A stretch of 64,000 nucleotides of DNA from Ruminococcus sp. (GTDB lineage: Bacteria; Bacillota; Clostridia; Oscillospirales; Ruminococcaceae). Below are positions 1 to 64,000 of this stretch, in pieces. Below the pieces are notes generated by a model. It was not told the origin of the DNA and searched no databases. It worked only from the letters and a program-made list of their open reading frames with translations. Each line of letters begins with the position of its first letter. The first letter of the stretch is position 1. The stretch lies in NCBI GenBank assembly GCA_016288815.1, contig JAEELF010000036.1, forward strand, positions 42,041-106,040, written 5' to 3'. A program made the translations under genes and the position numbers.

Positions 1-847
<847 letters not shown>

Positions 848-870
848 CTATAATTAATTCGTAATACGCA

Positions 871-1935
871 TTATACAAGCTCGTTCCTGCCCTGTTCCTT
901 TAGCTGGGCAATGACCTGCTTGACGTCCTGGGTGTTATTCTTCGAGCAGACGAGCAGGACATCGTCCGTATCGACGATGATGAGGTCCTCGATACCGATA
1001 GCCGCCACAAGACGCTTCCCGCCGACAATGGTCGAGCGCTCTGCACCGACGGAGATGACGTCTCCCTCAATATAATTCTTGTCGTCGTCGGTCTCGTTTA
1101 TACGCTCTATGGCGAGCCAGCTGCCCACGTCATCCCAGCCGAAGCTGCCGGGGATAGTGAATATATCCTCTGCCTTTTCCATGATACCGAAGTCGATGGA
1201 CTCGCTCGGGAAAGCCTCGAACTCGTTGACGAGGGTGTATGTGTAATTGTCGGTGCCGAAAGCCTCTCCTATGCGGAGCGCGCCCTCGTATACCGACGGC
1301 ATGAACTTCCTGAGGTTGTTCATTATGGAGCTTATCTTCCACACGAACATACCGCTGTTCCAGAGGTACTTTCCGGACTTGAGGTACTGCTTTGCGGTCG
1401 CGCGGTCGGGCTTCTCGACGAAGCGCTCAACTGCGTATGCACTGCCGTTCTCCTCGCCGAAGTTGATGTAACCGTAGCCGGTCTCGGGGTATGTCGGGGT
1501 GATACCGATAGTCACGAGGTTCTTGTCATCCTTGGCGACTGCGATCGCCTTTTTGAGGGTGTTCACATAGATGTCCTCGTAGCCGATGAGGTGGTCGGAC
1601 GGGAGCACGAGCATTATCGCGTCGTCGTACTTCCTGCTGATGACCGCCGCCGCGAATGCGATACAGGGAGCTGTATTGCGGGCGCAGGGCTCCGCGAGGA
1701 TATTCTCCTGCGGCACGTCCGGCAGCTGCTCAGCGACGAGGTCGGTGTAAGCGGCATTGGTGACGATGTAGACGTCCTCAGCCGAAACGAGCGGCTCGAG
1801 CCTCTTGACGGTCTTCTGTACCATGGTCAGACCGTCCTTTGTGAGTGAAAGGAACTGCTTGGGACAGGTGTTCCTGCTTTTGGGCCAGAAACGCTCGCCT
1901 CTGCCGCCTGCCATGATGACTGCTGTTATCTTCAT
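871..1935 (-). CDS. manC: mannose-1-phosphate guanylyltransferase
   Basis: 354 residues. The N-terminus MKITAVIMAGGRGERFWPKS is the nucleotidyltransferase signature loop, and VEKPD plus NSGMFVWK further on are typical of GDP-mannose pyrophosphorylases. The enzyme joins mannose-1-phosphate and GTP to give GDP-mannose in the cytoplasm. The length fits the monofunctional form; the C-terminal phosphomannose isomerase domain of the bifunctional type is absent. Its ATG overlaps the stop of the upstream sugar transferase gene by 4 bp (ATGA), so the two are translationally coupled, and gmd follows about 40 bp downstream. It feeds gmd in the polysaccharide sugar pathway. Confidence 0.95.
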   Translation of the reverse strand: MKITAVIMAGGRGERFWPKSRNTCPKQFLSLTKDGLTMVQKTVKRLEPLVSAEDVYIVTNAAYTDLVAEQLPDVPQENILAEPCARNTAPCIAFAAAVISRKYDDAIMLVLPSDHLIGYEDIYVNTLKKAIAVAKDDKNLVTIGITPTYPETGYGYINFGEENGSAYAVERFVEKPDRATAKQYLKSGKYLWNSGMFVWKISSIMNNLRKFMPSVYEGALRIGEAFGTDNYTYTLVNEFEAFPSESIDFGIMEKAEDIFTIPGSFGWDDVGSWLAIERINETDDDKNYIEGDVISVGAERSTIVGGKRLVAAIGIEDLIIVDTDDVLLVCSKNNTQDVKQVIAQLKEQGRNELV

Positions 1936-3317
1936 TTGTCGTTCTCCTCTTTCCTGCTCTCCGGGAACGGCAGCACGCCCTCTTCTGTTTCTGCGTTGGT
2001 CTTGCCGGGGAAGAGCATAGTTTTCAGGGTCATTAATATTATCTGGAGGTCCATGCGCAGCGAGTAGTTCTCGATGTACATGAGATCCATTTTCAGCTTG
2101 TCGTAGGGAGATGTGTCATACACGCCCGTGACCTGCGCATAGCCGGTCAGACCCGCCTTTACCTTCAGGCGGAAGTCGAATTCGGGCATTTCCTTCATGT
2201 ATTCCTCAGTCAGCTCCGGACGCTCCGGGCGCGGTCCGACCACGGACATCTCACCCTTGAGTATGTTGAAGAGCTGCGGGAACTCGTCGATACGGAACTT
2301 CCTGAGCACCTTGCCCACGGGGGTTATGCGGTCGTCCTCCTCGGAAGCGAGCTGCGGGACGCCGTTCTTTTCCGCGTCAACGATCATGCTGCGGAACTTG
2401 TAGACGTAGAATTCCCTGTTGTCGATAGTGAGGCGCTTCTGCTTGTACAGCACCGGACCGCCGTCGTAGAGCTTGACCGCTATCGCGGATATGAGCATGA
2501 ACGGCGAAGCGGGTATTATCGCGATGAGCGAGAATACGATGTCGAACACGCGCTTGAAGAAGCGCTGCTCGAAGTCCAGTCCGTAATTGCGGCAGAGCAG
2601 CAGCGGCGAATCGAACAGACGTATATCCTCCGCGCCTCTTACGATTATGTCCGATATCTTGGGAGCTATGTATGCCCTGACGTTGTTGCGGAAGCAGAAT
2701 TTAAGGAGGTCGTTGCGCGTACCTGCCGGGATATCGCAGATTATGACGCCCTCGTACTTCATTATCTGCTCGAGGATATAGTCCTCGGGCTCGTTTATGC
2801 TGACGGACTCGCAGATCATGTACTTGTCCACGCGCTGGCTCATCTTGAGCACAAGCGACGCGGCCTGATGGCTGCCGTAGATGATGATGAGCTTCCTCGG
2901 GGGGTATATCAGGAAGTAGAACCACCCCGACACGACCGTCCATATGGAAATGAATCCGAAGTCGGCGAAGGTCATCAGGAATATCGGCATCGCGCGCATG
3001 AAGTCACGTCCGATAAGGCTGATCATGAAGTACGCGACGAAGTTCACGCACGCCATTGAGATCAGCTGCGAGTACAGCATATCGGTCTTTTTGAGGTAGC
3101 CCACCTTGAAGCCGCCGTACGCCTTGAAGAACAGCGCGGTCAGAAGGCAGTATATTCCGATGAGCACCCAGTTGCCTCGCCTGTAGAACGGCAGGACTAT
3201 GGTCTCGCTGTAGTATGTGTACCACACGAAGGCGAAGGTGCCCGTGAGGATACCGAGAAGTATGAGAGCGAGACTGAGGGATATTATTCTTTTATACCGG
3301 TCTCTTTTGCTTATCAT
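1932..3317 (-). CDS. polyprenyl-phosphate sugar-1-phosphate transferase (exopolysaccharide initiation)
   Basis: 461 residues. Several hydrophobic segments lie in about the first 130 residues, then a soluble CoA-binding-like region, then the bacterial sugar transferase domain (about residues 255-445) with YKQKRL, YKFRSM, RKFRIDEFPQLFN and VVGPRPERPE, all hallmarks of the WbaP/CpsE polyprenol phosphate sugar transferase family. It loads the first sugar phosphate on undecaprenyl phosphate at the membrane. First gene of a three-gene unit with manC and gmd. The sugar (glucose, galactose or another) cannot be told from the sequence. Confidence 0.92.
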   Translation of the reverse strand: MISKRDRYKRIISLSLALILLGILTGTFAFVWYTYYSETIVLPFYRRGNWVLIGIYCLLTALFFKAYGGFKVGYLKKTDMLYSQLISMACVNFVAYFMISLIGRDFMRAMPIFLMTFADFGFISIWTVVSGWFYFLIYPPRKLIIIYGSHQAASLVLKMSQRVDKYMICESVSINEPEDYILEQIMKYEGVIICDIPAGTRNDLLKFCFRNNVRAYIAPKISDIIVRGAEDIRLFDSPLLLCRNYGLDFEQRFFKRVFDIVFSLIAIIPASPFMLISAIAVKLYDGGPVLYKQKRLTIDNREFYVYKFRSMIVDAEKNGVPQLASEEDDRITPVGKVLRKFRIDEFPQLFNILKGEMSVVGPRPERPELTEEYMKEMPEFDFRLKVKAGLTGYAQVTGVYDTSPYDKLKMDLMYIENYSLRMDLQIILMTLKTMLFPGKTNAETEEGVLPFPESRKEENDK

Positions 3318-3400
3318 GATATTTCCGGCGTATTGAGCCGGGTCTCCTTTGTTATTTTTGTATCTATCTTATATGCAACGTCATATAACGCTACATAGTC

Positions 3401-3429
3401 ATTATAACAAATACGCCCGCCTGTGTCAA
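3401..3429 (-). promoter_or_regulatory. sigma-A promoter for sugar transferase-manC-gmd
   Basis: On the minus strand TTGACA, a 17-bp spacer, then TATAAT: a perfect consensus. It lies about 85 bp upstream of the ATG of the sugar transferase gene. Confidence 0.9.
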
Positions 3430-3554
3430 TAGAATCCGGCGGAATTTACAAATTTCCCTGCATTTTTATGGCAGTATGCACAACTACCCTTTATGGACGG
3501 GGCAGTTACGGGCGGGAAATCCTCCCCATGGACGTGCATTTTTTCTCATACCAC

Positions 3555-3583
3555 TTGACAAACCGCATAAAACGTGCTATTAT
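3555..3583 (+). promoter_or_regulatory. sigma-A promoter for the leuA T-box transcript
   Basis: TTGACA, 17-bp spacer, TATTAT, directly before the T-box leader of leuA. Confidence 0.88.
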
Positions 3584-3718
3584 GAGAATCACCAAAAATG
3601 CGATGAAGGGAAACAAAGCCCGCAGATGTTTTCACAGAGAGCTGCCGGAGGGTGAAAGGCAGCAGACGGACACGGGTCATAGCTCCTCCCTGAGCAGTCG
3701 GCTGAAAGCGGCGGGTGC

Positions 3719-3807
3719 GGTCTGGAATGGCGGTGCTGTCTGAAAGGGCAGCGGGGTCTGTGAGGCGGCGCGGTCTGGGATGACAGCGCGGTCTGAGAAG
3801 GCAGTGC
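3719..3807 (+). repeat. tandem array of five 18-bp units inside the leuA T-box leader
   Basis: Five consecutive copies of GGTCTGNRANGGCRGYGC, with lengths 18, 18, 17, 18 and 18, start at 3719, 3737, 3755, 3772 and 3790. A more diverged copy precedes them at 3700-3718. The units differ at several positions, so the array is old rather than freshly expanded. It occupies the place of the Stem II/III region of the T-box. Confidence 0.85.
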
Positions 3808-3924
3808 GCGGCAGAGTAGGCTTGAACGGGCTCTCCCGTTACAGAGATATGCGTTGATCCGACGCAGACGAGTGGGCGTATCATACGTCAAGAAGAGTGG
3901 TACCACGGAGTAAGAATCAGCTTC

Positions 3925-3959
3925 GTCTCTTCCATGCACTGCATGGAGGAGACTTTTTT
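3925..3959 (+). terminator. regulated intrinsic terminator of the leuA T-box
   Basis: GTCTCTTCCATGC-ACT-GCATGGAGGAGAC forms a 13-bp stem (one G-T pair) followed by six T. It competes with the antiterminator built on the upstream T-box sequence. Confidence 0.92.
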
Positions 3960-4005
3960 ATTGCCATTATGCAGTTTTCAAACGGATCGGAACGGAGGTA
4001 TTTTT

Positions 4006-5676
4006 ATGAAAAACATCCAGAAGTACACGCGGCAGTTCTTTGAAGCGCCGCAGACCGCGATGAAATGGGCTCAGCGCTCCTATATCGACCGCGCCCCGCA
4101 GTGGTGCAGCGTAGATCTGCGCGACGGCAACCAGGCTCTCATCACGCCTATGAGTCTCGGCGAAAAGCTCGAATTCTTCAGCAAGCTGGTGGAGATAGGC
4201 TTCAAGGAGATAGAGATCGGCTTCCCGGCGGCTTCTGACACCGAATACGAGTTCTGCCGCGCCCTCATCGAGCAGGACCTCATTCCCGATGACGTCGCGA
4301 TACAGGTGCTCACGCAGTCCCGCGAGCACATAATCGAAAAGACCTTCGAGGCTCTGCGCGGCTGCAAAAACGCGATAGTCCACCTCTACAACTCGACCTC
4401 CGCGGCTCAGCGGGAGCAGGTCTTCCGCAAGTCGAAGGAGGAGATAAAGGCTATCGCCGTAGAGGGCGCGAAGCTCTGCAAGGAGTACCGCGAGCGCTAT
4501 GAGGGCAATTACAGGTTCGAGTACTCGCCCGAGAGCTTCACCGGCACCGAGCCCGAATTCGCCCTTGAGGTCTGCAACGCCGTTCTCGACGTATGGCAGC
4601 CGACCCCCGGCGACAAGGTCATAATCAACCTCCCTGTGACCGTGCAGCTGTCCATGCCGCACGTCTACGCGAATCAGGTGGAGTATATGTGCGAGAACCT
4701 GAGATACCGCGAGAACGTGATAGTTTCGCTGCATCCCCACAACGACCGCGGATGCGCGGTCGCGGACACTGAAATGGGTCTGCTCGCGGGCGCTGACCGC
4801 GTCGAGGGAACACTCTTCGGAAACGGCGAGCGCACGGGCAATGTGGACATCATCACCCTCGCGCTGAATATGTACTCACAGGGCATCGACCCGCAGCTCG
4901 AGCTCGGTGATATACCGTCGATAACCGAGATATATACCCGCGTCACCGGCATGAGCGTCTACGAGCGCCAGCCGTACTCCGGAAAGCTCGTCTTTGCGGC
5001 GTTCTCGGGCTCGCACCAGGACGCGATCGCGAAGGGAATGAAGTGGCGCGAGGAAAAGGGCTCGGAGATATGGAACGTTCCCTATCTTCCGATCGACCCC
5101 AGCGACGTCGGGCGCAGGTACGAGACCGACGTTATCCGTATCAACAGTCAGTCCGGAAAGGGCGGTATCGGGTTTATCCTCGAGACCCGCTTCGGCTACG
5201 ACCTTCCCAAGAAAATGCGGGAGAGCGTGGGGTATCTGGTCAAGGGCATTTCCGACCGCAGCCACCGCGAGCTCATGCCGGACGAGGTCTACGAGATATT
5301 CCGCAGCAACTATGTGGACATCACCTCCCCGCTTGCGCTCACGGAGGCACACTTCGCCCAGCGCAACGGCATCGAGGCGTCCATTGACGTTGATTTCAAC
5401 GGCAAGCATATCCACGCGGTAGACAGCGGAAACGGACGTCTTGACGCTGTCAGCAACGCGATACGCTCCTGCACGGGGCTTGAGTACAGTCTCAACACCT
5501 ACACCGAGCACGCGCTGGAGGTCGGCTCGACCTCGCAGGCGGTGTCTTATGTTGGGATAGTGTCGGCGGGCGGAGAGTGCTTCTGGGGCACGGGTATCGA
5601 CAACGATATCATTTCCTCGTCGATAAAGGCGCTGGTCAGCGCGGTGAACAATATGGTGCGCGGCTCGGCGGTGTGA
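4006..5676 (+). CDS. leuA: 2-isopropylmalate synthase
   Basis: 556 residues from the ATG at 4006, which follows GGAGG by 7 bp; the track ORF starts upstream inside the terminator hairpin, so I reject that start. CSVDLRDGNQALITPM is the N-terminal active-site and metal-binding signature (DxxR/DGNQ) of the isopropylmalate/homocitrate synthases, SLHPHNDRG carries the second metal-binding motif, and a C-terminal LeuA allosteric domain (about 420-556) follows. It condenses 2-oxoisovalerate with acetyl-CoA, the first step of leucine synthesis. Length and sequence style fit the long LeuA type found in actinobacteria and some Firmicutes. It stands alone behind a leucine T-box, while leuCDB are downstream in the ilvB unit. 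Confidence 0.96.
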   Translation: MKNIQKYTRQFFEAPQTAMKWAQRSYIDRAPQWCSVDLRDGNQALITPMSLGEKLEFFSKLVEIGFKEIEIGFPAASDTEYEFCRALIEQDLIPDDVAIQVLTQSREHIIEKTFEALRGCKNAIVHLYNSTSAAQREQVFRKSKEEIKAIAVEGAKLCKEYRERYEGNYRFEYSPESFTGTEPEFALEVCNAVLDVWQPTPGDKVIINLPVTVQLSMPHVYANQVEYMCENLRYRENVIVSLHPHNDRGCAVADTEMGLLAGADRVEGTLFGNGERTGNVDIITLALNMYSQGIDPQLELGDIPSITEIYTRVTGMSVYERQPYSGKLVFAAFSGSHQDAIAKGMKWREEKGSEIWNVPYLPIDPSDVGRRYETDVIRINSQSGKGGIGFILETRFGYDLPKKMRESVGYLVKGISDRSHRELMPDEVYEIFRSNYVDITSPLALTEAHFAQRNGIEASIDVDFNGKHIHAVDSGNGRLDAVSNAIRSCTGLEYSLNTYTEHALEVGSTSQAVSYVGIVSAGGECFWGTGIDNDIISSSIKALVSAVNNMVRGSAV

Positions 5677-5774
5677 CGCAGCACCGCGCCTGACACCGCT
5701 CGCGATCATGCACAATAAACCGTGTTGAAAACTGTGTGTAGTGCATAAAATAAAATCAAATATCCCGCTCCTTA

Positions 5775-5803
5775 TTGATTTCTTTATTAAAAAGTGCTAT
5801 CAT
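5775..5803 (+). promoter_or_regulatory. sigma-A promoter for the ilvB operon
   Basis: TTGATT, 17-bp spacer, TATCAT, about 30 bp before the ribosome binding site of the leader peptide. Confidence 0.75.
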
Positions 5804-5834
5804 TGGTAGCAAGAGTTGTCATAAGGAGCGAAGC

Positions 5835-5945
5835 ATGATGAGAACCGAAATGATATCTTCCGGTACTGTCCTGATCTGCGGCGCGGTCGTCAGCTCGGCT
5901 GACCGCAGTCTTAGTCCGCTCTGCCCGAATGAAGCTCTTGCCTGA
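5835..5945 (+). CDS. probable ilvB leader peptide (transcription attenuator)
   Basis: A 36-codon ORF too short for the track starts ATGATG after AAGGAG (5823-5828). It reads MMRTEMISSGTVLICGAVV and ends NEALA. Branched-chain codons cluster in it: Ile, Val-Leu-Ile, Val-Val, then three Leu. The Val-Val stretch lies in the arm of a hairpin (GCGGTCGTCAGC/GCTGACCGC), and a strong terminator follows 34 bp after the stop, before ilvB. This is the layout of ribosome-mediated attenuation as in ilv and leu leaders. The function is inferred; the ORF, RBS and terminator are seen. Confidence 0.7.
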   Translation: MMRTEMISSGTVLICGAVVSSADRSLSPLCPNEALA

Positions 5946-5979
5946 CGTGTACGCTGCGCGTACCGGTAATGTGCGCTAT

Positions 5980-6005
5980 CTCCGGCAGAACGCCGGAGTT
6001 TTTTT
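5980..6005 (+). terminator. intrinsic terminator between leader peptide and ilvB (attenuator)
   Basis: CTCCGGC-AGAAC-GCCGGAG (7-bp stem) followed by seven T, placed 34 bp upstream of ilvB on the same transcript. An upstream hairpin GTACGC-TGC-GCGTAC may belong to the switch; the antiterminator pairing was not resolved by eye. Confidence 0.9.
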
Positions 6006-6039
6006 GTTTAACATAAATTTTTGAGAAGGAATAATAAGC

Positions 6040-7776
6040 ATGGAGATCTCAGGTGCAAAGATCGTTGTTGAGACTCTGATCGAGCAGGGCTGCGATACCG
6101 TTTTCGGCTTCCCCGGCGGTCAGGTCATCGACCTCTACGACGAGCTGTATACCGCTCGCGACAGGATAAGACACATTCTCACCGCCCACGAGCAGGGCGC
6201 TGCTCACGCTGCTGACGGCTACGCGAGAGCCACCGGCAAGACCGGCGTAGTCATCGCGACCTCGGGTCCGGGCGCGACCAACCTCGTTACGGGCATAGCT
6301 ACGGCTTACCTCGATTCTGTGCCGCTCGTGGCGATAACGGGAAACGTTCCGTGCTCGCTCATCGGCAGGGACAGCTTCCAGGAGGTCGATATCGTCGGCG
6401 TGACCATGCCCGTGACGAAGCACAATTTCATCGTCAAGGACGTAAACGAGCTCGCGGACACTATCCGCATGGCTTTCAAGATAGCGAAATCAGGACGCCC
6501 GGGGCCTGTCCTCGTTGATATCCCCAAGGACGTCCAGACAGCGCTGTGCAGCTTCGAGGCACAGAAGCAGCCTGTCATACCCTACCCGCTACGGTTCGCG
6601 GACGAGGGCAGGCTCGAAAGGGCTGCCGAGATGATAAGGAACGCGCAGCGTCCGTACATCTACTTCGGCGGCGGCGTGATCTCGGGCAAGGCTTCGCAGG
6701 AGCTCCTTGAGTTCGCGGAAAAGATCGATGCGCCTATGGGCTGCTCGCTCATGGGACTGTCCGCAGTTCCGACCGACCACCCCCGCTTCCTCGGTATGCA
6801 GGGTATGCACGGCCACTTCGCCTCCTCCGCAGCCGAGGCTGAGTCTGACCTCGTTATCGCGCTCGGGGTGAGGTTCTCCGACAGATCGACCGGCAACAAG
6901 GAGCGCTCCTCAAGGAATTTCAGGCTCATCCATATCGACATAGACTGCGCTGAGCTCCAGAAGAATGTCTTCGCAGACCTTGCTGCTGAGGGCGACATCA
7001 AGGACGCGCTCGAGCGGCTCACTGCCATGATAAGCCAGCAGGAGCACCCGGACTGGTCCGCGCGGATAGTCCAGCTCCGTGCCGAGGAGAAGCGCCGCAC
7101 AGAGCGTGCGCTCGCTGCCTCCCGCAGCAAGGGATACGTTATCCCCTCCGTGCCCGGCGATACGGATAATAAGCCCGCTCCACGCCGGCTCGATCCATAC
7201 ACGATCATCGACATCGTCAGTGCGGGCGCGGACGACCCGATAGTAGTCACAGACGTCGGTCAGCACCAGATGTGGACTGCCCAGAGATACCCGCTTAAAC
7301 GCCCGAGGAGCTTCCTTTCGAGCGGCGGACTGGGTACGATGGGCTTCGGCGTGGGAGCTGCCATAGGCGCTCACGCAGCGACTGGCAAACGCATAGTTCT
7401 GTTCACGGGCGACGGCGGCTTCGGCATGAGCCTGAACGAGCTCGCGACCGCTGTGACCCAGCACACCCCCGTGGTCATAATCATCATGAACAACGGAGTG
7501 CTCGGCATGGTGCGCCAGCTCCAGACCATGTTCTACGACAGGCACTACTCCAACACCACCCTCAACCGCCGGACGAACTTCGTGCGGCTCGCGGAGGCTT
7601 TCGGAGCAGCAGGGGCGCAGTGTACCACTGCTGAGGAGCTCGAAAAGGCGGTAAAGGACGCATTCGGGTACAACGGTCCGTTCGTCATCGACTGCGCAGT
7701 GGACTGCGACGAATTCGTGCTGCCCATGCTCCCGCCGGGCGGCTCGATAGACGAGATAATCACAGAGATAGACTGA
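6040..7776 (+). CDS. ilvB: acetolactate synthase large (catalytic) subunit
   Basis: 578 residues with the three thiamine-diphosphate enzyme domains: N-terminal PYR domain (VFGFPGGQVIDLYDEL and the glutamate in AHEQGAAHAADGYARATGK), central FAD/nucleotide fold, and C-terminal TPP domain with GDGGFGMSLNELATA...NNGVLGMVRQ. It condenses pyruvate with pyruvate or 2-oxobutyrate, the common first step of valine, leucine and isoleucine synthesis. Length is standard. First structural gene of the long biosynthetic run; ilvN begins 10 bp after its stop. Expression probably depends on the upstream attenuator. Confidence 0.97.
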   Translation: MEISGAKIVVETLIEQGCDTVFGFPGGQVIDLYDELYTARDRIRHILTAHEQGAAHAADGYARATGKTGVVIATSGPGATNLVTGIATAYLDSVPLVAITGNVPCSLIGRDSFQEVDIVGVTMPVTKHNFIVKDVNELADTIRMAFKIAKSGRPGPVLVDIPKDVQTALCSFEAQKQPVIPYPLRFADEGRLERAAEMIRNAQRPYIYFGGGVISGKASQELLEFAEKIDAPMGCSLMGLSAVPTDHPRFLGMQGMHGHFASSAAEAESDLVIALGVRFSDRSTGNKERSSRNFRLIHIDIDCAELQKNVFADLAAEGDIKDALERLTAMISQQEHPDWSARIVQLRAEEKRRTERALAASRSKGYVIPSVPGDTDNKPAPRRLDPYTIIDIVSAGADDPIVVTDVGQHQMWTAQRYPLKRPRSFLSSGGLGTMGFGVGAAIGAHAATGKRIVLFTGDGGFGMSLNELATAVTQHTPVVIIIMNNGVLGMVRQLQTMFYDRHYSNTTLNRRTNFVRLAEAFGAAGAQCTTAEELEKAVKDAFGYNGPFVIDCAVDCDEFVLPMLPPGGSIDEIITEID

Positions 7777-7786
7777 GGTGAGCACA

Positions 7787-8290
7787 ATGGGAGATCAGTA
7801 TGTAATAGCCGTTCTGGTATCGAATATATCCGGCGTGCTCTCAAGAGTATCGGGAATGTTCACGCGGCGCGGCTTCAATATCGACTCGCTGACCGTGGGC
7901 GAGACCGAATCGCCGGGATTTTCGCGCATTACGATATCCTTCCGCGGCGACGATGACATCAAGGAGAAGATACTCCGCCAGCTCGAAAAGCTGCACGACG
8001 TCCGCGAGGTCGAGGTGCTCGACCAGAACGGCTCCGTTATCCGTGAGCTGCTGCTGATAAAGGTCCGCAACTCGCAGGACTACCGTCAGGACATCATGAC
8101 CGCGGTGGAGATATTCCGCTCGAAGATAGTGGACTACTCCCCGACGGCGCTCGTGTGTGAGCTGACCGGCGAGAGCTCGAAGATAGATGCATTCATCGAG
8201 CTCGTCAAGCCCTACGGGATAATGGAGATGTGCCGCACGGGGATAGTGTCCCTTGAGCGCGGCGAGAACTGCCTGAAGACCGTAAAATAA
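7787..8290 (+). CDS. ilvN: acetolactate synthase small (regulatory) subunit
   Basis: 167 residues from the ATG at 7787, chosen because GAGGTG (7775-7780), overlapping the ilvB stop, is well spaced from it; the track starts at the GTG inside that RBS. The N-terminal ACT domain reads YVIAVLVSNISGVLSRVSGM and GFNIDSLTVGETE, and the ALS_ss C-terminal domain follows. The subunit binds valine and sets feedback inhibition of IlvB. The close coupling to ilvB supports equal synthesis. The symbols ilvN and ilvH are used interchangeably for this family. Confidence 0.95.
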   Translation: MGDQYVIAVLVSNISGVLSRVSGMFTRRGFNIDSLTVGETESPGFSRITISFRGDDDIKEKILRQLEKLHDVREVEVLDQNGSVIRELLLIKVRNSQDYRQDIMTAVEIFRSKIVDYSPTALVCELTGESSKIDAFIELVKPYGIMEMCRTGIVSLERGENCLKTVK

Positions 8291-8339
8291 CGGTGTGATG
8301 CTGCACATCGCATAAAACAAACACAAAGGAGCTGTCTGT

Positions 8340-8903
8340 ATGAAGCTGCTGATAAGGCGCGCACTGCCGGAGGACGCAGAGGCGCTGCTCGGGATATACG
8401 CATATTACGTCAAATACACCGCGGTGACGTTCGAGTACGACGTCCCGACCGTTGAGGAGTTCCGCAGGCGCATGGAGGAGATAACCGTCCGGCACCCCTA
8501 TATCCTCGCGGAGGCTGACGGAAAGGTAGTGGGCTTCGCCTACGCAGCCCCGTTCGTGGGTCGCAGAGCCTATGACTGGTCGGCAGAGCTGACCGTCTAC
8601 GCGCACAAGGACTTCCAGAAATGCGGCATAGGCAAGCACCTCTACACCGAGCTCGAGGAGATACTCCGCAGAATGGGCGTGACCAACCTGTACGCCTGCA
8701 TTTCCGTCCCAGAGACCGAGGACAAGTACCTCACCGACAACAGCCTCGGCTTCCACAGGCACATGGGCTATGCGGTCGCGGGACGCTTCCATAAGTGCGG
8801 GTACAAGTTCTCAACGTGGTACGACATGGTATGGGTCGAGAAGACGATAGGAAGTCACTTCACTAATCAGCCCGAGGTGATAAGCTACAGCGACCTCAAA
8901 TAA
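8340..8903 (+). CDS. GNAT N-acetyltransferase, phosphinothricin acetyltransferase-like
   Basis: 187 residues. The protein starts LLIRRALPEDAEALLGIYAY and has AELTVYAHKDFQKCGIGKHLY, the acetyl-CoA-binding motif A (Q/RxxGxG/A) of GNAT enzymes; the phrase order YAAPFVGRRAYDWSAELTVY resembles the Pat/Bar and MddA/YncA group, which acetylates methionine sulfone, sulfoximine and phosphinothricin. RBS AAAGGAG precedes the ATG. It lies 49 bp after ilvN and 19 bp before leuC, inside the branched-chain run, but no direct role in that pathway is evident. The substrate is unknown. Confidence 0.85.
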   Translation: MKLLIRRALPEDAEALLGIYAYYVKYTAVTFEYDVPTVEEFRRRMEEITVRHPYILAEADGKVVGFAYAAPFVGRRAYDWSAELTVYAHKDFQKCGIGKHLYTELEEILRRMGVTNLYACISVPETEDKYLTDNSLGFHRHMGYAVAGRFHKCGYKFSTWYDMVWVEKTIGSHFTNQPEVISYSDLK

Positions 8904-8922
8904 TACTTGAAAGCGTGATAAT

Positions 8923-10191
8923 ATGGCTATGACAATGACGCAGAAGATACTTGCGGCTCATTCCGGCAGGGAGAGCGTGCAGGCGGGAGAGCTTATCCTC
9001 GCCTCCCTCGACCTCGTGCTCGGCAACGACATCACCTCACCGGTCGCGATAAAGGAGTTCGCAAGGCTCGGCAGGGACAGCGTGTTCGACAGAGATAAGA
9101 TCACAATGGTCATGGACCACTTCGCCCCGAACAAGGACATCAAGGCGGCGGAGCAGTGCAAAATGTGCCGGGATTTCTGCGGCGAAAAGGACATAACCCA
9201 CTTTTACGATGTCGGGCAGATGGGCATTGAGCACGCCCTCCTACCGGAAAGAGGTCTCGTCACCGCCGGGAATGCGGTCATCGGCGCGGACTCCCACACC
9301 TGTACCTACGGAGCGCTCGGCGCTTTCTCGACGGGCGTCGGCTCGACGGACATGGCGTGCGCTATGGCGATAGGCAAGGCGTGGTTCAAGGTGCCCTCCG
9401 CAATGAGGATAGTCCTCACGGGAAAGCTGCGGAGGCACGTCTCCGGCAAGGACGTTATCCTGCATATCATCGGAAAAATAGGCGTGGACGGCGCGCTGTA
9501 CAAGTCTATGGAATTCACCGGCGAGGGGCTTTCGTCCCTGACTATGGCAGACCGCCTGTGCATAGCGAACATGGCTGTCGAAGCCGGCGCGAAGAACGGT
9601 ATCTTCGAGGTAGACGGCGTCACTCTCGCCTACCTGCGTGAGCACGGCGCGGTTGAGCCGGCAATATACACCGCCGACCCCGGCGCTGAGTACGACGAAA
9701 CACTGGAAATAGACCTCTCCGCGATAGAGCCGACGGTCGCATTCCCGCACCTGCCCGAGAACGCAAAGACATTCGGTGAGTTCAGCGAGATACCGATAGA
9801 TCAGGTGGTCATCGGGTCGTGCACGAACGGCAGACTGGAGGATCTCCGCGCGGCTGCGGAGATAATGCGGGGGAAGAAGTGCGCGAAGAACGTGCGCGTC
9901 ATCGTTATCCCCGCGACGCAGAGCATCTACCTCGCTGCAATGGAGGAGGGGCTGCTCCGGACGTTCATCGAGAGCGGCGCGGTCGTTTCGACACCGACCT
10001 GCGGACCCTGTCTCGGCGGACACATGGGCATACTCGCCGCCGGCGAGCGCGCAGTCACCACGACCAACCGTAACTTCGTAGGACGCATGGGGCACGTTGA
10101 TTCCGAGGTCTACCTCGCGAGCCCGGCAGTCGCGGCAGCGAGCGCAGTAACAGGACGCATAGCAAGTCCGTGGGAGGTGATGAGCGAATGA
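8923..10191 (+). CDS. leuC: 3-isopropylmalate dehydratase large subunit
   Basis: 422 residues of the aconitase superfamily, HacA/LeuC short type. [34 protein letters not shown] and [13 protein letters not shown] carry the cysteines that hold the [4Fe-4S] cluster. With LeuD it isomerises 2- to 3-isopropylmalate. The stop overlaps the leuD start by 4 bp (ATGA). The size matches the roughly 420-residue form common in Clostridia and archaea rather than the roughly 465-residue enterobacterial form. Confidence 0.96.
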
Positions 10192-10682
10192 AGTACACAG
10201 GCGATGTTATAAAATACGGCGACAACGTCGATACCGACGTCATAATCCCCGCGCGCTACCTCAACACGAGCGACCACGCGGAACTCGCCTCGCACTGCAT
10301 GGAGGACCTCGACAGGACCTTCGTATCCCGCGTTAAGCCGGGGGACATCATCGCTGCGGGGAACAACTTCGGCTGCGGCTCGTCCCGCGAGCACGCTCCT
10401 ATAGCTATCAAGGCGAGCGGAGTCTCGCTCGTCATCGCGAAGAGCTTCGCGCGTATCTTCTACCGCAACGCTATCAACATAGGTCTGGCGATAGTTGAAT
10501 GTCCCGAGGCGGCGGAGGCGATCTCCGAGGGCGACCGCGTGGAGGCTGACCTCGATAACGGCATTATCCGCGACCTGACTACGGGCGCGGAGTTCAGGAC
10601 AGCACCGTTCCCGGAGTTCATCCAGACGATGATCGGGAACGGCGGGCTGGTCAGCTCCATAGCGAACGGGGCGATAAAGTAG
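10188..10682 (+). CDS. leuD: 3-isopropylmalate dehydratase small subunit
   Basis: 164 residues from ATG 10188, which overlaps the leuC stop and is preceded by GGGAGGTGATG; the earlier track start at 10170 lies inside leuC and is unlikely. [13 protein letters not shown] and [15 protein letters not shown] are the swivel-domain signatures of LeuD. It completes the active site of isopropylmalate isomerase with LeuC. The short form (about 160 residues) pairs with the short LeuC type upstream. Confidence 0.96.
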
Positions 10683-10725
10683 ATTCGGAATGCGGAATCA
10701 GTAATTAGAAAAAGGTCTGATAAAC

Positions 10726-11799
10726 ATGGATTTTAACATAGCGTTGCTCAGAGGCGACGGCATAGGTCCCGAGATAGTGGACAGCGCCGTCGTTATCCTC
10801 GAAAAGACGGCAGTAAGGTTCGGACACAGATTTGTTTTCACACCATACCTCATCGGCGGCTGTGCTATCGACGCCACAGGCAAGCCGCTCCCGCAGGAAA
10901 CTGTTGACGGCTGTCTCGCGTCGGACAGCGTGCTGCTCGGCGCGGTGGGAGGTCCCAAGTGGGACGACCAGCCAGGCGACAACCGCCCTGAAAAGGCGCT
11001 CCTCGGGATACGCTCGGCGCTCGGGCTCTACACGAACCTCCGCCCCGCGAAGCTCTATCCCGCGCTGCGTGCGGCTTCTCCGCTCAAGGACGGGATAGTC
11101 GGGGAGGGCTTCGATCTCATGATAGTCCGCGAGCTGACCGGCGGTATCTACTTCGGTGAGCGCGGCTACAGACAGGGCAGGTTCGGCGAGGAGGCATTCG
11201 ACACCGAGGCTTACAGCGTCACTGAGATAGAGCGTATCGGCAGGGTGGCATTCGACACCGCCATGAAGCGCAGCAGACGTCTTTGCAGTATCGACAAGGC
11301 GAACGTCCTCGAATCCTCGCGGCTGTGGCGGAAGACCATGCACGCCCTCGCGGAGGAGTACCCGGAGGTCGAATACAGGGATATGTTCGTGGACAACGCC
11401 GCAATGCAGCTCGTGCGCGACCCGCGGCAGTTCGACGTCATCGTGACCTCGAATATGTTCGGGGACATACTCTCGGACGAAGCCTCGCAGATAACCGGCT
11501 CGATAGGTATGCTCGCGTCGGCGTCACTGGGCGCTTCGACGAGGGGAATGTACGAGCCGATTCACGGTAGTGCGCCCGACATAGCCGGTCAGGACAGGGC
11601 GAACCCCATAGCGACTATCCTCTCCGGAGCGATGATGCTGAGGTATTCGTTCGGTCTCGCGGAGGAGGCTGACTGTATAGAAGCGGCTGTGGACAGCGTT
11701 CTCAACGCCGGATACCGCACCGCAGACCTCATGGGCGCCGAGGAGGGCGCTCCGCTCTCGTGCTCGGAGATGACGCAGAAAATAGCAGAAGCACTGTAA
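10726..11799 (+). CDS. leuB: 3-isopropylmalate dehydrogenase
   Basis: 357 residues. [12 protein letters not shown] starts the isocitrate/isopropylmalate dehydrogenase fold; [22 protein letters not shown] and the NAD-binding C-terminal stretch [20 protein letters not shown] identify LeuB. It oxidises and decarboxylates 3-isopropylmalate to 2-oxoisocaproate with NAD+. It lies 43 bp after leuD. With leuA at 4.0 kb and leuCD upstream, the leucine branch is complete in the window except for the final transaminase. Confidence 0.96.
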
Positions 11800-11817
11800 A
11801 CGAAAGGAATGATCGTT

Positions 11818-12195
11818 ATGATAAAGATACACACAGAGAAAGCTCCGGCGGCAGTCGGACCGTATTCACAGGCAATGGTAGCGGGCGGAATGGTCTACAC
11901 CTCCGGTCAGATAGCCATTGACCCCGCAACGAACGCTATCGAGGCAAAGGACATCGCCGGACAGACCGAGCAGGTGTGCAGGAACCTCGCGGCAGTCCTC
12001 GAGACCGCGGGCTCCTCGCTCGAAAAGGTCGTGAAGACCACCTGTTTCCTCGCTGATATGGGCGATTTTGCGGCATTCAATGAGGTCTACGCAAAGTATT
12101 TCACCTCCCTCCCGGCACGCAGCTGCGTGGCAGTAAAGGCTCTGCCCAAGAATGCGCTCGTCGAGGTCGAGGTCATCGCAGAGACATCGCTCTGA
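11818..12195 (+). CDS. ridA: RidA family reactive enamine/imine deaminase
   Basis: 125 residues from ATG 11818; AAAGGA is 9 bp upstream, whereas the track's ATG at 11809 abuts it. KAPAAVGPYSQAMVAGGMVYTSGQ and the C-terminal LPARSCVAVKALPKNALVEVEVIA, with its catalytic arginine, are classic RidA/YjgF features. RidA hydrolyses 2-aminoacrylate and related enamines released by PLP enzymes such as threonine dehydratase, protecting branched-chain amino acid synthesis. Its place 18 bp after leuB fits that role. Confidence 0.93.
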   Translation: MIKIHTEKAPAAVGPYSQAMVAGGMVYTSGQIAIDPATNAIEAKDIAGQTEQVCRNLAAVLETAGSSLEKVVKTTCFLADMGDFAAFNEVYAKYFTSLPARSCVAVKALPKNALVEVEVIAETSL

Positions 12196-12209
12196 TAAAG
12201 GAGAATACC

Positions 12210-13136
12210 ATGACAGTACGCGAAATGCAGGACAAGATCCTGCAACTCAAAAAAGAGACCGACACCGCTGTCCTCGCGCACAGCTATCAGGCGCGGGAGA
12301 TAGTTGAGATAGCCGATTTTACGGGCGACAGCTACAAGCTCAGCGTTGACGCGAAGGGCGTGAGCAATAAGAATATCCTGTTCTGCGGGGTACACTTCAT
12401 GGCGGAGACCGCGAAGATGCTCTCCCCCGAGAAGCGCGTTTTCCTCGCGAACCGTCAGGCGGGCTGCCCTATGGCTGAGCAGATGGACAGGGACCTCATC
12501 TCCGCCATTCGCGAGAAGGAGCCTGACCGCACGGTAGTGGCGTACATCAACACCACAGCCTCGCTGAAGACCGTATGTGACGTCTGCGTGACCTCATCGA
12601 GCGCACTGCGGATAGTCAAGGCTATGGACGCGGAGAAGATACTCTTTATCCCCGACTGCAACCTCGGCAGCTGGATAAAGGATCAGTGCCCCGACAAGGA
12701 CATCAAGCTCCTCAGCGGCGGCTGTCCGACCCACGCTGCGATGACTAAGCGTCACGTCGAAAAGGCCCGCGCAGAGCACCTCGGCGCTCTTCTGCTGGTA
12801 CACCCGGAATGTCAGCCGGAGGTAGTGAAGCAGGCGGATTACGTCGGCTCGACGAGCGGTATCATGGACTTTGCGAAGAAGTCCGATGCAAAGGAATTCA
12901 TTATCGGCACGGAGAACTCTATCGCGGAGCATTTGCAGTACGACTGCCCCGGGAAGAAGTTCTACCCGCTGTCGAAGGATCTCGTCTGTCGCAACATGAA
13001 GATAACCACGCTGCCGGACGTTTACGAGTCGCTGCTCGGGATAGAGAACGGCGGGGCGTTCGAGATACTCATGGACGATCAGCTCATCGCCGACGCACGC
13101 CGCTGTATCGACGAAATGATAAGGCTGGGCGGTTGA
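12210..13136 (+). CDS. nadA: quinolinate synthase
   Basis: 308 residues. LAHSYQAREIVEIADFTGDS, the GVHFMAETAKMLSPEK segment, HPECQPEV and GTENSIAEHL are NadA signatures; cysteines for the [4Fe-4S] cluster are present in the expected regions. NadA condenses iminoaspartate with dihydroxyacetone phosphate to quinolinate in NAD synthesis. nadB and nadC, usual partners, are not in the window. It is 14 bp after ridA and 2 bp before hydE, so it seems to be carried as a passenger in the amino acid operon. Confidence 0.95.
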   Translation: MTVREMQDKILQLKKETDTAVLAHSYQAREIVEIADFTGDSYKLSVDAKGVSNKNILFCGVHFMAETAKMLSPEKRVFLANRQAGCPMAEQMDRDLISAIREKEPDRTVVAYINTTASLKTVCDVCVTSSSALRIVKAMDAEKILFIPDCNLGSWIKDQCPDKDIKLLSGGCPTHAAMTKRHVEKARAEHLGALLLVHPECQPEVVKQADYVGSTSGIMDFAKKSDAKEFIIGTENSIAEHLQYDCPGKKFYPLSKDLVCRNMKITTLPDVYESLLGIENGGAFEILMDDQLIADARRCIDEMIRLGG

Positions 13137-13138
13137 GC

Positions 13139-14200
13139 ATGAACGACATCATCGAAAAGCTGTACCTCACCTCCGACCTCACCGACGAGGAGCTGCGTGC
13201 GCTCATCACGGACGAGTCCCCGGAGACTGCCGAGCTCCTGCGCAGAAGAGCCGACGAGGTGCGCCGGCGTGAGTACGGGGAAAAGGTCTTCCTGCGCGGA
13301 CTTATCGAGATCTCCTCCTATTGCAGGAACGACTGTCTGTACTGCGGGATACGCCGCAGCAGCCGCGACGCCGAGCGCTACCGCCTGAGCCGTGAGGACA
13401 TTCTCGCGTGCTGCGAAAACGGCTACGAGCTGGGCTTCCGGACGTTCGTCATGCAGGGCGGCGAGGACCCGCACTTCACCGACGACGTGATGTGCGGCAT
13501 AGTCTCCGAGATACGCGGAAAATACCCCGACTGCGCCATTACGCTCTCCCTCGGAGAGCGCTCGCATGAGAGCTACAAGCGCCTTAAGGACGCTGGCGCG
13601 GACAGATACCTCCTGCGCCACGAGGCTGCGAGCCCGGAGCTCTATGCAAAGCTCCACCCGGCTGAGCTGAGTCTCGAAAACCGCAAGAGATGCCTGTCCG
13701 ACCTGAAGTCGCTCGGATACCAGGTCGGGGCTGGATTCATGGTAGGAGCGCCGTTCCAGACAGTGGACGACCTCATCGCGGATCTGCGCTTTTTGCAGGA
13801 GCTCCGCCCGCAGATGATAGGCATAGGACCATTCATACCCCACCACAGCACACCGTTTTCCGGCGAAAAACCGGGGACTCTCGCCCTCACGCTGCGGCTG
13901 CTCGGGATACTGCGTCTGATGTTCCCGAAGGTGCTGCTCCCCGCGACGACCGCCCTCGGGACTATCGCTCCGAACGGCAGGGAGCTGGGGCTGCAAACGG
14001 GCTGCAACGTCGTGATGCCGAATCTCTCCCCGGTGAGAGTGCGGAAAAAGTACGATCTCTACGACAACAAGATTTGCACAGGCGAGGAAGCGGCTGAGTG
14101 CCGCGGCTGCCTGCAAAGACGAATAGAAGCTGCGGGATATACCGTCGCGTGCGAGCGCGGTGACTGCGCGGACTTTGATACACAAGGAGAATTAAAATGA
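13139..14200 (+). CDS. hydE: [FeFe]-hydrogenase maturation radical SAM protein HydE
   Basis: 353 residues from ATG 13139, two bases after the nadA stop; the track start at 12809 lies far inside nadA and is rejected. IEISSYCRNDCLYCGIRRS contains the radical-SAM CxxxCxxC cluster motif, MQGGEDPHF and IGPFIPHHSTPF are typical of HydE/BioB-like enzymes. HydE acts on cysteine-derived intermediates in building the H-cluster of [FeFe]-hydrogenase. Neither hydF, hydG nor a hydrogenase gene is nearby. Its stop overlaps the next gene by 4 bp. PylB is a close relative; the length and HSTPF segment favour HydE. Confidence 0.88.
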   Translation: MNDIIEKLYLTSDLTDEELRALITDESPETAELLRRRADEVRRREYGEKVFLRGLIEISSYCRNDCLYCGIRRSSRDAERYRLSREDILACCENGYELGFRTFVMQGGEDPHFTDDVMCGIVSEIRGKYPDCAITLSLGERSHESYKRLKDAGADRYLLRHEAASPELYAKLHPAELSLENRKRCLSDLKSLGYQVGAGFMVGAPFQTVDDLIADLRFLQELRPQMIGIGPFIPHHSTPFSGEKPGTLALTLRLLGILRLMFPKVLLPATTALGTIAPNGRELGLQTGCNVVMPNLSPVRVRKKYDLYDNKICTGEEAAECRGCLQRRIEAAGYTVACERGDCADFDTQGELK

Positions 14201-15135
14201 GAGTAAGATTCCACCTCCCCGATTTTTCGGGACATTTCAAGCTCAACCTTATGATGGCGGAAATGCTGAAGAACCGCCCCGACTTCTTCCGCGAGGGCGT
14301 GGAGATAGCCTCCGTCTACGGCGTATTCCCGCCGTGTCTCTGGAACGGCGGCAGACCGCAGGGCGGCTTCTACGACAAGACCTTCATCAAGGGCGCTATC
14401 AAGGCGTTCAACGACCGCGGGATACCGCTCCGCTTCACGTTCACCAACCCCGTCCTCGAGAAGGAGCATCTCTCCGACGAGCGCTGCAACATGATACTCA
14501 ACCTCGCGAACAACGGTCTGAACGAAGCTATCGTGGTGTCGCCGGTGCTCGAGGACTATATCCGCAAGAACTATCCCAAGTACAAGCTCACCAGCTCGAC
14601 CTGCAAGCGCCTTGACGACGCTGAGCGCCTTACCGCCGAGCTCGAGAAGGACTACCACATCGTCGTGGTCGATTACGACCTCAACAATAAGTTCGACATA
14701 CTCGAAAAGCTCCCGCGCAAGAAGGACTGCGAGTTCCTCGCGAATGCCTGCTGTGAGCCGGGCTGCAAGGTCCGCGCAGAGCATTACCGCTCCATCGGCT
14801 ACCAGCAGATAGCCTACTGCGAGCACATAAAGAAGCACCCCGGTCAGCCCTTCGACCTGCCCAAGTACGACCCCAAGGGCTTCTACAAGTGCCAGTACGG
14901 TCAGCGCGGTATCTTCGAGATAAAGGGTCTCAGCACCCACATCTCCCCCGACGATATCTGGGAGAAGTACGTCCCCATGGGCTTCGAGCAGTTCAAGATA
15001 GAGGGCAGGACGGCGAACACCCTCAACGTCCTCGAGACCTATATGTACTACATGGTGAAGCCCGAATGCCGCGACGAGGCGCGCTTTACGATACTCCGCT
15101 CCCTCGAGAAGACCGGCTCGCTGATCTTCAGATAA
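14197..15135 (+). CDS. unknown protein, possible distant U32/UbiU-type TIM-barrel protein (paralog 1)
   Basis: 312 residues; I do not recognise it as a named family. The layout recalls peptidase-U32-type proteins: NGLNEAIVVSPVLEDYIRKN followed by LTSSTCKRL (compare the strand-and-HAST segment of U32), then LPRKKDC, NACCEPGC, and FEIKG...GFEQFKIEGRT, where FKIEGR is a strong U32 hallmark. Cysteines in STC, ACCEPGC, YKCQY and PEC could hold an iron-sulfur cluster, as in UbiU/UbiV. ATGA overlap with hydE; the paralog follows 12 bp later. Function unknown; the U32 link is inference. Confidence 0.75.
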   Translation: MRVRFHLPDFSGHFKLNLMMAEMLKNRPDFFREGVEIASVYGVFPPCLWNGGRPQGGFYDKTFIKGAIKAFNDRGIPLRFTFTNPVLEKEHLSDERCNMILNLANNGLNEAIVVSPVLEDYIRKNYPKYKLTSSTCKRLDDAERLTAELEKDYHIVVVDYDLNNKFDILEKLPRKKDCEFLANACCEPGCKVRAEHYRSIGYQQIAYCEHIKKHPGQPFDLPKYDPKGFYKCQYGQRGIFEIKGLSTHISPDDIWEKYVPMGFEQFKIEGRTANTLNVLETYMYYMVKPECRDEARFTILRSLEKTGSLIFR

Positions 15136-15147
15136 GCGGAGGAACGC

Positions 15148-16104
15148 ATGAGAGTTAGATTTCATCTGCCGGACTTTTCCTCGCATTTCGAGTTCAATCT
15201 CATATTTGTGGAAATGCTCCGCAACTGCCCGCAGTATTTCCGGGAGGGCGTGGAGATAGCGTCCGTGTACGGCGTGTTCCCGCCGTCGCTCTGGAACGGC
15301 GGACGCTTCCAGACTGGTATCTGCGACAAGAGCTTCATCAGGCAGGTCATAAGTGAATTCAACAAGCGCGATATACCCCTGCGCTTCACGTTCACCAATC
15401 CTGTGCTGGAGAAGAAGCACCTCAGCGATGAGTTCTGCAACATGGTCATGAACCTCGCCAACAACGGCATGAATGAGGCGATAGTCTTCTCGCCGCTGCT
15501 CGAGGACTATATCCGAAAAAACTACCCCAAGTACAAGATAACCAGTTCGACCTGCAAGCGCATAACCGACCCCGGCGTGCTTCGCGGCGAGCTTGAAAAT
15601 GACTACCACATAGTCGTCATCGACTATGACCTCAACAACCGCTTCGACGTGCTGGAGACACTTCCCCGCAAGCAGGACTGCGAGATACTCGTCAACGCCT
15701 GCTGCGAGCCGGACTGTATGCGCCGCTCCGACCACTACCGCGCTATCGGCTACGAGCAGATAGCCTACGCTGACCATGTGCGTAAGTATAAGAATGCGCC
15801 GTTCAATGCGGAAAAGGTCAGACGTGAGCACCCAGAGCTCGTACCCGAGACAGGCTGCGGCTGCATGAGCCGCACGCTCTTCGAGATAAAAGGTCTGCGC
15901 AATCACGTCTCCCCGGACGACATCTGGGAGAAGTACGTCCCCATGGGCTTCGAGCAGTTCAAGATAGAGGGCAGGACGGCAGAACTGTTCAACCTCATCG
16001 AGATGTATATGTACTACATGGTGAAGCCCGAATGCCGCGACGAGGCGCGCTTCGTGCTCATCAGGCAGCTCATGCTGCACGACATTATCAAGATCAACGG
16101 ATAA
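15148..16104 (+). CDS. unknown protein, possible distant U32/UbiU-type TIM-barrel protein (paralog 2)
   Basis: 318 residues, clearly a paralog of the preceding gene along its whole length (shared EGVEIASVYGVFPP, LEDYIRKNYPKYK, FEQFKIEGRTA and MVKPECRDEARF). It keeps STCKR, NACCEPDC and KPEC but replaces the YKCQYG segment by ETGCGCMSR, so the cysteine pattern differs slightly. Parts are nearly identical at the DNA level, suggesting gene conversion or recent duplication of that region. RBS CGGAGGAA precedes the ATG. A pair of tandem, diverged paralogs could form a heterodimer. Confidence 0.75.
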   Translation: MRVRFHLPDFSSHFEFNLIFVEMLRNCPQYFREGVEIASVYGVFPPSLWNGGRFQTGICDKSFIRQVISEFNKRDIPLRFTFTNPVLEKKHLSDEFCNMVMNLANNGMNEAIVFSPLLEDYIRKNYPKYKITSSTCKRITDPGVLRGELENDYHIVVIDYDLNNRFDVLETLPRKQDCEILVNACCEPDCMRRSDHYRAIGYEQIAYADHVRKYKNAPFNAEKVRREHPELVPETGCGCMSRTLFEIKGLRNHVSPDDIWEKYVPMGFEQFKIEGRTAELFNLIEMYMYYMVKPECRDEARFVLIRQLMLHDIIKING

Positions 16105-16116
16105 CGGAGGAAGGCT

Positions 16117-17670
16117 ATGAGAGCGGCTGCTGTTTTCAGTGATGATATGGTGCTCCAGCGCGGAAAATGCGTGAGGATATTCGGAACATACGACAGCTCC
16201 GACACGGACGTGATAAGCGTTTCCGTGCCGGAGCTTGGCATAAGCGCGGAAGCCGTGAAAAGCGGGCTCCGCTGGGAGGCTGTGCTCCCGCCGATGAGTG
16301 CTGCGGACAGCATCACCGTTGCGGTGGAGTGCGGAACGCAGCGCATCGAGTTCGTGAATGTCGCAGTCGGTGAGGTGTGGCTCGCGGGCGGACAGTCCAA
16401 CATGGAATTCGAGCTGCACAACGACAGATACGGCGCGCAGGCTCTCGCGGAGTGCTCCGGGGAGAACGTGCGCTTCTACTACACACCCAAGGTCTCGACG
16501 GTATGCGGAGAGCTTTACCGCTCCGAGGCTGAGAGCCGCTGGAAGACTGCCTCTGCGGAGGATTCCGCGTGCTGGTCGGCTGTGGGGTACTACTTCGCCC
16601 GCGAGCTGAGCCGTAAACTTGGTGTGACCGTGGGCGTGATCGGCTGCAACTGGGGCGGGACGTCCGCTTCGGCGTGGGTGAGCAGACAGACGCTCATGGA
16701 GAGCAGTGCCACACGCCCGTATATCGAGGATTACGAGACCGCCTGTGCCGGGAAGGCCCCCGAAGAAATGGCGGCTGAGTACGACGAGTACTGCGTCTAC
16801 CAGAGCGCGTGGGAGCAGCGTATGCAGAAATGCTACGCCGAGCGCCCGGACATCAAATGGGCTGAGCTCGAGGAGATCTGCGGCAAGAACCGCTACCCCG
16901 GACCTATGGGCTGCACCAACCCCATGCGTCCGTGCGGGCTCTACGAGACCATGATCTCCCGCGTGTGCCCCTATACCCTCGCGGGATTCATCTACTATCA
17001 GGGCGAGTCCGACGACCACCGCCCGCACGCCTATTATACGCTGATGAGCGCACTCATCAGGAACTGGCGCATTGACTGGTGCGACGAGGAGCTGCCGTTC
17101 CTGCTGGTGCAGCTGCCGATGTTCAAGTACGCCGAGGATCCCGACCGTGACAACTGGGCGGTGATACGTCAGGCACAGATGAGGGTCTTCCAGACAGTTC
17201 GGAACACCGGCATTGCGGTCGCGCTGGACTGCGGTGAGTTCAACAATATCCACCCGACCGACAAGCAGCCGGTCGGACACAGGCTCTTCCTACAGGCGAT
17301 GAGCGGGGTCTACGGCGGAATGAGCCGGAGAGAAACTCTTCCTCCGCTGTTCAGGGAATTCGTGCAGAGTGCGAGCGAGGTAAGATTGTATTTCGCCAAC
17401 TGCGAGGGCTTCGAGGTGCGCGGCGATCTCCGCGGGTTCGAGGTCAGGGTCGGCGGGGAGTGGTCTCCGGCGGCGGCGCGCATTGACGGCGATACGATAG
17501 TCCTTACCGCGGACGGAGCGGTCAGTGCGGTGCGTTACAAGTGGACAAACTACGCGGAGGTGGAGCTGTTCGGCGTGAACGGTCTGCCTGTGCCGACGTT
17601 TTCGAGCGATATCACCGGCGCCGCACAGTGCTTCGCGGCAACGGAGATAAGGGTAACCGACGGAAGATGA
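16117..17670 (+). CDS. sialate O-acetylesterase-like SGNH esterase
   Basis: 517 residues without a signal peptide. After an N-terminal beta domain (about 1-85) comes GEVWLAGGQSNMEFEL, the catalytic serine block of the SASA/sialate O-acetylesterase family, with ...IGCNWGGTSASAWVSR and FIYYQGESD further on, and a HPTDKQPVGHR block that supplies the catalytic histidine. Such enzymes remove acetyl groups from sialic acids or from xylan and other polysaccharides. The lack of a signal peptide suggests an intracellular enzyme acting on imported glycans. It lies 12 bp after paralog 2, as the last gene of the run; the context does not explain its presence. Confidence 0.88.
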   Translation: MRAAAVFSDDMVLQRGKCVRIFGTYDSSDTDVISVSVPELGISAEAVKSGLRWEAVLPPMSAADSITVAVECGTQRIEFVNVAVGEVWLAGGQSNMEFELHNDRYGAQALAECSGENVRFYYTPKVSTVCGELYRSEAESRWKTASAEDSACWSAVGYYFARELSRKLGVTVGVIGCNWGGTSASAWVSRQTLMESSATRPYIEDYETACAGKAPEEMAAEYDEYCVYQSAWEQRMQKCYAERPDIKWAELEEICGKNRYPGPMGCTNPMRPCGLYETMISRVCPYTLAGFIYYQGESDDHRPHAYYTLMSALIRNWRIDWCDEELPFLLVQLPMFKYAEDPDRDNWAVIRQAQMRVFQTVRNTGIAVALDCGEFNNIHPTDKQPVGHRLFLQAMSGVYGGMSRRETLPPLFREFVQSASEVRLYFANCEGFEVRGDLRGFEVRVGGEWSPAAARIDGDTIVLTADGAVSAVRYKWTNYAEVELFGVNGLPVPTFSSDITGAAQCFAATEIRVTDGR

Positions 17671-17706
17671 AATGATCATTGCAGGGGCGGACATTTCATA
17701 TCGCTC

Positions 17707-17735
17707 TTGACAAATCCGCGCAAATCGCATATAAT
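17707..17735 (+). promoter_or_regulatory. sigma-A promoter for the cysE T-box transcript
   Basis: TTGACA, 17-bp spacer, TATAAT: perfect consensus at the head of the T-box leader. Confidence 0.92.
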
Positions 17736-17741
17736 AGTATA

Positions 17742-17966
17742 GAACTATGAATTGAAAAGCGCAGCAGTTAGAGTAGCTTGTTTTGAGCCTTACAGAGAGC
17801 GTCGGGTCGGTGCGACGGCGCAGGCGGGGCAGGTGAAGTGCAACTGTCAGCTCCGCGGGGGAAATGAGTATCCCGCGGCGTAGCCCTCGTTACGGGAAAA
17901 AAGCTACAAATCGGAGTGGGACCGCGTACATACGCCTCCGGGGAACATACCCCGGGGGCTTTTCGT
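17742..17966 (+). promoter_or_regulatory. T-box leader of cysE, cysteine-specific
   Basis: Stem I signature AGAGAGCGTCGGGTCGGTGC is at about 17797-17816. The specifier loop reads GTGAAGTGCAACTGTCAGC, which sets TGC (Cys) at 17839-17841 in the usual GAA-codon-AAC setting. The T-box AGTGGGACCGCG is at 17915-17926 and the terminator follows. Uncharged tRNA-Cys should permit read-through into cysE, the unknown gene and probably cysS. The specifier agrees with the function of the downstream genes. Confidence 0.94.
17934..17963 (+). terminator. regulated terminator of the cysteine T-box
   Basis: GCCTCCGGGG-AACATA-CCCCGGGGGC, a 10-bp stem with one G-T pair, followed by TTTT and a further T-rich stretch. 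Confidence 0.9.
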
Positions 17967-17988
17967 TTACCGAAAGGAGAATCCACGA

Positions 17989-18645
17989 TTGTTTGACAGA
18001 ATAAAGGAAGATATCGCGCTCATCAAGGCGCGCGACCCTGCCGCACGCAGCTCCTTTGAGATACTGATGACCTATCCCAGCCTCGTCGCGATACGCAGCT
18101 ACCGCCGCGCGAACTGGTTCTACCGGCGGAAGATGTTCACCATAGCCCGCATGATATCGCAGAGAGCCCGCCGCCGCACCGGTATCGAGATACACCCCGG
18201 CGCGACCATCGGCAGGGGACTTTTCATCGACCACGGCATGGGCGTGGTCATCGGCGAGACCGCAGTCGTCGGGGACAACTGCCTGATATATCAGGGCGCG
18301 ACCCTCGGCGGCACCGGCAAGGACAAGGGTAAGCGTCACCCCACCCTCGGGGACAACGTCCTCGTCGGCGCGGGAGCGAAGGTGCTCGGACCGTTCAAGG
18401 TGGGGAACAATGTCAAGATAGCGGCGAATGCAGTCGTGCTGAATGCTATCCCGGACAACTGTACTGCCGTGGGAGTTCCCGCGAGGGTAGTCCGCATGAA
18501 CGGCGAGAAGATAGCGCCGTGCGTTACGCAGGAGATCGACCAGATACACATTCCCGACCCCGTAAGTCTGGAGTTCTGCCGTCTCCGCGACGAGATCGAC
18601 AAGCTGAAAAAGGAAGTCGAGGCGATGAAGAATGGAGATACTTAA
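17989..18645 (+). CDS. cysE: serine O-acetyltransferase
   Basis: 218 residues beginning at a TTG codon (17989) with AAGGAG well placed 9 bp upstream; no ATG is available in the right place. The left-handed beta-helix hexapeptide repeats run from about residue 65 (GIEIHPGATIGRGLFIDHGMGVVIGE) to 165. It acetylates serine with acetyl-CoA, the committed step of cysteine synthesis. A C-terminal helical tail (RLRDEIDKLKKEVEAMK) follows. Overlaps the next ORF by 14 bp. Control by the tRNA-Cys T-box upstream fits the function. Confidence 0.96.
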   Translation: MFDRIKEDIALIKARDPAARSSFEILMTYPSLVAIRSYRRANWFYRRKMFTIARMISQRARRRTGIEIHPGATIGRGLFIDHGMGVVIGETAVVGDNCLIYQGATLGGTGKDKGKRHPTLGDNVLVGAGAKVLGPFKVGNNVKIAANAVVLNAIPDNCTAVGVPARVVRMNGEKIAPCVTQEIDQIHIPDPVSLEFCRLRDEIDKLKKEVEAMKNGDT

Positions 18646-19009
18646 GCTCCCTGATACGGAGACTGTCCACGAAGCCGTCCGCGCAGACAGACCGCTCATG
18701 GCGGCGATAGGCTTTGACGGCAGCAAGGCTGCGGTCGTGCCGTCGGCGTACTTCGGCAGCTACGAGCTGCTCGCGGCGAGCGCCGGCATACGCGAGGACG
18801 GAGCGTATTTCATGCTCTCGTTCAACAGTCAGTCCGCGGACTGGAACTTTAAGTGTCCCGAGCAGTACGCATACATTTACGACCCGGACGAGCGAACCGC
18901 TGCGTACTACCGTGACGGACTGAGCATGATACCGGAGTTCCTGATGATGTTCGGGTATTTCTCAAAGCTGAACATCACTAACGCCCCGCCGGATATATGG
19001 TCGTTCTGA
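18632..19009 (+). CDS. unknown small protein between cysE and cysS
   Basis: 125 residues, MEILKLPDTETVHEAVRAD..., starting inside the 3' end of cysE, which implies translational coupling. No signal peptide, no membrane segment and no motif I recognise; aromatic-rich C-terminus (DGLSMIPEFLMMFGYFSK). Codon use and overlap argue it is real. Placed under the cysteine T-box, it may serve cysteine supply or tRNA-Cys charging, but nothing in the sequence says how. Confidence 0.75.
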   Translation: MEILKLPDTETVHEAVRADRPLMAAIGFDGSKAAVVPSAYFGSYELLAASAGIREDGAYFMLSFNSQSADWNFKCPEQYAYIYDPDERTAAYYRDGLSMIPEFLMMFGYFSKLNITNAPPDIWSF

Positions 19010-19128
19010 GCCTGCATATTCCGCATGAACGCCGCAGGTGTATAAATGACCGACCTTGGGCGGGGTGATGGGCAGCGTTCCGCAAATCCGTAGGGCGCTC
19101 CCTTGTTCCCGTACCGTAAAATGATATT

Positions 19129-19148
19129 TGTGACCGGTGACGGCCACA
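19129..19148. repeat. short palindromic repeat TGYGACCGGTGACGGYCRCA, copy 1
   Basis: TGTGACCG-GTGA-CGGCCACA forms an imperfect hairpin. Closely related copies are at 20752-20772 and 41910-41930, each at the downstream edge of a larger intergenic repeat. Here it stands alone in the gap before cysS. Confidence 0.65.
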
Positions 19149-19177
19149 CGCATTTTGAAATAAAATGGAGGAATAAT

Positions 19178-20596
19178 ATGTACCTTTATAATTCACTTTC
19201 ACACAAAAAAGAAGAATTCATACCCCATGAAGCCGGCAAGGTGAGTATGTACACCTGCGGACCTACGGTCTATCACTTCGCGCACATCGGCAACCTGCGC
19301 AGCTACATCATGGAGGATATCCTCGAGAAATATCTGCGCTACACGGGTCTGGACGTAAAGCGCGTAATGAACATCACCGACGTCGGACACCTCACCAGCG
19401 ACGGCGACACCGGCGACGACAAAATGCTCAAGGGCGCAAAGCGTGAGCACAAGACCGTCATGGAGATAGCTAAGTTCTACACCGACGCTTTCTTCGCGGA
19501 CTGCGCTAAGCTCAACATCAAGACCCCCGACGTGGTAGTCCCCGCGACCACCTACATCGACGAGTTCATCCGCGTCATCACGACCCTCATGGAGAAGGGC
19601 TATGCCTATGAGGCGGGCGGAAATATCTACTTCGACACCTCCAAGCTCGAGAAGTACTACGTCTTCAACGACTTCAAGGAGGAAGATCTTGCAGTCGGCG
19701 TGCGCGAAGGCGTCGAGGAGGACGGCAACAAGCGAAATAAAGCCGATTTCGTGCTGTGGTTCACCAAGTCCAAGTTCGACGATCAGGAGCTGAAATGGGA
19801 CTCCCCGTGGGGCGTGGGCTACCCCGGCTGGCACATCGAGTGCTCGTGCATAAGCATGAAGAACCTCGGCGAGTACCTCGATATCCACTGCGGCGGCATC
19901 GACAACGCCTTCCCGCACCACACCAACGAGATCGCGCAGTCCGAGGCGTACCTCGGGCACAAGTGGTGCAACTACTGGTTCCATGTGCTCCACCTCAACA
20001 CCAACAGCGGCAAGATGAGCAAGTCCTCGGGCGAGTTCCTGACAGTATCGCTGCTCGAGGAAAAGGGCTATTCACCGCTGATCTACCGCTGGTTCTGCCT
20101 CCTTTCGCACTACAGGAAGTCGCTTGTGTTCTCGTGGGAGAACCTCGACAACGCCGCGACCTCGTACAATAAGCTCGTGGAGAAGCTCGTCCCGCTCGTA
20201 AAGGACAGGAGCGGAGAGGTGGACGACAATGCGTTCGCGGAGCTGAAGAAGAGCTTTACCGACGCCCTCGACAACGACCTCAACACCTCGCTCGCGATAA
20301 CGGCGGTGTACGACGTGCTGAAGTCCGGCGCGAACAGCGTCACGAAGCTCGCGCTCATCGCGGACTTCGACCGCGTACTGGGACTGGGTCTCATTCAGGC
20401 TGCGCAGGCTCTCGCGGAGAATGCTTCGGACGCTGCGGAGGATATCCCGCAGGAGGTGCTCGACCTCATCGAGCAGCGCAGGGAAGCCCGCAAGGCTAAG
20501 GATTTCGCGCTTGCCGACGAGATCAGGGACAAGATCGCGGCGCTCGGATACGAGGTCCGCGAGACACGTCAGGGCACGGAGATAAATAAGCTTTAA
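19178..20596 (+). CDS. cysS: cysteinyl-tRNA synthetase
   Basis: 472 residues from ATG 19178, preceded by TGGAGGA; the longer track start lacks a ribosome site. [20 protein letters not shown] holds the zinc-binding cysteine and HIGH-type motif, [11 protein letters not shown] and the [11 protein letters not shown] segment the other zinc ligands, and [10 protein letters not shown] the KMSKS loop. It charges tRNA-Cys. The gap of about 170 bp after the small unknown gene holds no obvious promoter, so it is likely co-expressed with cysE under the cysteine T-box. Confidence 0.97.
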
Positions 20597-20600
20597 TAAT

Positions 20601-20772
20601 GGGATTCCAAAGGGAACCTGTTCCCTTTGGCGGAGTCCAGAGGCAGCACCTCTGGTCGCTTCGCTTTCAGTTTTTAAGGCGAAGCGAAACTATCTGAAAG
20701 GCGCTCTGCAAGAGAGAGCGTCCCCTTGTCGCCACGTTGAATTATATGCCCTGCGACCGGTGACGGTCGCAC
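20601..20772. repeat. modular intergenic hairpin repeat, family 1 copy A
   Basis: Begins GGGATTCCAAAGGG and runs through successive hairpins: AAAGGGAAC/GTTCCCTTT, CCAGAGGCAGCACCTCTGG, CTTCGCTTTC/GGCGAAGCG, then GCGCTCTGCAAGAGAGAGCG and the GCGACCGGTGACGGTCGC hairpin. It shares this order with 31793-31961 (reverse) and 41701-41930. It lies between the convergent cysS and GH13 genes. Confidence 0.85.
20752..20772. repeat. short palindromic repeat TGYGACCGGTGACGGYCRCA, copy 2
   Basis: TGCGACCG-GTGA-CGGTCGCA: perfect 8-bp stem, at the distal edge of repeat family 1 copy A. Confidence 0.75.
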
Positions 20773-20790
20773 AGAATATGCTCCATACAT

Positions 20791-20818
20791 AAAAAGGACG
20801 CTCGCAGGAGCGTCCTTT
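20791..20818 (-). terminator. bidirectional terminator between cysS and the GH13 gene
   Basis: AAAAAGGACGCTC-GCAG-GAGCGTCCTTT: a strong palindrome with T-runs on both strands. Confidence 0.9.
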
Positions 20819-20822
20819 CTGT

Positions 20823-22709
20823 TTATTCCACGAACTTCGCAGTGATGATCGAGTAGCCATACGGCGCGATCGTCAGTGCGTTGTTTTCATATTTGCCGAT
20901 ATACTGCCCGAAATCCGTGAACCTCGGCAGCTTGCCCGGGATATCCGTAAGACAGACCTCGTCCCCCGAGCGGTTGATGAAGAAGATGTAGTCCATGGTG
21001 TCGCCCTGACGTGTGAAGCCCGCGATACGCTCGTCAACTATCTCCTCGTCGTTGATGACGAAGTACGCCCTTCCGGACTTCATGTTCGGGATAGCCTTTC
21101 TCACGCGGCTCAGCTCGGTCACATACGCGATGAGGTCGGTGTCCTCGTTGCCCCATGGGTAGCAGCGGCGGTTGAAGGGGTCCTTGTAGCCCTGCAAGCC
21201 GGCTTCGTCGCCGTAGTATATGCTCGGCACGCCCGGCAGGAAGAACATCAGCGCCATAGCCGCCTTGAGGAGCTCCTTGCCGTGGTGGTACTGCTCATGG
21301 GTGAGCCAGCGGTCAGCCATCCAGTCCTTGCTCTTGTCGTCGCAGTTGTCGCCGCCGAGACGGTTTATCGCACGCTCGATGTCGTGCGTGGAGACGAAGT
21401 TCATCAGCACGTCGATAGTCGGCTTCGGGTAGTGCTCGAGGATAGTCATGACGGAGTAGACGAGCTCCTTTGCACTGCCGCCCTTCATGAAGCTGATTAT
21501 AGCCTCGCGGAAGGGGTAATTCATGACGGAATCGAGCTGGTCGCCGAGGAGGTAGCGGCGCTTTATGCCGTAGCTCTCCTTGTTGGAGGCGTCCTCCCAG
21601 ACCTCGCCGATGACGATCTTGTCCTTGTCGTAGCGCTTCACGCACTTGCGGAGGTTGTTCAGGAACTGGTCGGGGAGCTCGTCGGCAACGTCGAGACGGA
21701 AGCCCGCAGCGCCCTTGTCGAGCCAGTAGCGGAGCACGCCCTCGTCGCCGCAGATGAAGTTGGTATAGTCGGGGTTGTTCTCGATGACGTTGGGGAGGGT
21801 GTCGATGCCCCACCAAGCCTCGTAGACGTTCGGGAAGTCGATGAAGGTGTACCAGTCGAAATAGCGGCTGTCTTTTGACTGATAAGCGCCCGGCTCGGGG
21901 TAGCGCCCGAACTTGTTGAAGTACACGCTGTCTGCGCCGGTGTGAGAGAACACGCCGTCGAGGATAATTGAAATGCCGTACTTTTCAGCCTCCGTGCAGA
22001 GCTCCTCGAACTCCTCGTTCGTGCCGAGGAGAGGGTCAGCCTTCATGTAGTCGGCGGTGTTGTAGCGGTGGTTCTCGTGGGACTCGAATATCGGGTTGAG
22101 GTAGATACAGGTCACGCCGAGGTCCTTCAGGTAGCCCAGCTTCGACTGTATACCCGCGAAGTCGCCGCCGAAGTAGTCATTGTTCCACACATGACCGTTG
22201 TGGTCGGGCTTGTAGTAGGGCGTACCGCCCCAGTCATCACGGAGCACGCGCCCCTCGGGGATATTCTCGTGGACCTTGCCGCTCTTGCAGAAGCGGTCGG
22301 GGAATATCTGGTACATCACCCCGCCCTTGAGGAAGTCGGGGGTCTCGTAGGCGCGGTTGTAGACAGTGAGCTGGAAGAGCTCGCCGTGGTCGATCGAGCC
22401 GAGGTGGCAGTCGGTCATCTTGATATAGTGCCTGATACCGCCGGTCGTGTAGGCAAAGTAGTAGTAATGGACATCGCTGTAGCGGGCGTCGTACTCCGCG
22501 GAGTACGCCATGCAGTCCTCCTCCTCTTTAATGCTGTTCATGTTGATGAACCTCTCCTTGAAGCCGGTGCGGAAAAGCACAAGAACAGGCGGCATATCGA
22601 GGGTTAAATCGAGCGGCAGACGTATAGTGAACCTGCACGTCTCGAACTGTCTGACTGCTCCGAAAATGGACTTGTAATTCAGATTCCAAGTATCATATAT
22701 GGGTCTCAT
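20823..22709 (-). CDS. GH13 alpha-glucan hydrolase (neopullulanase/maltogenic amylase-like)
   Basis: About 628 residues from ATG 22709; a TTG six bases upstream (22715) is closer to AGGAG and is the alternative start. An N-terminal beta domain (about 1-125) precedes the catalytic barrel. Catalytic blocks are visible: GFRLDVADE (nucleophile Asp), VIGEVWEDA (acid/base Glu) and FVSTHDIERA (third Asp), with YQIFPDRF at the start of the barrel as in neopullulanases and cyclomaltodextrinases. No signal peptide, so it likely cleaves imported oligosaccharides or glycogen in the cytoplasm, together with the phosphorylase gene upstream of it. Confidence 0.93.
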   Translation of the reverse strand: MRPIYDTWNLNYKSIFGAVRQFETCRFTIRLPLDLTLDMPPVLVLFRTGFKERFINMNSIKEEEDCMAYSAEYDARYSDVHYYYFAYTTGGIRHYIKMTDCHLGSIDHGELFQLTVYNRAYETPDFLKGGVMYQIFPDRFCKSGKVHENIPEGRVLRDDWGGTPYYKPDHNGHVWNNDYFGGDFAGIQSKLGYLKDLGVTCIYLNPIFESHENHRYNTADYMKADPLLGTNEEFEELCTEAEKYGISIILDGVFSHTGADSVYFNKFGRYPEPGAYQSKDSRYFDWYTFIDFPNVYEAWWGIDTLPNVIENNPDYTNFICGDEGVLRYWLDKGAAGFRLDVADELPDQFLNNLRKCVKRYDKDKIVIGEVWEDASNKESYGIKRRYLLGDQLDSVMNYPFREAIISFMKGGSAKELVYSVMTILEHYPKPTIDVLMNFVSTHDIERAINRLGGDNCDDKSKDWMADRWLTHEQYHHGKELLKAAMALMFFLPGVPSIYYGDEAGLQGYKDPFNRRCYPWGNEDTDLIAYVTELSRVRKAIPNMKSGRAYFVINDEEIVDERIAGFTRQGDTMDYIFFINRSGDEVCLTDIPGKLPRFTDFGQYIGKYENNALTIAPYGYSIITAKFVE

Positions 22710-22764
22710 ACACAAATACGCTCCTGAAGAAAAAATGATAGACGGTGTATCACCGCCTTGCCCG

Positions 22765-22799
22765 AAAAAAGGGGACGGATAATCACATTATACGTCCCC
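22765..22799 (-). terminator. terminator after glycogen phosphorylase
   Basis: On the minus strand GGGGACG-TATAATGTGATTATC-CGTCCCC followed by six T; inner ATAAT/ATTAT also pairs. It separates glgP from the GH13 gene, so that gene may need its own start or read-through. Confidence 0.88.
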
Positions 22800-22847
22800 T
22801 CTTCGTTTAGGGTCAATGAAATTAGTTTTGCCCGCAGGGCTCCCCGC

Positions 22848-25256
22848 TCAGCGGAGGTGCCAGATGTTGTCAGCGTACTCGGTAACAGCGCGGTCAGCGG
22901 AGAATATTCCGGCTCCTGCGATGTTGTTGAGCGACATCTTAGCCCACTTGAGCTTGTCGTTGTAGCACTCTGTGCAGTATCTCTGCGCGTTCCTGTAGGA
23001 CTCGAAGTCTGCGAGCACCATGTAGGGGTCGCGGTCCTTGAGGGAGTTCGCAACGTCATTGAAGGTGCAGCCGTTTATGCCGTGGTACATACGCTCGATA
23101 GCTTCGTGGATAGTGCCGTTGTGGTGGAAGTAATCCGACGGGTTGTAGCCTCTCTCCTTGAGAGCGTTGACCTCGGGGGTGGTCATGCCGAAGATGACGA
23201 TGTTGTCGTCGCCGGCAGCCTCCTTGATCTCGATGTTCGCGCCGTCGAGGGTACCGAGGGTAACAGCACCGTTGAGCATGAGCTTCATGTTGCCGGTACC
23301 GGAAGCCTCTGTGCCTGCGAGGGATATCTGCTCGGAGATATCAGCAGCGGGCATGAGGTGCTCGGAGAGTGTTACACAGTAGTTCTCGAGGAATACCACG
23401 GAGAGCTTCTGGCTTATGCGCGGGTTCTTTCTTATCTCCTCGGAGATAGCCCAGATCATCTTGATGATCTGCTTTGCGAGGTAGTATCCGGGAGCAGCCT
23501 TAGCCGCGAAGATGTAGGTCTTGGGGGTGAAGTCCGCATCGGGATTATTGAGCAGATACGCGTAATCCGCGAGGATATTCATAACGTTGAGGTGCTGTCT
23601 CTTGTACTCGTGGAGACGCTTTACCTGAACGTCGAAAATGCTGTCAGGATTGAGGATGAGCCCGCTGTTCGCCTTGACGTACTTTGCGAAGCTGTCCTTG
23701 GACTGTCTCTTGACAGCCATGAGCTTGTTGAGCACTTCCTCGTCGTCCTGGAACTGTCTGAACTTGCTCAGCTCTGCCGCATTCTTGATGAACTTCTTGC
23801 CGATAGTGTCGGAGAGGAGCTTGGTGAGTGCGGGGTTGGACTGATAGAGCCAGCGTCTGTACGCGATACCGTTCGTGACGTTCAGGAACTTCTCGGGTGT
23901 GTTCTCGTACTCATCGCGGAAGACATCGTGCTTGATGATCTCGGAGTGGAGCTTGGATACGCCGTTTACGCTGTGCGATACCGCAACGCAGAGGGTAGCC
24001 ATGTGTATCTGGTTGTCCTTGATGATGGACATACGGGTAGTTCTTGCGCTGTCGTTGCCGTTTTTCTCCATGAGGGACTGGCAGTAGCGGTTGTTGATCT
24101 CCACGATTATCGAGAAGATACGCGGGATAACAGCCTTCACGAGGTTGACGTCCCACTTCTCGAGCGCCTCAGCCATAACGGTGTGGTTGGTGTAGGCGAA
24201 GGTGCGTGTAACGATATCCCACGATTTCTCCCATGTGTAGCCGCAGTCGTCGAGGAGAATGCGCATGAGCTCGGGGATAGCGAGGGTCGGGTGGGTGTCG
24301 TTGATGTGGATAGCGACCTTGTCAGCGAGGTTCTCGAGAGTGCCGTAAACGTTCATGTGGTTGTTTACGATATCGCCCACGGACGCCGCACAGAGGAAGT
24401 ACTGCTGGCGGAGACGGAGGCTCTTGCCCTCGAGGTGGTTGTCGTTGGGGTAGAGTATCTTGGATATGGCGTTCGCGATGGAGTTCTGAGCGAGAGCGCT
24501 TGCATAGTCGCCCTTGTTGAACATATTCATGTCGAAGCTCGGAGCCTTCGCGGACCACAGACGGAGCACGGAGACGCCCTCCGAGCCGTAGCCGGAAACG
24601 TACATATCGTAAGGTGTAGCCACAACGGTGTTGTAGTTGACGTGCGAGATATAGTGGTACTGGTTGTCCCAATATTCCTGGAGGTCGCCCTCGAAGTGGA
24701 TATCAATAGCGAGCTCGGGCTTCGGAACGAGCCATACGGAGCCGCCGGGGAGCCAGTTATCGGGGAGCTCTGTCTGCCAGCCGTCCTCAAGCTTCTGCTG
24801 GAAGATGCCGTACTCATAGCAGATAGAATAGCCCATTGCGGGGAAGCCCTGAGTTGCGAGGCCGTCGAGGTAGCAGGCAGCGAGTCTTCCGAGACCGCCG
24901 TTGCCGAGACCTGCGTCGGGCTCGTACTCGTAGATCTTATCGAGGTTGATGTCGTGCTCCTTGAGCATAGCCTTGATGTCGTCGGCGAGCTCGAGGTTGT
25001 ATATGCTTGTCTTGAGCGAGCGTCCCATGAGGAACTCCATGGAGAGGTAGTATATCTGCTTGCCGCCCACGGAATGGGTGTGGTTGATGAAGCTCTGTCT
25101 CTTTGTGCCCAGTATATCCACGATTATGGAAGAGAGAACGTGGTATACCTGCTTATCGGAAGCCTCCTCGGGGGACACGCTGTAGAGCGCGGTGAGCTTG
25201 CGCGGGAATTCCTGTCTGATACGTTCCATAAGAGGGTTTGCCTTTTTTGCAGCCAT
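22848..25256 (-). CDS. glgP: glycogen/starch phosphorylase
   Basis: 802 residues, standard length. GLGNGGLGRLAACYLDGLAT, the YEYGIFQQ segment and the PLP-binding block EASGTGNMKLMLNGAVTLGT (Schiff-base lysine) are family hallmarks. It releases glucose-1-phosphate from alpha-1,4-glucans using PLP and phosphate. AAGGAG stands 9 bp before the ATG. Transcribed from its own promoter (25378-25406) and followed by the GH13 gene. The 856-residue plus-strand ORF over it is an antisense shadow. Confidence 0.97.
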   Translation of the reverse strand: MAAKKANPLMERIRQEFPRKLTALYSVSPEEASDKQVYHVLSSIIVDILGTKRQSFINHTHSVGGKQIYYLSMEFLMGRSLKTSIYNLELADDIKAMLKEHDINLDKIYEYEPDAGLGNGGLGRLAACYLDGLATQGFPAMGYSICYEYGIFQQKLEDGWQTELPDNWLPGGSVWLVPKPELAIDIHFEGDLQEYWDNQYHYISHVNYNTVVATPYDMYVSGYGSEGVSVLRLWSAKAPSFDMNMFNKGDYASALAQNSIANAISKILYPNDNHLEGKSLRLRQQYFLCAASVGDIVNNHMNVYGTLENLADKVAIHINDTHPTLAIPELMRILLDDCGYTWEKSWDIVTRTFAYTNHTVMAEALEKWDVNLVKAVIPRIFSIIVEINNRYCQSLMEKNGNDSARTTRMSIIKDNQIHMATLCVAVSHSVNGVSKLHSEIIKHDVFRDEYENTPEKFLNVTNGIAYRRWLYQSNPALTKLLSDTIGKKFIKNAAELSKFRQFQDDEEVLNKLMAVKRQSKDSFAKYVKANSGLILNPDSIFDVQVKRLHEYKRQHLNVMNILADYAYLLNNPDADFTPKTYIFAAKAAPGYYLAKQIIKMIWAISEEIRKNPRISQKLSVVFLENYCVTLSEHLMPAADISEQISLAGTEASGTGNMKLMLNGAVTLGTLDGANIEIKEAAGDDNIVIFGMTTPEVNALKERGYNPSDYFHHNGTIHEAIERMYHGINGCTFNDVANSLKDRDPYMVLADFESYRNAQRYCTECYNDKLKWAKMSLNNIAGAGIFSADRAVTEYADNIWHLR

Positions 25257-25377
25257 GGTAATATCTCCTTATCTGTTTGCCGCCGAGCGGCCATTACTGA
25301 AAGTATATTGCTCCGAACAGTATACTGACGATAAATCGCTTTTATCAGCCGGAACAAATTACAGTATGTATATTGTA

Positions 25378-25406
25378 ATTGTACCACTTTTCACTCGGAT
25401 TTTCAA
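25378..25406 (-). promoter_or_regulatory. sigma-A promoter for glgP
   Basis: Minus strand: TTGAAA, 17-bp spacer, TACAAT, about 120 bp upstream of the glgP ATG. Confidence 0.78.
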
Positions 25407-25616
25407 CTGTATATTTCAACAAATATTTCTCAACGGATTTTACATATTACGAAAAATCGTTTAAGGAGAGTACCTATCCGGACGAATAACGAGCCATGTT
25501 TTTGTGAAAAATGCTGAAATGGTGTAAAAAATGCGCCGTGGTCAGTGCAAATCGACCATAATTTTCTTCCGTCAGAACGACGCATATATTTTTAAAAAAT
25601 AAAACTTCAAAAATGT
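25407..25616. other. AT-rich divergent intergenic stretch, nothing further identified
   Basis: Between the glgP promoter and the promoter of the SipW-like gene. No ORF with a ribosome site, no strong hairpin and no RNA family could be recognised. Confidence 0.5.
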
Positions 25617-25645
25617 TTGAAATCCGCTAAGAGATGTGTTATAAT
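25617..25645 (+). promoter_or_regulatory. sigma-A promoter for the SipW-like gene
   Basis: TTGAAA, 17-bp spacer, TATAAT. Confidence 0.88.
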
Positions 25646-25725
25646 AGAAACAGTTCGTTCTGAGCGCATAAAAATAGATACGCGCGGGCGGGTCGGACGA
25701 GATAAGAGTAAAGGAAATGATAAAA

Positions 25726-26940
25726 ATGGCTAAGAAGAAAAGCGGCTCGTTACTTAAATTCCTCCTGATATTGATATGTCTGCTGTCCATAGCAGTTTCA
25801 CTGACTATAAATATTGCATTCTCCAAAGGAAAGACCCCGAAGCTCTTCGGGAGATACATCTACATCGTCGAGCAGAACGTGAATTTCGGCGCTGACAGCA
25901 AGATAACCCCCGGCTCCGCTGTTTTCGCTGCCGATGCATCTGACGTCACCCTCACCGAGAAGGACATCGTCATCGCTTACCCCGCCGGAGATCCCAATAA
26001 TCTCCACGTTGCCGGTGTGTACGCAGTCACTACTGCTGATGACGGCTCGATAAAGTACCGCCTCTACTACAACGGCGCCGAGGACACTGCCGGCGGCGTC
26101 TCCAAGGAAAGCGTCATCGCTATCTGCACGGGCTATAATTCCAGCGAAGAGATAGGCAAGTTCATCACCTTCGCAAAGAGCATAACGGGTATCCTCGTGC
26201 TGCTCATTCTCCCCTGCGTACTGCTCGTCATCATGCTCATCGCAAGGATCGCTTCCGCAGCAGGCGGCAAGGACGAGGACGACAGCTACGACTTCTACGA
26301 GTACGACGAAAACGAGAAGAAGGCCGCTCCCGAAAAGCCCAGCCACGCAAAGACCGGCTCCCCGCTCTTCGAGGCTTCGCAGGAGATCCAGCCCAGCAAC
26401 GAGCTCGAGCTCAAGAAGATGTCCATTGCCGAGAACTTCTCCCAGAAGAAGGTCAACCCCGATTCTCCGTACCAGAAGGAGAAGGAGCGCACCATGCAGT
26501 TCAAGACACAGCGCTCCGCAGAGACCTCCTTTGCAGCAAGAAATATGGGCGGAACTTCCTCCACGGCTCCCACTGCGGACGCCCTCCGCGAGGAAATGCT
26601 CCGCAAGAACGCAGAAGCCGAGCGCACAGGCTCGTTCAGCATAAAGAACGCAGTCCCCGCACCCGCTGCTCCGCAGCCCGCTGAAGCTCACGCAGCCCCC
26701 GACAACACCGGTGTGCTCTCGAAGGCTCAGCTCGCTGAGATGTCCAGGAACGATATCCCCAAGACCACGCCGCTCCGCAGCCAGTCTTCCGCACCATCGG
26801 CAGCGCCGAAGAAGAGCAGCTCGCCTGATATCGGGGACATCATCAAAAAGTCCGATACGAACGCACGCAAGAAGAGCGCCGCGGATATGTCCGTGGACGA
26901 CCTCCTCAAGCTCATCGAGGACGAAAAGAATAAGCTGTGA
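25726..26940 (+). CDS. membrane protein, degenerate SipW-type signal peptidase fold with long disordered tail
   Basis: 404 residues from ATG 25726; AAGGA is 10 bp upstream but touches the track's ATG at 25717. One N-terminal membrane segment (about 9-30), an extracytoplasmic domain with KLFGRYIYIV...ITPGSAVFA...KDIVIAYP, and a second membrane segment (ITGILVLLILPCVLLVIMLI, near 150-175) match the order of S26B signal peptidases, where LFGY..YIVLSGSMEP...GD is expected. The catalytic serine block SGSMEP is missing. The cytoplasmic tail (about 180-404) is low-complexity, rich in Ala, Lys, Pro and Ser, ending MSVDDLLKLIEDEKNKL. Family link is inference; the gene itself is sure. Confidence 0.82.
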   Translation: MAKKKSGSLLKFLLILICLLSIAVSLTINIAFSKGKTPKLFGRYIYIVEQNVNFGADSKITPGSAVFAADASDVTLTEKDIVIAYPAGDPNNLHVAGVYAVTTADDGSIKYRLYYNGAEDTAGGVSKESVIAICTGYNSSEEIGKFITFAKSITGILVLLILPCVLLVIMLIARIASAAGGKDEDDSYDFYEYDENEKKAAPEKPSHAKTGSPLFEASQEIQPSNELELKKMSIAENFSQKKVNPDSPYQKEKERTMQFKTQRSAETSFAARNMGGTSSTAPTADALREEMLRKNAEAERTGSFSIKNAVPAPAAPQPAEAHAAPDNTGVLSKAQLAEMSRNDIPKTTPLRSQSSAPSAAPKKSSSPDIGDIIKKSDTNARKKSAADMSVDDLLKLIEDEKNKL

Positions 26941-26945
26941 TACAG

Positions 26946-26974
26946 AAGGCAGACCTCATCGGTCTGCCTTTTTT
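26946..26974 (+). terminator. terminator after the SipW-like gene
   Basis: AAGGCAGACC-TCAT-CGGTCTGCCTT followed by T-run. Confidence 0.92.
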
Positions 26975-27089
26975 GCATTTTTTTCCATTTCCACATCGTT
27001 ATGCTACATATTATCACGCGCGCCGGGCAGAATAATATCAGACTCCCACCGATCCAGCCGCCTTTTTTCACCAAAAACCGCGCCAGATA

Positions 27090-27118
27090 TTGACAAATCG
27101 TCAAATACATTGTATAAT
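27090..27118 (+). promoter_or_regulatory. sigma-A promoter for the first cyclophilin gene
   Basis: TTGACA, 17-bp spacer, TATAAT: perfect consensus. Confidence 0.92.
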
Positions 27119-27154
27119 GTATATATCTGTAAATTCTTAGAACGAGGTATGTAA

Positions 27155-27955
27155 ATGAAGCGCAGCTCAAAATTCGGAAAGATCATCATTATCGCGGTAA
27201 TTCTCATGCTTGTGCTGACGCTGGGACTGATGTACCTCAACGCTCTGAGAGAGCAGAATAATACCTATATTTCGATAGATCCCGCCACTGTTGAGCTCGT
27301 CCAGCTCAATGAGCCGAAGGAGGGCGACCCGATAGCCATCGTCGATACTGACATGGGCGAGATACGTTTCGTGCTCTACCCTGAGTATTCCCCGGAGGCT
27401 GTTAAGAACTTCACCGAGCTTGCCGAGAGCGGATACTACGACGGCACCTACTTCTTCGACTGCGACGGCGGCGCGTATGCTGCCGGCGGCTCGAAAAAGA
27501 CTGACGGCTCGGTCGATACCGATGACGCCCGCGAGAGGATACCCCGCACGCTCGACCAGGACCTCTGGCCTCTGCGCGGAGCTGTGTGTCTGGTGAATAC
27601 CTCCGTCGAGCGCGGCGTGAAGGAATACATCTTCGGCGGCGGAAAGTACTACTGCGGCAGCCGCTTTGAGTTCGTCAACACTATCGAGTTCACCGACGAC
27701 ATCAAGGAGGAGATGCGCTCCGCAGAGACCCTTGAGGAACTCACCGAAGCCTTCATCAGCAAGGGCGGTGTGCCGAATTTCTCCCAGCAGATGACGATAA
27801 TCGGGCAGGTGTACGAGGGACTTGACGTCGTGGAGGCGCTGTCGAGTGTCGAATCACAGAGCAACGGGCTCTATATGCTCCCCAAGGAGGAAATAAAGAT
27901 CAGGTCGGTCACGATAGGAACATACGCTCCTCAGGAAGACGGCGATAAGGGCTGA
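27155..27955 (+). CDS. membrane-anchored, divergent cyclophilin-type peptidyl-prolyl isomerase
   Basis: 266 residues. A single N-terminal membrane anchor (about 9-29) is followed by an extracytoplasmic cyclophilin domain: VDTDMGEIRFVLYPEYSPEAVKNF and ESGYYDGTYFFDCDGGAYAAGG, where normal cyclophilins have FHRVIxxFMIQGG. The catalytic FHR arginine is replaced (FFDCD), so isomerase activity is doubtful. GAGGT precedes the ATG. Likely acts outside the membrane on protein folding or binding. The related lipoprotein gene follows with its own promoter. Confidence 0.88.
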   Translation: MKRSSKFGKIIIIAVILMLVLTLGLMYLNALREQNNTYISIDPATVELVQLNEPKEGDPIAIVDTDMGEIRFVLYPEYSPEAVKNFTELAESGYYDGTYFFDCDGGAYAAGGSKKTDGSVDTDDARERIPRTLDQDLWPLRGAVCLVNTSVERGVKEYIFGGGKYYCGSRFEFVNTIEFTDDIKEEMRSAETLEELTEAFISKGGVPNFSQQMTIIGQVYEGLDVVEALSSVESQSNGLYMLPKEEIKIRSVTIGTYAPQEDGDKG

Positions 27956-28033
27956 TCTACGGCATTTTTGAATAAATATTCACGTTTTTGGAGAGAGCTT
28001 TCCCCCTATTATCACAAAAATCTGCGCAGGCTA

Positions 28034-28062
28034 TTTACAAAGCCCATGCGATGATGTATAAT
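28034..28062 (+). promoter_or_regulatory. sigma-A promoter for the cyclophilin lipoprotein gene
   Basis: TTTACA, 17-bp spacer, TATAAT. Confidence 0.88.
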
Positions 28063-28124
28063 ATACAGGCTTGCGGAGCGTAACTGCGCGTCCATAGAGC
28101 CATACGGACAAGGAGATAGATAAG

Positions 28125-29537
28125 ATGATAAAAAAAGCACTGGCGGCGCTTCTTTGTGGAGCAGTCGCGGCAGGCTCGCTCGTTTCATGCGGAAAGAAGC
28201 TTCCCGTGGAGACAAGCACAACGGCCGGCGAGGCTGGCTCGTCACAGACACAGGGTCAGCAGGATCAGTTCGTGGCGACTGACATCAAGAACTTCACAGC
28301 GCCTGAGGTAGGCGATCAGATAATCATAATGAACATCAGGGACTACGGCGAGGTAAGGATACGCCTCTTCCCGGAGTATCTCCCCAAGGCTGTTGAGAAC
28401 TTCGTAACGCTCGCTGAACAGGGCTACTACGATGGCCTCATCTTCCACAGAGTCATCAACGAATTCATGATACAGGGCGGAGACCCGCTCGGCAACGGCA
28501 CCGGCGGACAGTCCTGCTGGGGCGGAAAGTTCGACGGAGGCACGGATACGCACCTCGTTCACGTCACAGGCGCTCTTGCATACGCAAACAGCGGTCCTAT
28601 GGTGGAGGGCGGCAGTCCTACTGCTACCGACGGCAGCCAGTACTACATCGTTACCGGCACTGTCCCCACTGAGGAAGATTTCGCACTGTACGAAAGCTAC
28701 GGCTATTCCTTCACCGACGAGCAGAAGCAGCTCTATGAGCAGTACGGCGGTTATCCGTCGCTCGACGGCAATTATACCGTTTTCGGTCAGGTCATCGACG
28801 GACTTGACATAATCCTGAAGATCGAGAAGGTCGCAACGAACTCCAGCAACAGACCGATCGAGGACGTTGTGGTGGATTCCGTGAAGGTCGGGACCTACAA
28901 CGGCGAGGAGATCCGCTTCTACCGCTCGGATTACGACCTCAGCGGTATAGGCGAGGTAGCTCCCAATTACCCGGACGCCGACTACGAGAACGCAGAGCTC
29001 GCAGCTAAGGAATACCTCGAAGCCTGCGCTTCAAAGGACGCCGAAGCCATTTACGATAAGTTCTCTTCCGACGAGATCGCGAGCGTCAACAAGCTCGTGA
29101 CCGACCGCCTGCTCGAGAGCAACCCCGACGCCTCCGCGGAGGACTTCAGCGAGAAGATATCCCGCAGCAATTTTGTAAACTTCCTCACAGAGCAGCTCGC
29201 AGAGGACATCACTGCGGACGGTCTTGAGCCGAAGATAAACAAAGACACCGATCTGGTCTACTACTACACCTACGACGACATCTCAAACCTCCAGAGCTCA
29301 CTGCTGAGCAGTGTTGAGGCTGCAATAATGTATTCGGAGACAGGACTTGTCTCGCCGGAGGATCCCGACACCTATGCGTTCCAGCCGAGCGCTGCGCTCC
29401 TCGTCTTCAGGATAAGCGGCGAGTGGCACGTTTCCTATTACTGGCAGGCATACGACTTCCTGTTTGCAGCGGTCGATGAAGCAACCTCTGTCGAAACTAC
29501 CGACGAAGCTGCGACTGACGAAGCGGCAGCTGAATGA
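28125..29537 (+). CDS. peptidyl-prolyl cis-trans isomerase lipoprotein (cyclophilin type)
   Basis: 470 residues. Signal peptide with lipobox LVSC (Cys about 22), a short Ser/Thr/Gln-rich linker, then a cyclophilin domain (about 60-265) with GEVRIRLFPEYLPKAVENF and the intact catalytic FHRVINEFMIQGGDP; an extra C-terminal alpha/beta domain (about 290-455) follows, ending in an acidic repeat TDEAATDEAA. It would sit on the outer face of the membrane and help secreted proteins fold, much as PrsA-type foldases do. AAGGAG precedes the ATG. Confidence 0.93.
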   Translation: MIKKALAALLCGAVAAGSLVSCGKKLPVETSTTAGEAGSSQTQGQQDQFVATDIKNFTAPEVGDQIIIMNIRDYGEVRIRLFPEYLPKAVENFVTLAEQGYYDGLIFHRVINEFMIQGGDPLGNGTGGQSCWGGKFDGGTDTHLVHVTGALAYANSGPMVEGGSPTATDGSQYYIVTGTVPTEEDFALYESYGYSFTDEQKQLYEQYGGYPSLDGNYTVFGQVIDGLDIILKIEKVATNSSNRPIEDVVVDSVKVGTYNGEEIRFYRSDYDLSGIGEVAPNYPDADYENAELAAKEYLEACASKDAEAIYDKFSSDEIASVNKLVTDRLLESNPDASAEDFSEKISRSNFVNFLTEQLAEDITADGLEPKINKDTDLVYYYTYDDISNLQSSLLSSVEAAIMYSETGLVSPEDPDTYAFQPSAALLVFRISGEWHVSYYWQAYDFLFAAVDEATSVETTDEAATDEAAAE

Positions 29538-29631
29538 TATACACCCACGATGTCCGGACGGACGTGAAAACAAAAGAAAGAGTTCAGGAGCAGATATATA
29601 ATATCCTGACAAATTAAGGAGAGAATTCATT

Positions 29632-30933
29632 TTGGATAAGTTTGTTGTCAAGGGCGGCCGCCGTCTTACCGGCGAAGTCACCATAAGCGGTGCAAAGAAT
29701 GCCGCAGTAGCTATACTCCCCGCAGTCATACTTTCCGACGAGCCCTGCGTCGTCGAGAATGTCCCCTCCATAAGCGACGTCAACATCAGCCTGCGTATCC
29801 TGCAGGAAATGGGCGCGACGGTCGAGAACATCGGCAAGGACGCTTACAGGATAGACCCTACCCATATCGACAAGTGCTGCGTACCGTATGAGACGGCGCG
29901 CAAGATGAGAGCTTCGTACTACTTCCTCGGCGCTCTCCTCGGCAAATTCAATAAGGCAAGAGTTTCCATGCCGGGCGGATGTCCCCTCGGAGACAGACCG
30001 ATAGACCAGCACCTCAAGGCTTTCTCCGCTCTCGGCGCTGAGTACACCCTCAGCCAGGGCATGATAGATCTCAGGGCTGACAAGCTCCGCGGGAACCAGA
30101 TATTCTTCGACGTCGTAACAGTCGGAGCCACTATGAACGCTCTGCTCGCCGCTGTAAAGGCGGAGGGACTCACGATCATCGAGAACGCCGCCAAGGAGCC
30201 GCACATCGTTGACCTCGCGAACTTCCTCAACTCCATGGGCGCGAATATCATGGGCGCGGGTACTGACGTCATCAAGGTAAGAGGCGTCGAGCACCTCCAC
30301 GGCACGACATATGCCGTTATCCCCGACCAGATCGAGGCAGGCACATTCATGATAGCTGCTGCCGCGACCCACGGCGACGTACTCATCAAGAACATAATCC
30401 CCAAGCACCTCGAGTCCATAACCAAGAAGCTCGAGAAGATAGGCGTAAATATCGAACAGTACGACGACAGCATGAGAGTCTGGACCGACGGTCCGCTCGT
30501 AAAGGCTAACGTCAAGACCACTCCTCACCCCGGCTTCCCGACCGATATGCAGCCGCAGATAGCTACTCTGCTCACTCTCGCCGAGGGTACGAGCATTGTC
30601 ACTGAGGGCGTGTGGGAGCAGCGCTTCCGCTATGTGGACGAGCTTCGCAGAATGGGCGCTGACATCACGGTAAACGGTAAGGTCGCTCTCATCGAGGGCA
30701 CAGGCAAGCTCATGGGCGCACCGGTAAAGGCGTGTGACCTCAGAGCCGGCGCAGCCCTTATAATCGCTGGTCTCGCAGCGAGCGGCATCACCGAGATAGA
30801 GGACATTTTCCATATCGAGCGCGGCTACGACTGCATGGAAGGCAAGCTCCGTGCGCTTGGCGCAGACATCGAAAAGATAAGCGTCCCCGATAAGGAGTCC
30901 GACAAGGACGAGTCCCAGAAGGACGCGGTTTAA
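29632..30933 (+). CDS. murA: UDP-N-acetylglucosamine 1-carboxyvinyltransferase
   Basis: 433 residues starting at TTG 29632 with AAGGAGAG 8 bp upstream. KGGRRLTGEVTISGAKNAAV, then MPGGCPLGDRPIDQHL with the catalytic cysteine, and AGAALIIAGLAASGIT near the end identify MurA. It transfers enolpyruvate from PEP to UDP-GlcNAc, the first step of peptidoglycan synthesis. The last 15 residues (DKESDKDESQKDA) are an unusual charged tail. The cysteine in the loop is the residue targeted by fosfomycin, so the enzyme is of the sensitive type. Confidence 0.97.
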   Translation: MDKFVVKGGRRLTGEVTISGAKNAAVAILPAVILSDEPCVVENVPSISDVNISLRILQEMGATVENIGKDAYRIDPTHIDKCCVPYETARKMRASYYFLGALLGKFNKARVSMPGGCPLGDRPIDQHLKAFSALGAEYTLSQGMIDLRADKLRGNQIFFDVVTVGATMNALLAAVKAEGLTIIENAAKEPHIVDLANFLNSMGANIMGAGTDVIKVRGVEHLHGTTYAVIPDQIEAGTFMIAAAATHGDVLIKNIIPKHLESITKKLEKIGVNIEQYDDSMRVWTDGPLVKANVKTTPHPGFPTDMQPQIATLLTLAEGTSIVTEGVWEQRFRYVDELRRMGADITVNGKVALIEGTGKLMGAPVKACDLRAGAALIIAGLAASGITEIEDIFHIERGYDCMEGKLRALGADIEKISVPDKESDKDESQKDAV

Positions 30934-30941
30934 AAAAACTA

Positions 30942-30971
30942 CAGCCATGGATAAGCTCCATGGCTGTTTTT
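30942..30971 (+). terminator. terminator after murA
   Basis: CAGCCATGG-ATAAGCT-CCATGGCTG followed by five T. It abuts the convergent Spo0A-like gene. Confidence 0.92.
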
Positions 30972-30972
30972 G

Positions 30973-31686
30973 TCAATACAGGCGGGTCTCACGCACGAAG
31001 GCATCTGCGGCGGCGCGTATCATTTCGTGGCAGGCGGGGACGTAGCCCGCTTTCACGCCGAGCAGCGCGGAAAAAGCCCCGCTTTTTGCGGCGAGCTTGG
31101 CTAAATGCCGCATATCGCGCTCGACGATGCTTGCTGTCGTGCCGTAGCGCTCTGCGACGCGGGTATAGAGTCCGGCTACGAGGTCGGTGAGGAGCTGCGG
31201 CTCGCAGATACACATTTCCGCCGCCGAGCTGAGGAAGTAGAAGCCCTTGTTGCTGGTGGGGAAGCCCTTCCGGGTGAGGAAAGAAGTGAGCTCGAACATG
31301 GAGGGCTCGCTGCCGCGGCGGAGCATTCCTGTGAGCTCGGCACAGACGATGTCAGCGGGAGCCGGCATTACGAAGCATTTAGCTGCTCCGGCGTCGAGGA
31401 GCGCGCGCATATTTTTTTCGGAGGGACTGTACATCAGCACAGCCATCGAAATATCAGGGAATTCTCGTATCATCGAAAGCGCGGGAGAGAGGTCGCAGCC
31501 GACCCCTATGACAGCCGCCCGCCAGCTTTGCTTCAGGACTGTCATGCGGAGCTCTTCCGGAGGGCACAGCCACGGCGCGAACCCTGCGCGGGAGAGCTTT
31601 TCGTTGAGCATACGGCAGAAAAACGACCCGTCGTCGATGACGAGCACCCGCATTATCCCACTGTTGCTGCGTTCGCTGAGCTGCAT
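30973..31686 (-). CDS. Spo0A-like response regulator with degenerate receiver domain
   Basis: 237 residues, AGGAGGGG just before the ATG. The C-terminal part (about 128-215) reads FELTSFLTRKGFPTSNKGFYFL...ITSL-like helices and ERYGTTASIVERDMRHLAK, closely following the Spo0A effector domain (GVPAHIKGYQYL and TTASRVERAIRHAIE). The receiver part starts RVLVIDDGSFFCRMLNEKL with the acidic pair, but the acceptor position falls in AAVIGVGCDL (no Asp where expected) and the conserved Lys-Pro is MetPro (FVMPAP). It therefore probably works without phosphorylation. A canonical Spo0A, if any, lies elsewhere. Confidence 0.85.
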   Translation of the reverse strand: MQLSERSNSGIMRVLVIDDGSFFCRMLNEKLSRAGFAPWLCPPEELRMTVLKQSWRAAVIGVGCDLSPALSMIREFPDISMAVLMYSPSEKNMRALLDAGAAKCFVMPAPADIVCAELTGMLRRGSEPSMFELTSFLTRKGFPTSNKGFYFLSSAAEMCICEPQLLTDLVAGLYTRVAERYGTTASIVERDMRHLAKLAAKSGAFSALLGVKAGYVPACHEMIRAAADAFVRETRLY

Positions 31687-31792
31687 ATGATCCCCTCCTT
31701 TTACAACGATATCTCTATTTTAGCATAATCGTCAGCAAAAAGCAACAGGAGTTTTTGTGCGGCATCAGGCGTAGTTGTTTGTGGCAGAAACA

Positions 31793-31961
31793 AGTAGAAG
31801 CCCTCTCTTGCAGGGCTTCTCCTCTTTCAAAACAGTCCACCGGACTGTTTTGAAATTCACCTCTTGCGGATAGCTTTCGTATATGCAGGGCTCTGCCCTG
31901 CAACTGCCAGAGGCTCTGCCTCTGGACTCCGCCAAAGGGGCAGTCGCCCCTTTGGAATCCC
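31793..31961. repeat. modular intergenic hairpin repeat, family 1 copy B (inverted)
   Basis: Read on the minus strand it starts GGGATTCCAAAGGGG and goes through the same hairpin modules as copies A and C, including CCAGAGGCAGAGCCTCTGG, a CAAAACAGTCC/GGACTGTTTTG hairpin and GAAGCCCTGCAAGAGAGGGCTTC. Confidence 0.87.
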
Positions 31962-31997
31962 ATTTCCTGAGGTCGCTTTGTATCACTCAAAAAATCC

Positions 31998-32026
31998 TTG
32001 CATTCCGCGTGAAACTGTGGTATAAT
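31998..32026 (+). promoter_or_regulatory. sigma-A promoter for prfB
   Basis: TTGCAT, 17-bp spacer, TATAAT, about 50 bp before the ATG. Confidence 0.85.
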
Positions 32027-32077
32027 AAATATATATGTGCGTAAGAATAATCCCGATCAACGAAAGGAACTCTTTTT

Positions 32078-33196
32078 ATGATAATTCTTGATGAACTCAG
32101 GGTCGAGATGACCGGCTACCGCAAGGAAATGACCGAGCTTGCGGATGTGCTCAACATAAAAGCTGCGAAGGCACGCGTTGCCGAGCTCGGCGAAGAGACC
32201 GCAAAGGACGGCTTCTGGGACGACCTCGAGAACTCTCAGGCTGTGCTCAAGGAGCAGAAGTCCCTCGAAAAGAAGATAGACAAATACAATAAGCTCAACG
32301 ACACCCTCGAGGATCTCATCACCCTCATCGAGCTCTCTATCGAGGAGGACGACGACAGCTCCGTTGATGAGATAAAGGCAGAGGCAGAGTCCTTCAAGGC
32401 AAAGCTCGAGGAGGAGAAGCTCTCCACGCTGCTCACCGGTGAGTACGATTCCTCGAACGCTATCCTCACCTTCCACGCCGGCGCAGGCGGTACGGAGGCT
32501 CAGGACTGGGCTGAGATGCTCTACAGAATGTACAACCACTGGGCAGAGCGTCACGACTACAAGGTCGAGCTGCTCGACTACCTCGACGGTGATGAAGCGG
32601 GCATGAAGTCTGCAACTATCCTCATCGAGGGCGACAACGCCTACGGCTACATGAAGTCGGAGTCCGGCGTACACAGACTTGTCCGCATTTCCCCGTTCGA
32701 CGCTTCCGGCAGACGTCACACGTCGTTCGCAGCGCTCGAGGTAATGCCCGAGATCGACGATTCGATAGAGGTCGATATCCGCCCTGAGGACATCGAAATG
32801 GAGGTTTACCGCTCCAGCGGCGCAGGCGGTCAGAAGGTAAACAAGACCAGCTCGGCGGTACGTCTTATCCATAAGCCGACGGGTATCGTGGTCTCGTGCC
32901 AGACCCAGCGCAGCCAGTACCAGAACAAGGACTACGCCATGAAAATGCTCCGCTCGAAGCTCATCGAGATCAAGGAGCGCGAGCACCTCGAGAAGATCGA
33001 GGACATCAAGGGCGTGCAGAACCAGATCGCATGGGGCTCGCAGATACGCTCGTATGTGTTCATGCCGTATACCCTCGCTAAGGACCACAGAACAGGCTTC
33101 GAGAACGGCAATATACAGGCAGTTATGGACGGCGACATCGACGGCTTCATCAACGCTTACCTGAAGTCCCTCTCGCACGGTACACTTGAGAAATAA
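32078..33196 (+). CDS. prfB: peptide chain release factor 2
   Basis: 372 residues in one uninterrupted frame. RISPFDASGRRHTS carries the SPF tripeptide that reads UGA/UAA stop codons, and SSGAGGQKVNKTSSAVRL the GGQ motif for peptidyl-tRNA hydrolysis. AAAGGAA precedes the ATG. In many bacteria prfB contains an early in-frame UGA read by +1 frameshifting; here the N-terminal region (about codons 20-30) runs through without a stop or frame change, so that autoregulation is absent. Confidence 0.96.
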   Translation: MIILDELRVEMTGYRKEMTELADVLNIKAAKARVAELGEETAKDGFWDDLENSQAVLKEQKSLEKKIDKYNKLNDTLEDLITLIELSIEEDDDSSVDEIKAEAESFKAKLEEEKLSTLLTGEYDSSNAILTFHAGAGGTEAQDWAEMLYRMYNHWAERHDYKVELLDYLDGDEAGMKSATILIEGDNAYGYMKSESGVHRLVRISPFDASGRRHTSFAALEVMPEIDDSIEVDIRPEDIEMEVYRSSGAGGQKVNKTSSAVRLIHKPTGIVVSCQTQRSQYQNKDYAMKMLRSKLIEIKEREHLEKIEDIKGVQNQIAWGSQIRSYVFMPYTLAKDHRTGFENGNIQAVMDGDIDGFINAYLKSLSHGTLEK

Positions 33197-33200
33197 GAAT

Positions 33201-33236
33201 AAAAACCCCGGAAGTTCACACGAACGTCCGGGGTTT
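33201..33236 (+). terminator. terminator after prfB
   Basis: AACCCCGGA-AGTTCACACGAACG-TCCGGGGTT with flanking A and T runs. Confidence 0.9.
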
Positions 33237-33255
33237 TGTTGATATATCTTTGTAT

Positions 33256-33277
33256 GGGCTGATGCCAACATCAGCCC
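33256..33277. repeat. short hairpin GGGCTGATGCCAACATCAGCCC
   Basis: Perfect 9-bp stem with a CCAA loop; the related GGGTCGATGCCTACATCGACCC occurs at 44187-44208 and a half copy at 62802-62819. Stem bases differ in pairs (CTGATG/CATCAG against TCGATG/CATCGA). Confidence 0.7.
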
Positions 33278-33300
33278 ACAATTGTGCATAGAGTCATTTA

Positions 33301-34095
33301 TCAGTACGGCAGAACGAACTGATCTGCGCGCCATACGCCGTCCTCGAGCACCATAGAGAATGTTGCGGTCTCGGTGTAGGCGTCGTCGCCCCAGTCAGTG
33401 CCGTCGTAGTAGTTCTCGACGTTGAAAACTATCTCGGAATCGCTGCGGGACTCTACCTGAGTTACCTTGGAGCCGGAGTAGTAGATATCAGCGCCGCGGC
33501 CGCCGCAGAGCGCGTATACGCCCTCCTCGCCGTCAACGTAAAGAGAATCGAGGGCGGAGTTGGGGTGGCTGCTGGAGAATACTTTGTGGTAGTCGGCGAG
33601 AACGTCATCAACGCTGGTCACGCCGGGTGTCGTGATGAGGTAGTACATCCAGCCGAAGTCGCCGACGGTGATAGTGCGGGTGCTGTCCACCTCATAGGGA
33701 CAGCCAACGGTATAAGAGAACTCGGTCTGGCAGGCGGACTCGAACAGCGTCTGCGCAGCCGCGATGAGGGTGCGGTCGGACTCAGCCGCAGCGTCGTCAG
33801 CGAAGACTACAGCGCCGTCTTCGTCGAGCGAGAAAGCGCCGGTTCCTAGCGGGTCTACCTGTTCGGTGTCGGCGGGAGCATAGGACACAGCCTCTGTCTC
33901 GGCTTCGGCGGGAGCGTCGGTCTCGGCTTCCTCCTCAGCCTCAGTGGGAGCGAGCGGGTCAGGCTGGGTCTCGGGCATCTCGTCAGCGGACTCACTGCTG
34001 CTGCCGGAGGTGCCTGCGGGGTCCTCGGTCTTTCCGCACGACGCCAGAGCGCCGAGCATTGCGGTGATGATGAGCATTGCGATAAGTTTTTTCAT
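33301..34095 (-). CDS. secreted lipoprotein of unknown function
   Basis: 264 residues with lipoprotein signal peptide (lipobox LASC, Cys about 20), then an acidic, Ser/Glu/Thr-rich linker (about 25-90), then a globular domain (about 100-264) with YHKVFSSSHPNSALDSLYV and SRSDSEIVFNVENYYDG. The domain order faintly recalls IseA/YoeB-type cell-wall endopeptidase inhibitors, which I cannot confirm. It lies 15 bp after rnr on the same strand, so it is probably co-transcribed with it. Confidence 0.85.
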   Translation of the reverse strand: MKKLIAMLIITAMLGALASCGKTEDPAGTSGSSSESADEMPETQPDPLAPTEAEEEAETDAPAEAETEAVSYAPADTEQVDPLGTGAFSLDEDGAVVFADDAAAESDRTLIAAAQTLFESACQTEFSYTVGCPYEVDSTRTITVGDFGWMYYLITTPGVTSVDDVLADYHKVFSSSHPNSALDSLYVDGEEGVYALCGGRGADIYYSGSKVTQVESRSDSEIVFNVENYYDGTDWGDDAYTETATFSMVLEDGVWRADQFVLPY

Positions 34096-34110
34096 AGTTG
34101 TTCTCCTTTT

Positions 34111-36276
34111 TTATTCGTCGTCGTCAAGTGTAAAGTCTATGGTACCGTCGCTGACGTTCACGGCGGCGCAGATGACCTGCACCTCCTTGCCGAGTTCGTA
34201 AGAGACTCTGCTGAAGCGTTCGGTCAGCGCGACAGGCTCAGTGTAGTCGTACTCTCCCTCGGGGAGGGTGCGTATGTGGACAAGTCCCTCGACCGTATTC
34301 GGCAGCTCAGCGTAGAAGCCGAACTCCGTGACGCCGGAGATCCTCGCTGTGAAGATCTCGCCGATGTGGGACTTCATGTACTCTGCCTTGTAGCAGTCCT
34401 CGCACTCGCGCTCTATCGCGACAGCGCGCATCTCGCCGTTCGTAGCGCACTCAGAAGCCTTGACCGCGAAGCTCTCGTAGCGCTTTTGCAGCCATTCCTT
34501 GCCGTAGCCGGCGAGTATGTCGGTGATTATCCTGTGGACCGCGAGGTCGGAATAACGGCGTATCGGGGAGGTGAAGTGCGCGTAGTCCTCGAGCACGAGC
34601 CCGAAGTGTCCGAGCGGCTCGGGGGAGTACTTAGCCTTTGCCATCGACCGCAGCACGAGCATATTCACAGCCTCGAACTTGTCCGTGCCGCGTGCGCTCT
34701 CGAGTATCTTCCCCGCGTGATACGGCTTGAATTCGGTGAAGTGCGGACACTCCAGCCCGAACTTGGGGAGTATCTCATGCAGCGCCTCGACTTTAGCCTC
34801 CGGCGGCTGCTCGTGGATACGGTAGACGAACGGCGCACCCTTTTCGCGCGCGAGCTTCGCTGCCGCCTCGTTCGCGGTGAGCATGAATTCCTCGATGATA
34901 CGCTCGCTGCGTCCGCGCTCACGCGGCTTCACGTCGCAGCAGACGCCGTCCTCACCGATGATGAGCTTGCTCTCGGTGGTCTCGATCTCGGGCGCGTGAC
35001 GGCGGATACGCTTCTGTATCAGCAGCTCCGCGAGCTCGTCCATAAGGGGTATGCGGTCTGCGATGTCGGCGTATTTCGCCTGTATATCGGCACTTGCCGT
35101 GCCGTCGATAAGTGTATTTATCTCGGAGTAGACTCCCTTGACCCGCGAGCGTATGACGCTCTTGCAGAAGCGGTAGGAGACGAGCTCCCCGTTGGTATCG
35201 AGCTCCATTATCGCCGACAGCGTGAGCCTGTCCTCGCCGGGATTGAGCGAGCACAGCCCGTTCGAGAGCTCCTCCGGGAGCATGGGTATGACCCTGTCCG
35301 CGTAGTAGACGCTCGTGCCGCGGCTCATCGCGTCCTTGTCGAGCTCGCTGTTGCCCTTGACGTAGTGCGAGACGTCCGCGATATGTACGCCGAGCGTCCA
35401 GCCGCCGGGCTTTTTCTCAACGGACACCGCGTCGTCGAGGTCCTTGGATTCGGCGCTGTCGATGGTGAATATCGGCTCGCCGCGCAGGTCCTCGCGGTTG
35501 TTGAGGGAGTGGATCTGTACGCCGCCCTCGGCTATTTTACGCACCTCGCGCATGGCTTCCGCGGAGAATTCCACCGGGGCGCCGTGGGAGGCGATTATCG
35601 CGCCCGCGCATGACGCGGCGAGCTGCGAGCTGCCGAAGACTGAGGTTATGCGCACTTTATGCTCCGCGTGGCGCCGACCTCTGTGGACTATCTCCGCGAG
35701 CACCTTGTCGCCCTCACTGAAGGGGACGCTGCGGTCGCGGACTATTATCATGTGGTTGCGTGTGGCTGTATCGGGGACGAGGTAGAGCGTGCCGTCCACG
35801 GACTCGATACGTCCGGTCATGAAGGAGCTGCCGGGCTCGATGATGTCGAGCACCTCGCCCTCGGGCTCGCCGGTGCGGGAGTCTATGTCCGCGATGAGCA
35901 CGCGGTCGCCCGGCATTGCGCCGAGCATACACTTCCCGGGAATGAAGTACTCCGTCCCGTCGTCGGTCTGAGCGAATCCGAACGTGCGGCTGAGGCGCGA
36001 GACAGTCGCGGGCTTTGCACCTATACGGGCGCAGAGCGCAGCTTTCATGCCCTTGCGGACGGTGATGACGCCCTCCGTGCGGAGCTCGCCGAACGCCTGC
36101 GCGAAGTTCTCCCTGCCGTTTTTCTTTGTCCGGCACTTGGACTCCAGCTCGCTCAGGGGCATAGCTTTCTTATCATATTTATTGAGGAACACGAGTATCT
36201 TGTTCCTGTAGCTTTCAACGCTCATGGCGGCGCCGGCCTTCTTGGCGGACGCGCGCTTTTTTGATTTTTCCGGCAT
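34111..36276 (-). CDS. rnr: ribonuclease R
   Basis: 721 residues from ATG 36276, six bases after AAGGAG; the track start 12 codons earlier lies in a terminator. Order: N-terminal winged helix (about 15-75), cold-shock domains, RNB catalytic domain (about 255-590) with TIDSAESKDLDDAVSVEK, HIADVSHYV and RRYSDLAVHR, and C-terminal S1 domain (GEIFTARISGVTEFGFYAEL). A 3'-to-5' exoribonuclease for structured RNA, quality control and trans-translation. The gene follows secG, a common neighbour, but an intrinsic terminator lies between them. Confidence 0.96.
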   Translation of the reverse strand: MPEKSKKRASAKKAGAAMSVESYRNKILVFLNKYDKKAMPLSELESKCRTKKNGRENFAQAFGELRTEGVITVRKGMKAALCARIGAKPATVSRLSRTFGFAQTDDGTEYFIPGKCMLGAMPGDRVLIADIDSRTGEPEGEVLDIIEPGSSFMTGRIESVDGTLYLVPDTATRNHMIIVRDRSVPFSEGDKVLAEIVHRGRRHAEHKVRITSVFGSSQLAASCAGAIIASHGAPVEFSAEAMREVRKIAEGGVQIHSLNNREDLRGEPIFTIDSAESKDLDDAVSVEKKPGGWTLGVHIADVSHYVKGNSELDKDAMSRGTSVYYADRVIPMLPEELSNGLCSLNPGEDRLTLSAIMELDTNGELVSYRFCKSVIRSRVKGVYSEINTLIDGTASADIQAKYADIADRIPLMDELAELLIQKRIRRHAPEIETTESKLIIGEDGVCCDVKPRERGRSERIIEEFMLTANEAAAKLAREKGAPFVYRIHEQPPEAKVEALHEILPKFGLECPHFTEFKPYHAGKILESARGTDKFEAVNMLVLRSMAKAKYSPEPLGHFGLVLEDYAHFTSPIRRYSDLAVHRIITDILAGYGKEWLQKRYESFAVKASECATNGEMRAVAIERECEDCYKAEYMKSHIGEIFTARISGVTEFGFYAELPNTVEGLVHIRTLPEGEYDYTEPVALTERFSRVSYELGKEVQVICAAVNVSDGTIDFTLDDDE

Positions 36277-36296
36277 CAAAGTCTCCTTTTGTCTGT

Positions 36297-36329
36297 AAAA
36301 AAACAGCCCCATGACTCAGGTCACAGGGC
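36297..36329 (-). terminator. terminator between secG and rnr
   Basis: Minus strand: GCCCTGTGAC-CTGA-GTCATGGGGC (two G-T pairs) then TGTTTTTTT, about 20 bp before the rnr start. No promoter follows it, so rnr probably depends on read-through. Confidence 0.82.
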
Positions 36330-36340
36330 GGGTTCTCGGT

Positions 36341-36598
36341 TTATTTCGTGAAGATCGGGACAATGTTTATCGCCAGAACAACGACGAACATGAGAATTCC
36401 GAGGGTTCGTGTGATCTTGTTGAGGATAGCCTCTTTAGTTCTGCCCTCGTTCTTTCCGTAGAACGAATCTGTGCTTGCGCCTGTGAGGGCAGCGGTCATG
36501 CTGTCCTGACCCTTCTGCTCCTGTGAAAGGCAGAGGATGATAACGAGTACGCTTATGACGAGGAGGGCAGCGCCTCCGATGATCTCAAGAGTGGTCAT
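36341..36598 (-). CDS. secG: preprotein translocase subunit SecG
   Basis: 85 residues: a first membrane segment (about 5-25, EIIGGAALLVISVLVIILCL), the conserved loop SQEQKGQDSMTAALTG with SF and G, and a second membrane segment (TLGILMFVVVLAINIVPIF). This is SecG, the small SecYEG subunit. Short RBS AGGT; promoter 36662-36690. Conserved neighbour of rnr in many Firmicutes. Confidence 0.93.
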   Translation of the reverse strand: MTTLEIIGGAALLVISVLVIILCLSQEQKGQDSMTAALTGASTDSFYGKNEGRTKEAILNKITRTLGILMFVVVLAINIVPIFTK

Positions 36599-36661
36599 GA
36601 ATGTTTACCTCCAGATTTGATTATGTATATCAACTTATCGCATTATCCGATTAGCTTATAT

Positions 36662-36690
36662 ATTATACCACGCATTGCGCACAATTGCAA
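36662..36690 (-). promoter_or_regulatory. sigma-A promoter for secG-rnr
   Basis: Minus strand: TTGCAA, 17-bp spacer, TATAAT. Confidence 0.87.
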
Positions 36691-36775
36691 GGGTTTGGAC
36701 AGTAAAAAAGATGACGAAAATACCCCGTATGATTTGTCAGGTATGCACAATTATCCCTGCGGCGTGCCCCGGTGC

Positions 36776-36851
36776 CCAAAGGGACAACCTCCCAGCGGAG
36801 GGGCCGTGATATTATGCCGGCTGCCCCTCCGCCGAGCGGTTTTCCCTTTGG
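36776..36851. repeat. nested inverted repeat between secG and glyS
   Basis: Outer arms CCAAAGGG/CCCTTTGG and inner perfect arms GCGGAGGGGC/GCCCCTCCGC enclose an AT-containing loop. No ORF. The outer arm resembles the first hairpin of repeat family 1 (CCAAAGGGG/CCCCTTTGG). Confidence 0.75.
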
Positions 36852-36987
36852 AAAACCTTTTCCCCTCGCCACCTTCCCGCCGCGAGTTACCTTTCTTCGC
36901 GAACACCTCCGGTGTCGCTGGCGGGATCGGACGGGAACCGTTGAATTTTTGTGGGGCGATCGCTCTGTATCACCGTGCAATAAACAG

Positions 36988-37016
36988 TTGACATTTGCCG
37001 GAATATGCTGTAAAAT
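36988..37016 (+). promoter_or_regulatory. sigma-A promoter for glyS
   Basis: TTGACA, 17-bp spacer, TAAAAT. Confidence 0.87.
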
Positions 37017-37051
37017 ATATAGGATAACATATTTTGAAACGAGGTACCTAT

Positions 37052-38458
37052 ATGCTTAAAAACACTGAAAAAGTAATGGATAAGATCGTTGACCTCTGTA
37101 AATCCAAGGGCTACGTTTACCCCGGCTCCGAGATCTACGGCGGTCTTGCAAACACATGGGACTACGGCCCGCTCGGCGTTGAGCTCAAGAACAACATCAA
37201 GAAGGCATGGCTGAAGAAGTTCGTGCAGGAGAACAAGTACAACGTCGGTCTCGACAGCGCTATCCTCATGAATCCGCAGACATGGGTAGCTTCCGGACAT
37301 ATCGGCGGCTTCTCCGACCCGCTCATGGACTGCAAGGAGTGCAAGACACGTCACCGCGCAGACAACCTCATCGAGGACTTCGACGGCACTAACGTTGCCG
37401 GCTGGACCAACGAGCAGATGACCGACTACATCAGGGAGCACAACATCGTCTGCCCGAACTGCGGCAAGGCGAATTTCACTGATATACGCCAGTTCAACCT
37501 CATGTTCGAGACCTTCCAGGGCGTTACCGAGGACTCCAAGTCCGAGCTGTATCTCCGCCCTGAGACCGCGCAGGGTATCTTCGTGAATTTTGCGAATATC
37601 CAGAGAACGACCCGCAAGAAGGTTCCGTTCGGCGTCGCACAGGTCGGCAAGTCGTTCAGAAACGAGATAACTCCCGGAAACTTTATCTTCCGCGTTCGTG
37701 AGTTCGAGCAGATGGAGCTTGAGTTCTTCTGCAAGCCCGGCACTGACCTCGAGTGGTTCAGCTACTGGAGAGGCTTCTGCAAGGATTTCCTGCTGGGTAT
37801 CGGTCTCAAGGAGGAGAATATCCGTCTCCGCGACCACTCCCCCGAGGAGCTCTGCTTCTACTCCAAGGCTACCACAGATTTCGAGTACCTCTTCCCGTTC
37901 GGCTGGGGCGAGCTCTGGGGCGTTGCTGACCGAACAGACTACGACCTCACACAGCACATCAAGACCAGCGGCAAGTCGCTCGAATACTTCGATCCAGAGA
38001 CCAACGAGAAGTATATCCCCTACGTTATCGAGCCGTCGCTCGGCGTAGAGAGACTCTTCCTCTCTGTAGTAACAGAGGCTTACGACGAGGAGGAGATCGT
38101 CTCCACAGACAAGGACGGCAACGAGAAGCGCGAGACCCGCACGGTAATGCACCTGCATCCGGCGCTCGCACCGTACAAGGCAGCAGTTCTTCCGCTCGTG
38201 AAGAAGCTCACTCCCAAGGCGGAGGAGGTATTCGAGATGCTGTCCAAGAAGTTCATGGTGGACTTCGACGAGACCGGCACTATCGGCAAGAGATACCGCC
38301 GTCAGGACGAGATAGGCACACCGTTCTGCATCACATACGACTTTGACACACTCGAAAAGGATAACTGCGTGACTGTCCGCGACCGCGACACCATGCAGCA
38401 GGAGCGCGTTCCGATAGACAAGCTCGTCGAGTATCTCGAGGCAAAGATAGCATATTAA
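37052..38458 (+). CDS. glyS: glycyl-tRNA synthetase, homodimeric type
   Basis: 468 residues from ATG 37052 with GAGGT 6 bp upstream; the six-codon longer track start lacks a site. [19 protein letters not shown], the zinc-type cysteines ([20 protein letters not shown]), [11 protein letters not shown] and the class II motif 2 ([20 protein letters not shown]) define the eukaryote-like alpha2 GlyRS, found in many Gram-positives in place of the alpha2beta2 GlyQ/GlyS. A C-terminal anticodon-binding domain follows. Monocistronic, with its own promoter and terminator. Some annotations use glyQS. Confidence 0.96.
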
Positions 38459-38463
38459 GCATC

Positions 38464-38492
38464 AAAGGGACAGCTGCTGGCTGTCCCTTTTT
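38464..38492 (+). terminator. terminator after glyS
   Basis: AAAGGGACAG-CTGCTGG-CTGTCCCTTTTT. Confidence 0.92.
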
Positions 38493-38494
38493 GT

Positions 38495-38700
38495 GCCCGG
38501 AGGGGCGTGTGGGGACGCATTCCGTGCGCCCGCTTTTCGCACATAAATGCGGTCTGACGTGGGTGTCAGCCCCTACAAAGGCAGTCAGCGAGTATATGTG
38601 GGGTAGTGGTGTTGAAAAGAACCGCTGAAAAACAGCACATTTCTGTGCGCTTCAACAAATTTCCATAAAAAATAGGATTTTCCGCTTTATTTTTCACGGA
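38495..38700. other. intergenic region with repeat remnants, no gene seen
   Basis: GC-rich first half holds GGGGACGCATTCCGTGCGCCC and TGTCAGCCCCTACAAA fragments similar to pieces of other intergenic repeats (compare GACGCTGTCCCCTACAAAAA near 41950). The second half is AT-rich and contains a weak promoter (TATAAT at 38709-38714; the -35 TTTATT is poor). Confidence 0.5.
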
Positions 38701-38761
38701 AAGTATAGTATAATAGATGTATATAATGCAGTGTAGACTATCTGTTTCTATGAGGTGCAAA

Positions 38762-41689
38762 ATGACAAAGAAATATTCACTCGGCATAGACGTCGGTTCG
38801 ACGACAGTAAAGACCGTCATCACGGACGAGGACGGCAATATCATATACTCCAAATACCAGCGCCATCTCTCCAAGGTCAAGGAGACCGTCACCGACCAGC
38901 TCAAGATAATACAGTCCGACTTCCCCGGTGAGAGCTTCACCGTATGCATTACCGGTTCGGCAGGTCTCGGACTCGCCAACTCTGCGGAGATACCTTTCGT
39001 GCAGGAGGTCCATGCGGCTTTCCTTGCTGTTAAGAAAAAGCAGCCCGATGCCGACGCAGTCATCGAGCTCGGCGGCGAGGACGCGAAGATAATCTTCCTC
39101 ACGGGCGGCGTGGAGCAGCGTATGAACGGATCCTGCGCAGGCGGTACGGGAGCATTCATCGACCAGATGGCAACCCTCCTCGGTATAACCGCGGACGAGC
39201 TCGACGAGCTCTCCCTCCACGCACAGAAGATCTACCCCATAGCCTCGCGCTGCGGAGTTTTCGCAAAGTCCGATATACAGCCTCTGCTCAATCAGGGCGC
39301 GCGCCGCGAGGACGTCGCCGCAAGTATCTTCCAGGCAGTCGTTGACCAGACCGTGTCGGGCCTGGCGCAGGGCAGAACGATCGAGGGCAAGGTGCTTTTC
39401 CTCGGCGGTCCGCTGTTCTTCCTGAAGGGACTGAAAAAGGCTTTCGTCAGGACGCTCGGGCTCGATGAGGAGCACGCGGTCTTCCCGGAGGAGGCTCCGG
39501 TGTTCGTGGCTTACGGCTGCTCGATATACGCCGCCGAGACCGCGGACAGCTTCACCATAGATGAGCTCATCGAGAAGATAACCAACGCCAAGGCTTCCGA
39601 CAATATCGTCACAGGCGAGCCGCTTTTCGCCTCGCACGCTGAATACGACGAATTCATCGACCGCCACAGACGCTTCGACCTCGGATATGCCGATATCCGT
39701 ACATATGAGGGCGACGCATACCTCGGCATAGACGCCGGCTCCACCACGACAAAGCTTGTTCTCATCACCGATGACGGACGCATCCTCTACCATCATTACT
39801 CCTCGAACCAGGGCCAGCCGCTCGACAAGATAGTGGATCAGGTCAAGATCATCTACTCCTCGATGAACCCGAACATCACCATAAAGGGCTCGGCAGTCAC
39901 AGGCTACGGCGAGGACCTCATAAAGTCCGGTCTTTCGATAGACCACGGTATTGTCGAGACCGTCGCTCACTTCAAGGCGGCAGCTTACTTCTGCCCTGAC
40001 GTTGACTTCATCATCGATATCGGCGGACAGGACATCAAGTGCTTCAAGATCAAGAACAAGAGCATCGACAGCATAATGCTAAACGAGGCTTGCTCGTCGG
40101 GCTGCGGCTCGTTCATACAGACCTTCGCAATGGCGCTCGGCTACGACATCGCTGAGTTCTCGCAGCTCGGACTTTTCGCCGAGCACCCCGTAGACCTCGG
40201 CTCACGCTGCACTGTATTCATGAACAGCTCCGTAAAGCAGGCGCAGAAGGACGGCGCGACCGTCGAGGACATCTCCGCGGGACTTTCGTCGTCTATCATC
40301 AAGAACGCGATATACAAGGTAATACGCGCAAAGTCACCGGACGAGCTTGGAAAGAACATCGTCGTGCAGGGCGGCACTTTCCTCAACGACGCAGTGCTGC
40401 GCTCGTTCGAGAAGGAGCTCGGTAGGAACGTTATCCGCCCGGCTATCTCGGGACTTATGGGCGCTTTCGGCTGTGCACTCTACGCGAAGGAGCGCTCCGA
40501 CGGCACCTCCAGTCTCATTCCGAAAGACGAGCTCGAGAACTTTACCTACACCTCCCGCAATGCGCAGTGCGGCGGCTGTACTGCGAACTGCCAGCTCAAC
40601 ATCATCAGCTTCGGCAAGGGACGCCGCTTTATCTCGGGCAACCGCTGCGAAAAGGGCGGTGGAGTGGTCAACCGCAGCAAGATACCGAACCTCTACGAAT
40701 ACAAGTACGACAGTATCATAAATATGGTCAGCAACGGTCAGCCCAGGCGTCCCCGCGCAAGGGTGGGACTGCCGCTCGCGCTCGGTTTCTACGAGCAGCT
40801 CCCGTTCTGGCATACGCTGTTCACCACGCTCGGCTTCGAGACAGTGACCTCCAGCGAGAGCTCGCGCGAGATGTACTACCTCGGTCAGCACACTATCCCC
40901 TCGGATACGGTCTGCTACCCGGCGAAGCTCGCGCACGGACACATCGAGGATCTCCTCGACAAGGGTGTGGACTTCATCTTCTATCCCTGCATGAGCTACA
41001 ATCTCGACGAGGGCGACAGCGACAACCACTTCAACTGCCCGGTAGTCGCGTACTATCCGGAGCTCCTCCTCGCGAACAACGCAAGGCTGAACTCGAAGAA
41101 CTTCATTCACCCCTACCTCGATCTCAATATCCGCAAGAACGTTATCCGCGTAATGTCGGAATCGCTGAAGCAGTACAACGTCCGGGGCAAGATACCGGCG
41201 GCTGTGGACGCGGCATACGAGGCGCTGGAAAGACACCATGCAGTGATAGCCTCGAAGGCGAGGGAGATAATCTCGCAGGCGCGCGCGGAGGGACGCAAGA
41301 TAATCGTCATCGCGGGACGTCCCTATCACATCGACAAGGAGATAAACCACGGCATACACAAGCTCGTGACGAGCCTTGGCATGGCGGTAGTCACCGAGGA
41401 CAGCGTCGCGCAGCTCGCGCACACGCCCAAGCTCGGTGTGCTCAACCAGTGGACGTACCACTCGAGACTTTACCGCGCCGCGAAGTACGTCACCACGCAG
41501 CCTGATATGCAGCTGATACAGCTCGTGTCGTTCGGCTGCGGAATAGACGCAGTTACCGGCGACGAGGTGCGTGCGATACTTGAGGGCGGCGGAAAGCTCT
41601 ACACGCAGCTCAAGATAGACGAGATAAACAATCTCGGTGCGGCAAGGATAAGACTGAGGAGCCTTGTGGCGGCTATTGACCAAAAGTAA
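38762..41689 (+). CDS. double acyl-CoA dehydratase activase-type ATPase (2-hydroxyglutaryl-CoA dehydratase activator family)
   Basis: 975 residues from ATG 38762, preceded by GAGGTG. Two ASKHA ATPase domains occur in tandem: about 1-260 (LGIDVGSTTVKTV, NGSCAGGTGAF, SRCGVFAKSD) and about 320-580 (LGIDAGSTTTKLVL, NEACSSGCGSF, SRCTVFMNSS). Both keep the cysteine pair that binds the bridging [4Fe-4S] cluster in HgdC. A third part (about 600-975) with CTANCQLNIISF, NRCEKGGG and SDTVCYPAKLAHGHIEDL resembles a dehydratase-type cluster-binding domain. Such activases drive ATP-dependent low-potential electron transfer to the partner encoded next. The real substrate is unknown. Confidence 0.93.
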   Translation: MTKKYSLGIDVGSTTVKTVITDEDGNIIYSKYQRHLSKVKETVTDQLKIIQSDFPGESFTVCITGSAGLGLANSAEIPFVQEVHAAFLAVKKKQPDADAVIELGGEDAKIIFLTGGVEQRMNGSCAGGTGAFIDQMATLLGITADELDELSLHAQKIYPIASRCGVFAKSDIQPLLNQGARREDVAASIFQAVVDQTVSGLAQGRTIEGKVLFLGGPLFFLKGLKKAFVRTLGLDEEHAVFPEEAPVFVAYGCSIYAAETADSFTIDELIEKITNAKASDNIVTGEPLFASHAEYDEFIDRHRRFDLGYADIRTYEGDAYLGIDAGSTTTKLVLITDDGRILYHHYSSNQGQPLDKIVDQVKIIYSSMNPNITIKGSAVTGYGEDLIKSGLSIDHGIVETVAHFKAAAYFCPDVDFIIDIGGQDIKCFKIKNKSIDSIMLNEACSSGCGSFIQTFAMALGYDIAEFSQLGLFAEHPVDLGSRCTVFMNSSVKQAQKDGATVEDISAGLSSSIIKNAIYKVIRAKSPDELGKNIVVQGGTFLNDAVLRSFEKELGRNVIRPAISGLMGAFGCALYAKERSDGTSSLIPKDELENFTYTSRNAQCGGCTANCQLNIISFGKGRRFISGNRCEKGGGVVNRSKIPNLYEYKYDSIINMVSNGQPRRPRARVGLPLALGFYEQLPFWHTLFTTLGFETVTSSESSREMYYLGQHTIPSDTVCYPAKLAHGHIEDLLDKGVDFIFYPCMSYNLDEGDSDNHFNCPVVAYYPELLLANNARLNSKNFIHPYLDLNIRKNVIRVMSESLKQYNVRGKIPAAVDAAYEALERHHAVIASKAREIISQARAEGRKIIVIAGRPYHIDKEINHGIHKLVTSLGMAVVTEDSVAQLAHTPKLGVLNQWTYHSRLYRAAKYVTTQPDMQLIQLVSFGCGIDAVTGDEVRAILEGGGKLYTQLKIDEINNLGAARIRLRSLVAAIDQK

Positions 41690-41700
41690 CGCGGAATAAT

Positions 41701-41930
41701 GGGATTCCAAAGGGGCGACTGTCCCTTTGGCGGAGTCCAGAGGCAGCGCCTCTGGTCGCTTCGCTTTCAGCTTTCAAGGCGAAGCGAAATAAAACCGAAG
41801 GGCGCTCCGCAAGAGGTGAATTCAAAAACGATCCAGTGAATCGTTTTTGAGGAGGAGACGCCCTGCAAGAGAGGGCGTCTCCTTGTCGCCTCAACGTGAA
41901 AACAATCCCTGCGACCGGTGACGGCCGCAC
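41701..41930. repeat. modular intergenic hairpin repeat, family 1 copy C
   Basis: Longest copy: GGGATTCCAAAGGGG, CCAGAGGCAGCGCCTCTGG, CTTCGCTTTC/GGCGAAGCG, the CAAAAACGAT/ATCGTTTTTG hairpin, GACGCCCTGCAAGAGAGGGCGTC and a final GCGACCGGTGACGGCCGC. It combines modules seen separately in copies A and B. It lies between the two genes of the activase pair. Confidence 0.88.
41910..41930. repeat. short palindromic repeat TGYGACCGGTGACGGYCRCA, copy 3
   Basis: TGCGACCG-GTGA-CGGCCGCA: at the distal edge of repeat family 1 copy C. Confidence 0.75.
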
Positions 41931-41988
41931 GAAAACGGGACGCCGATGACGCTGTCCCCTACAAAAATTGATTCTGGGAGGAACGATT

Positions 41989-43218
41989 ATGCCAGAATAT
42001 GCAAAATTCACCGAGGATATGATAAAAACTCACACTATCCTCGTTCCGGATATGCTTCCGGTACATTTCAAACTGCTCATCGCCATTTTTGAGGCGAAGG
42101 GCTACAAAATGGAGCTGCTCCAGAACGACAGCCGCGCAGTCGTTGACGAGGGACTGAAAAACGTCCACAACGACGCCTGCTACCCCGCGCTGCTCGTTAT
42201 CGGACAGTTCATGGACGCCCTCAACAGCGGCAAGTACGACCCCGACAAGACCGCCCTGCTCATCACGCAGACCGGCGGCGGCTGCCGTGCGTCAAATTAT
42301 ATCCACCTGCTGAGAAAGGCTGTGGACAAGAACTACCCGCAGGTGCCCGTGGTCTCGCTGAATTTCAGCGGACTTGAAAAGGACAGCGCATTCAGGATAT
42401 CCGCACCGATGTTCCTGAAGCTGCTGTACGCAGTGCTCTACGGCGACCTGCTGATGACCTGCTACAACAAGTGCCGCGCATACGAGATAAACAAGGGCGA
42501 GTCGAAGAAGGTGCTCGAAAAGTGGGAGCACCGCCTCGGGAACATCTTCCGCAAGGGCAGCAAGCGCTACCTCAAGACCAAGCAGCTCTACCGCATGATA
42601 CTCGACGATTTCGCGGCGATAAAGCTTTCGGACGAGAAAAAGATAAGGGTCGGCATAGTCGGCGAGATCTACGTCAAGTACTCACCGCTCGCGAACAACC
42701 ACCTCGAGGATTTCCTCATCTCGGAGGGCTGCGAGCCGGTCGTGCCGTCGCTGCTCGAGTTCGTCATGTACTGTGCAGCCGGCAACTTCAACGACGCTAA
42801 GATATACGATCACACCACCAAGGAGTCGATATTCAACAAGATAGGCTACAAGCTGATATACGCGAAGCAGAAGGAGCTCATCAAGGTCATGAAGGAGCAC
42901 GGCGCGTTCGAGCCGCTCCACGACTTCGAGCACCTCAGGCACCTCGCGGACAAGTACATAAATCAGGGCGTAGTCATGGGCGAGGGCTGGCTGATACCGG
43001 CAGAAATGGCTGCGCTGGCGAAGTCCGGCGTGGAGAACATCATCTGCACACAGCCCTTCGGCTGCCTGCCGAACCACATCGTAGCGAAGGGAATGTCCCG
43101 TGCGATAAAGCAGGACAACCCGAACGCGAATATCGTCGCTATCGACTACGATCCCGGCGCGACGCGCGTAAACCAGGAGAACCGCATAAAGCTCATGCTC
43201 GCAAACGCGAGAAGATAA
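41989..43218 (+). CDS. 2-hydroxyacyl-CoA dehydratase-like (HgdB/double-cubane-type) protein
   Basis: 409 residues from ATG 41989 with GGGAGGA 6 bp upstream. NDACYPALLVIGQFMDAL, TGGGCRASNY, VGEIYVKYSPLANNHLEDFL and CTQPFGCLPNHIVAKG match the HGD-D family, whose cysteines hold iron-sulfur clusters reduced by the activase. A single subunit is present instead of the usual alpha/beta dehydratase pair, and no CoA-transferase or dehydrogenase is adjacent. With the upstream double activase it forms a two-gene ATP-driven reductase-like unit. A classic acyl-CoA dehydratase role is possible but unsupported by context. Confidence 0.9.
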   Translation: MPEYAKFTEDMIKTHTILVPDMLPVHFKLLIAIFEAKGYKMELLQNDSRAVVDEGLKNVHNDACYPALLVIGQFMDALNSGKYDPDKTALLITQTGGGCRASNYIHLLRKAVDKNYPQVPVVSLNFSGLEKDSAFRISAPMFLKLLYAVLYGDLLMTCYNKCRAYEINKGESKKVLEKWEHRLGNIFRKGSKRYLKTKQLYRMILDDFAAIKLSDEKKIRVGIVGEIYVKYSPLANNHLEDFLISEGCEPVVPSLLEFVMYCAAGNFNDAKIYDHTTKESIFNKIGYKLIYAKQKELIKVMKEHGAFEPLHDFEHLRHLADKYINQGVVMGEGWLIPAEMAALAKSGVENIICTQPFGCLPNHIVAKGMSRAIKQDNPNANIVAIDYDPGATRVNQENRIKLMLANARR

Positions 43219-43257
43219 ACACACATAAACGTATCGGGGTATTATCCGGGGGAACAT

Positions 43258-44118
43258 ATGATAAAGACGCGAACTGGCGAGACAGTCACAACAAACGAGG
43301 GGCAGAACAGGCTCCTGAAAAAGCTCTACGGGACGGTCCCGGGGAGGTGCGCCCTGAAGGTGCTCACTGCGCCCGTGGTCTCGGCAGCCGCCGGACTGTT
43401 CATGGATTCGCCGCTGTCGGTGCCGATGATAAAGCCGTTCATCAGGCGCAGCGGGATAGATATGTCGCAGTATCTGGGCGGAAAGTTCCGCTCGTACAAC
43501 GCTTTCTTCACCCGCCGGATACGTCCCGAGGCGCGCCCGATAGACACTGACCCGCGCCACTTTATCAGTCCCTGCGACTCAAAGCTCACGGTGTACCCGA
43601 TATCTCGGAAGAGCGTTTTCCGGATAAAAGACTCGTACTACCGCGTGGCTGACCTGCTGAACAACAAGTTCCTCGCGAGGCGCTACGAGGGCGGACTGTG
43701 CATGATATTCCGCCTTGAGGTGGACGACTACCACCGCTACTGCTACATCGACGACGGCACCAAGACCGGCAACACCTATATCCACGGCGTCCTGCACACG
43801 GTCAATCCCATAGCGCTCGAGCGGTACAACTTCTACAAGCGAAACTGCCGCGAATACACGATACTCCACACGAACAATTTCGGGGACGTGGTGCAGGTAG
43901 AGGTCGGCGCGATGATGGTGGGGCGTATCTGCAACCGCCACAGCGATGGCGTGATACGGCGCGGAATGGAGAAGGGCTGCTTTGAGTTCGGCGGCTCGAC
44001 GGTAGTGCTTCTCGCGGAGCACGGGAAGGTACGCATAGACCGCGATATCCTGCGGAATTCCGCGGAGGGTGCGGAGACTATCGTCAAGTACGGCGAGAGG
44101 ATAGGCACGGCTTCGTAA
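43258..44118 (+). CDS. psd: phosphatidylserine decarboxylase proenzyme
   Basis: 286 residues. SYNAFFTRRIRPEARPID, ISPCDSKLTVYPIS, DYHRYCYIDDG and the autocleavage site FEFGGSTVVLL (Gly-Ser giving the pyruvoyl group) define PSD. It makes phosphatidylethanolamine from phosphatidylserine at the membrane. The upstream gap is 39 bp with GGGGGA as ribosome site, so it is likely in one transcript with the dehydratase-like gene. No pssA is nearby. Confidence 0.95.
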   Translation: MIKTRTGETVTTNEGQNRLLKKLYGTVPGRCALKVLTAPVVSAAAGLFMDSPLSVPMIKPFIRRSGIDMSQYLGGKFRSYNAFFTRRIRPEARPIDTDPRHFISPCDSKLTVYPISRKSVFRIKDSYYRVADLLNNKFLARRYEGGLCMIFRLEVDDYHRYCYIDDGTKTGNTYIHGVLHTVNPIALERYNFYKRNCREYTILHTNNFGDVVQVEVGAMMVGRICNRHSDGVIRRGMEKGCFEFGGSTVVLLAEHGKVRIDRDILRNSAEGAETIVKYGERIGTAS

Positions 44119-44120
44119 AC

Positions 44121-44150
44121 AAAAAGGACGGTCAGTGACCGTCCTTTTTT
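44121..44150 (+). terminator. terminator after psd
   Basis: AAAAAGGACGGTC-AGT-GACCGTCCTTTTTT, strong and nearly symmetric. Confidence 0.93.
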
Positions 44151-44290
44151 AGGTGTCAAGTATCAGGTTTCAGGTCTTAGGTGTAGGGGTCGATGCCTAC
44201 ATCGACCCGCTATTTCTGTGCGGGACCAATTGGCGGGCGGGCGCCGGGGCGACGCCCCTACACCCTGACACCTGACCCCTGTTACCTAAA
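44151..44290. repeat. intergenic repeat family 2, copy 1 (TCAGGTG-rich)
   Basis: Left arm AGGTGTCAAGTATCAGGTTTCAGG is built of degenerate 7-8 nt units (TCAGGTN). Right arm CCTGACACCTGACCCCTGTTACCTA is its inverted counterpart. Between them is GGGTCGATGCCTACATCGACCC. Related copies lie at 50399-50460 and 62770-62856, always next to a terminator. Confidence 0.82.
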
Positions 44291-44318
44291 AAAAGACGGC
44301 CCCAAGGGTCGTCCTTTT
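44287..44318 (-). terminator. terminator after recR
   Basis: Minus strand GACGACCC-TTG-GGGCCGTC then TTTTTTT, with an A-rich left side. Confidence 0.83.
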
Positions 44319-44921
44319 TTATAATTCATTCCTGTTTTCGAGTGCCTTGTAGAGCGTGACCTCGTCCGCGTATTCGAGTATACCGCCGACAGGCAGCCCG
44401 AACGCGAGCCTTGTCACCTTAACGCCGAGCGGCTTCAGCAGATTTGCTGCGTACATCGCCGTAGCGTCGCCCTCAACAGTGGGGTTGGTCGCCATGATGA
44501 CCTCTTCCACGCCGCCCTGAGAGATCCTCGCGAGCAGCTCGCGGAAGCGCAGTTTGTCCGGGGTAATGCCGTCCATAGGCGAGAGGAGTCCGTGCAGGAC
44601 GTGGTAAACGCCGTTGTATTCGCGGGTGCGCTCGAATGCCGTGACGTCCTTGGGCCCCTCGACCACGCATATCACGCTGTGATCGCGCTCGTCGTCGGAG
44701 CATATCGGGCAGATCTCACGCTCTGTGAGGTTCTGGCAGCACTTGCAGCTGCGGACGTTCCTCTTCGCGTCGAGCAGAGCCTGAGCGAACTCGCTTACCT
44801 CCTCGTCGTTCATCGACATCACATGATAAGCCAGCCTCTGCGCGGATTTCATGCCGATACCCGGCAGCGAGGCGAACTTCTCCGCGAGAATGACGAGCGG
44901 GAGAGCGTTATGGTCAGCCAT
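44319..44921 (-). CDS. recR: recombination protein RecR
   Basis: 200 residues. Helix-hairpin-helix start (ASLPGIGMKSAQRLAYH), a C4 zinc finger (CKCCQNLTEREICPIC) and a Toprim domain (ICVVEGPKDVTAFERT, ATNPTVEGDATAMY). RecR works with RecF/RecO to load RecA at gaps. Last gene of the conserved dnaX-ybaB-recR cluster; standard length. Confidence 0.97.
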   Translation of the reverse strand: MADHNALPLVILAEKFASLPGIGMKSAQRLAYHVMSMNDEEVSEFAQALLDAKRNVRSCKCCQNLTEREICPICSDDERDHSVICVVEGPKDVTAFERTREYNGVYHVLHGLLSPMDGITPDKLRFRELLARISQGGVEEVIMATNPTVEGDATAMYAANLLKPLGVKVTRLAFGLPVGGILEYADEVTLYKALENRNEL

Positions 44922-44927
44922 TATATC

Positions 44928-45275
44928 TTAGAAAAGACCGGGGAGCGATACTCCGCCAGTGATCTTGCTCATCTCTTCCTCAGTGGTAGCCTCGACCTTG
45001 TTGACAGCCTCGTTCACAGCGCTGATGATGAGATCCTGGAGCATCTCGATGTCCTCGGGGTCAACGACCTCGGGCTTGAGAGTGAGGGACTTGAGCACCT
45101 TCTTGCCCGAAACAGTTACCTCAACGGCACCGCCGCCGGCAGTTGCGGAGAAGTCTCTCTGCTCGATGTCCTCCTGGAGCTCTGTGATCTGATCCTGCAT
45201 TTTCTGAGCCTGACGGATCATGGAGTTCATGTTCTGAGCGCCGCCGCCCATGTTCTTCGGTATTCTTGCTTTCAT
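44928..45275 (-). CDS. ybaB: YbaB/EbfC family nucleoid-associated protein
   Basis: 115 residues: MNSMIRQAQKMQDQITELQED and DFSATAGGGAVEVTVSGKKVLKSLTL are typical of YbaB/EbfC, a small DNA-binding dimer. The N-terminus is Gly-rich (NMGGGAQN). It lies between dnaX and recR as in most bacteria; spacing is 6 bp to recR and about 20 bp from dnaX. RBS AAGGAG precedes the ATG. Confidence 0.96.
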   Translation of the reverse strand: MKARIPKNMGGGAQNMNSMIRQAQKMQDQITELQEDIEQRDFSATAGGGAVEVTVSGKKVLKSLTLKPEVVDPEDIEMLQDLIISAVNEAVNKVEATTEEEMSKITGGVSLPGLF

Positions 45276-45296
45276 TTCAAATTCTCCTTATAGTTA

Positions 45297-46907
45297 TTAT
45301 TGGTTATTATCAACAGCTGTTTCGATGCTGCTGTCAATGGCTTTTTTTATGAGCTGCTCCGCCATGCTTTTCTGCTCCTCGGCAGTGGTAGCGCAGCGGG
45401 CGCGTATGACGTATCTCTTTCCGAGCACCTTTGAAATGGTCGAGCCGAGCGATACTGCGTTCTCGCGCACCTTGAACAGCGTGATGAAGAAGCGGTTCTG
45501 CGAGGTGATGAAGATGACGTTCCCCGCGGTCTGAGCGTAGGAGCCGTCAAGACTTCCCGCAACAGAGGGATTTACCTTGCGGAACTCCTCGAGCACGTCG
45601 TTCCAGCGCTCGAGCGGCTTGAGGTCCTCCATGCGCAGCTTTTTGAGGTCGATGTCCGGGACGGGCTCAGCCTCTCCGGAGGGACCGTTCGCAGTGAGCA
45701 CCTCGGGCTCGGCAGGTCTGCCGGGGGAGGCTTTTGCCATGCGCGGAGCGGAATTGATCTTGTTCTCCAACTGTTTTATTTTATCATATATTTCGGAATT
45801 GTCAATACCCTCAGCCGTATTTTTTACGCCTGAGCAGAGCTTTATCAGCGTCATCTCAAACTCTACGCGCTGGTTCATGACCTTCGGCATACGCTCGCGG
45901 CACTGCTGGAGGGCGTTGAGCCTGTCCATTACCGTCGGGAGATCGGTCTTTGCGGCGAGCTCCCTGAGCTTTTCGAGCTCGTCCGGCATACAGATTATAA
46001 GCTCCGAAGCCGTATCCGGCGAAGCGAGCAGCAGCATGACGTTCCTGAGCTGCGCGATGAGCTCCTCGCAGAGCCTTGCCAGATCTTTGGACATATCGTA
46101 CAGCGAGCCGGTTATCGCGAGGGCACGCGGGGTGTCGTTATCGGAGATAGCCCCGAGCATATCGTAGAGGTACTCGCGCCCGGCTATCCCTGCCGCATTG
46201 GAGACCGTTGCCGCGTCGATGTCGCCGGTGTAGACCGAGCACCTGTCGAGCAGCGATACCGCGTCGCGCATACCGCCGTCAGCGAGCCCGGCTATCATGT
46301 CCGCGCCGTCGTCTGTGAGGGGGATATTCTCCTGCGAGGCGATGAACTTGAGTCTCGCAGCGATGTCCGCCGACCTTATCCTGCGGAAGTCGTAGCGCTG
46401 GCAGCGCGAGGTTATGGTCGCGGGGACCTTGTGTATCTCGGTGGTCGCGAGAATGAACTTCACATACGGAGGCGGCTCCTCCATTATCTTCAGCAGGGCA
46501 TTGAAAGCACTCTGCGAGAGCATATGCACCTCGTCGATGATATATATTTTATAGTTCCCGCGCTCAGGAGTGTAGACCGCGCCGTCGCGGAGGTCGCGGA
46601 TATCGTCAACGCCGTTGTTGGAGGCAGCGTCTATCTCGACGATATCGGTGAGCGCGCCGGAATCGGCGTCGCGGCAGAGCTCGCATTCGAGGCAGGGATT
46701 GCCGTCGGTCATATGCTGACAGTTGACAGCTTTCGCGAGGATACGCGCACAGGTGGTCTTTCCGGTGCCGCGCGAGCCGGTGAACAGGTAGGCGTGGGCT
46801 GTTTTTCCGCTGATTATCTGGTTTTTCAGGGTATCGGTGATATGCTGCTGGGAGATGACGTCGTCGAAGGTCATCGGACGCCATTTCCTGTAGAGAGCCT
46901 TATACAT
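45297..46907 (-). CDS. dnaX: DNA polymerase III subunits gamma/tau
   Basis: 536 residues. KYRPxTF-like KWRPMTFDDVISQ, Walker A GSRGTGKTT, zinc-binding cysteines CQH...CLECELC, Walker B IIDEVHML and sensor TSRCQRYDF make up the AAA+ clamp-loader core (about 1-360). The tau-type C-terminal part (about 400-536) is shorter than in E. coli. Site C AAA AAG occurs in the C-terminal third, but I see no convincing frameshift signal. First of the dnaX-ybaB-recR genes; the TPR gene upstream ends 21 bp away. Confidence 0.96.
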   Translation of the reverse strand: MYKALYRKWRPMTFDDVISQQHITDTLKNQIISGKTAHAYLFTGSRGTGKTTCARILAKAVNCQHMTDGNPCLECELCRDADSGALTDIVEIDAASNNGVDDIRDLRDGAVYTPERGNYKIYIIDEVHMLSQSAFNALLKIMEEPPPYVKFILATTEIHKVPATITSRCQRYDFRRIRSADIAARLKFIASQENIPLTDDGADMIAGLADGGMRDAVSLLDRCSVYTGDIDAATVSNAAGIAGREYLYDMLGAISDNDTPRALAITGSLYDMSKDLARLCEELIAQLRNVMLLLASPDTASELIICMPDELEKLRELAAKTDLPTVMDRLNALQQCRERMPKVMNQRVEFEMTLIKLCSGVKNTAEGIDNSEIYDKIKQLENKINSAPRMAKASPGRPAEPEVLTANGPSGEAEPVPDIDLKKLRMEDLKPLERWNDVLEEFRKVNPSVAGSLDGSYAQTAGNVIFITSQNRFFITLFKVRENAVSLGSTISKVLGKRYVIRARCATTAEEQKSMAEQLIKKAIDSSIETAVDNNQ

Positions 46908-46928
46908 CAGCCCGCCTCCTTTCGCAGG

Positions 46929-47828
46929 TCATTCCTCGCGGGCGGCGCTGCCGAGCACCACAGCCGCCTGAACGGATTTGAAATACGACATAAAGCCGTC
47001 GGGATCGTTGATATGATTAAGCAGCGCGAGCCGGAACAGCTCCTCGCCCTTTTCCATGTTGTGCAGCAGAGTGTATGCTATCGCCGCTCCGCCGAGCGCC
47101 TCAGCGTAGTTCTCGCGGCGGTCCATAGCCTCGCCGAACCATTTAAGCGCATTTTCGCCGTCGTTGAGCTCGAGGTACATCCTGCCCGCTTCAGTCCGCG
47201 CGAGCGGTGCGAGCGGACCTTCTCCGCCGGCGAGCGAGCGGTAGATATCCGCAGCCTTAGCGGTCTCGCCGCCCGAGGCATAGCACCTCGCGAGGAAGAG
47301 CTCGGTGAACGGTGCCGAGAACTCAGTTTTCAGGCATTTTTCGTAGCACGCCGCTGCGTTCGGGAAGAAGCTCATTATCTGGTAGCAGCGTCCGCGGTAG
47401 TACTCAAGGACGCCCTCTTCACGGCTCGTGAGACGCACTTTCCCGCCTGAAAGAGACGTGAATGCATCGAGCGCTTCTCGGTATTTTTCGCGGTGGAAGG
47501 TCACGAGCGCGCCCTCGAACATGAGGGATTTGTGTCCGATACCGGAAAATGCGCTGCCGATGAGCTCGTCGTCGTACATATGGTGGATATTCATGCCGTA
47601 GGACAGGACGTCGATGAGCGACACCGCGACCCACATCAGTAAGATCACAGCGAGCGACATCACGAAGCAGTCCGCGTAGGAGAGGCCTTCGCCCTTCCGG
47701 AGCAGGCTCAGTACCGCGGCAGCACCGGCTATGACGATCGCGGAGGCTGAAAGAGCCTTCGGAAGTGAGCGCATGAAGCACTTGGATATGCGTACGGCGC
47801 GGAGAAATATCAGTATCAGGAGTTTCAT
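46929..47828 (-). CDS. membrane-anchored TPR protein of unknown function
   Basis: 299 residues from ATG 47828, with AGAGGTG upstream. The 44-codon longer track version must be wrong because its extra part is the SRP RNA gene. Two membrane segments near the N-terminus (about 20-40 and 50-75) are followed by tetratricopeptide-like repeats (AAACYEKCLKTEFSAPFTELFLARCYASGG, AGRMYLELNDGENALKWFGEAM, AIAYTLLHNMEKGEELFRLAL). A protein-interaction scaffold on the membrane; partners unknown. It precedes dnaX on the same strand. Confidence 0.83.
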   Translation of the reverse strand: MKLLILIFLRAVRISKCFMRSLPKALSASAIVIAGAAAVLSLLRKGEGLSYADCFVMSLAVILLMWVAVSLIDVLSYGMNIHHMYDDELIGSAFSGIGHKSLMFEGALVTFHREKYREALDAFTSLSGGKVRLTSREEGVLEYYRGRCYQIMSFFPNAAACYEKCLKTEFSAPFTELFLARCYASGGETAKAADIYRSLAGGEGPLAPLARTEAGRMYLELNDGENALKWFGEAMDRRENYAEALGGAAIAYTLLHNMEKGEELFRLALLNHINDPDGFMSYFKSVQAAVVLGSAAREE

Positions 47829-47877
47829 CTGGCACCTCTGATATAGCAAAGGACAAAAGCATCCTGGGTTAACTATA

Positions 47878-48011
47878 AAAAATTCCGGAGCATAGATGTG
47901 CAGGCTTGCTGCGGCACACAAAACGATCCGCTTAATGCTGCTCGGTCTCCCGCCTGACATGGTTCACGGTGTCTTGTTGCACAGGGCCCGCACATCTATA
48001 TTCCGGAATTC
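47878..48011 (-). ncRNA. ffs: signal recognition particle RNA (small bacterial type)
   Basis: Minus strand contains GTGAACCATGTCAGG, a CGG-GAGA-CCG tetraloop hairpin and GAGCAGCATTAAG, the universally conserved domain IV of bacterial SRP RNA. The ends pair over some 25 bases (AATTCCGGAATATAGATGTGC with GCACATCTATGCTCCGGAATT), and TTTTTT follows. About 134 nt, rod-shaped. It binds Ffh to target membrane proteins. The sequence is preceded by a perfect promoter with a leader of about 70 nt, implying 5' processing. Confidence 0.94.
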
Positions 48012-48083
48012 TTGTCTGAGACCGGCTGCAAATCGGTAAACAGCGGGTCACTGAAAGGGGCGCATAGCAACGCTCCGCAGAAT

Positions 48084-48112
48084 ATTATACCACACCGCGG
48101 GGCAGTTGTCAA
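48084..48112 (-). promoter_or_regulatory. sigma-A promoter for the SRP RNA
   Basis: Minus strand TTGACA, 17-bp spacer, TATAAT: perfect consensus, about 73 bp upstream of the mature 5' end. Confidence 0.93.
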
Positions 48113-48185
48113 GGATTTTTGTTATATAATCTGCATTTCCCTGCGCGGGAGCCCTCTCCGCAGGCGGGGACAGGCTTCTCCGCGC

Positions 48186-48214
48186 TTGACATCAGGCAGC
48201 TTTTTTGTTATAAT
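48186..48214 (+). promoter_or_regulatory. sigma-A promoter for the Nat-type ABC exporter
   Basis: TTGACA, 17-bp spacer, TATAAT: perfect consensus. Confidence 0.92.
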
Positions 48215-48286
48215 GGAAATGCGGATTTTTTAGGGATTTCCGCACAATACATCGAGCAGAAAGCTCACAGGAAAGGGGTAAACACC

Positions 48287-49027
48287 TTGGAAAACGTTCT
48301 TGAAGTCAAGGGGCTGTCAAAGCAGTACGCAAAAGTGCTCGCGGCAGACCACGTCTCCTTTGAGATCGGCAAGGGCGAGATCTTCGCTCTCATCGGTCCG
48401 AACGGAGCCGGAAAAACTACTACCATCCGCATGATATCCACTCTTCTCACTCCTACCGACGGCGACGCGGTGGTCGGCGGATTCAGCGTCGTAAAGCAGC
48501 CTGATAAGGTCCGCGAATGTATAACCTACCTCCCTGACGAGGCTGGCGCTTACAAGACCATGAAGGGCATAAACTACCTCAAGTTCATGGCGGGGCTCTT
48601 CACGACTGACCCGCAGAAGGTAGTCGCTTATGTTGAAAAAGCCAAGTCGATATGCGGCCTGGGCGACCGTCTCAACGACAAGATAGGCACCTACAGCCGC
48701 GGCATGATACGCAAGCTGCTCCTCGCACGCTCCGTAATGACACAGCCGCAGCTCGCTATCCTCGATGAGCCGACCAGCGGACTTGACGTCCTCAATGCGA
48801 TAGATATCCGCAAGACCATAAAGAAGCTCGCGAAGGAGGAGGGAATGTCCTTCCTGCTTTCGTCACACAATATGCTCGAGATAGAGTTCGTCTCCGACAG
48901 AGTGGGCATAATCTCCAAGGGACACCTCATGGTGACAGGTACTACTCAGGAGCTCAAGGAGCGCTACAATGCCGCGAACCTCGAGGAAGTCTTTGAAAGG
49001 GTGGTGAATGAGAATGAAATTCGTTAA
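48287..49027 (+). CDS. natA: ABC transporter ATP-binding protein, Nat-type
   Basis: 246 residues from TTG 48287, with GGAAAGGGG upstream; the track start lies before the promoter and is impossible. Walker A GPNGAGKTTT, signature TYSRGMIRKLLLA (a variant of LSGGQ: YSRGM), Walker B LAILDEPTSGLD and switch His in LLSSHNM. The overlap of 20 bp with the permease gene shows tight coupling. Similar to NatA of the Na+ exporter NatAB, but substrate is not proven. Confidence 0.9.
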   Translation: MENVLEVKGLSKQYAKVLAADHVSFEIGKGEIFALIGPNGAGKTTTIRMISTLLTPTDGDAVVGGFSVVKQPDKVRECITYLPDEAGAYKTMKGINYLKFMAGLFTTDPQKVVAYVEKAKSICGLGDRLNDKIGTYSRGMIRKLLLARSVMTQPQLAILDEPTSGLDVLNAIDIRKTIKKLAKEEGMSFLLSSHNMLEIEFVSDRVGIISKGHLMVTGTTQELKERYNAANLEEVFERVVNENEIR

Positions 49028-50366
49028 CCTTCTCAAGAAAGAACTCAGCGAGCTCATCAACGCACAGATGCTCGTAGGACTCGCTGCCATCATGATGATA
49101 TTCATGTTCCTCGGGAACACCATGAGCGACGCGATCGAGGAAGAGGTCAAGGCGATGACCAAGCAGTACACCGATATCACCATATCCGACCGCGACAACT
49201 CAGACTTCACCAAGGACATGATAGCCTCGTTCGAGGAGGCGGGAGTTAAGGTCACGAACCTCAGCACCTCCGGCGAGGACTACGCAAAGATACTCGCTGA
49301 CAACGATACAGAGTTCCTCACCATTATCCCCGAGGGCTTCGGTGAGGCTGTACAGAATGGAAAGAAGCCGCAGCTCGTCACTGTTTCGCGCATGAAGTCC
49401 GCAGCGACGATGTCCAACATCTCCAATGACAACGACGGGCCTGTCGCAATGATAAGCCAGTACATCTCCGACAGTATCTCCGATGAGGTAGGTCTCACCG
49501 AAGACGACGTTGCCCGCATGGCTTCGCCCGTGGAGATAGTCGAGAATACGGTAGTTGACAACAATTCCGCGAACGTCTCGATAAGCTCGCTCACCTCGAA
49601 GATAATGATCCAGAACATGATACTTCCTATCATCGTTTTCGTGCTCATCATCCTCACCTCGCAGATGCTGATAACTGCTATCTCCAACGAGAAGATAGAC
49701 AAGACCCTCGAGACGCTGCTCTCCGCACCGGTCTCCCGCGGTTCAGTCATCGGCGCGAAAATGCTCTCCGCAGCTATCGTTGCGCTGATAAATGCAGTCG
49801 TTTACATGATCGGCTTCTCGTCGTTCATTTCGGGCTCCACCAAGGAAGCGACGCAGGAGATAACCAACTCCGTGGCGGGTCAGTACCTCTCGGTAGATGA
49901 CGCAATGGCAAAGCTCGGTCTGACGCTCGGCGCAGTGGACTACGTTCTTGTAGGTCTCCAGCTGTTCTTCACAATACTCATATGCCTGTCGATATCGCTG
50001 ATACTCGGCGCGCTCGTGAACGACACCAAGTCCTCACAGTTCGTGCTCATGCCGATAATGATACTCGCAATGGTGCCCTATATGATATCCATGTTCAAGG
50101 ACATCAACTCCCTCCCCATGGGAATGCGCATTTTCGTATACGCGATACCCTTTACACACACGTTCTCGTCGATGTCCAACCTGATGTTCGGCAACAGACT
50201 GCTGTTCTTCGCGGGACTTGCATACCAGATAGTGTTCTTCGCTGTATGTATGTTCTTCGCACTGAAGCTGTTCAAGTCTGATAAGCTGTTCACCATTTCG
50301 CTGAATCTCAGCTCGAAATCGAAGTTCCGCAAGGGTAAGAAGGGCGCTCCCGCACAGGACGAATAA
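49008..50366 (+). CDS. natB: ABC transporter permease, NatB/ABC-2 type
   Basis: 452 residues. A first membrane segment (about 20-37) is followed by a large extracytoplasmic loop (about 40-195, TISDRDNSDFTKDM...) and then some five membrane segments from about 200 (MILPIIVFVLIILTSQMLITA, LLSAPVSRGSVIGAKM, ...). This is the layout of ABC-2 permeases such as NatB. It pairs with the overlapping ATPase gene; a strong terminator follows. Substrate (Na+, drug or other) is inferred only from family. Confidence 0.87.
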   Translation: MRMKFVNLLKKELSELINAQMLVGLAAIMMIFMFLGNTMSDAIEEEVKAMTKQYTDITISDRDNSDFTKDMIASFEEAGVKVTNLSTSGEDYAKILADNDTEFLTIIPEGFGEAVQNGKKPQLVTVSRMKSAATMSNISNDNDGPVAMISQYISDSISDEVGLTEDDVARMASPVEIVENTVVDNNSANVSISSLTSKIMIQNMILPIIVFVLIILTSQMLITAISNEKIDKTLETLLSAPVSRGSVIGAKMLSAAIVALINAVVYMIGFSSFISGSTKEATQEITNSVAGQYLSVDDAMAKLGLTLGAVDYVLVGLQLFFTILICLSISLILGALVNDTKSSQFVLMPIMILAMVPYMISMFKDINSLPMGMRIFVYAIPFTHTFSSMSNLMFGNRLLFFAGLAYQIVFFAVCMFFALKLFKSDKLFTISLNLSSKSKFRKGKKGAPAQDE

Positions 50367-50374
50367 CAAAAAAA

Positions 50375-50396
50375 GACGGCTTATGCCGTCTTTTTT
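50375..50396 (+). terminator. terminator after the ABC exporter
   Basis: GACGGC-TTAT-GCCGTC followed by six T, preceded by an A-run. Confidence 0.9.
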
Positions 50397-50398
50397 AT

Positions 50399-50460
50399 TA
50401 GGTGTCAGGTGTTAGATATCAGGCTTCAGGTGTCAGGGCACCGCCCCTGCACATTACGCC
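50399..50460. repeat. intergenic repeat family 2, copy 2 (TCAGGTG-rich)
   Basis: AGGTGTCAGGTGTTAGATATCAGGCTTCAGGTGTCAGGG: degenerate TCAGGTN units. The right arm is missing, so this copy is partial. Confidence 0.75.
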
Positions 50461-50514
50461 CTTACACGCAATGGATTAAAAATATTATATTTATACCCCC
50501 GCGCCCGTTTTTTC

Positions 50515-50543
50515 TTGACAATAACAAATAAATTTGTTATACT
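50515..50543 (+). promoter_or_regulatory. sigma-A promoter for the sugar ABC operon
   Basis: TTGACA, 17-bp spacer, TATACT. Confidence 0.88.
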
Positions 50544-50782
50544 AAATAGGAAGGTTTTATGCAGTTTAGGCAAATGCATATATCAGCGGGCATGGCATAG
50601 GCAGCCGAGTCCGCAATGGGTACAATACAGGGCGTGTGACCGCGCTTTTTCGAGCCCCCTCTCTGGCTGAAAAGGCTGCGGCTCAGGCAGCTATGCTCAT
50701 TTTTCGGTCAGTTTTCCCGAACAAAGGGGATAACTGCGCCGTTTTGTCGATTTTTCGCATTTGCGGGAAAGGTGGATATATA
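50544..50782 (+). other. long 5' untranslated region of the sugar ABC operon
   Basis: About 230 nt between promoter and start codon. No known riboswitch pattern, T-box or strong terminator was recognised. Small possible hairpins only. The upstream part of the 1030-codon track ORF falls here and is not expected to be translated. Confidence 0.55.
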
Positions 50783-53728
50783 TTGAAAAGTAAAAGATTT
50801 TACCGTGGTCTCGCATCATGGCTGATGTCTTGCGTGACGGCGTTCAGCGCAGTGTCCGGGGCGATACCGGCGTTCGCTGAGGAGGACTACGCTCCCTCGC
50901 AGGCGACCCTCGCTGCTATGGCTGAGGACTACTACCATATCGACCCCATAGATACGGAGACGCTGTCGTTCAGCGACTACTACGACATCTACTCCGGCGA
51001 GGCGCGCCCCGACGAGGTCATCGAGATACGCGGCGCGAACTTCGCTGACATAAGCATCGGCGAATATGCAGTCGGTGCGTATCAGGACAGCGGCGGCGAT
51101 GTTCTCATCTGGGAGAGCAGCACCGGTGAGGTCAGCTATGACTTCGACGTCTCGCAGACCGGTATCTACTGCGTGAACATGACCTATTTCCCGCTTGAGT
51201 CCAACAGCACGACGATAGAGCTCTCCATGAAGATAGACGGCGTTTCGCCCTACGATACCGCCTCGCGAATCACGCTCAACCGCGTGTGGGTCAACGAGAC
51301 CGATATCTATACCGATTCCCGCGGGAATCAGGTGCGCCCGTCGCAGATACAGCAGGGAATGTGGAAGTCCTGCGACTTCGGCGACGTTGACGGACTTTTC
51401 AGCGAGCCGCTCTTCTTCTACATAGAGTCCGGACACCACACGGTCAGCTTCTCGTCCGAACGTGCACAGCTCGCGATAGAGAGCTTCAAATTCTACGCGC
51501 CCGCCGAGCTCCCCACCTACAGCGAGTACGCAGCGTCAGTCGGCGCGACCGTCAGCATTGGATCCACCCCGTCCAACCTCTTCCGCATAGAGGGCGAGGC
51601 GGCAGCATACAAGTCAGATTCCACCCTTTACCCCACCTACGACAACACCAGCTACCTCGCGTCGCCCTCCGACCCGACAAAGGTAGTCTACAACACCCTC
51701 GGCAGCGGCAACTGGAAAAAGGCGCTCCAGTCCGTAACATGGGTCATCAGCAAGGACGACATCAAGAACGACGGCTGGTACAAGATAGGCATAAAGTCCC
51801 GTCAGGACCAGATGCGCGGTCTCTACTCCAACAGGCGCATCTACATCGACGATCAGGTGCTCTGCGAGGAGCTCGATCAGATCAAGTTCTACTACGACAC
51901 TGACTGGTCAGTGGTCAGCCCGAAGTCAGGCGGGGACTACGTCTACGTCTACCTCACCGCAGACCGTGACCACACCTTCACTATGGAGGCTGTACCCGGC
52001 GAGATAGGAGATTCCCTTCGCAGGCTCGAGGACATCGTCTTCGACCTCAACAACTACTACCGCAAGGTGCTCATGATAACGGGCCCGAACCCCGATCAGT
52101 ATACTGACTACTACGTCCACGAGAAGATACCTGAGCTCGTTGACGAGTTCGGGCGCATATCCGGCGAGCTGAAGTCGATACAGTCCGAGATAGAGGGACT
52201 TTCCGGCTCGGCTGGCTCGGAGGCTTCCTCAATCGAGAACATGACCGTTATCCTCGATAAATGCACCGCAAAGCCCCTCAAGATACCGAACTACCTCTCG
52301 CAGATAAAGGACAGCATAACCGCTCTCTCCGCGTGGATGAGAGACTACCGCGACCAGCCCCTTGAGGTGGACTACATCGAGTTCGCGTCCGCGGACAGGA
52401 GCTTCACGAGCTGCAAGGAAAAGCTCGGCAAGTCGATCAGCTTCGGCGTGAAGGCATTCATCGGCTCCTTCTTCGAGGACTATACCACCCTCTCCGACGT
52501 TACCGGCGAGGATGTCATCAACGTCTGGGTATCGCTCGGACGAGATCAGGCGCAGGTCGTAAAGGAAATGGCTGAGAACGAGTTCATGCAGGAGACCGGC
52601 ATACCGATCTCCGTGAACCTTGTCATTGGAGGCGTGGTCGAGGCTACCCTCGCAGGAAAGGGACCGGACGTCGCGCTCTTCCTCGGAGGAGAATCCCCCG
52701 TCAACCTCGCGGCAAGAGGTCTACTCGTCGATGTATCGCAGTTCAGCGACTACGAACAGGTGACGGGGCGCTTCCAGGAGAACGCCATGACGCCCTACCT
52801 CTACAACGGCGGGGCATACGGTCTGCCGATAAGCCAGACCTTCCCGATGATGTTCTACCGCACGGACGTCCTCACGGAGCTGGGATACTCGTCCCCGCCG
52901 GAGACGTGGGACGACCTCATAGATATGCTCCCGGCGCTCCAGAGGAACTACATGAACGTGGGACTTATCCTCCCGCCGACCAATATCTCCCCCGCGACTG
53001 AGGCGGGACACACCTTCGCCATGCTGCTCCTCCAGAAGGGCGTGAACTACTACAACGCCGGACAGACAGCCTCCACCTTCGATTCTATCGAGGCGGTGCA
53101 GTCCTTCGAGCAGTGGACGGATTTCTACACCGATTACAGCTTCGAGCAGACCTACGATGCATTCAACCGCTTCCGCACGGGCGAATATCCGATAGTCATC
53201 TCGAACTACACGTTCTTCAACCAGCTCGCGGTGGCTTCGCCCGAGATAAAGGGGCTATGGGACTTCTGTCAGGTGCCCGGCACCCTCCGCGGGGACGGCA
53301 CTGTCTCCCACGCAGCCAATTCCACGGGCGCGGGAGCCGTCATCTTCAACAAGGTGAGCAATAAGGAGAACGCATGGGAGTTCATCAAGTGGTTCACCGA
53401 GACCGATACGCAGGTACATTACGGTACCCAGATACAGGGACTCCTCGGCATCATGGGACGCTTCGACACTGCGAACGTCGAGGCGCTCGGACAGCTCTCG
53501 TGGTCGAATGACGAGCTCGCAAGGCTCCGCGACCAGCAGGAGGAGCTCGTTGAGATACCCATTATCCCGTCGTCCTACGCTGTAACACGAAACATCATGA
53601 ACGCTTTCAGAGAGGTCGTCAACGAGGGCGAGAACCCCCGCGATACGCTCGGCTGGTACAACCGCGACATCAACGACGAGATCACCAGAAAGCGCGAGAA
53701 CCTCGGTCTCAGCACCGAGGAAGACTGA
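50783..53728 (+). CDS. extracellular sugar-binding lipid-free protein: N-terminal beta-sandwich domains fused to a family 1 solute-binding domain
   Basis: 981 residues from TTG 50783, after GGTGG. Signal peptide KSKRFYRGLASWLMSC...AIPAFA (cleavage near residue 33, before EED); no lipobox. Two beta-sandwich, carbohydrate-module-like regions follow (about 60-260 and 285-440; VIEIRGANF and FRIEGEAA), then a helical linker (about 450-560), then a solute-binding domain (about 575-981) with NVWVSLGRDQAQVVKEMA, GPDVALFLGG and AYGLPISQTFPMMFYRTDVL. About twice the usual length. Operon head; the two permease pairs follow. Confidence 0.9.
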   Translation: MKSKRFYRGLASWLMSCVTAFSAVSGAIPAFAEEDYAPSQATLAAMAEDYYHIDPIDTETLSFSDYYDIYSGEARPDEVIEIRGANFADISIGEYAVGAYQDSGGDVLIWESSTGEVSYDFDVSQTGIYCVNMTYFPLESNSTTIELSMKIDGVSPYDTASRITLNRVWVNETDIYTDSRGNQVRPSQIQQGMWKSCDFGDVDGLFSEPLFFYIESGHHTVSFSSERAQLAIESFKFYAPAELPTYSEYAASVGATVSIGSTPSNLFRIEGEAAAYKSDSTLYPTYDNTSYLASPSDPTKVVYNTLGSGNWKKALQSVTWVISKDDIKNDGWYKIGIKSRQDQMRGLYSNRRIYIDDQVLCEELDQIKFYYDTDWSVVSPKSGGDYVYVYLTADRDHTFTMEAVPGEIGDSLRRLEDIVFDLNNYYRKVLMITGPNPDQYTDYYVHEKIPELVDEFGRISGELKSIQSEIEGLSGSAGSEASSIENMTVILDKCTAKPLKIPNYLSQIKDSITALSAWMRDYRDQPLEVDYIEFASADRSFTSCKEKLGKSISFGVKAFIGSFFEDYTTLSDVTGEDVINVWVSLGRDQAQVVKEMAENEFMQETGIPISVNLVIGGVVEATLAGKGPDVALFLGGESPVNLAARGLLVDVSQFSDYEQVTGRFQENAMTPYLYNGGAYGLPISQTFPMMFYRTDVLTELGYSSPPETWDDLIDMLPALQRNYMNVGLILPPTNISPATEAGHTFAMLLLQKGVNYYNAGQTASTFDSIEAVQSFEQWTDFYTDYSFEQTYDAFNRFRTGEYPIVISNYTFFNQLAVASPEIKGLWDFCQVPGTLRGDGTVSHAANSTGAGAVIFNKVSNKENAWEFIKWFTETDTQVHYGTQIQGLLGIMGRFDTANVEALGQLSWSNDELARLRDQQEELVEIPIIPSSYAVTRNIMNAFREVVNEGENPRDTLGWYNRDINDEITRKRENLGLSTEED

Positions 53729-53746
53729 CCGGAAGGAGGAATATGT

Positions 53747-54688
53747 TTGGCACAGATCTCTGCTGAGAATATCGGCAAGCGCACCAAGCAGGAGGAACGC
53801 CGCATGATGTGGCGCTCTGTGAAGGCGAACAAAGCCTGCTACCTCATGCTCGCGCCGTTCATGATATTCTTCATCATCTTCACTGTGGTGCCGGTAGTCA
53901 TGTCCCTCCCTATGGGCTTCACCGACTTCAACATGGCACAGGCTCCGAAGTTCATCGGACTGTCCAACTACACCACGCTCTTCCTCTCGGACAAGATATT
54001 CGTCAAGTCTATCCGCGTGACGATAGTCTTCGCGCTGTTCACTGGTCCGATAAGCTATATCCTCTGCTTCCTGCTGGCATGGCTCATCAATGAGCTCCAC
54101 CCGAAGCTCAAGACAGTGTTCACGCTCATATTCTACGCGCCGTCGATGGCTAACGTATACACAGTATGGCAGCTCATCTTCAGCGGCGATATGAACGGCT
54201 ATGTGAACTCCTTCCTCATCAACCTCGGACTCATAAACTCGCCCGTTCAGTGGCTCACCGACGGCAACTACGTCCTCGGCGTCACTATCGTGGTGCAGCT
54301 GTGGATCTCGCTCGGCGCGGGCTTCCTCGCGCTGCGTGCAGGCTTCCAGAACATCGACCGCTCGATGTACGAGGCGGGCGCTATCGAGGGTATAAAGACC
54401 CGCTGGCAGGAGCTCATCTACATCGTTATCCCCTCAATGGGACCGCAGCTCATGTTCGCAGCGGTAATGCAGATAGTAGGCTCCTTCACGGCAGGAACTG
54501 TCGCGCAGAACCTCGTCGGCTTCCCGAGTACTGACTACAAGGCCCACACTATCATGACCCACGCCTTCGACTACGGCTGGGTAAGGTACGAAATGGGCTA
54601 CGCCTCAGCGATATGTATGATACTGTTCGTCGTCATGTACGCCCTGAACAAGCTCATCAGCAAGGTGCTGAGCAAATACATGGATTAA
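53747..54688 (+). CDS. sugar ABC transporter permease (MalF-like), pair 1
   Basis: 313 residues from TTG 53747; AAGGAGG is well placed, and the nearer ATG is out of frame. Six membrane segments and the EAA loop EAGAIEGIKTRWQELIYIVIP, which docks the ATPase, identify a CUT1-family permease. It lies 18 bp after the binding protein gene and forms a pair with the next gene. Confidence 0.93.
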   Translation: MAQISAENIGKRTKQEERRMMWRSVKANKACYLMLAPFMIFFIIFTVVPVVMSLPMGFTDFNMAQAPKFIGLSNYTTLFLSDKIFVKSIRVTIVFALFTGPISYILCFLLAWLINELHPKLKTVFTLIFYAPSMANVYTVWQLIFSGDMNGYVNSFLINLGLINSPVQWLTDGNYVLGVTIVVQLWISLGAGFLALRAGFQNIDRSMYEAGAIEGIKTRWQELIYIVIPSMGPQLMFAAVMQIVGSFTAGTVAQNLVGFPSTDYKAHTIMTHAFDYGWVRYEMGYASAICMILFVVMYALNKLISKVLSKYMD

Positions 54689-54700
54689 GGAGGCGGACAG

Positions 54701-55582
54701 ATGGCAGCAGCGGTAAATACTGCGAAGCTCAAGGCTTCAAACAAGCAGGCAGGCAGAAAGGTCGGCGGCACGGTCGCGATCTTCATCTTCCTCTCCCTTC
54801 TCGGTCTCTTCATGCTTTTCCCGATATACCTCACGGTAGTCATGTCGATAAAGCCGGTGGAGGAGATATTCATCTTCCCGCCGAAGCTCTACGCTATGAG
54901 ACCGACCCTCGACAACTTCAAGGATATGTTCGCGGTCATGCACCAGAACCGCGTCCCCTTCTCGAGATACGTCTTCAACAGTATCTTCGTCACTGTGACG
55001 GTAACCGTCGCGCAGTGCATATTCGCCTCAATGGCGGCTTTCGTGCTCGCGAAATGCCGCTTCCCGGGGAATAAGTTCATCAACGGCATCATCGTCGTAG
55101 CGCTGCTCTACCAGAGCAACGTCATATACATCATGCAGTACATCGTCATGGCGAAGCTGCACATGATCGACACCTACTGGGCGCTGATACTTCCCTCCAT
55201 AGCCTCGCCTATGGGACTCTTCCTCATGAGGCAGTCCATAGGTCAGGTGCCCGACGCCATGATAGAAGCCGCAAAGGTGGATGGCGCGGGGCTGTTCAGG
55301 ATATGCTGGCAGATAGTCATGCCCAACCAGAAGCCTGCCCTGATGACGCTCATCATCTTCGCCTTCCAGGCGGCATGGAACATACAGTCCGGAACGGTCG
55401 TGTTCCAGGAGCAGTACAAGACCCTCACCACGGTCGCTGCACAGGCAGCCTCCGCAGGTCTTGCACGAGCCGGCGTCGCAATGGCGGTATCCGTATTCAC
55501 GCTCGTTCCTCCGATAGTCATATTCATGCTCGCGCAGAGACAGGTCATCGAGACCATGGCTCACTCGGGCATCAAGGACTGA
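54701..55582 (+). CDS. sugar ABC transporter permease (MalG-like), pair 1
   Basis: 293 residues; six membrane segments and EAA loop EAAKVDGAGLFRICWQIVMP typical of MalG-type partners. AAGGAGG precedes the ATG, 12 bp after the first permease. It would form the membrane pore with the preceding protein. No ATPase gene lies in the operon. Confidence 0.93.
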   Translation: MAAAVNTAKLKASNKQAGRKVGGTVAIFIFLSLLGLFMLFPIYLTVVMSIKPVEEIFIFPPKLYAMRPTLDNFKDMFAVMHQNRVPFSRYVFNSIFVTVTVTVAQCIFASMAAFVLAKCRFPGNKFINGIIVVALLYQSNVIYIMQYIVMAKLHMIDTYWALILPSIASPMGLFLMRQSIGQVPDAMIEAAKVDGAGLFRICWQIVMPNQKPALMTLIIFAFQAAWNIQSGTVVFQEQYKTLTTVAAQAASAGLARAGVAMAVSVFTLVPPIVIFMLAQRQVIETMAHSGIKD

Positions 55583-55605
55583 TATGCACAGAAAGGGTGA
55601 GATAA

Positions 55606-57129
55606 GTGAAAAAAAGAAATAAAACGCTTTTGACGCTGTTCGCATCGTGTGTGCTCCTCGGAGGCGGGATAGTATCGTTCGCAGCAAGAGCGGGCGAGCC
55701 CTACGACGTGTACAACTACGACCGCTGGGGCGAGGCGATACCCTCGCAGGCGGGATATATAGCAGACCATGTCGTGTCGGGATACGACCTCGGCGTGGGC
55801 GCGATGAGCGCTCCGAGCGACATCTTCTGCGACCACAACGACATCTTCTACATCTGCGACAGCGGAAATAACCGCATAGTCGCCGCAGATTCCGACCTCA
55901 GCAGCATAGTGAAGGTCTACGACCGCTTCACCATGCCCGACGGCTCAGTGACTACCCTCAATAAGCCAATGGGAGTGTTCGTCTCCGCGGAGAACGGGAA
56001 CATCTACATCGCCGACAGCGAGAACTCGCGCGTGCTCGTCTGCGACACCGACGCGAATGTAGTCATGGAGATAACCCGCCCCGAATCCGACCTCTACAAC
56101 GGTACATTCCTGCCGCAGCGCGTCATCGCGGACAAGGCGGGCAATGTCTACGTCGTGCTGAGAAACATCACCACAGGCGCGGCGATGTTCGACCCAAACG
56201 GCGATTTCACGGGATTTTACGGCGCGAACCGCGTCGAGCCGACCGCTGAGATAGTCGGCAACTACATCAAGAACCTCTTCATGTCCGAGGAGAAAAAGGC
56301 GCGCCGTGCAAGGAACGTCCCCACCGGTATCACCAGCTTTGACATCGACGGCGACTTCATCTTCACCTGTACCTCCTCCTCGACTCAGACTACGGATACG
56401 GTCAAGAAGCTCAACGCTGCCGGAAAGAACATCTTCGCCAGCAAGGAGCTCGCTTTCGGCGACTACACCCCCATGTACGACACCTCCCAGAACAAGGTGC
56501 TCCAGCCTGCTATCTGCGACATCGACATCGCCGACGACGGCAACATCAACTGCCTCGACTATACTACGGGGCGCGTTTTTCAGTACGACAAGGACTGCAA
56601 CCTCCTGTTCATAACAGGGACTATCGCCCGTCAGGTGGGAGGCTTCAGTCAGGTGTCAGCCGTGGAATCGCTCGGCGAGAACCTCTACGTCCTCGACTCG
56701 CAGAAGAACACCATCACAGTATTCGTGGAGACCTCCTTCGGCGAGATAGTCCACGACGCGACGGATAAGTTCAACGCCGGCTACTACGACGAAGCGCTCG
56801 AGCCGTGGTACGAGGTGCTCAAGCGTGACGGAAACTACCGCCGCGCATACATTGGCGTAGCGTCCGCGCTGTACAACCGCGGCGACTACAAGGGCTCGAT
56901 GAAGTACGCGAAGCTCGCGGACGCCCCGAGGATCTACAACAAGGCGTTCGAGGGCTACAGAATGGAATTTCTGAAAGCCAATTTCGGATATATAGCGGCA
57001 GGGCTCGCGGTGCTGATAGTTGGCATAATAGTCCTGAAAAAGAAGCTGAAAAAGCGGAAGCCCGCGGCAGAGACTGCGGCGGCAGCTCCCGCAGCAGAGA
57101 ACGAGGTCAGCGGAAAGGAGGAGGAGTAG
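55606..57129 (+). CDS. membrane-anchored beta-propeller (NHL-like) protein with TPR-like segment
   Basis: 507 residues from GTG 55606, after AAAGGG. Signal peptide (about 1-28, ASCVLLGGGIVSF), NHL-like propeller repeats (about 40-380; PSDIFCDHNDIFYICDSGNNRIVA, GVFVSAENGNIYIADSENSRVLV, AVESLGENLYVLDSQKNTITVF), a TPR-like helical part (about 395-455; FNAGYYDEALEPWYEVLKRDG), one membrane segment (about 466-483) and a basic then Ala/Glu-rich cytoplasmic tail. Probably an extracytoplasmic binding module of the importer; ligand unknown. Confidence 0.87.
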   Translation: MKKRNKTLLTLFASCVLLGGGIVSFAARAGEPYDVYNYDRWGEAIPSQAGYIADHVVSGYDLGVGAMSAPSDIFCDHNDIFYICDSGNNRIVAADSDLSSIVKVYDRFTMPDGSVTTLNKPMGVFVSAENGNIYIADSENSRVLVCDTDANVVMEITRPESDLYNGTFLPQRVIADKAGNVYVVLRNITTGAAMFDPNGDFTGFYGANRVEPTAEIVGNYIKNLFMSEEKKARRARNVPTGITSFDIDGDFIFTCTSSSTQTTDTVKKLNAAGKNIFASKELAFGDYTPMYDTSQNKVLQPAICDIDIADDGNINCLDYTTGRVFQYDKDCNLLFITGTIARQVGGFSQVSAVESLGENLYVLDSQKNTITVFVETSFGEIVHDATDKFNAGYYDEALEPWYEVLKRDGNYRRAYIGVASALYNRGDYKGSMKYAKLADAPRIYNKAFEGYRMEFLKANFGYIAAGLAVLIVGIIVLKKKLKKRKPAAETAAAAPAAENEVSGKEEE

Positions 57130-57133
57130 CCTT

Positions 57134-57763
57134 ATGATGGATCTCACGCAGAAGCAGTGGGTCAAGCACGCTGTGATGCATCCCGTCGAGGGATTTGAGG
57201 ATATGCGCTGGAAGAAGTCCGGCTCGCTGAAAATAGCCTTCGGGATAGTGCTGCTGCTCTTCATCGCAGCCGTTGCGGACGGAAGGATCTACGGCTTCCA
57301 GTTCGGAGTGGCATACGACAAGACCTTCAACATCATACCCTACATCGTCAAGAGCATAGTGGTGTTCGCGGCGTGGGTAGTCGGGAACTGGGCAGTGTGC
57401 ACTCTCCTCGACGGCGAGGGCACGATGAAAAACATCTGCATTTACAGTGCCTACTCCCTGATACCGTACATCGTGCAGATATTCATATGTCTGCTCCTCT
57501 CGCACATACTCGTGCAGGACGAGGCGGTGTTCATACAGGCGGTGCGCATCATCGGCACGGGCTGGACGGCGATACTGCTGTTCTCGGCGATAAAGTCGGT
57601 TCACCAGTATTCGTTCGGCAAGACTGTATTCGCGATAATCCTGACGATAGCGGCAATGTTCATCATGCTCTTCCTGCTGGTGCTGTTCCTGTCGCTCGTT
57701 CAGCAGGTATACATCTTCATTTCGACGATCTACACGGAGATATCCTACCGTGTCAGGGTCTGA
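57134..57763 (+). CDS. YIP1-family integral membrane protein
   Basis: 209 residues, about five membrane segments starting near residue 32 (LKIAFGIVLLLFIAAVADG, IVKSIVVFAAWVVGNWAVCTLL, YSLIPYIVQIFICLLLSHI, ...). The GNWAVCTLLDGEGTMKNICIYSAYSLIPYI stretch fits YIP1 domains. Starts 4 bp after the previous stop; two ATG codons in a row are possible starts. Found in similar positions in sugar ABC operons of Clostridia and Paenibacilli; role unknown. Confidence 0.82.
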   Translation: MMDLTQKQWVKHAVMHPVEGFEDMRWKKSGSLKIAFGIVLLLFIAAVADGRIYGFQFGVAYDKTFNIIPYIVKSIVVFAAWVVGNWAVCTLLDGEGTMKNICIYSAYSLIPYIVQIFICLLLSHILVQDEAVFIQAVRIIGTGWTAILLFSAIKSVHQYSFGKTVFAIILTIAAMFIMLFLLVLFLSLVQQVYIFISTIYTEISYRVRV

Positions 57764-57781
57764 TGAACGGCGGTGATCACT

Positions 57782-60619
57782 ATGAAGAACAAGATCAAAC
57801 GGACGCTCCTGTGTCTGCTTGCCGTGTCAGCAATGACCGTCACCGGGAATATCCATGCAGACGACGACACCGCAGTCACCGCAGAGGAGGTCTCCTCCGA
57901 CGAGACCGCTGAGGACGGCTCCGAGGGCACAGGCGGGCGCGCGAAGCGTAAGGAAGCCGACGAAAAGGCTGATTTCGACGTCGCGCTCGTTGAGAAGTAC
58001 CTGAAAAAAGTCGGCACCGAAGCCGGGCTCGACATCTACTACAAGAGCAAGGACATCGACGACGAGATATGGGACGCAAACGGCGGCAAGCCGGCTAAAA
58101 AGTCCGATTATACCGACGAGCAGAAGGCTCTGGCGGACGAGATAGACGACGTGGGCAAGCTCGGCGAGCTGGTCGCGGTCAACTCTGCGACGGGCTCCCC
58201 TGTGGCTCAGTTCAAGAGCGGAAGCAAGTCCGACGATGGCGTGCTGTACGTCAGCAATGCGGGACGCTACATCGTCACCGTCGATGAGAACTACACCAAG
58301 GTCATCAAGGTGCGGGAGCTCATCTCCTCGCTCGACTGCGAGAACGCCTTCCTCACCGACGAGGGCATGACCCTCGACCTCATGACGAGCGACAATAAAA
58401 AGCTCGACAACAGCTTCACATATTCCGCCGACGAGGACGGCTATGCCGTCTACAAGGCTGACAACGGTGAATTCGCGTGGCTCTCCACGGATAAGAAGCA
58501 CTTCTACGGCGCATTCAGATACGGTGCCGAGGACAGCGACCTCCGTATGCTCGTGGACGACCGCAACGCGATATTCGGTCTCGAGAACAAGGAGACCGGC
58601 TACATCTGGTGGTCTGCACCTCTCGGCGCAACGCAGGATACCGTCGCGACCGACCTCCTCGTGAACGAGCTCCGCTCCTCGAGCGTGCTCAGATACGGTG
58701 TCCCCGCGAGCCGCTCCAATAACAATGTCCTGCGCTCCGGCACCGACGACTGCGTGACCACAGTCTCCGACATAACCAACGGCATACGCATAGTCTACAA
58801 CTACCAGAAGGCGGGCTTCAAGTTCCCGGTGGAATACACCATCGAGGGCGACCACCTCAAGGCGAGCCTCAAGGTCTCGGAGATAGAGGAGACCAATTCC
58901 TCGAACGTCGCGACGGAGCTCACGCTGCTCGGCGGCTTCGGTGCAGCGTCCGATACAGAGGAGGGATACTTTGTTATCCCGGACGGCAGCGGTGCGCTCG
59001 TGAGGTTCAACAACAACCGCACGATGAATACCAACGCCTATGCACAGAGGGTCTACGGCTCGGACGTAACTGTCGTCCCCACGACCAAGGGCGCGGTCAC
59101 GGAGCAGCTCTACCTGCCGTGCTACGGCATAGTCAAGGATGACAACGCAATGCTCGTCGTTGCGTCAGAGGGCGACTCCAACGCAGTGCTCTCGGCTAAG
59201 GTCTCGAAGCAGTCCAACAGCAGCTACAACCTCTGCAACTTCACGTTTATCCTGCGCGGCACGGATACGTTCTATATGTCCGGAAACACCCGCGAGGAGC
59301 TGACGGTCTTCGAGAGCGGCAAGATAAAGTCCGACGACATCGAGCTGCGCTACTATCCTATCGAGAAAGAAGACGCGGACTACGTTGACATTGCCGAGCG
59401 CTACAGACAGTACCTCCTCGACGAAAAGGGAGTGACCGTCAAGGCACAGGCGGACAGCGCCCCGATGTATGTTGACCTCTACGGCGGCGCACAGAAGAAA
59501 AAGCCTATCCTCGGCATACCGGTTACGCTCAAGCAGGCGATAACCAAGTACGGCGAGGCTGAGAAGATACTCACCGACCTCAAGAACGGCGGAGTGGACG
59601 CCATGGTCGTGTCCTACAACAACTGGACGAACGACGGTATCAAGAACAAGGTCGATACCGACGCCAAGCCCTCATGGACACTCGGCGGCAAGGGCGACTT
59701 CAATGAGTTCAGGGACTTCATGTCCTCGAACGGCTATGAGTTCTACCCGACCTCCGACAACCGCGATTTCTACTCCGGCAACGGTTATTTCTCGTTCACG
59801 AGCACGGCTGTGAGAGTATCGGGCTCGTATTCGCGCATAGTCAGCTACGACCGCGCATATGGGATCCCCGACGGCTTCAAGAAGAATATGTCGCTGCTCT
59901 CGCCGAGCTATTTCATGGACGTCATGGGCGACATCGGCAAGAACTACTCCAAGGCAGGTCTGAGCGGAGTTTCGCTCGCGGACCTCACTACATCGCTTTA
60001 CGGCGATTACGGCAAGAAGGACATCTCCCGCGCTGCTGCGATGGATCTTCTGACCAGCGGCTATGAGTCGATAAACAGCAGCCTTTCCGGCGGCATACTC
60101 GCAGACAGCGCAAATGCCTATGTACTGCCGTATGTCAGCCACATCACCAACGTACCGCTCACGTCGAGCCGTTTCGACATCTTCGACGAGGACATACCGT
60201 TCTACCAGATAGTCATGCACGGCATTATCCCGTACTCCACGACAGCGGTGAACGGTGATGCGGATTCCGGCACGCTCCTCCTCATGGCGGCAGCGACCGG
60301 CAGCAACCTCTACTACGACATGATCTACGAGGAGACCAGCACCCTCAAGGACACTGAGTATGACACTCTCTTCTATGCGAATTACGAGCACTGGACCGAC
60401 ACCGCAGCAGCGGAGTACAAGCTGCTCGCACCCATGCTGAAGAGCGTCAGCGGCTGCACTATAACCGGCTACGATACAAAGAACGACGGCAAGCTCATCA
60501 CCACGACCTACTCCGACGGCACAGTCGTGAAGGTAGACCTTGATGAGAGAACGATCGAGTGGGGCGGGAACGTCTATGAGCTCGATAAAATTGCGGAAGA
60601 AGGAGGGATAAGATTCTGA
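57782..60619 (+). CDS. large secreted protein of the DUF5696 type
   Basis: 945 residues from ATG 57782 (the track GTG three codons earlier overlaps the ribosome site). Signal peptide KNKIKRTLLCLLAVSAMTV...HA; acidic linker (about 28-60); then a long beta-rich and TIM-barrel-like protein with IFGLENKETGYIWWSAPLG, YFVIPDGSGALVRFNNN and PMYVDLYGGAQKKKPILG. This matches my memory of DUF5696 proteins, which sit beside sugar ABC transporters and may be surface glycosidase-like. The stop shares one base with the next ATG (TGATG). Confidence 0.84.
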   Translation: MKNKIKRTLLCLLAVSAMTVTGNIHADDDTAVTAEEVSSDETAEDGSEGTGGRAKRKEADEKADFDVALVEKYLKKVGTEAGLDIYYKSKDIDDEIWDANGGKPAKKSDYTDEQKALADEIDDVGKLGELVAVNSATGSPVAQFKSGSKSDDGVLYVSNAGRYIVTVDENYTKVIKVRELISSLDCENAFLTDEGMTLDLMTSDNKKLDNSFTYSADEDGYAVYKADNGEFAWLSTDKKHFYGAFRYGAEDSDLRMLVDDRNAIFGLENKETGYIWWSAPLGATQDTVATDLLVNELRSSSVLRYGVPASRSNNNVLRSGTDDCVTTVSDITNGIRIVYNYQKAGFKFPVEYTIEGDHLKASLKVSEIEETNSSNVATELTLLGGFGAASDTEEGYFVIPDGSGALVRFNNNRTMNTNAYAQRVYGSDVTVVPTTKGAVTEQLYLPCYGIVKDDNAMLVVASEGDSNAVLSAKVSKQSNSSYNLCNFTFILRGTDTFYMSGNTREELTVFESGKIKSDDIELRYYPIEKEDADYVDIAERYRQYLLDEKGVTVKAQADSAPMYVDLYGGAQKKKPILGIPVTLKQAITKYGEAEKILTDLKNGGVDAMVVSYNNWTNDGIKNKVDTDAKPSWTLGGKGDFNEFRDFMSSNGYEFYPTSDNRDFYSGNGYFSFTSTAVRVSGSYSRIVSYDRAYGIPDGFKKNMSLLSPSYFMDVMGDIGKNYSKAGLSGVSLADLTTSLYGDYGKKDISRAAAMDLLTSGYESINSSLSGGILADSANAYVLPYVSHITNVPLTSSRFDIFDEDIPFYQIVMHGIIPYSTTAVNGDADSGTLLLMAAATGSNLYYDMIYEETSTLKDTEYDTLFYANYEHWTDTAAAEYKLLAPMLKSVSGCTITGYDTKNDGKLITTTYSDGTVVKVDLDERTIEWGGNVYELDKIAEEGGIRF

Positions 60620-61674
60620 TGGCTAAGAAAAGACCAGACCCCGAAATAGAAGCCGCCAGGGAGAAGGCTGCGCAGATGAAGGCTGAGATAGGCACAGAGC
60701 TCCCTCCCTTAAAGGCAGGGGATACCCCTTCCGACGAGCCTGTACCGGCTGCCGCAGCGCCCGAAAAGGAGCCAAAGCACAGCAAGCTCCCCTACGAGAA
60801 GCGCAAGGCGCTCTACGGCTACGGCTTCATCGCGCTGTGGATGGTGGGAACGCTCCTGTTCTTCCTGATACCGCTTGTGACCTCGCTGTACTACTCGTTC
60901 TGCGATGTTCAGGTAAACCCCGGCTCGCTCGATACCAAGTGGGTGGGCTTGCAGAAGTACTCCGACGTCCTCACAGTAGACCCCAACTACACCGACTACC
61001 TCGGGGATATGCTCCTCGAGACCCTCTGGAAGACCCCGCTCGTACTGATATTCTCGCTGTTCATAGCGGTTATACTCAACCAGAAGTTCAAGGGCAGAGT
61101 GCTTGCGCGAGCGATATTCTTCCTCCCCGTCATCATCGCCACGGGACCCGTTTACAGGATAATCAACGGCGATATGAGCTCGACCGGAAACACCGGAGCT
61201 GCCCAGTTCTCGACGATGTTCTCGACTGACCTCATCGGCGAGCTGATGAACTTCCTCGGCATATACGGTCTGAGCGATAACATGGGCACGGTCATCTCCA
61301 CAGTCGCCGACAACATCTTCGGTATCGTGTGGAGCTCGGGAATACAGATACTCCTCTTCCTTGCGGCATTGCAGAATATCCCGCCTTCCGCGAGGGAAGC
61401 CGCCCAGATGGAGGGCGCTACTGCCTGGGAGTACTTCTGGAAGATAACCTTCCCGTATGTGAGCCCGTTCATACTCGCGAACCTGATATTCACTGTCATC
61501 GACTCCTTCACGAGCCCGATGAACAGCGTAATGAACCGCATTCTCGACATGAAGAACGACTGGAAGTTCGGAGAGGCGTCAGCAATGGCGTGGATCTACT
61601 TTATCATCGTTCTTGCGGCAATAGGACTCGTCACGGCCATAGTAAATAAGTTTATTTACTATGAGGTGGACTAA
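60619..61674 (+). CDS. sugar ABC transporter permease (MalF-like), pair 2
   Basis: 351 residues. A cytoplasmic N-terminal extension of about 70 residues, charged and Pro/Ala-rich, is unusual. Six membrane segments and EAA loop EAAQMEGATAWEYFWKITFP follow. The ATG overlaps the previous stop by one base. Not closely similar to the first-pair permease by eye, so probably an older second system rather than a recent duplicate. Confidence 0.91.
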   Translation: MAKKRPDPEIEAAREKAAQMKAEIGTELPPLKAGDTPSDEPVPAAAAPEKEPKHSKLPYEKRKALYGYGFIALWMVGTLLFFLIPLVTSLYYSFCDVQVNPGSLDTKWVGLQKYSDVLTVDPNYTDYLGDMLLETLWKTPLVLIFSLFIAVILNQKFKGRVLARAIFFLPVIIATGPVYRIINGDMSSTGNTGAAQFSTMFSTDLIGELMNFLGIYGLSDNMGTVISTVADNIFGIVWSSGIQILLFLAALQNIPPSAREAAQMEGATAWEYFWKITFPYVSPFILANLIFTVIDSFTSPMNSVMNRILDMKNDWKFGEASAMAWIYFIIVLAAIGLVTAIVNKFIYYEVD

Positions 61675-61688
61675 GGAGGTGCGGGAAT

Positions 61689-62735
61689 ATGTCTGAAAAC
61701 ACCTCCATAAACGCTGCGGGCGAGGCTGTAGTCAAGGCTGAGCACGAGATAGGCAGCGGCATGAGCAAAAAGGAAGCCAAGAGGATACGCATGGAGACGA
61801 TGTCGCGGGAGGAATTGGCCTACCTGCGCAGAAAGTCTGTAGCGGAGAAGGTATGGCCGTTCTTCCGCTTCGTGATACTCTTCGGACTCGGCTTCGTCAT
61901 CATGTACCCGCTCATCTACATGGTGAGCTGCACCTTCCGCGAGAGGAGCGACATGAACGACCCCACGGTAATGTGGATACCGCGTCATTACACGCTCAAC
62001 ATCATCAAGGAGACCATACAGGCTATGGACTTCTGGAAGACTCTCCGCACAACGCTGGTGCTGAACATCGGCTGCTCGCTGGTGCAGGTGATATCCTGCG
62101 CGATAACCGGCTACGGCTTTGCAAGATTCAAATTCAAGGGCAAGAATCTGCTCTTCGGCATCGTCATCATGATGATACTCGTCCCCACGCAGGTAATTTC
62201 CCTGCCGTTGTACGTTCAGTTCAGATACTTCGGTATCAGGGGACTGTTCACCGTGAACCTCATCGACAATATGCTGACCATGTATCTCCCCGCGCTTACC
62301 GCGAACGGTATCCGCTCGGGACTTATGATACTGATATTCCGCCAGTTCTTCAAGGGACTCCCGCGCGAGCTCGAGGACGCCGCCTACATCGACGGCTGCG
62401 GGCCGTTCAAGACATTCATCAGGGTAATGGTGCCGAATGCGGCGTCATCGTTCCTGACGGTCTTCCTGTTCTCGGTGGTATGGTACTGGAACGACTACTA
62501 CGTCAGCACGACGTTCTTCACGAACACCAAGACGGTGGCGCTCATGCTGACGAACCTCGACAGCGAGCTGAAGATACGCCTGTTCAACGACCCGACGGTG
62601 CAGATAAGTCCGCGCGAGGAGATAGTCTGGAAGGAAGCCGGCTGTCTGCTGTCGATAGCGCCGATACTGGTGATGTATACCTTCCTGCAAAAGTATTTCA
62701 CTGAGGGTATCGAGCGTTCGGGACTTGTTGCATAA
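61689..62735 (+). CDS. sugar ABC transporter permease (MalG-like), pair 2
   Basis: 348 residues with a charged N-terminal extension of about 55 residues, six membrane segments and EAA loop EDAAYIDGCGPFKTFIRVMVP. AAGGAGGTG precedes the ATG. Last gene of the operon, followed by a terminator. Needs a stand-alone ATPase (MsmK type) from elsewhere in the genome. Confidence 0.92.
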   Translation: MSENTSINAAGEAVVKAEHEIGSGMSKKEAKRIRMETMSREELAYLRRKSVAEKVWPFFRFVILFGLGFVIMYPLIYMVSCTFRERSDMNDPTVMWIPRHYTLNIIKETIQAMDFWKTLRTTLVLNIGCSLVQVISCAITGYGFARFKFKGKNLLFGIVIMMILVPTQVISLPLYVQFRYFGIRGLFTVNLIDNMLTMYLPALTANGIRSGLMILIFRQFFKGLPRELEDAAYIDGCGPFKTFIRVMVPNAASSFLTVFLFSVVWYWNDYYVSTTFFTNTKTVALMLTNLDSELKIRLFNDPTVQISPREEIVWKEAGCLLSIAPILVMYTFLQKYFTEGIERSGLVA

Positions 62736-62740
62736 ACAAA

Positions 62741-62768
62741 AAAGACGACCCGTAGGGCCGTCTTTTTT
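62741..62768 (+). terminator. terminator after the sugar ABC operon
   Basis: GACGACCC-GTA-GGGCCGTC followed by TTTTTT, preceded by A-run. Confidence 0.9.
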
Positions 62769-62769
62769 G

Positions 62770-62856
62770 TCAGGTGTCAGGTTTTAGGTTTCAGGGCGTA
62801 GGGGTCGATGCCTACACGATTTTCCTGACACCTGATCCCTGACCCCTGATACCTAA
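62770..62856. repeat. intergenic repeat family 2, copy 3 (TCAGGTG-rich)
   Basis: CAGGTGTCAGGTTTTAGGTTTCAGGG, then GGGGTCGATGCCTAC, then CCTGACACCTGATCCCTGACCCCTGATACCTA: the same two inverted arms as copy 1 with a shorter middle. Confidence 0.82.
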
Positions 62857-62857
62857 A

Positions 62858-62882
62858 GAAGGACGACCTTGCGGTCGTCCTT
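62858..62882 (-). terminator. terminator after the TrpB2-like gene
   Basis: AGGACGACC-TTGC-GGTCGTCCT palindrome with an A-rich left and T-rich right side; can serve both strands. Confidence 0.82.
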
Positions 62883-62888
62883 TTGTTA

Positions 62889-64000
62889 TCAGCCGATATT
62901 CGGAAGTGTTGCGAGCGAAGCAGCGAGTTCCTCGTCTGTGGGGATATAGTCGGACATCGTACCGTCGTTGTATGCAGCGTAAGCGTACATATCGAAGTAG
63001 CCCGTACCAGTCAGACCGAAGAGGATGGTCTTCTCCTCGCCTGTCTCCTTGCACCTGAGTGCCTCGTCTATAGCAGCGCGGATAGCATGGCTGCTCTCGG
63101 GAGCGGGGAGAGTTCCCTCCACTCTTGCGAACATCTGCGCAGCCTCGAATACGGAGGTCTGCTCAACAGCGCGAGCCTCCATGAGTCCCTGATCGTAGAG
63201 CTCGGAGAGGATAGCGCTCATGCCGTGGTAGCGGAGACCGCCGGCGTGGTTCGGCGAGGGGATGAATCCGCTGCCGAGGGTATACATCTTCTGGAGCGGG
63301 CATACCTTGCCGGTGTCGCAGAAGTCATAAGCGTACTTGCCGCGTGTGAAGCTCGGGCAGGAAGCCGGCTCAACAGCGATGAAGCGATAATCAGCCTCGC
63401 CGCGGAGCTTTTCACCCATGAACGGGGAGATGAGTCCGCCGAGGTTGGAGCCGCCGCCGGCACAGCCGATGATGATGTCGGGCTTGATACCGTACTTATC
63501 CATAGCGATCTTGGTCTCCATGCCGATAACGGACTGGTGGAGGAGCACCTGTGAGAGCACGCTTCCGAGAACGTATCTGTAGCCCTCGGTGGTGGTAGCT
63601 ACCTCAACAGCCTCGGAGATAGCGCAGCCAAGGCTTCCGCCCGTGTTCGGGAACTCAGCGAGGATGCGCTTGCCGACCTCAGTCGTAGAGGACGGCGAGG
63701 GAGTAACGCTCGCGCCGTAGGTCCTCATAACTTCGCGGCGGAAGGGTTTCTGCTCGTAGGATACCTTTACCATATATACCTTGCAGTCGAGGTCGAAGTA
63801 GGAGCAGGCCATAGAGAGAGCTGTGCCCCACTGACCAGCGCCGGTCTCGGTGGTGACGCCCTTCAGACCCTGCTTCTTCGCGTAGTATGCCTGCGCGATT
63901 GCGGAGTTCAGCTTGTGGCTGCCGGAGGTGTTGTTGCCCTCAAACTTGTAGTAGATGTGGGCAGGGGTGCCGAGCTTCTTCTCAAGGCAATAGGCACGCA
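62889..64000 (-). CDS. trpB2: tryptophan synthase beta-like PLP enzyme, TrpB2 type (5' end outside window)
   Basis: 370 codons are visible; the start lies past base 64000. The PLP lysine is in NNTSGSHKLNSA, then TETGAGQWGTALSMACSYF, GCAGGGSNLGGLISPF (phosphate-binding) and AVEPASCPSFTRG. HxGGLRYHGMSAILS is typical of the TrpB2 branch (TrpB-like, common in archaea and anaerobes) rather than classical TrpB1. It makes tryptophan from indole and serine, or salvages indole. No trpA adjacent inside the window. Confidence 0.9.
   Translation of the reverse strand, partial: RAYCLEKKLGTPAHIYYKFEGNNTSGSHKLNSAIAQAYYAKKQGLKGVTTETGAGQWGTALSMACSYFDLDCKVYMVKVSYEQKPFRREVMRTYGASVTPSPSSTTEVGKRILAEFPNTGGSLGCAISEAVEVATTTEGYRYVLGSVLSQVLLHQSVIGMETKIAMDKYGIKPDIIIGCAGGGSNLGGLISPFMGEKLRGEADYRFIAVEPASCPSFTRGKYAYDFCDTGKVCPLQKMYTLGSGFIPSPNHAGGLRYHGMSAILSELYDQGLMEARAVEQTSVFEAAQMFARVEGTLPAPESSHAIRAAIDEALRCKETGEEKTILFGLTGTGYFDMYAYAAYNDGTMSDYIPTDEELAASLATLPNIG

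Follow-up and report, generated by a model that had tools for sequence, protein, structure and literature searches.

In the Sus-like uptake systems of Bacteroidota, surface glycan-binding proteins are gathered at the uptake channel. Among ABC importers, the systems most readily compared with the locus described here are CUT1 importers powered by a shared ATPase, including the MsmX systems of Bacillus subtilis (PMC5730181, PMC7658222) and the cello-oligosaccharide importer Athe_0595-0598 of Anaerocellum bescii, which has a shared MsmK-type ATPase and belongs to a species in which deletion of that shared msmK blocks oligosaccharide use (PMC12838199). In A. bescii, a single permease pair is also known to be served by more than one binding protein. 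We analysed an eight-gene operon lying within a window of 64,000 nucleotides from Ruminococcus sp. (the whole stretch of DNA under study), and found no published description of the eight-gene set as one system, nor any paper naming DUF5696. Like the shared-MsmX/MsmK importers, the operon includes no ATPase gene for its permease pairs; the MalK/UgpC-type ATPase that would power them is encoded elsewhere, and binding proteins would set specificity. It differs from them in joining two permease pairs to a conserved set of extra surface proteins (propeller-Yip1 and the GH129-like DUF5696), and in a binding protein that is double the ordinary size, carries two CBM6/CBM35-like domains, and has no convincing lipobox. 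We considered whether the cello-oligosaccharide locus of A. bescii is an instance of the same module and ruled this out, its upstream neighbor being a GH5-CBM28 gene. Sus-like systems would work alike in outline, although we claim no homology: the operon has ABC permeases instead of a TonB-dependent porin, and none of its eight genes encodes a TonB-dependent SusC or a SusD lipoprotein. The parts themselves are familiar.

All eight genes predicted by the first-pass annotation are present on the + strand at the coordinates it gave, with agreeing Pfam domains, in the order giant binding protein, permease pair 1, propeller, Yip1, DUF5696, permease pair 2, and with intergenic gaps of -1 to 23 bases. 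A promoter-like site, TTGACA-17-TATACT with an extended -10 (50515..50543, +; 11/12 matches in a consensus scan only), precedes the operon, and an intrinsic terminator (62736..62770, +; hairpin of -18.2 kcal/mol, z -4.2) lies directly 3' of the P4 stop codon; there is no sign that the two halves are transcribed separately. The upstream neighbor gene ends in its own terminator hairpin, and the downstream neighbor is a PLP enzyme gene on the opposite strand. No importer-type ATPase is encoded among the eight genes, and neither a second binding protein nor an importer ATPase was found just outside the operon within the window. An ABC ATPase gene just upstream (48119-49027) was rejected as the missing importer ATPase because its partner is an ABC-2 exporter permease and it has its own terminator. 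No sugar gene adjoins the operon in the Ruminococcus loci, and this we count against reading the operon as one import system.

By sequence, the four permeases are of the sugar ABC class (CUT1, type I). Each pair combines a MalF-like with a MalG-like protein of the Pfam family BPD_transp_1, the composition of a CUT1 importer: P1 (MalF/UgpA type, 53747..54688, +) with P2 (MalG/UgpE type, 54701..55582, +) in pair 1, and P3 (MalF/UgpA type, 60619..61674, +) with P4 (MalG/UgpE type, 61689..62735, +) in pair 2. P3 scores weakly for BPD_transp_1 (22.6 bits against a cut-off of 26.4) and reaches 28.1 bits once neighboring stretches in its frame are added. The EAA coupling loop is kept in all four; those of P2 (EAAKVDGAGLFRICWQIVMP), P3 (EAAQMEGATAWEYFWKITFP), and P4 (DAAYIDGCGPFKTFIRVMVP) are canonical, and that of P1 is one residue longer, as it is throughout the P1 family.

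The giant solute-binding protein (981 aa, TTG start, 50783..53728, +) has a signal peptide and, like nearly all of its homologs, lacks a convincing lipobox. Its solute-binding domain proper (residues 576-954; 52508..53644, +) matches SBP_bac_1/8 over residues 592-886 with E about 1e-24 to 2e-24, and its nearest solved structure is the Listeria innocua sugar-binding protein Lin1841 (5ysb, 8e-18), which is of ordinary size and has neither the two beta domains nor the helical linker of the giant protein. The two extra beta domains recognized in the first-pass annotation prove to be real: the structure model resolves beta-sandwiches at about residues 80-238 (51020..51496, +; mean pLDDT 88) and 266-404 (51578..51994, +), followed by a helical linker to the binding-protein domain (52004..52351, +), and Foldseek matches the sandwiches to CBM6 and CBM35 at up to 2.6e-7. 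No CBM domain was matched by Pfam in the window's giant protein itself, although a remote single-protein relative matches Pfam CBM_35 at 1.4e-7. Both domains look CBM6/CBM35-like on the model, and carbohydrate binding is predicted for them.

Between the permease pairs lie a 507-residue protein consisting of an NHL propeller, a weak TPR segment, and a C-terminal transmembrane helix (55606..57129, +; Pfam), and a Yip1-domain membrane protein of 209 aa (57134..57763, +; Pfam Yip1 2.7e-15); in 31/105 loci the two form one polypeptide. The TPR segment and the C-terminal membrane helix went unremarked in the first-pass annotation, as did the single ATPase encoded outside the operon and the second binding protein beside the module in relatives, to both of which we return below. 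The propeller-TPR-TM-Yip1 fusion is more like a signaling or assembly membrane protein than a transport part, and the giant binding protein is almost never a lipoprotein; together with a LacI-type regulator-like gene adjoining the module at some loci (L140; read by eye), these features could suggest a glycan sensor and capture system in which the binding proteins, propeller, and Yip1 signal that polysaccharide is bound, with import through one pair in a secondary role. We think this very unlikely, as the module contains no kinase, cyclase, anti-sigma, or other output domain, and the intact coupling loops of the four permeases speak for transport.

The exported DUF5696 protein (948 aa, 57773..60619, +; Pfam 2.5e-164) has a GH129-like fold by model and profile, Foldseek placing the model at 6e-26 from 5opq and at 7e-21 from 5wzq. 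A single DUF5696 sequence and a Ruminococcus-only profile gave chance matches only against the PDB; our claim of homology draws on the wider DUF5696-only profile A5, which matched GH129 structures alone, at 5e-12 to 3e-9, whereas the wide profile A4 (3e-64 to GH129) contained two GH129/GH101-like sequences and was used for column matching only. By profile A5 the homology of DUF5696 to GH129 enzymes is firm. Compared with the GH129 glycosidases (NagBb, 5wzn; ZgGH129, 5opq), DUF5696 is alike in profile and fold, but is not conserved at the nucleophile and acid/base positions, carries a long N-terminal extension in Ruminococcus, and is encoded beside ABC permeases. Specifically, Ser741 (codon 59993..59995, +) aligns to the nucleophile Asp of NagBb, and Asp778 (codon 60104..60106, +), which is not conserved in the family, to the acid/base Glu; the window's protein therefore has the fold of GH129 but not its catalytic pair of nucleophile Asp and acid/base Glu, subject to an alignment of the catalytic region that depends on a model whose local confidence is moderate. 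DUF5696 thus looks like an inactivated sugar-cutting enzyme, with loss of catalysis predicted. It seems quite improbable to us that it is instead an active glycosidase using another catalytic pair (e.g. Asp745 and Asp805) and trimming chains for both importers: these two residues are well conserved in the barrel part (96/105 and 85/105 homologs, respectively), the homology is to enzymes, and six of the 105 homologs, but no more, have acids at both GH129 positions; yet all 49 homologs of the Ruminococcus set have S, T, A, or V at the nucleophile column, and by alignment neither Asp745 nor Asp805 occupies a usual barrel position.

The survey of DUF5696 neighborhoods called for in the first-pass annotation reveals permeases and Yip1 as its partners: the gene order recurs in 79/109 loci across the phylum and in about 15 families, 5 more loci are permuted, and most of those remaining are broken by contig ends. 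Among 399 genomes, the giant binding protein is present in 37/37 with full DUF5696, and occurs without DUF5696 in only two, on contigs of 3.8 and 4.3 kb. Within the window's genus, DUF5696 is found in 71/71 genomes and the operon is single-copy. Pairwise-distance correlations between operon genes range from 0.79 to 0.93, a figure from which shared descent has not been removed. In other families, glycoside-hydrolase-like genes adjoin the module (read by eye), and we count this in favor of import. Half-modules, comprising propeller/Yip1-DUF5696-P3-P4 and a small binding protein, are found away from the giant-SBP-P1-P2 genes, and DUF5696 copies outnumber those of the giant binding protein about two to one in two families; the two halves therefore need not form one fixed complex.

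That one binding protein serves four permeases, as first supposed, may hold for the window's operon but is not general: an ordinary-sized second binding protein lies directly beside the module in 28/58 loci outside the Ruminococcus set, where the second-binding-protein set (SBP2) was built by single-linkage clustering of sugar binding proteins and is not a group of proven orthologs. In the window's genome, at least one binding protein gene has no permease gene nearby, most clearly that on contig C53, although the C53 protein reaches just 28 bits to the small-binding-protein set as a candidate for the missing second one. From gene context, Athe_0085-87 may be a P3-P4-SBP2 part, which we treat as a lead. 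Athe_0085-87 is a transporter without an assigned substrate (PMC8579813). These observations bear on whether the transcript carries two ordinary independent importers, giant-SBP-P1-P2 for one oligosaccharide and, for another, P3-P4 together with a small binding protein whose gene lies elsewhere in Ruminococcus, DUF5696 being a surface enzyme. The separate half-modules, the small binding protein accompanying P3-P4 in many relatives, the unaccompanied binding proteins of the window's genome, and an order that some loci (L146, L151, L154, L155, L163) rearrange as two blocks all favor such independence; but unrelated importers would keep far less than the near-perfect co-occurrence of the halves and the one order observed, and an enzymatic DUF5696 clashes with the loss of catalytic residues. 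We consider independent importers unlikely.

The absence of an ATPase reported in the first-pass annotation applies to the operon but not to the genome, which has one OB_MalK match, in a UgpC/MalK-type ATPase gene that is cut by a contig end and lies outside the operon. Each of 11/11 congeners tested likewise has one MalK/UgpC-type ATPase, and permease pairs without their own ATPase thus match the known shared-ATPase arrangement. In all three contexts read (L197, L198, L199), the MalK-type ATPase gene stands alone, with no link to transport genes. The window's genome therefore sets one unlinked sugar ATPase against five sugar-type permease pairs, two of them in the operon, as in MsmX-type systems. 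At a remote cousin locus (L209), P1 and P2 adjoin two UgpC-type ATPases, which we also count in favor of import. The ATPase serving the operon is probably this one, the sole MalK/UgpC-type ATPase of the genome.

We conclude that the operon rather probably encodes one conserved carbohydrate (CUT1) import system with two ABC channels, a shared ATPase, and a surface scaffold of its own, a reading that draws on sequence comparison and that agrees with the sugar importer and glycan-capture apparatus initially envisaged, given four sugar-class permeases, CBM6/CBM35-like domains, and a glycosidase-fold partner. In such a system, the channels would be flanked by a surface scaffold made up of the propeller-TPR-Yip1 unit and the DUF5696 protein; glycan chains or oligosaccharides would be retained at the membrane by the giant protein's beta domains together with the presumably dead glycosidase; the binding-protein domain would pass oligosaccharides to pair 1; pair 2, for which many relatives have a separate small binding protein, would take the same or related oligosaccharides; and a single MalK/UgpC (MsmX-type) ATPase from elsewhere would power both pairs. 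It is by gene order alone that the giant protein is assigned to pair 1 and the scaffold to pair 2. In the window's genus the likeliest cargo may be plant cell-wall oligosaccharides, e.g. cellodextrins, and this is the weakest step of the scheme. Whether the eight proteins go further and constitute one stable membrane machine, with a propeller-Yip1 scaffold holding the two channels, which the giant binding protein would feed along with the former glycosidase as a glycan-holding subunit, is a tentative extension that we regard as doubtful.

If the one-machine reading were true, the operon would give monoderms a counterpart to the surface capture of Sus-type systems. DUF5696 would be a case of a glycosidase fold apparently turned transport partner, and the operon offers a testable role for two families, DUF5696 and the bacterial Yip1-propeller proteins. 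We wish to stress that the operon is universal and single-copy in a genus of rumen fiber degraders; if it is the main oligosaccharide importer there, it would represent a key step of rumen fiber use.

The eight genes reported by the first-pass annotation (a giant solute-binding protein, permease pair 1 or P1 and P2, a propeller, a Yip1 protein, a DUF5696 protein, and permease pair 2 or P3 and P4) lie at 50783-62735, all on the + strand, and its gene identities match Pfam, although weakly for P3. Intergenic gaps are -1 to 23 bases; a promoter-like site lies 240 bases 5′ of the first start codon, a terminator hairpin (62736-62770, z -4.2) follows the last stop codon, and a second terminator (50369-50396, z -6.7) closes the upstream exporter gene, so that the operon is most simply read as a single 12 kb transcript. 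Intergenic seven-base tandem repeats of the GGTGTCA/GGTTTCA type flank the operon on both sides (about 50400-50440; 62773-62795; 62820-62855) and recur near 44150 (44152-44174), and a pattern scan places them far above chance (5 observed vs 0.03 expected).

The host belongs to the R. flavefaciens group of Ruminococcus, and its DUF5696 protein is 97% identical to that of the nearest named locus and 43-68% identical to those of the others. Among DUF5696 loci annotated from three samples (51 mostly Ruminococcus, 20 of the same family, and 38 of the wider phylum), the complete gene order is found in 41/51, 15/20, and 23/38 respectively; 21 loci are classed as cut by contig ends, including two (L138 and L166) that keep about 2-2.7 kb upstream and look like half-modules. 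DUF5696 is present in 71/71 genomes of the genus, as a single copy (split by contigs in one case). Across the phylum, the full protein is found in 37/399 genomes, all 37 of which encode the giant binding protein (one as a contig-end piece only), and two more of the 399 encode the giant binding protein but no DUF5696; in both, the contig that carries it measures about 4 kb and ends inside P1. A Ruminococcus-type copy of the operon, with a 65% identical DUF5696, also occurs in a record titled Alistipes sp. (L037), an assembly that is probably mis-titled or mis-binned.

Several facts indicate that the module divides into two halves, giant binding protein-P1-P2 and propeller/Yip1-DUF5696-P3-P4. 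Specifically, i) the two blocks are swapped in 5 phylum loci, the permutation occurring at the joint between P2 and propeller/Yip1; ii) in some loci (L136, L139) the second half stands away from the first, and the first is locally absent at four DUF5696 loci; iii) DUF5696 copies are roughly double those of the giant binding protein in two families (11 vs 6 in G122 and 11 vs 6 in G100), whereas full-length copies stand at 3:3, 2:2, and 2:2 in three large genomes; and iv) distance matrices of the module genes correlate at 0.79-0.93, shared descent still included, most tightly inside each half. Conservation is higher in P1 and P2 (mean identity 51% and 48%) than in P3 (39%), P4 (40%), or DUF5696 (28%).

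The DUF5696 model (mean pLDDT 80) best matches GH129 enzymes (6e-26), then GH101, GH36, and GH31, and a profile built from 23 DUF5696 sequences and no others finds GH129 structures and nothing else across the entire PDB. Aligned with NagBb, a GH129 glycosidase (5wzn), the window's protein has Ser741 in the nucleophile column, where 49/49 homologues of the Ruminococcus set have S, T, A, or V; the acid/base column holds Asp778 in the window and varies in other homologues, and only 6/105 have acids at both. We take DUF5696 to be a pseudo-glycosidase, its active-site barrel region being modelled with moderate to low confidence. Proteins of 614-631 aa at two loci (L021 and L022) match the DUF5696 and Glyco_hydro_101 models alike and retain both catalytic acids; these are likely GH129-type enzymes, which Pfam does not name as such.

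Over its N-terminal 535 residues, the giant binding protein is predicted to fold into two CBM6/CBM35-like beta-sandwiches plus a helical linker. A remote cousin locus (L209, in genome G067 of family f18; 6934-14215, - strand) encodes a stand-alone 377 aa protein that matches this part and scores above the Pfam CBM_35 cut-off. A lipobox, usual in monoderm binding proteins, is missing from nearly all homologues of the giant protein, many of which have an N-terminal hydrophobic segment in its place. The propeller protein has a membrane helix at its C-terminal end, with TPR repeats that are clearer in relatives; its fusion with Yip1 into one polypeptide at 31/105 loci is good evidence that the two function together. 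Open-licence PMC papers yielded nothing relevant on Yip1 with a sugar ABC transporter or permease, and none found there names DUF5696.

The first-pass annotation had remarked on the lack of an ATPase. The window's genome has one OB_MalK match, a fragment at a contig end for which UgpC is the best-scoring assignment, and each of eleven congeners has one such ATPase, isolated from transport genes in the three contexts examined. Each of the four permeases retains an EAA-type coupling loop (one residue longer in P1 across the family), and in L209 P1-/P2-like permeases adjoin two UgpC-type ATPases. Together these observations fit the shared-ATPase arrangement demonstrated genetically in A. bescii (PMC12838199).

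The single binding protein is not the rule: of 58 loci that do not belong to the Ruminococcus set, 28, representing twelve families, encode a conventional binding protein (about 430-600 aa, in many cases with a lipobox) no more than 350 bases from the module on the same strand, and two loci of family f31 (L133 and L137) have about five such genes in tandem downstream of P4, which suggests several specificities feeding one importer. No second binding protein was found beside the module in the Ruminococcus-set loci. The window's genome has eight binding-protein genes by each of two Pfam models. On its contig C53 (L190, 1792-4622), a 522 aa GGDEF diguanylate cyclase immediately precedes a sugar-type binding protein of 421 aa; the two look like a binding-protein-fed sensor pair, and no permease was found nearby, so that P3-P4 could have an unlinked partner. 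Two large lipoproteins of about 800 aa each on contig C2 (L192, 8213-10642 and 12055-14439) fall in a region of binding-protein matches, and no permease was found on that contig. On a third contig (C29, L195, 2713-7351), genes resembling by eye the spoIIIA sporulation cluster adjoin a sugar ABC importer; the genus Ruminococcus is not usually called spore-forming.

In other families, GH43-, GH30-, GH10-, GH3-, GH1-, and polysaccharide-lyase-like genes adjoin the module (by eye, unscored); in Ruminococcus, it is surrounded by housekeeping genes, and in the window's genome it supplies 2/5 sugar permease pairs. From the division into halves and the higher conservation of P1 and P2 we infer that giant binding protein-P1-P2 is the constant part and that the second half changes with substrate. 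In this genus the module might, as a best guess, import cellodextrins or other plant-wall oligosaccharides.
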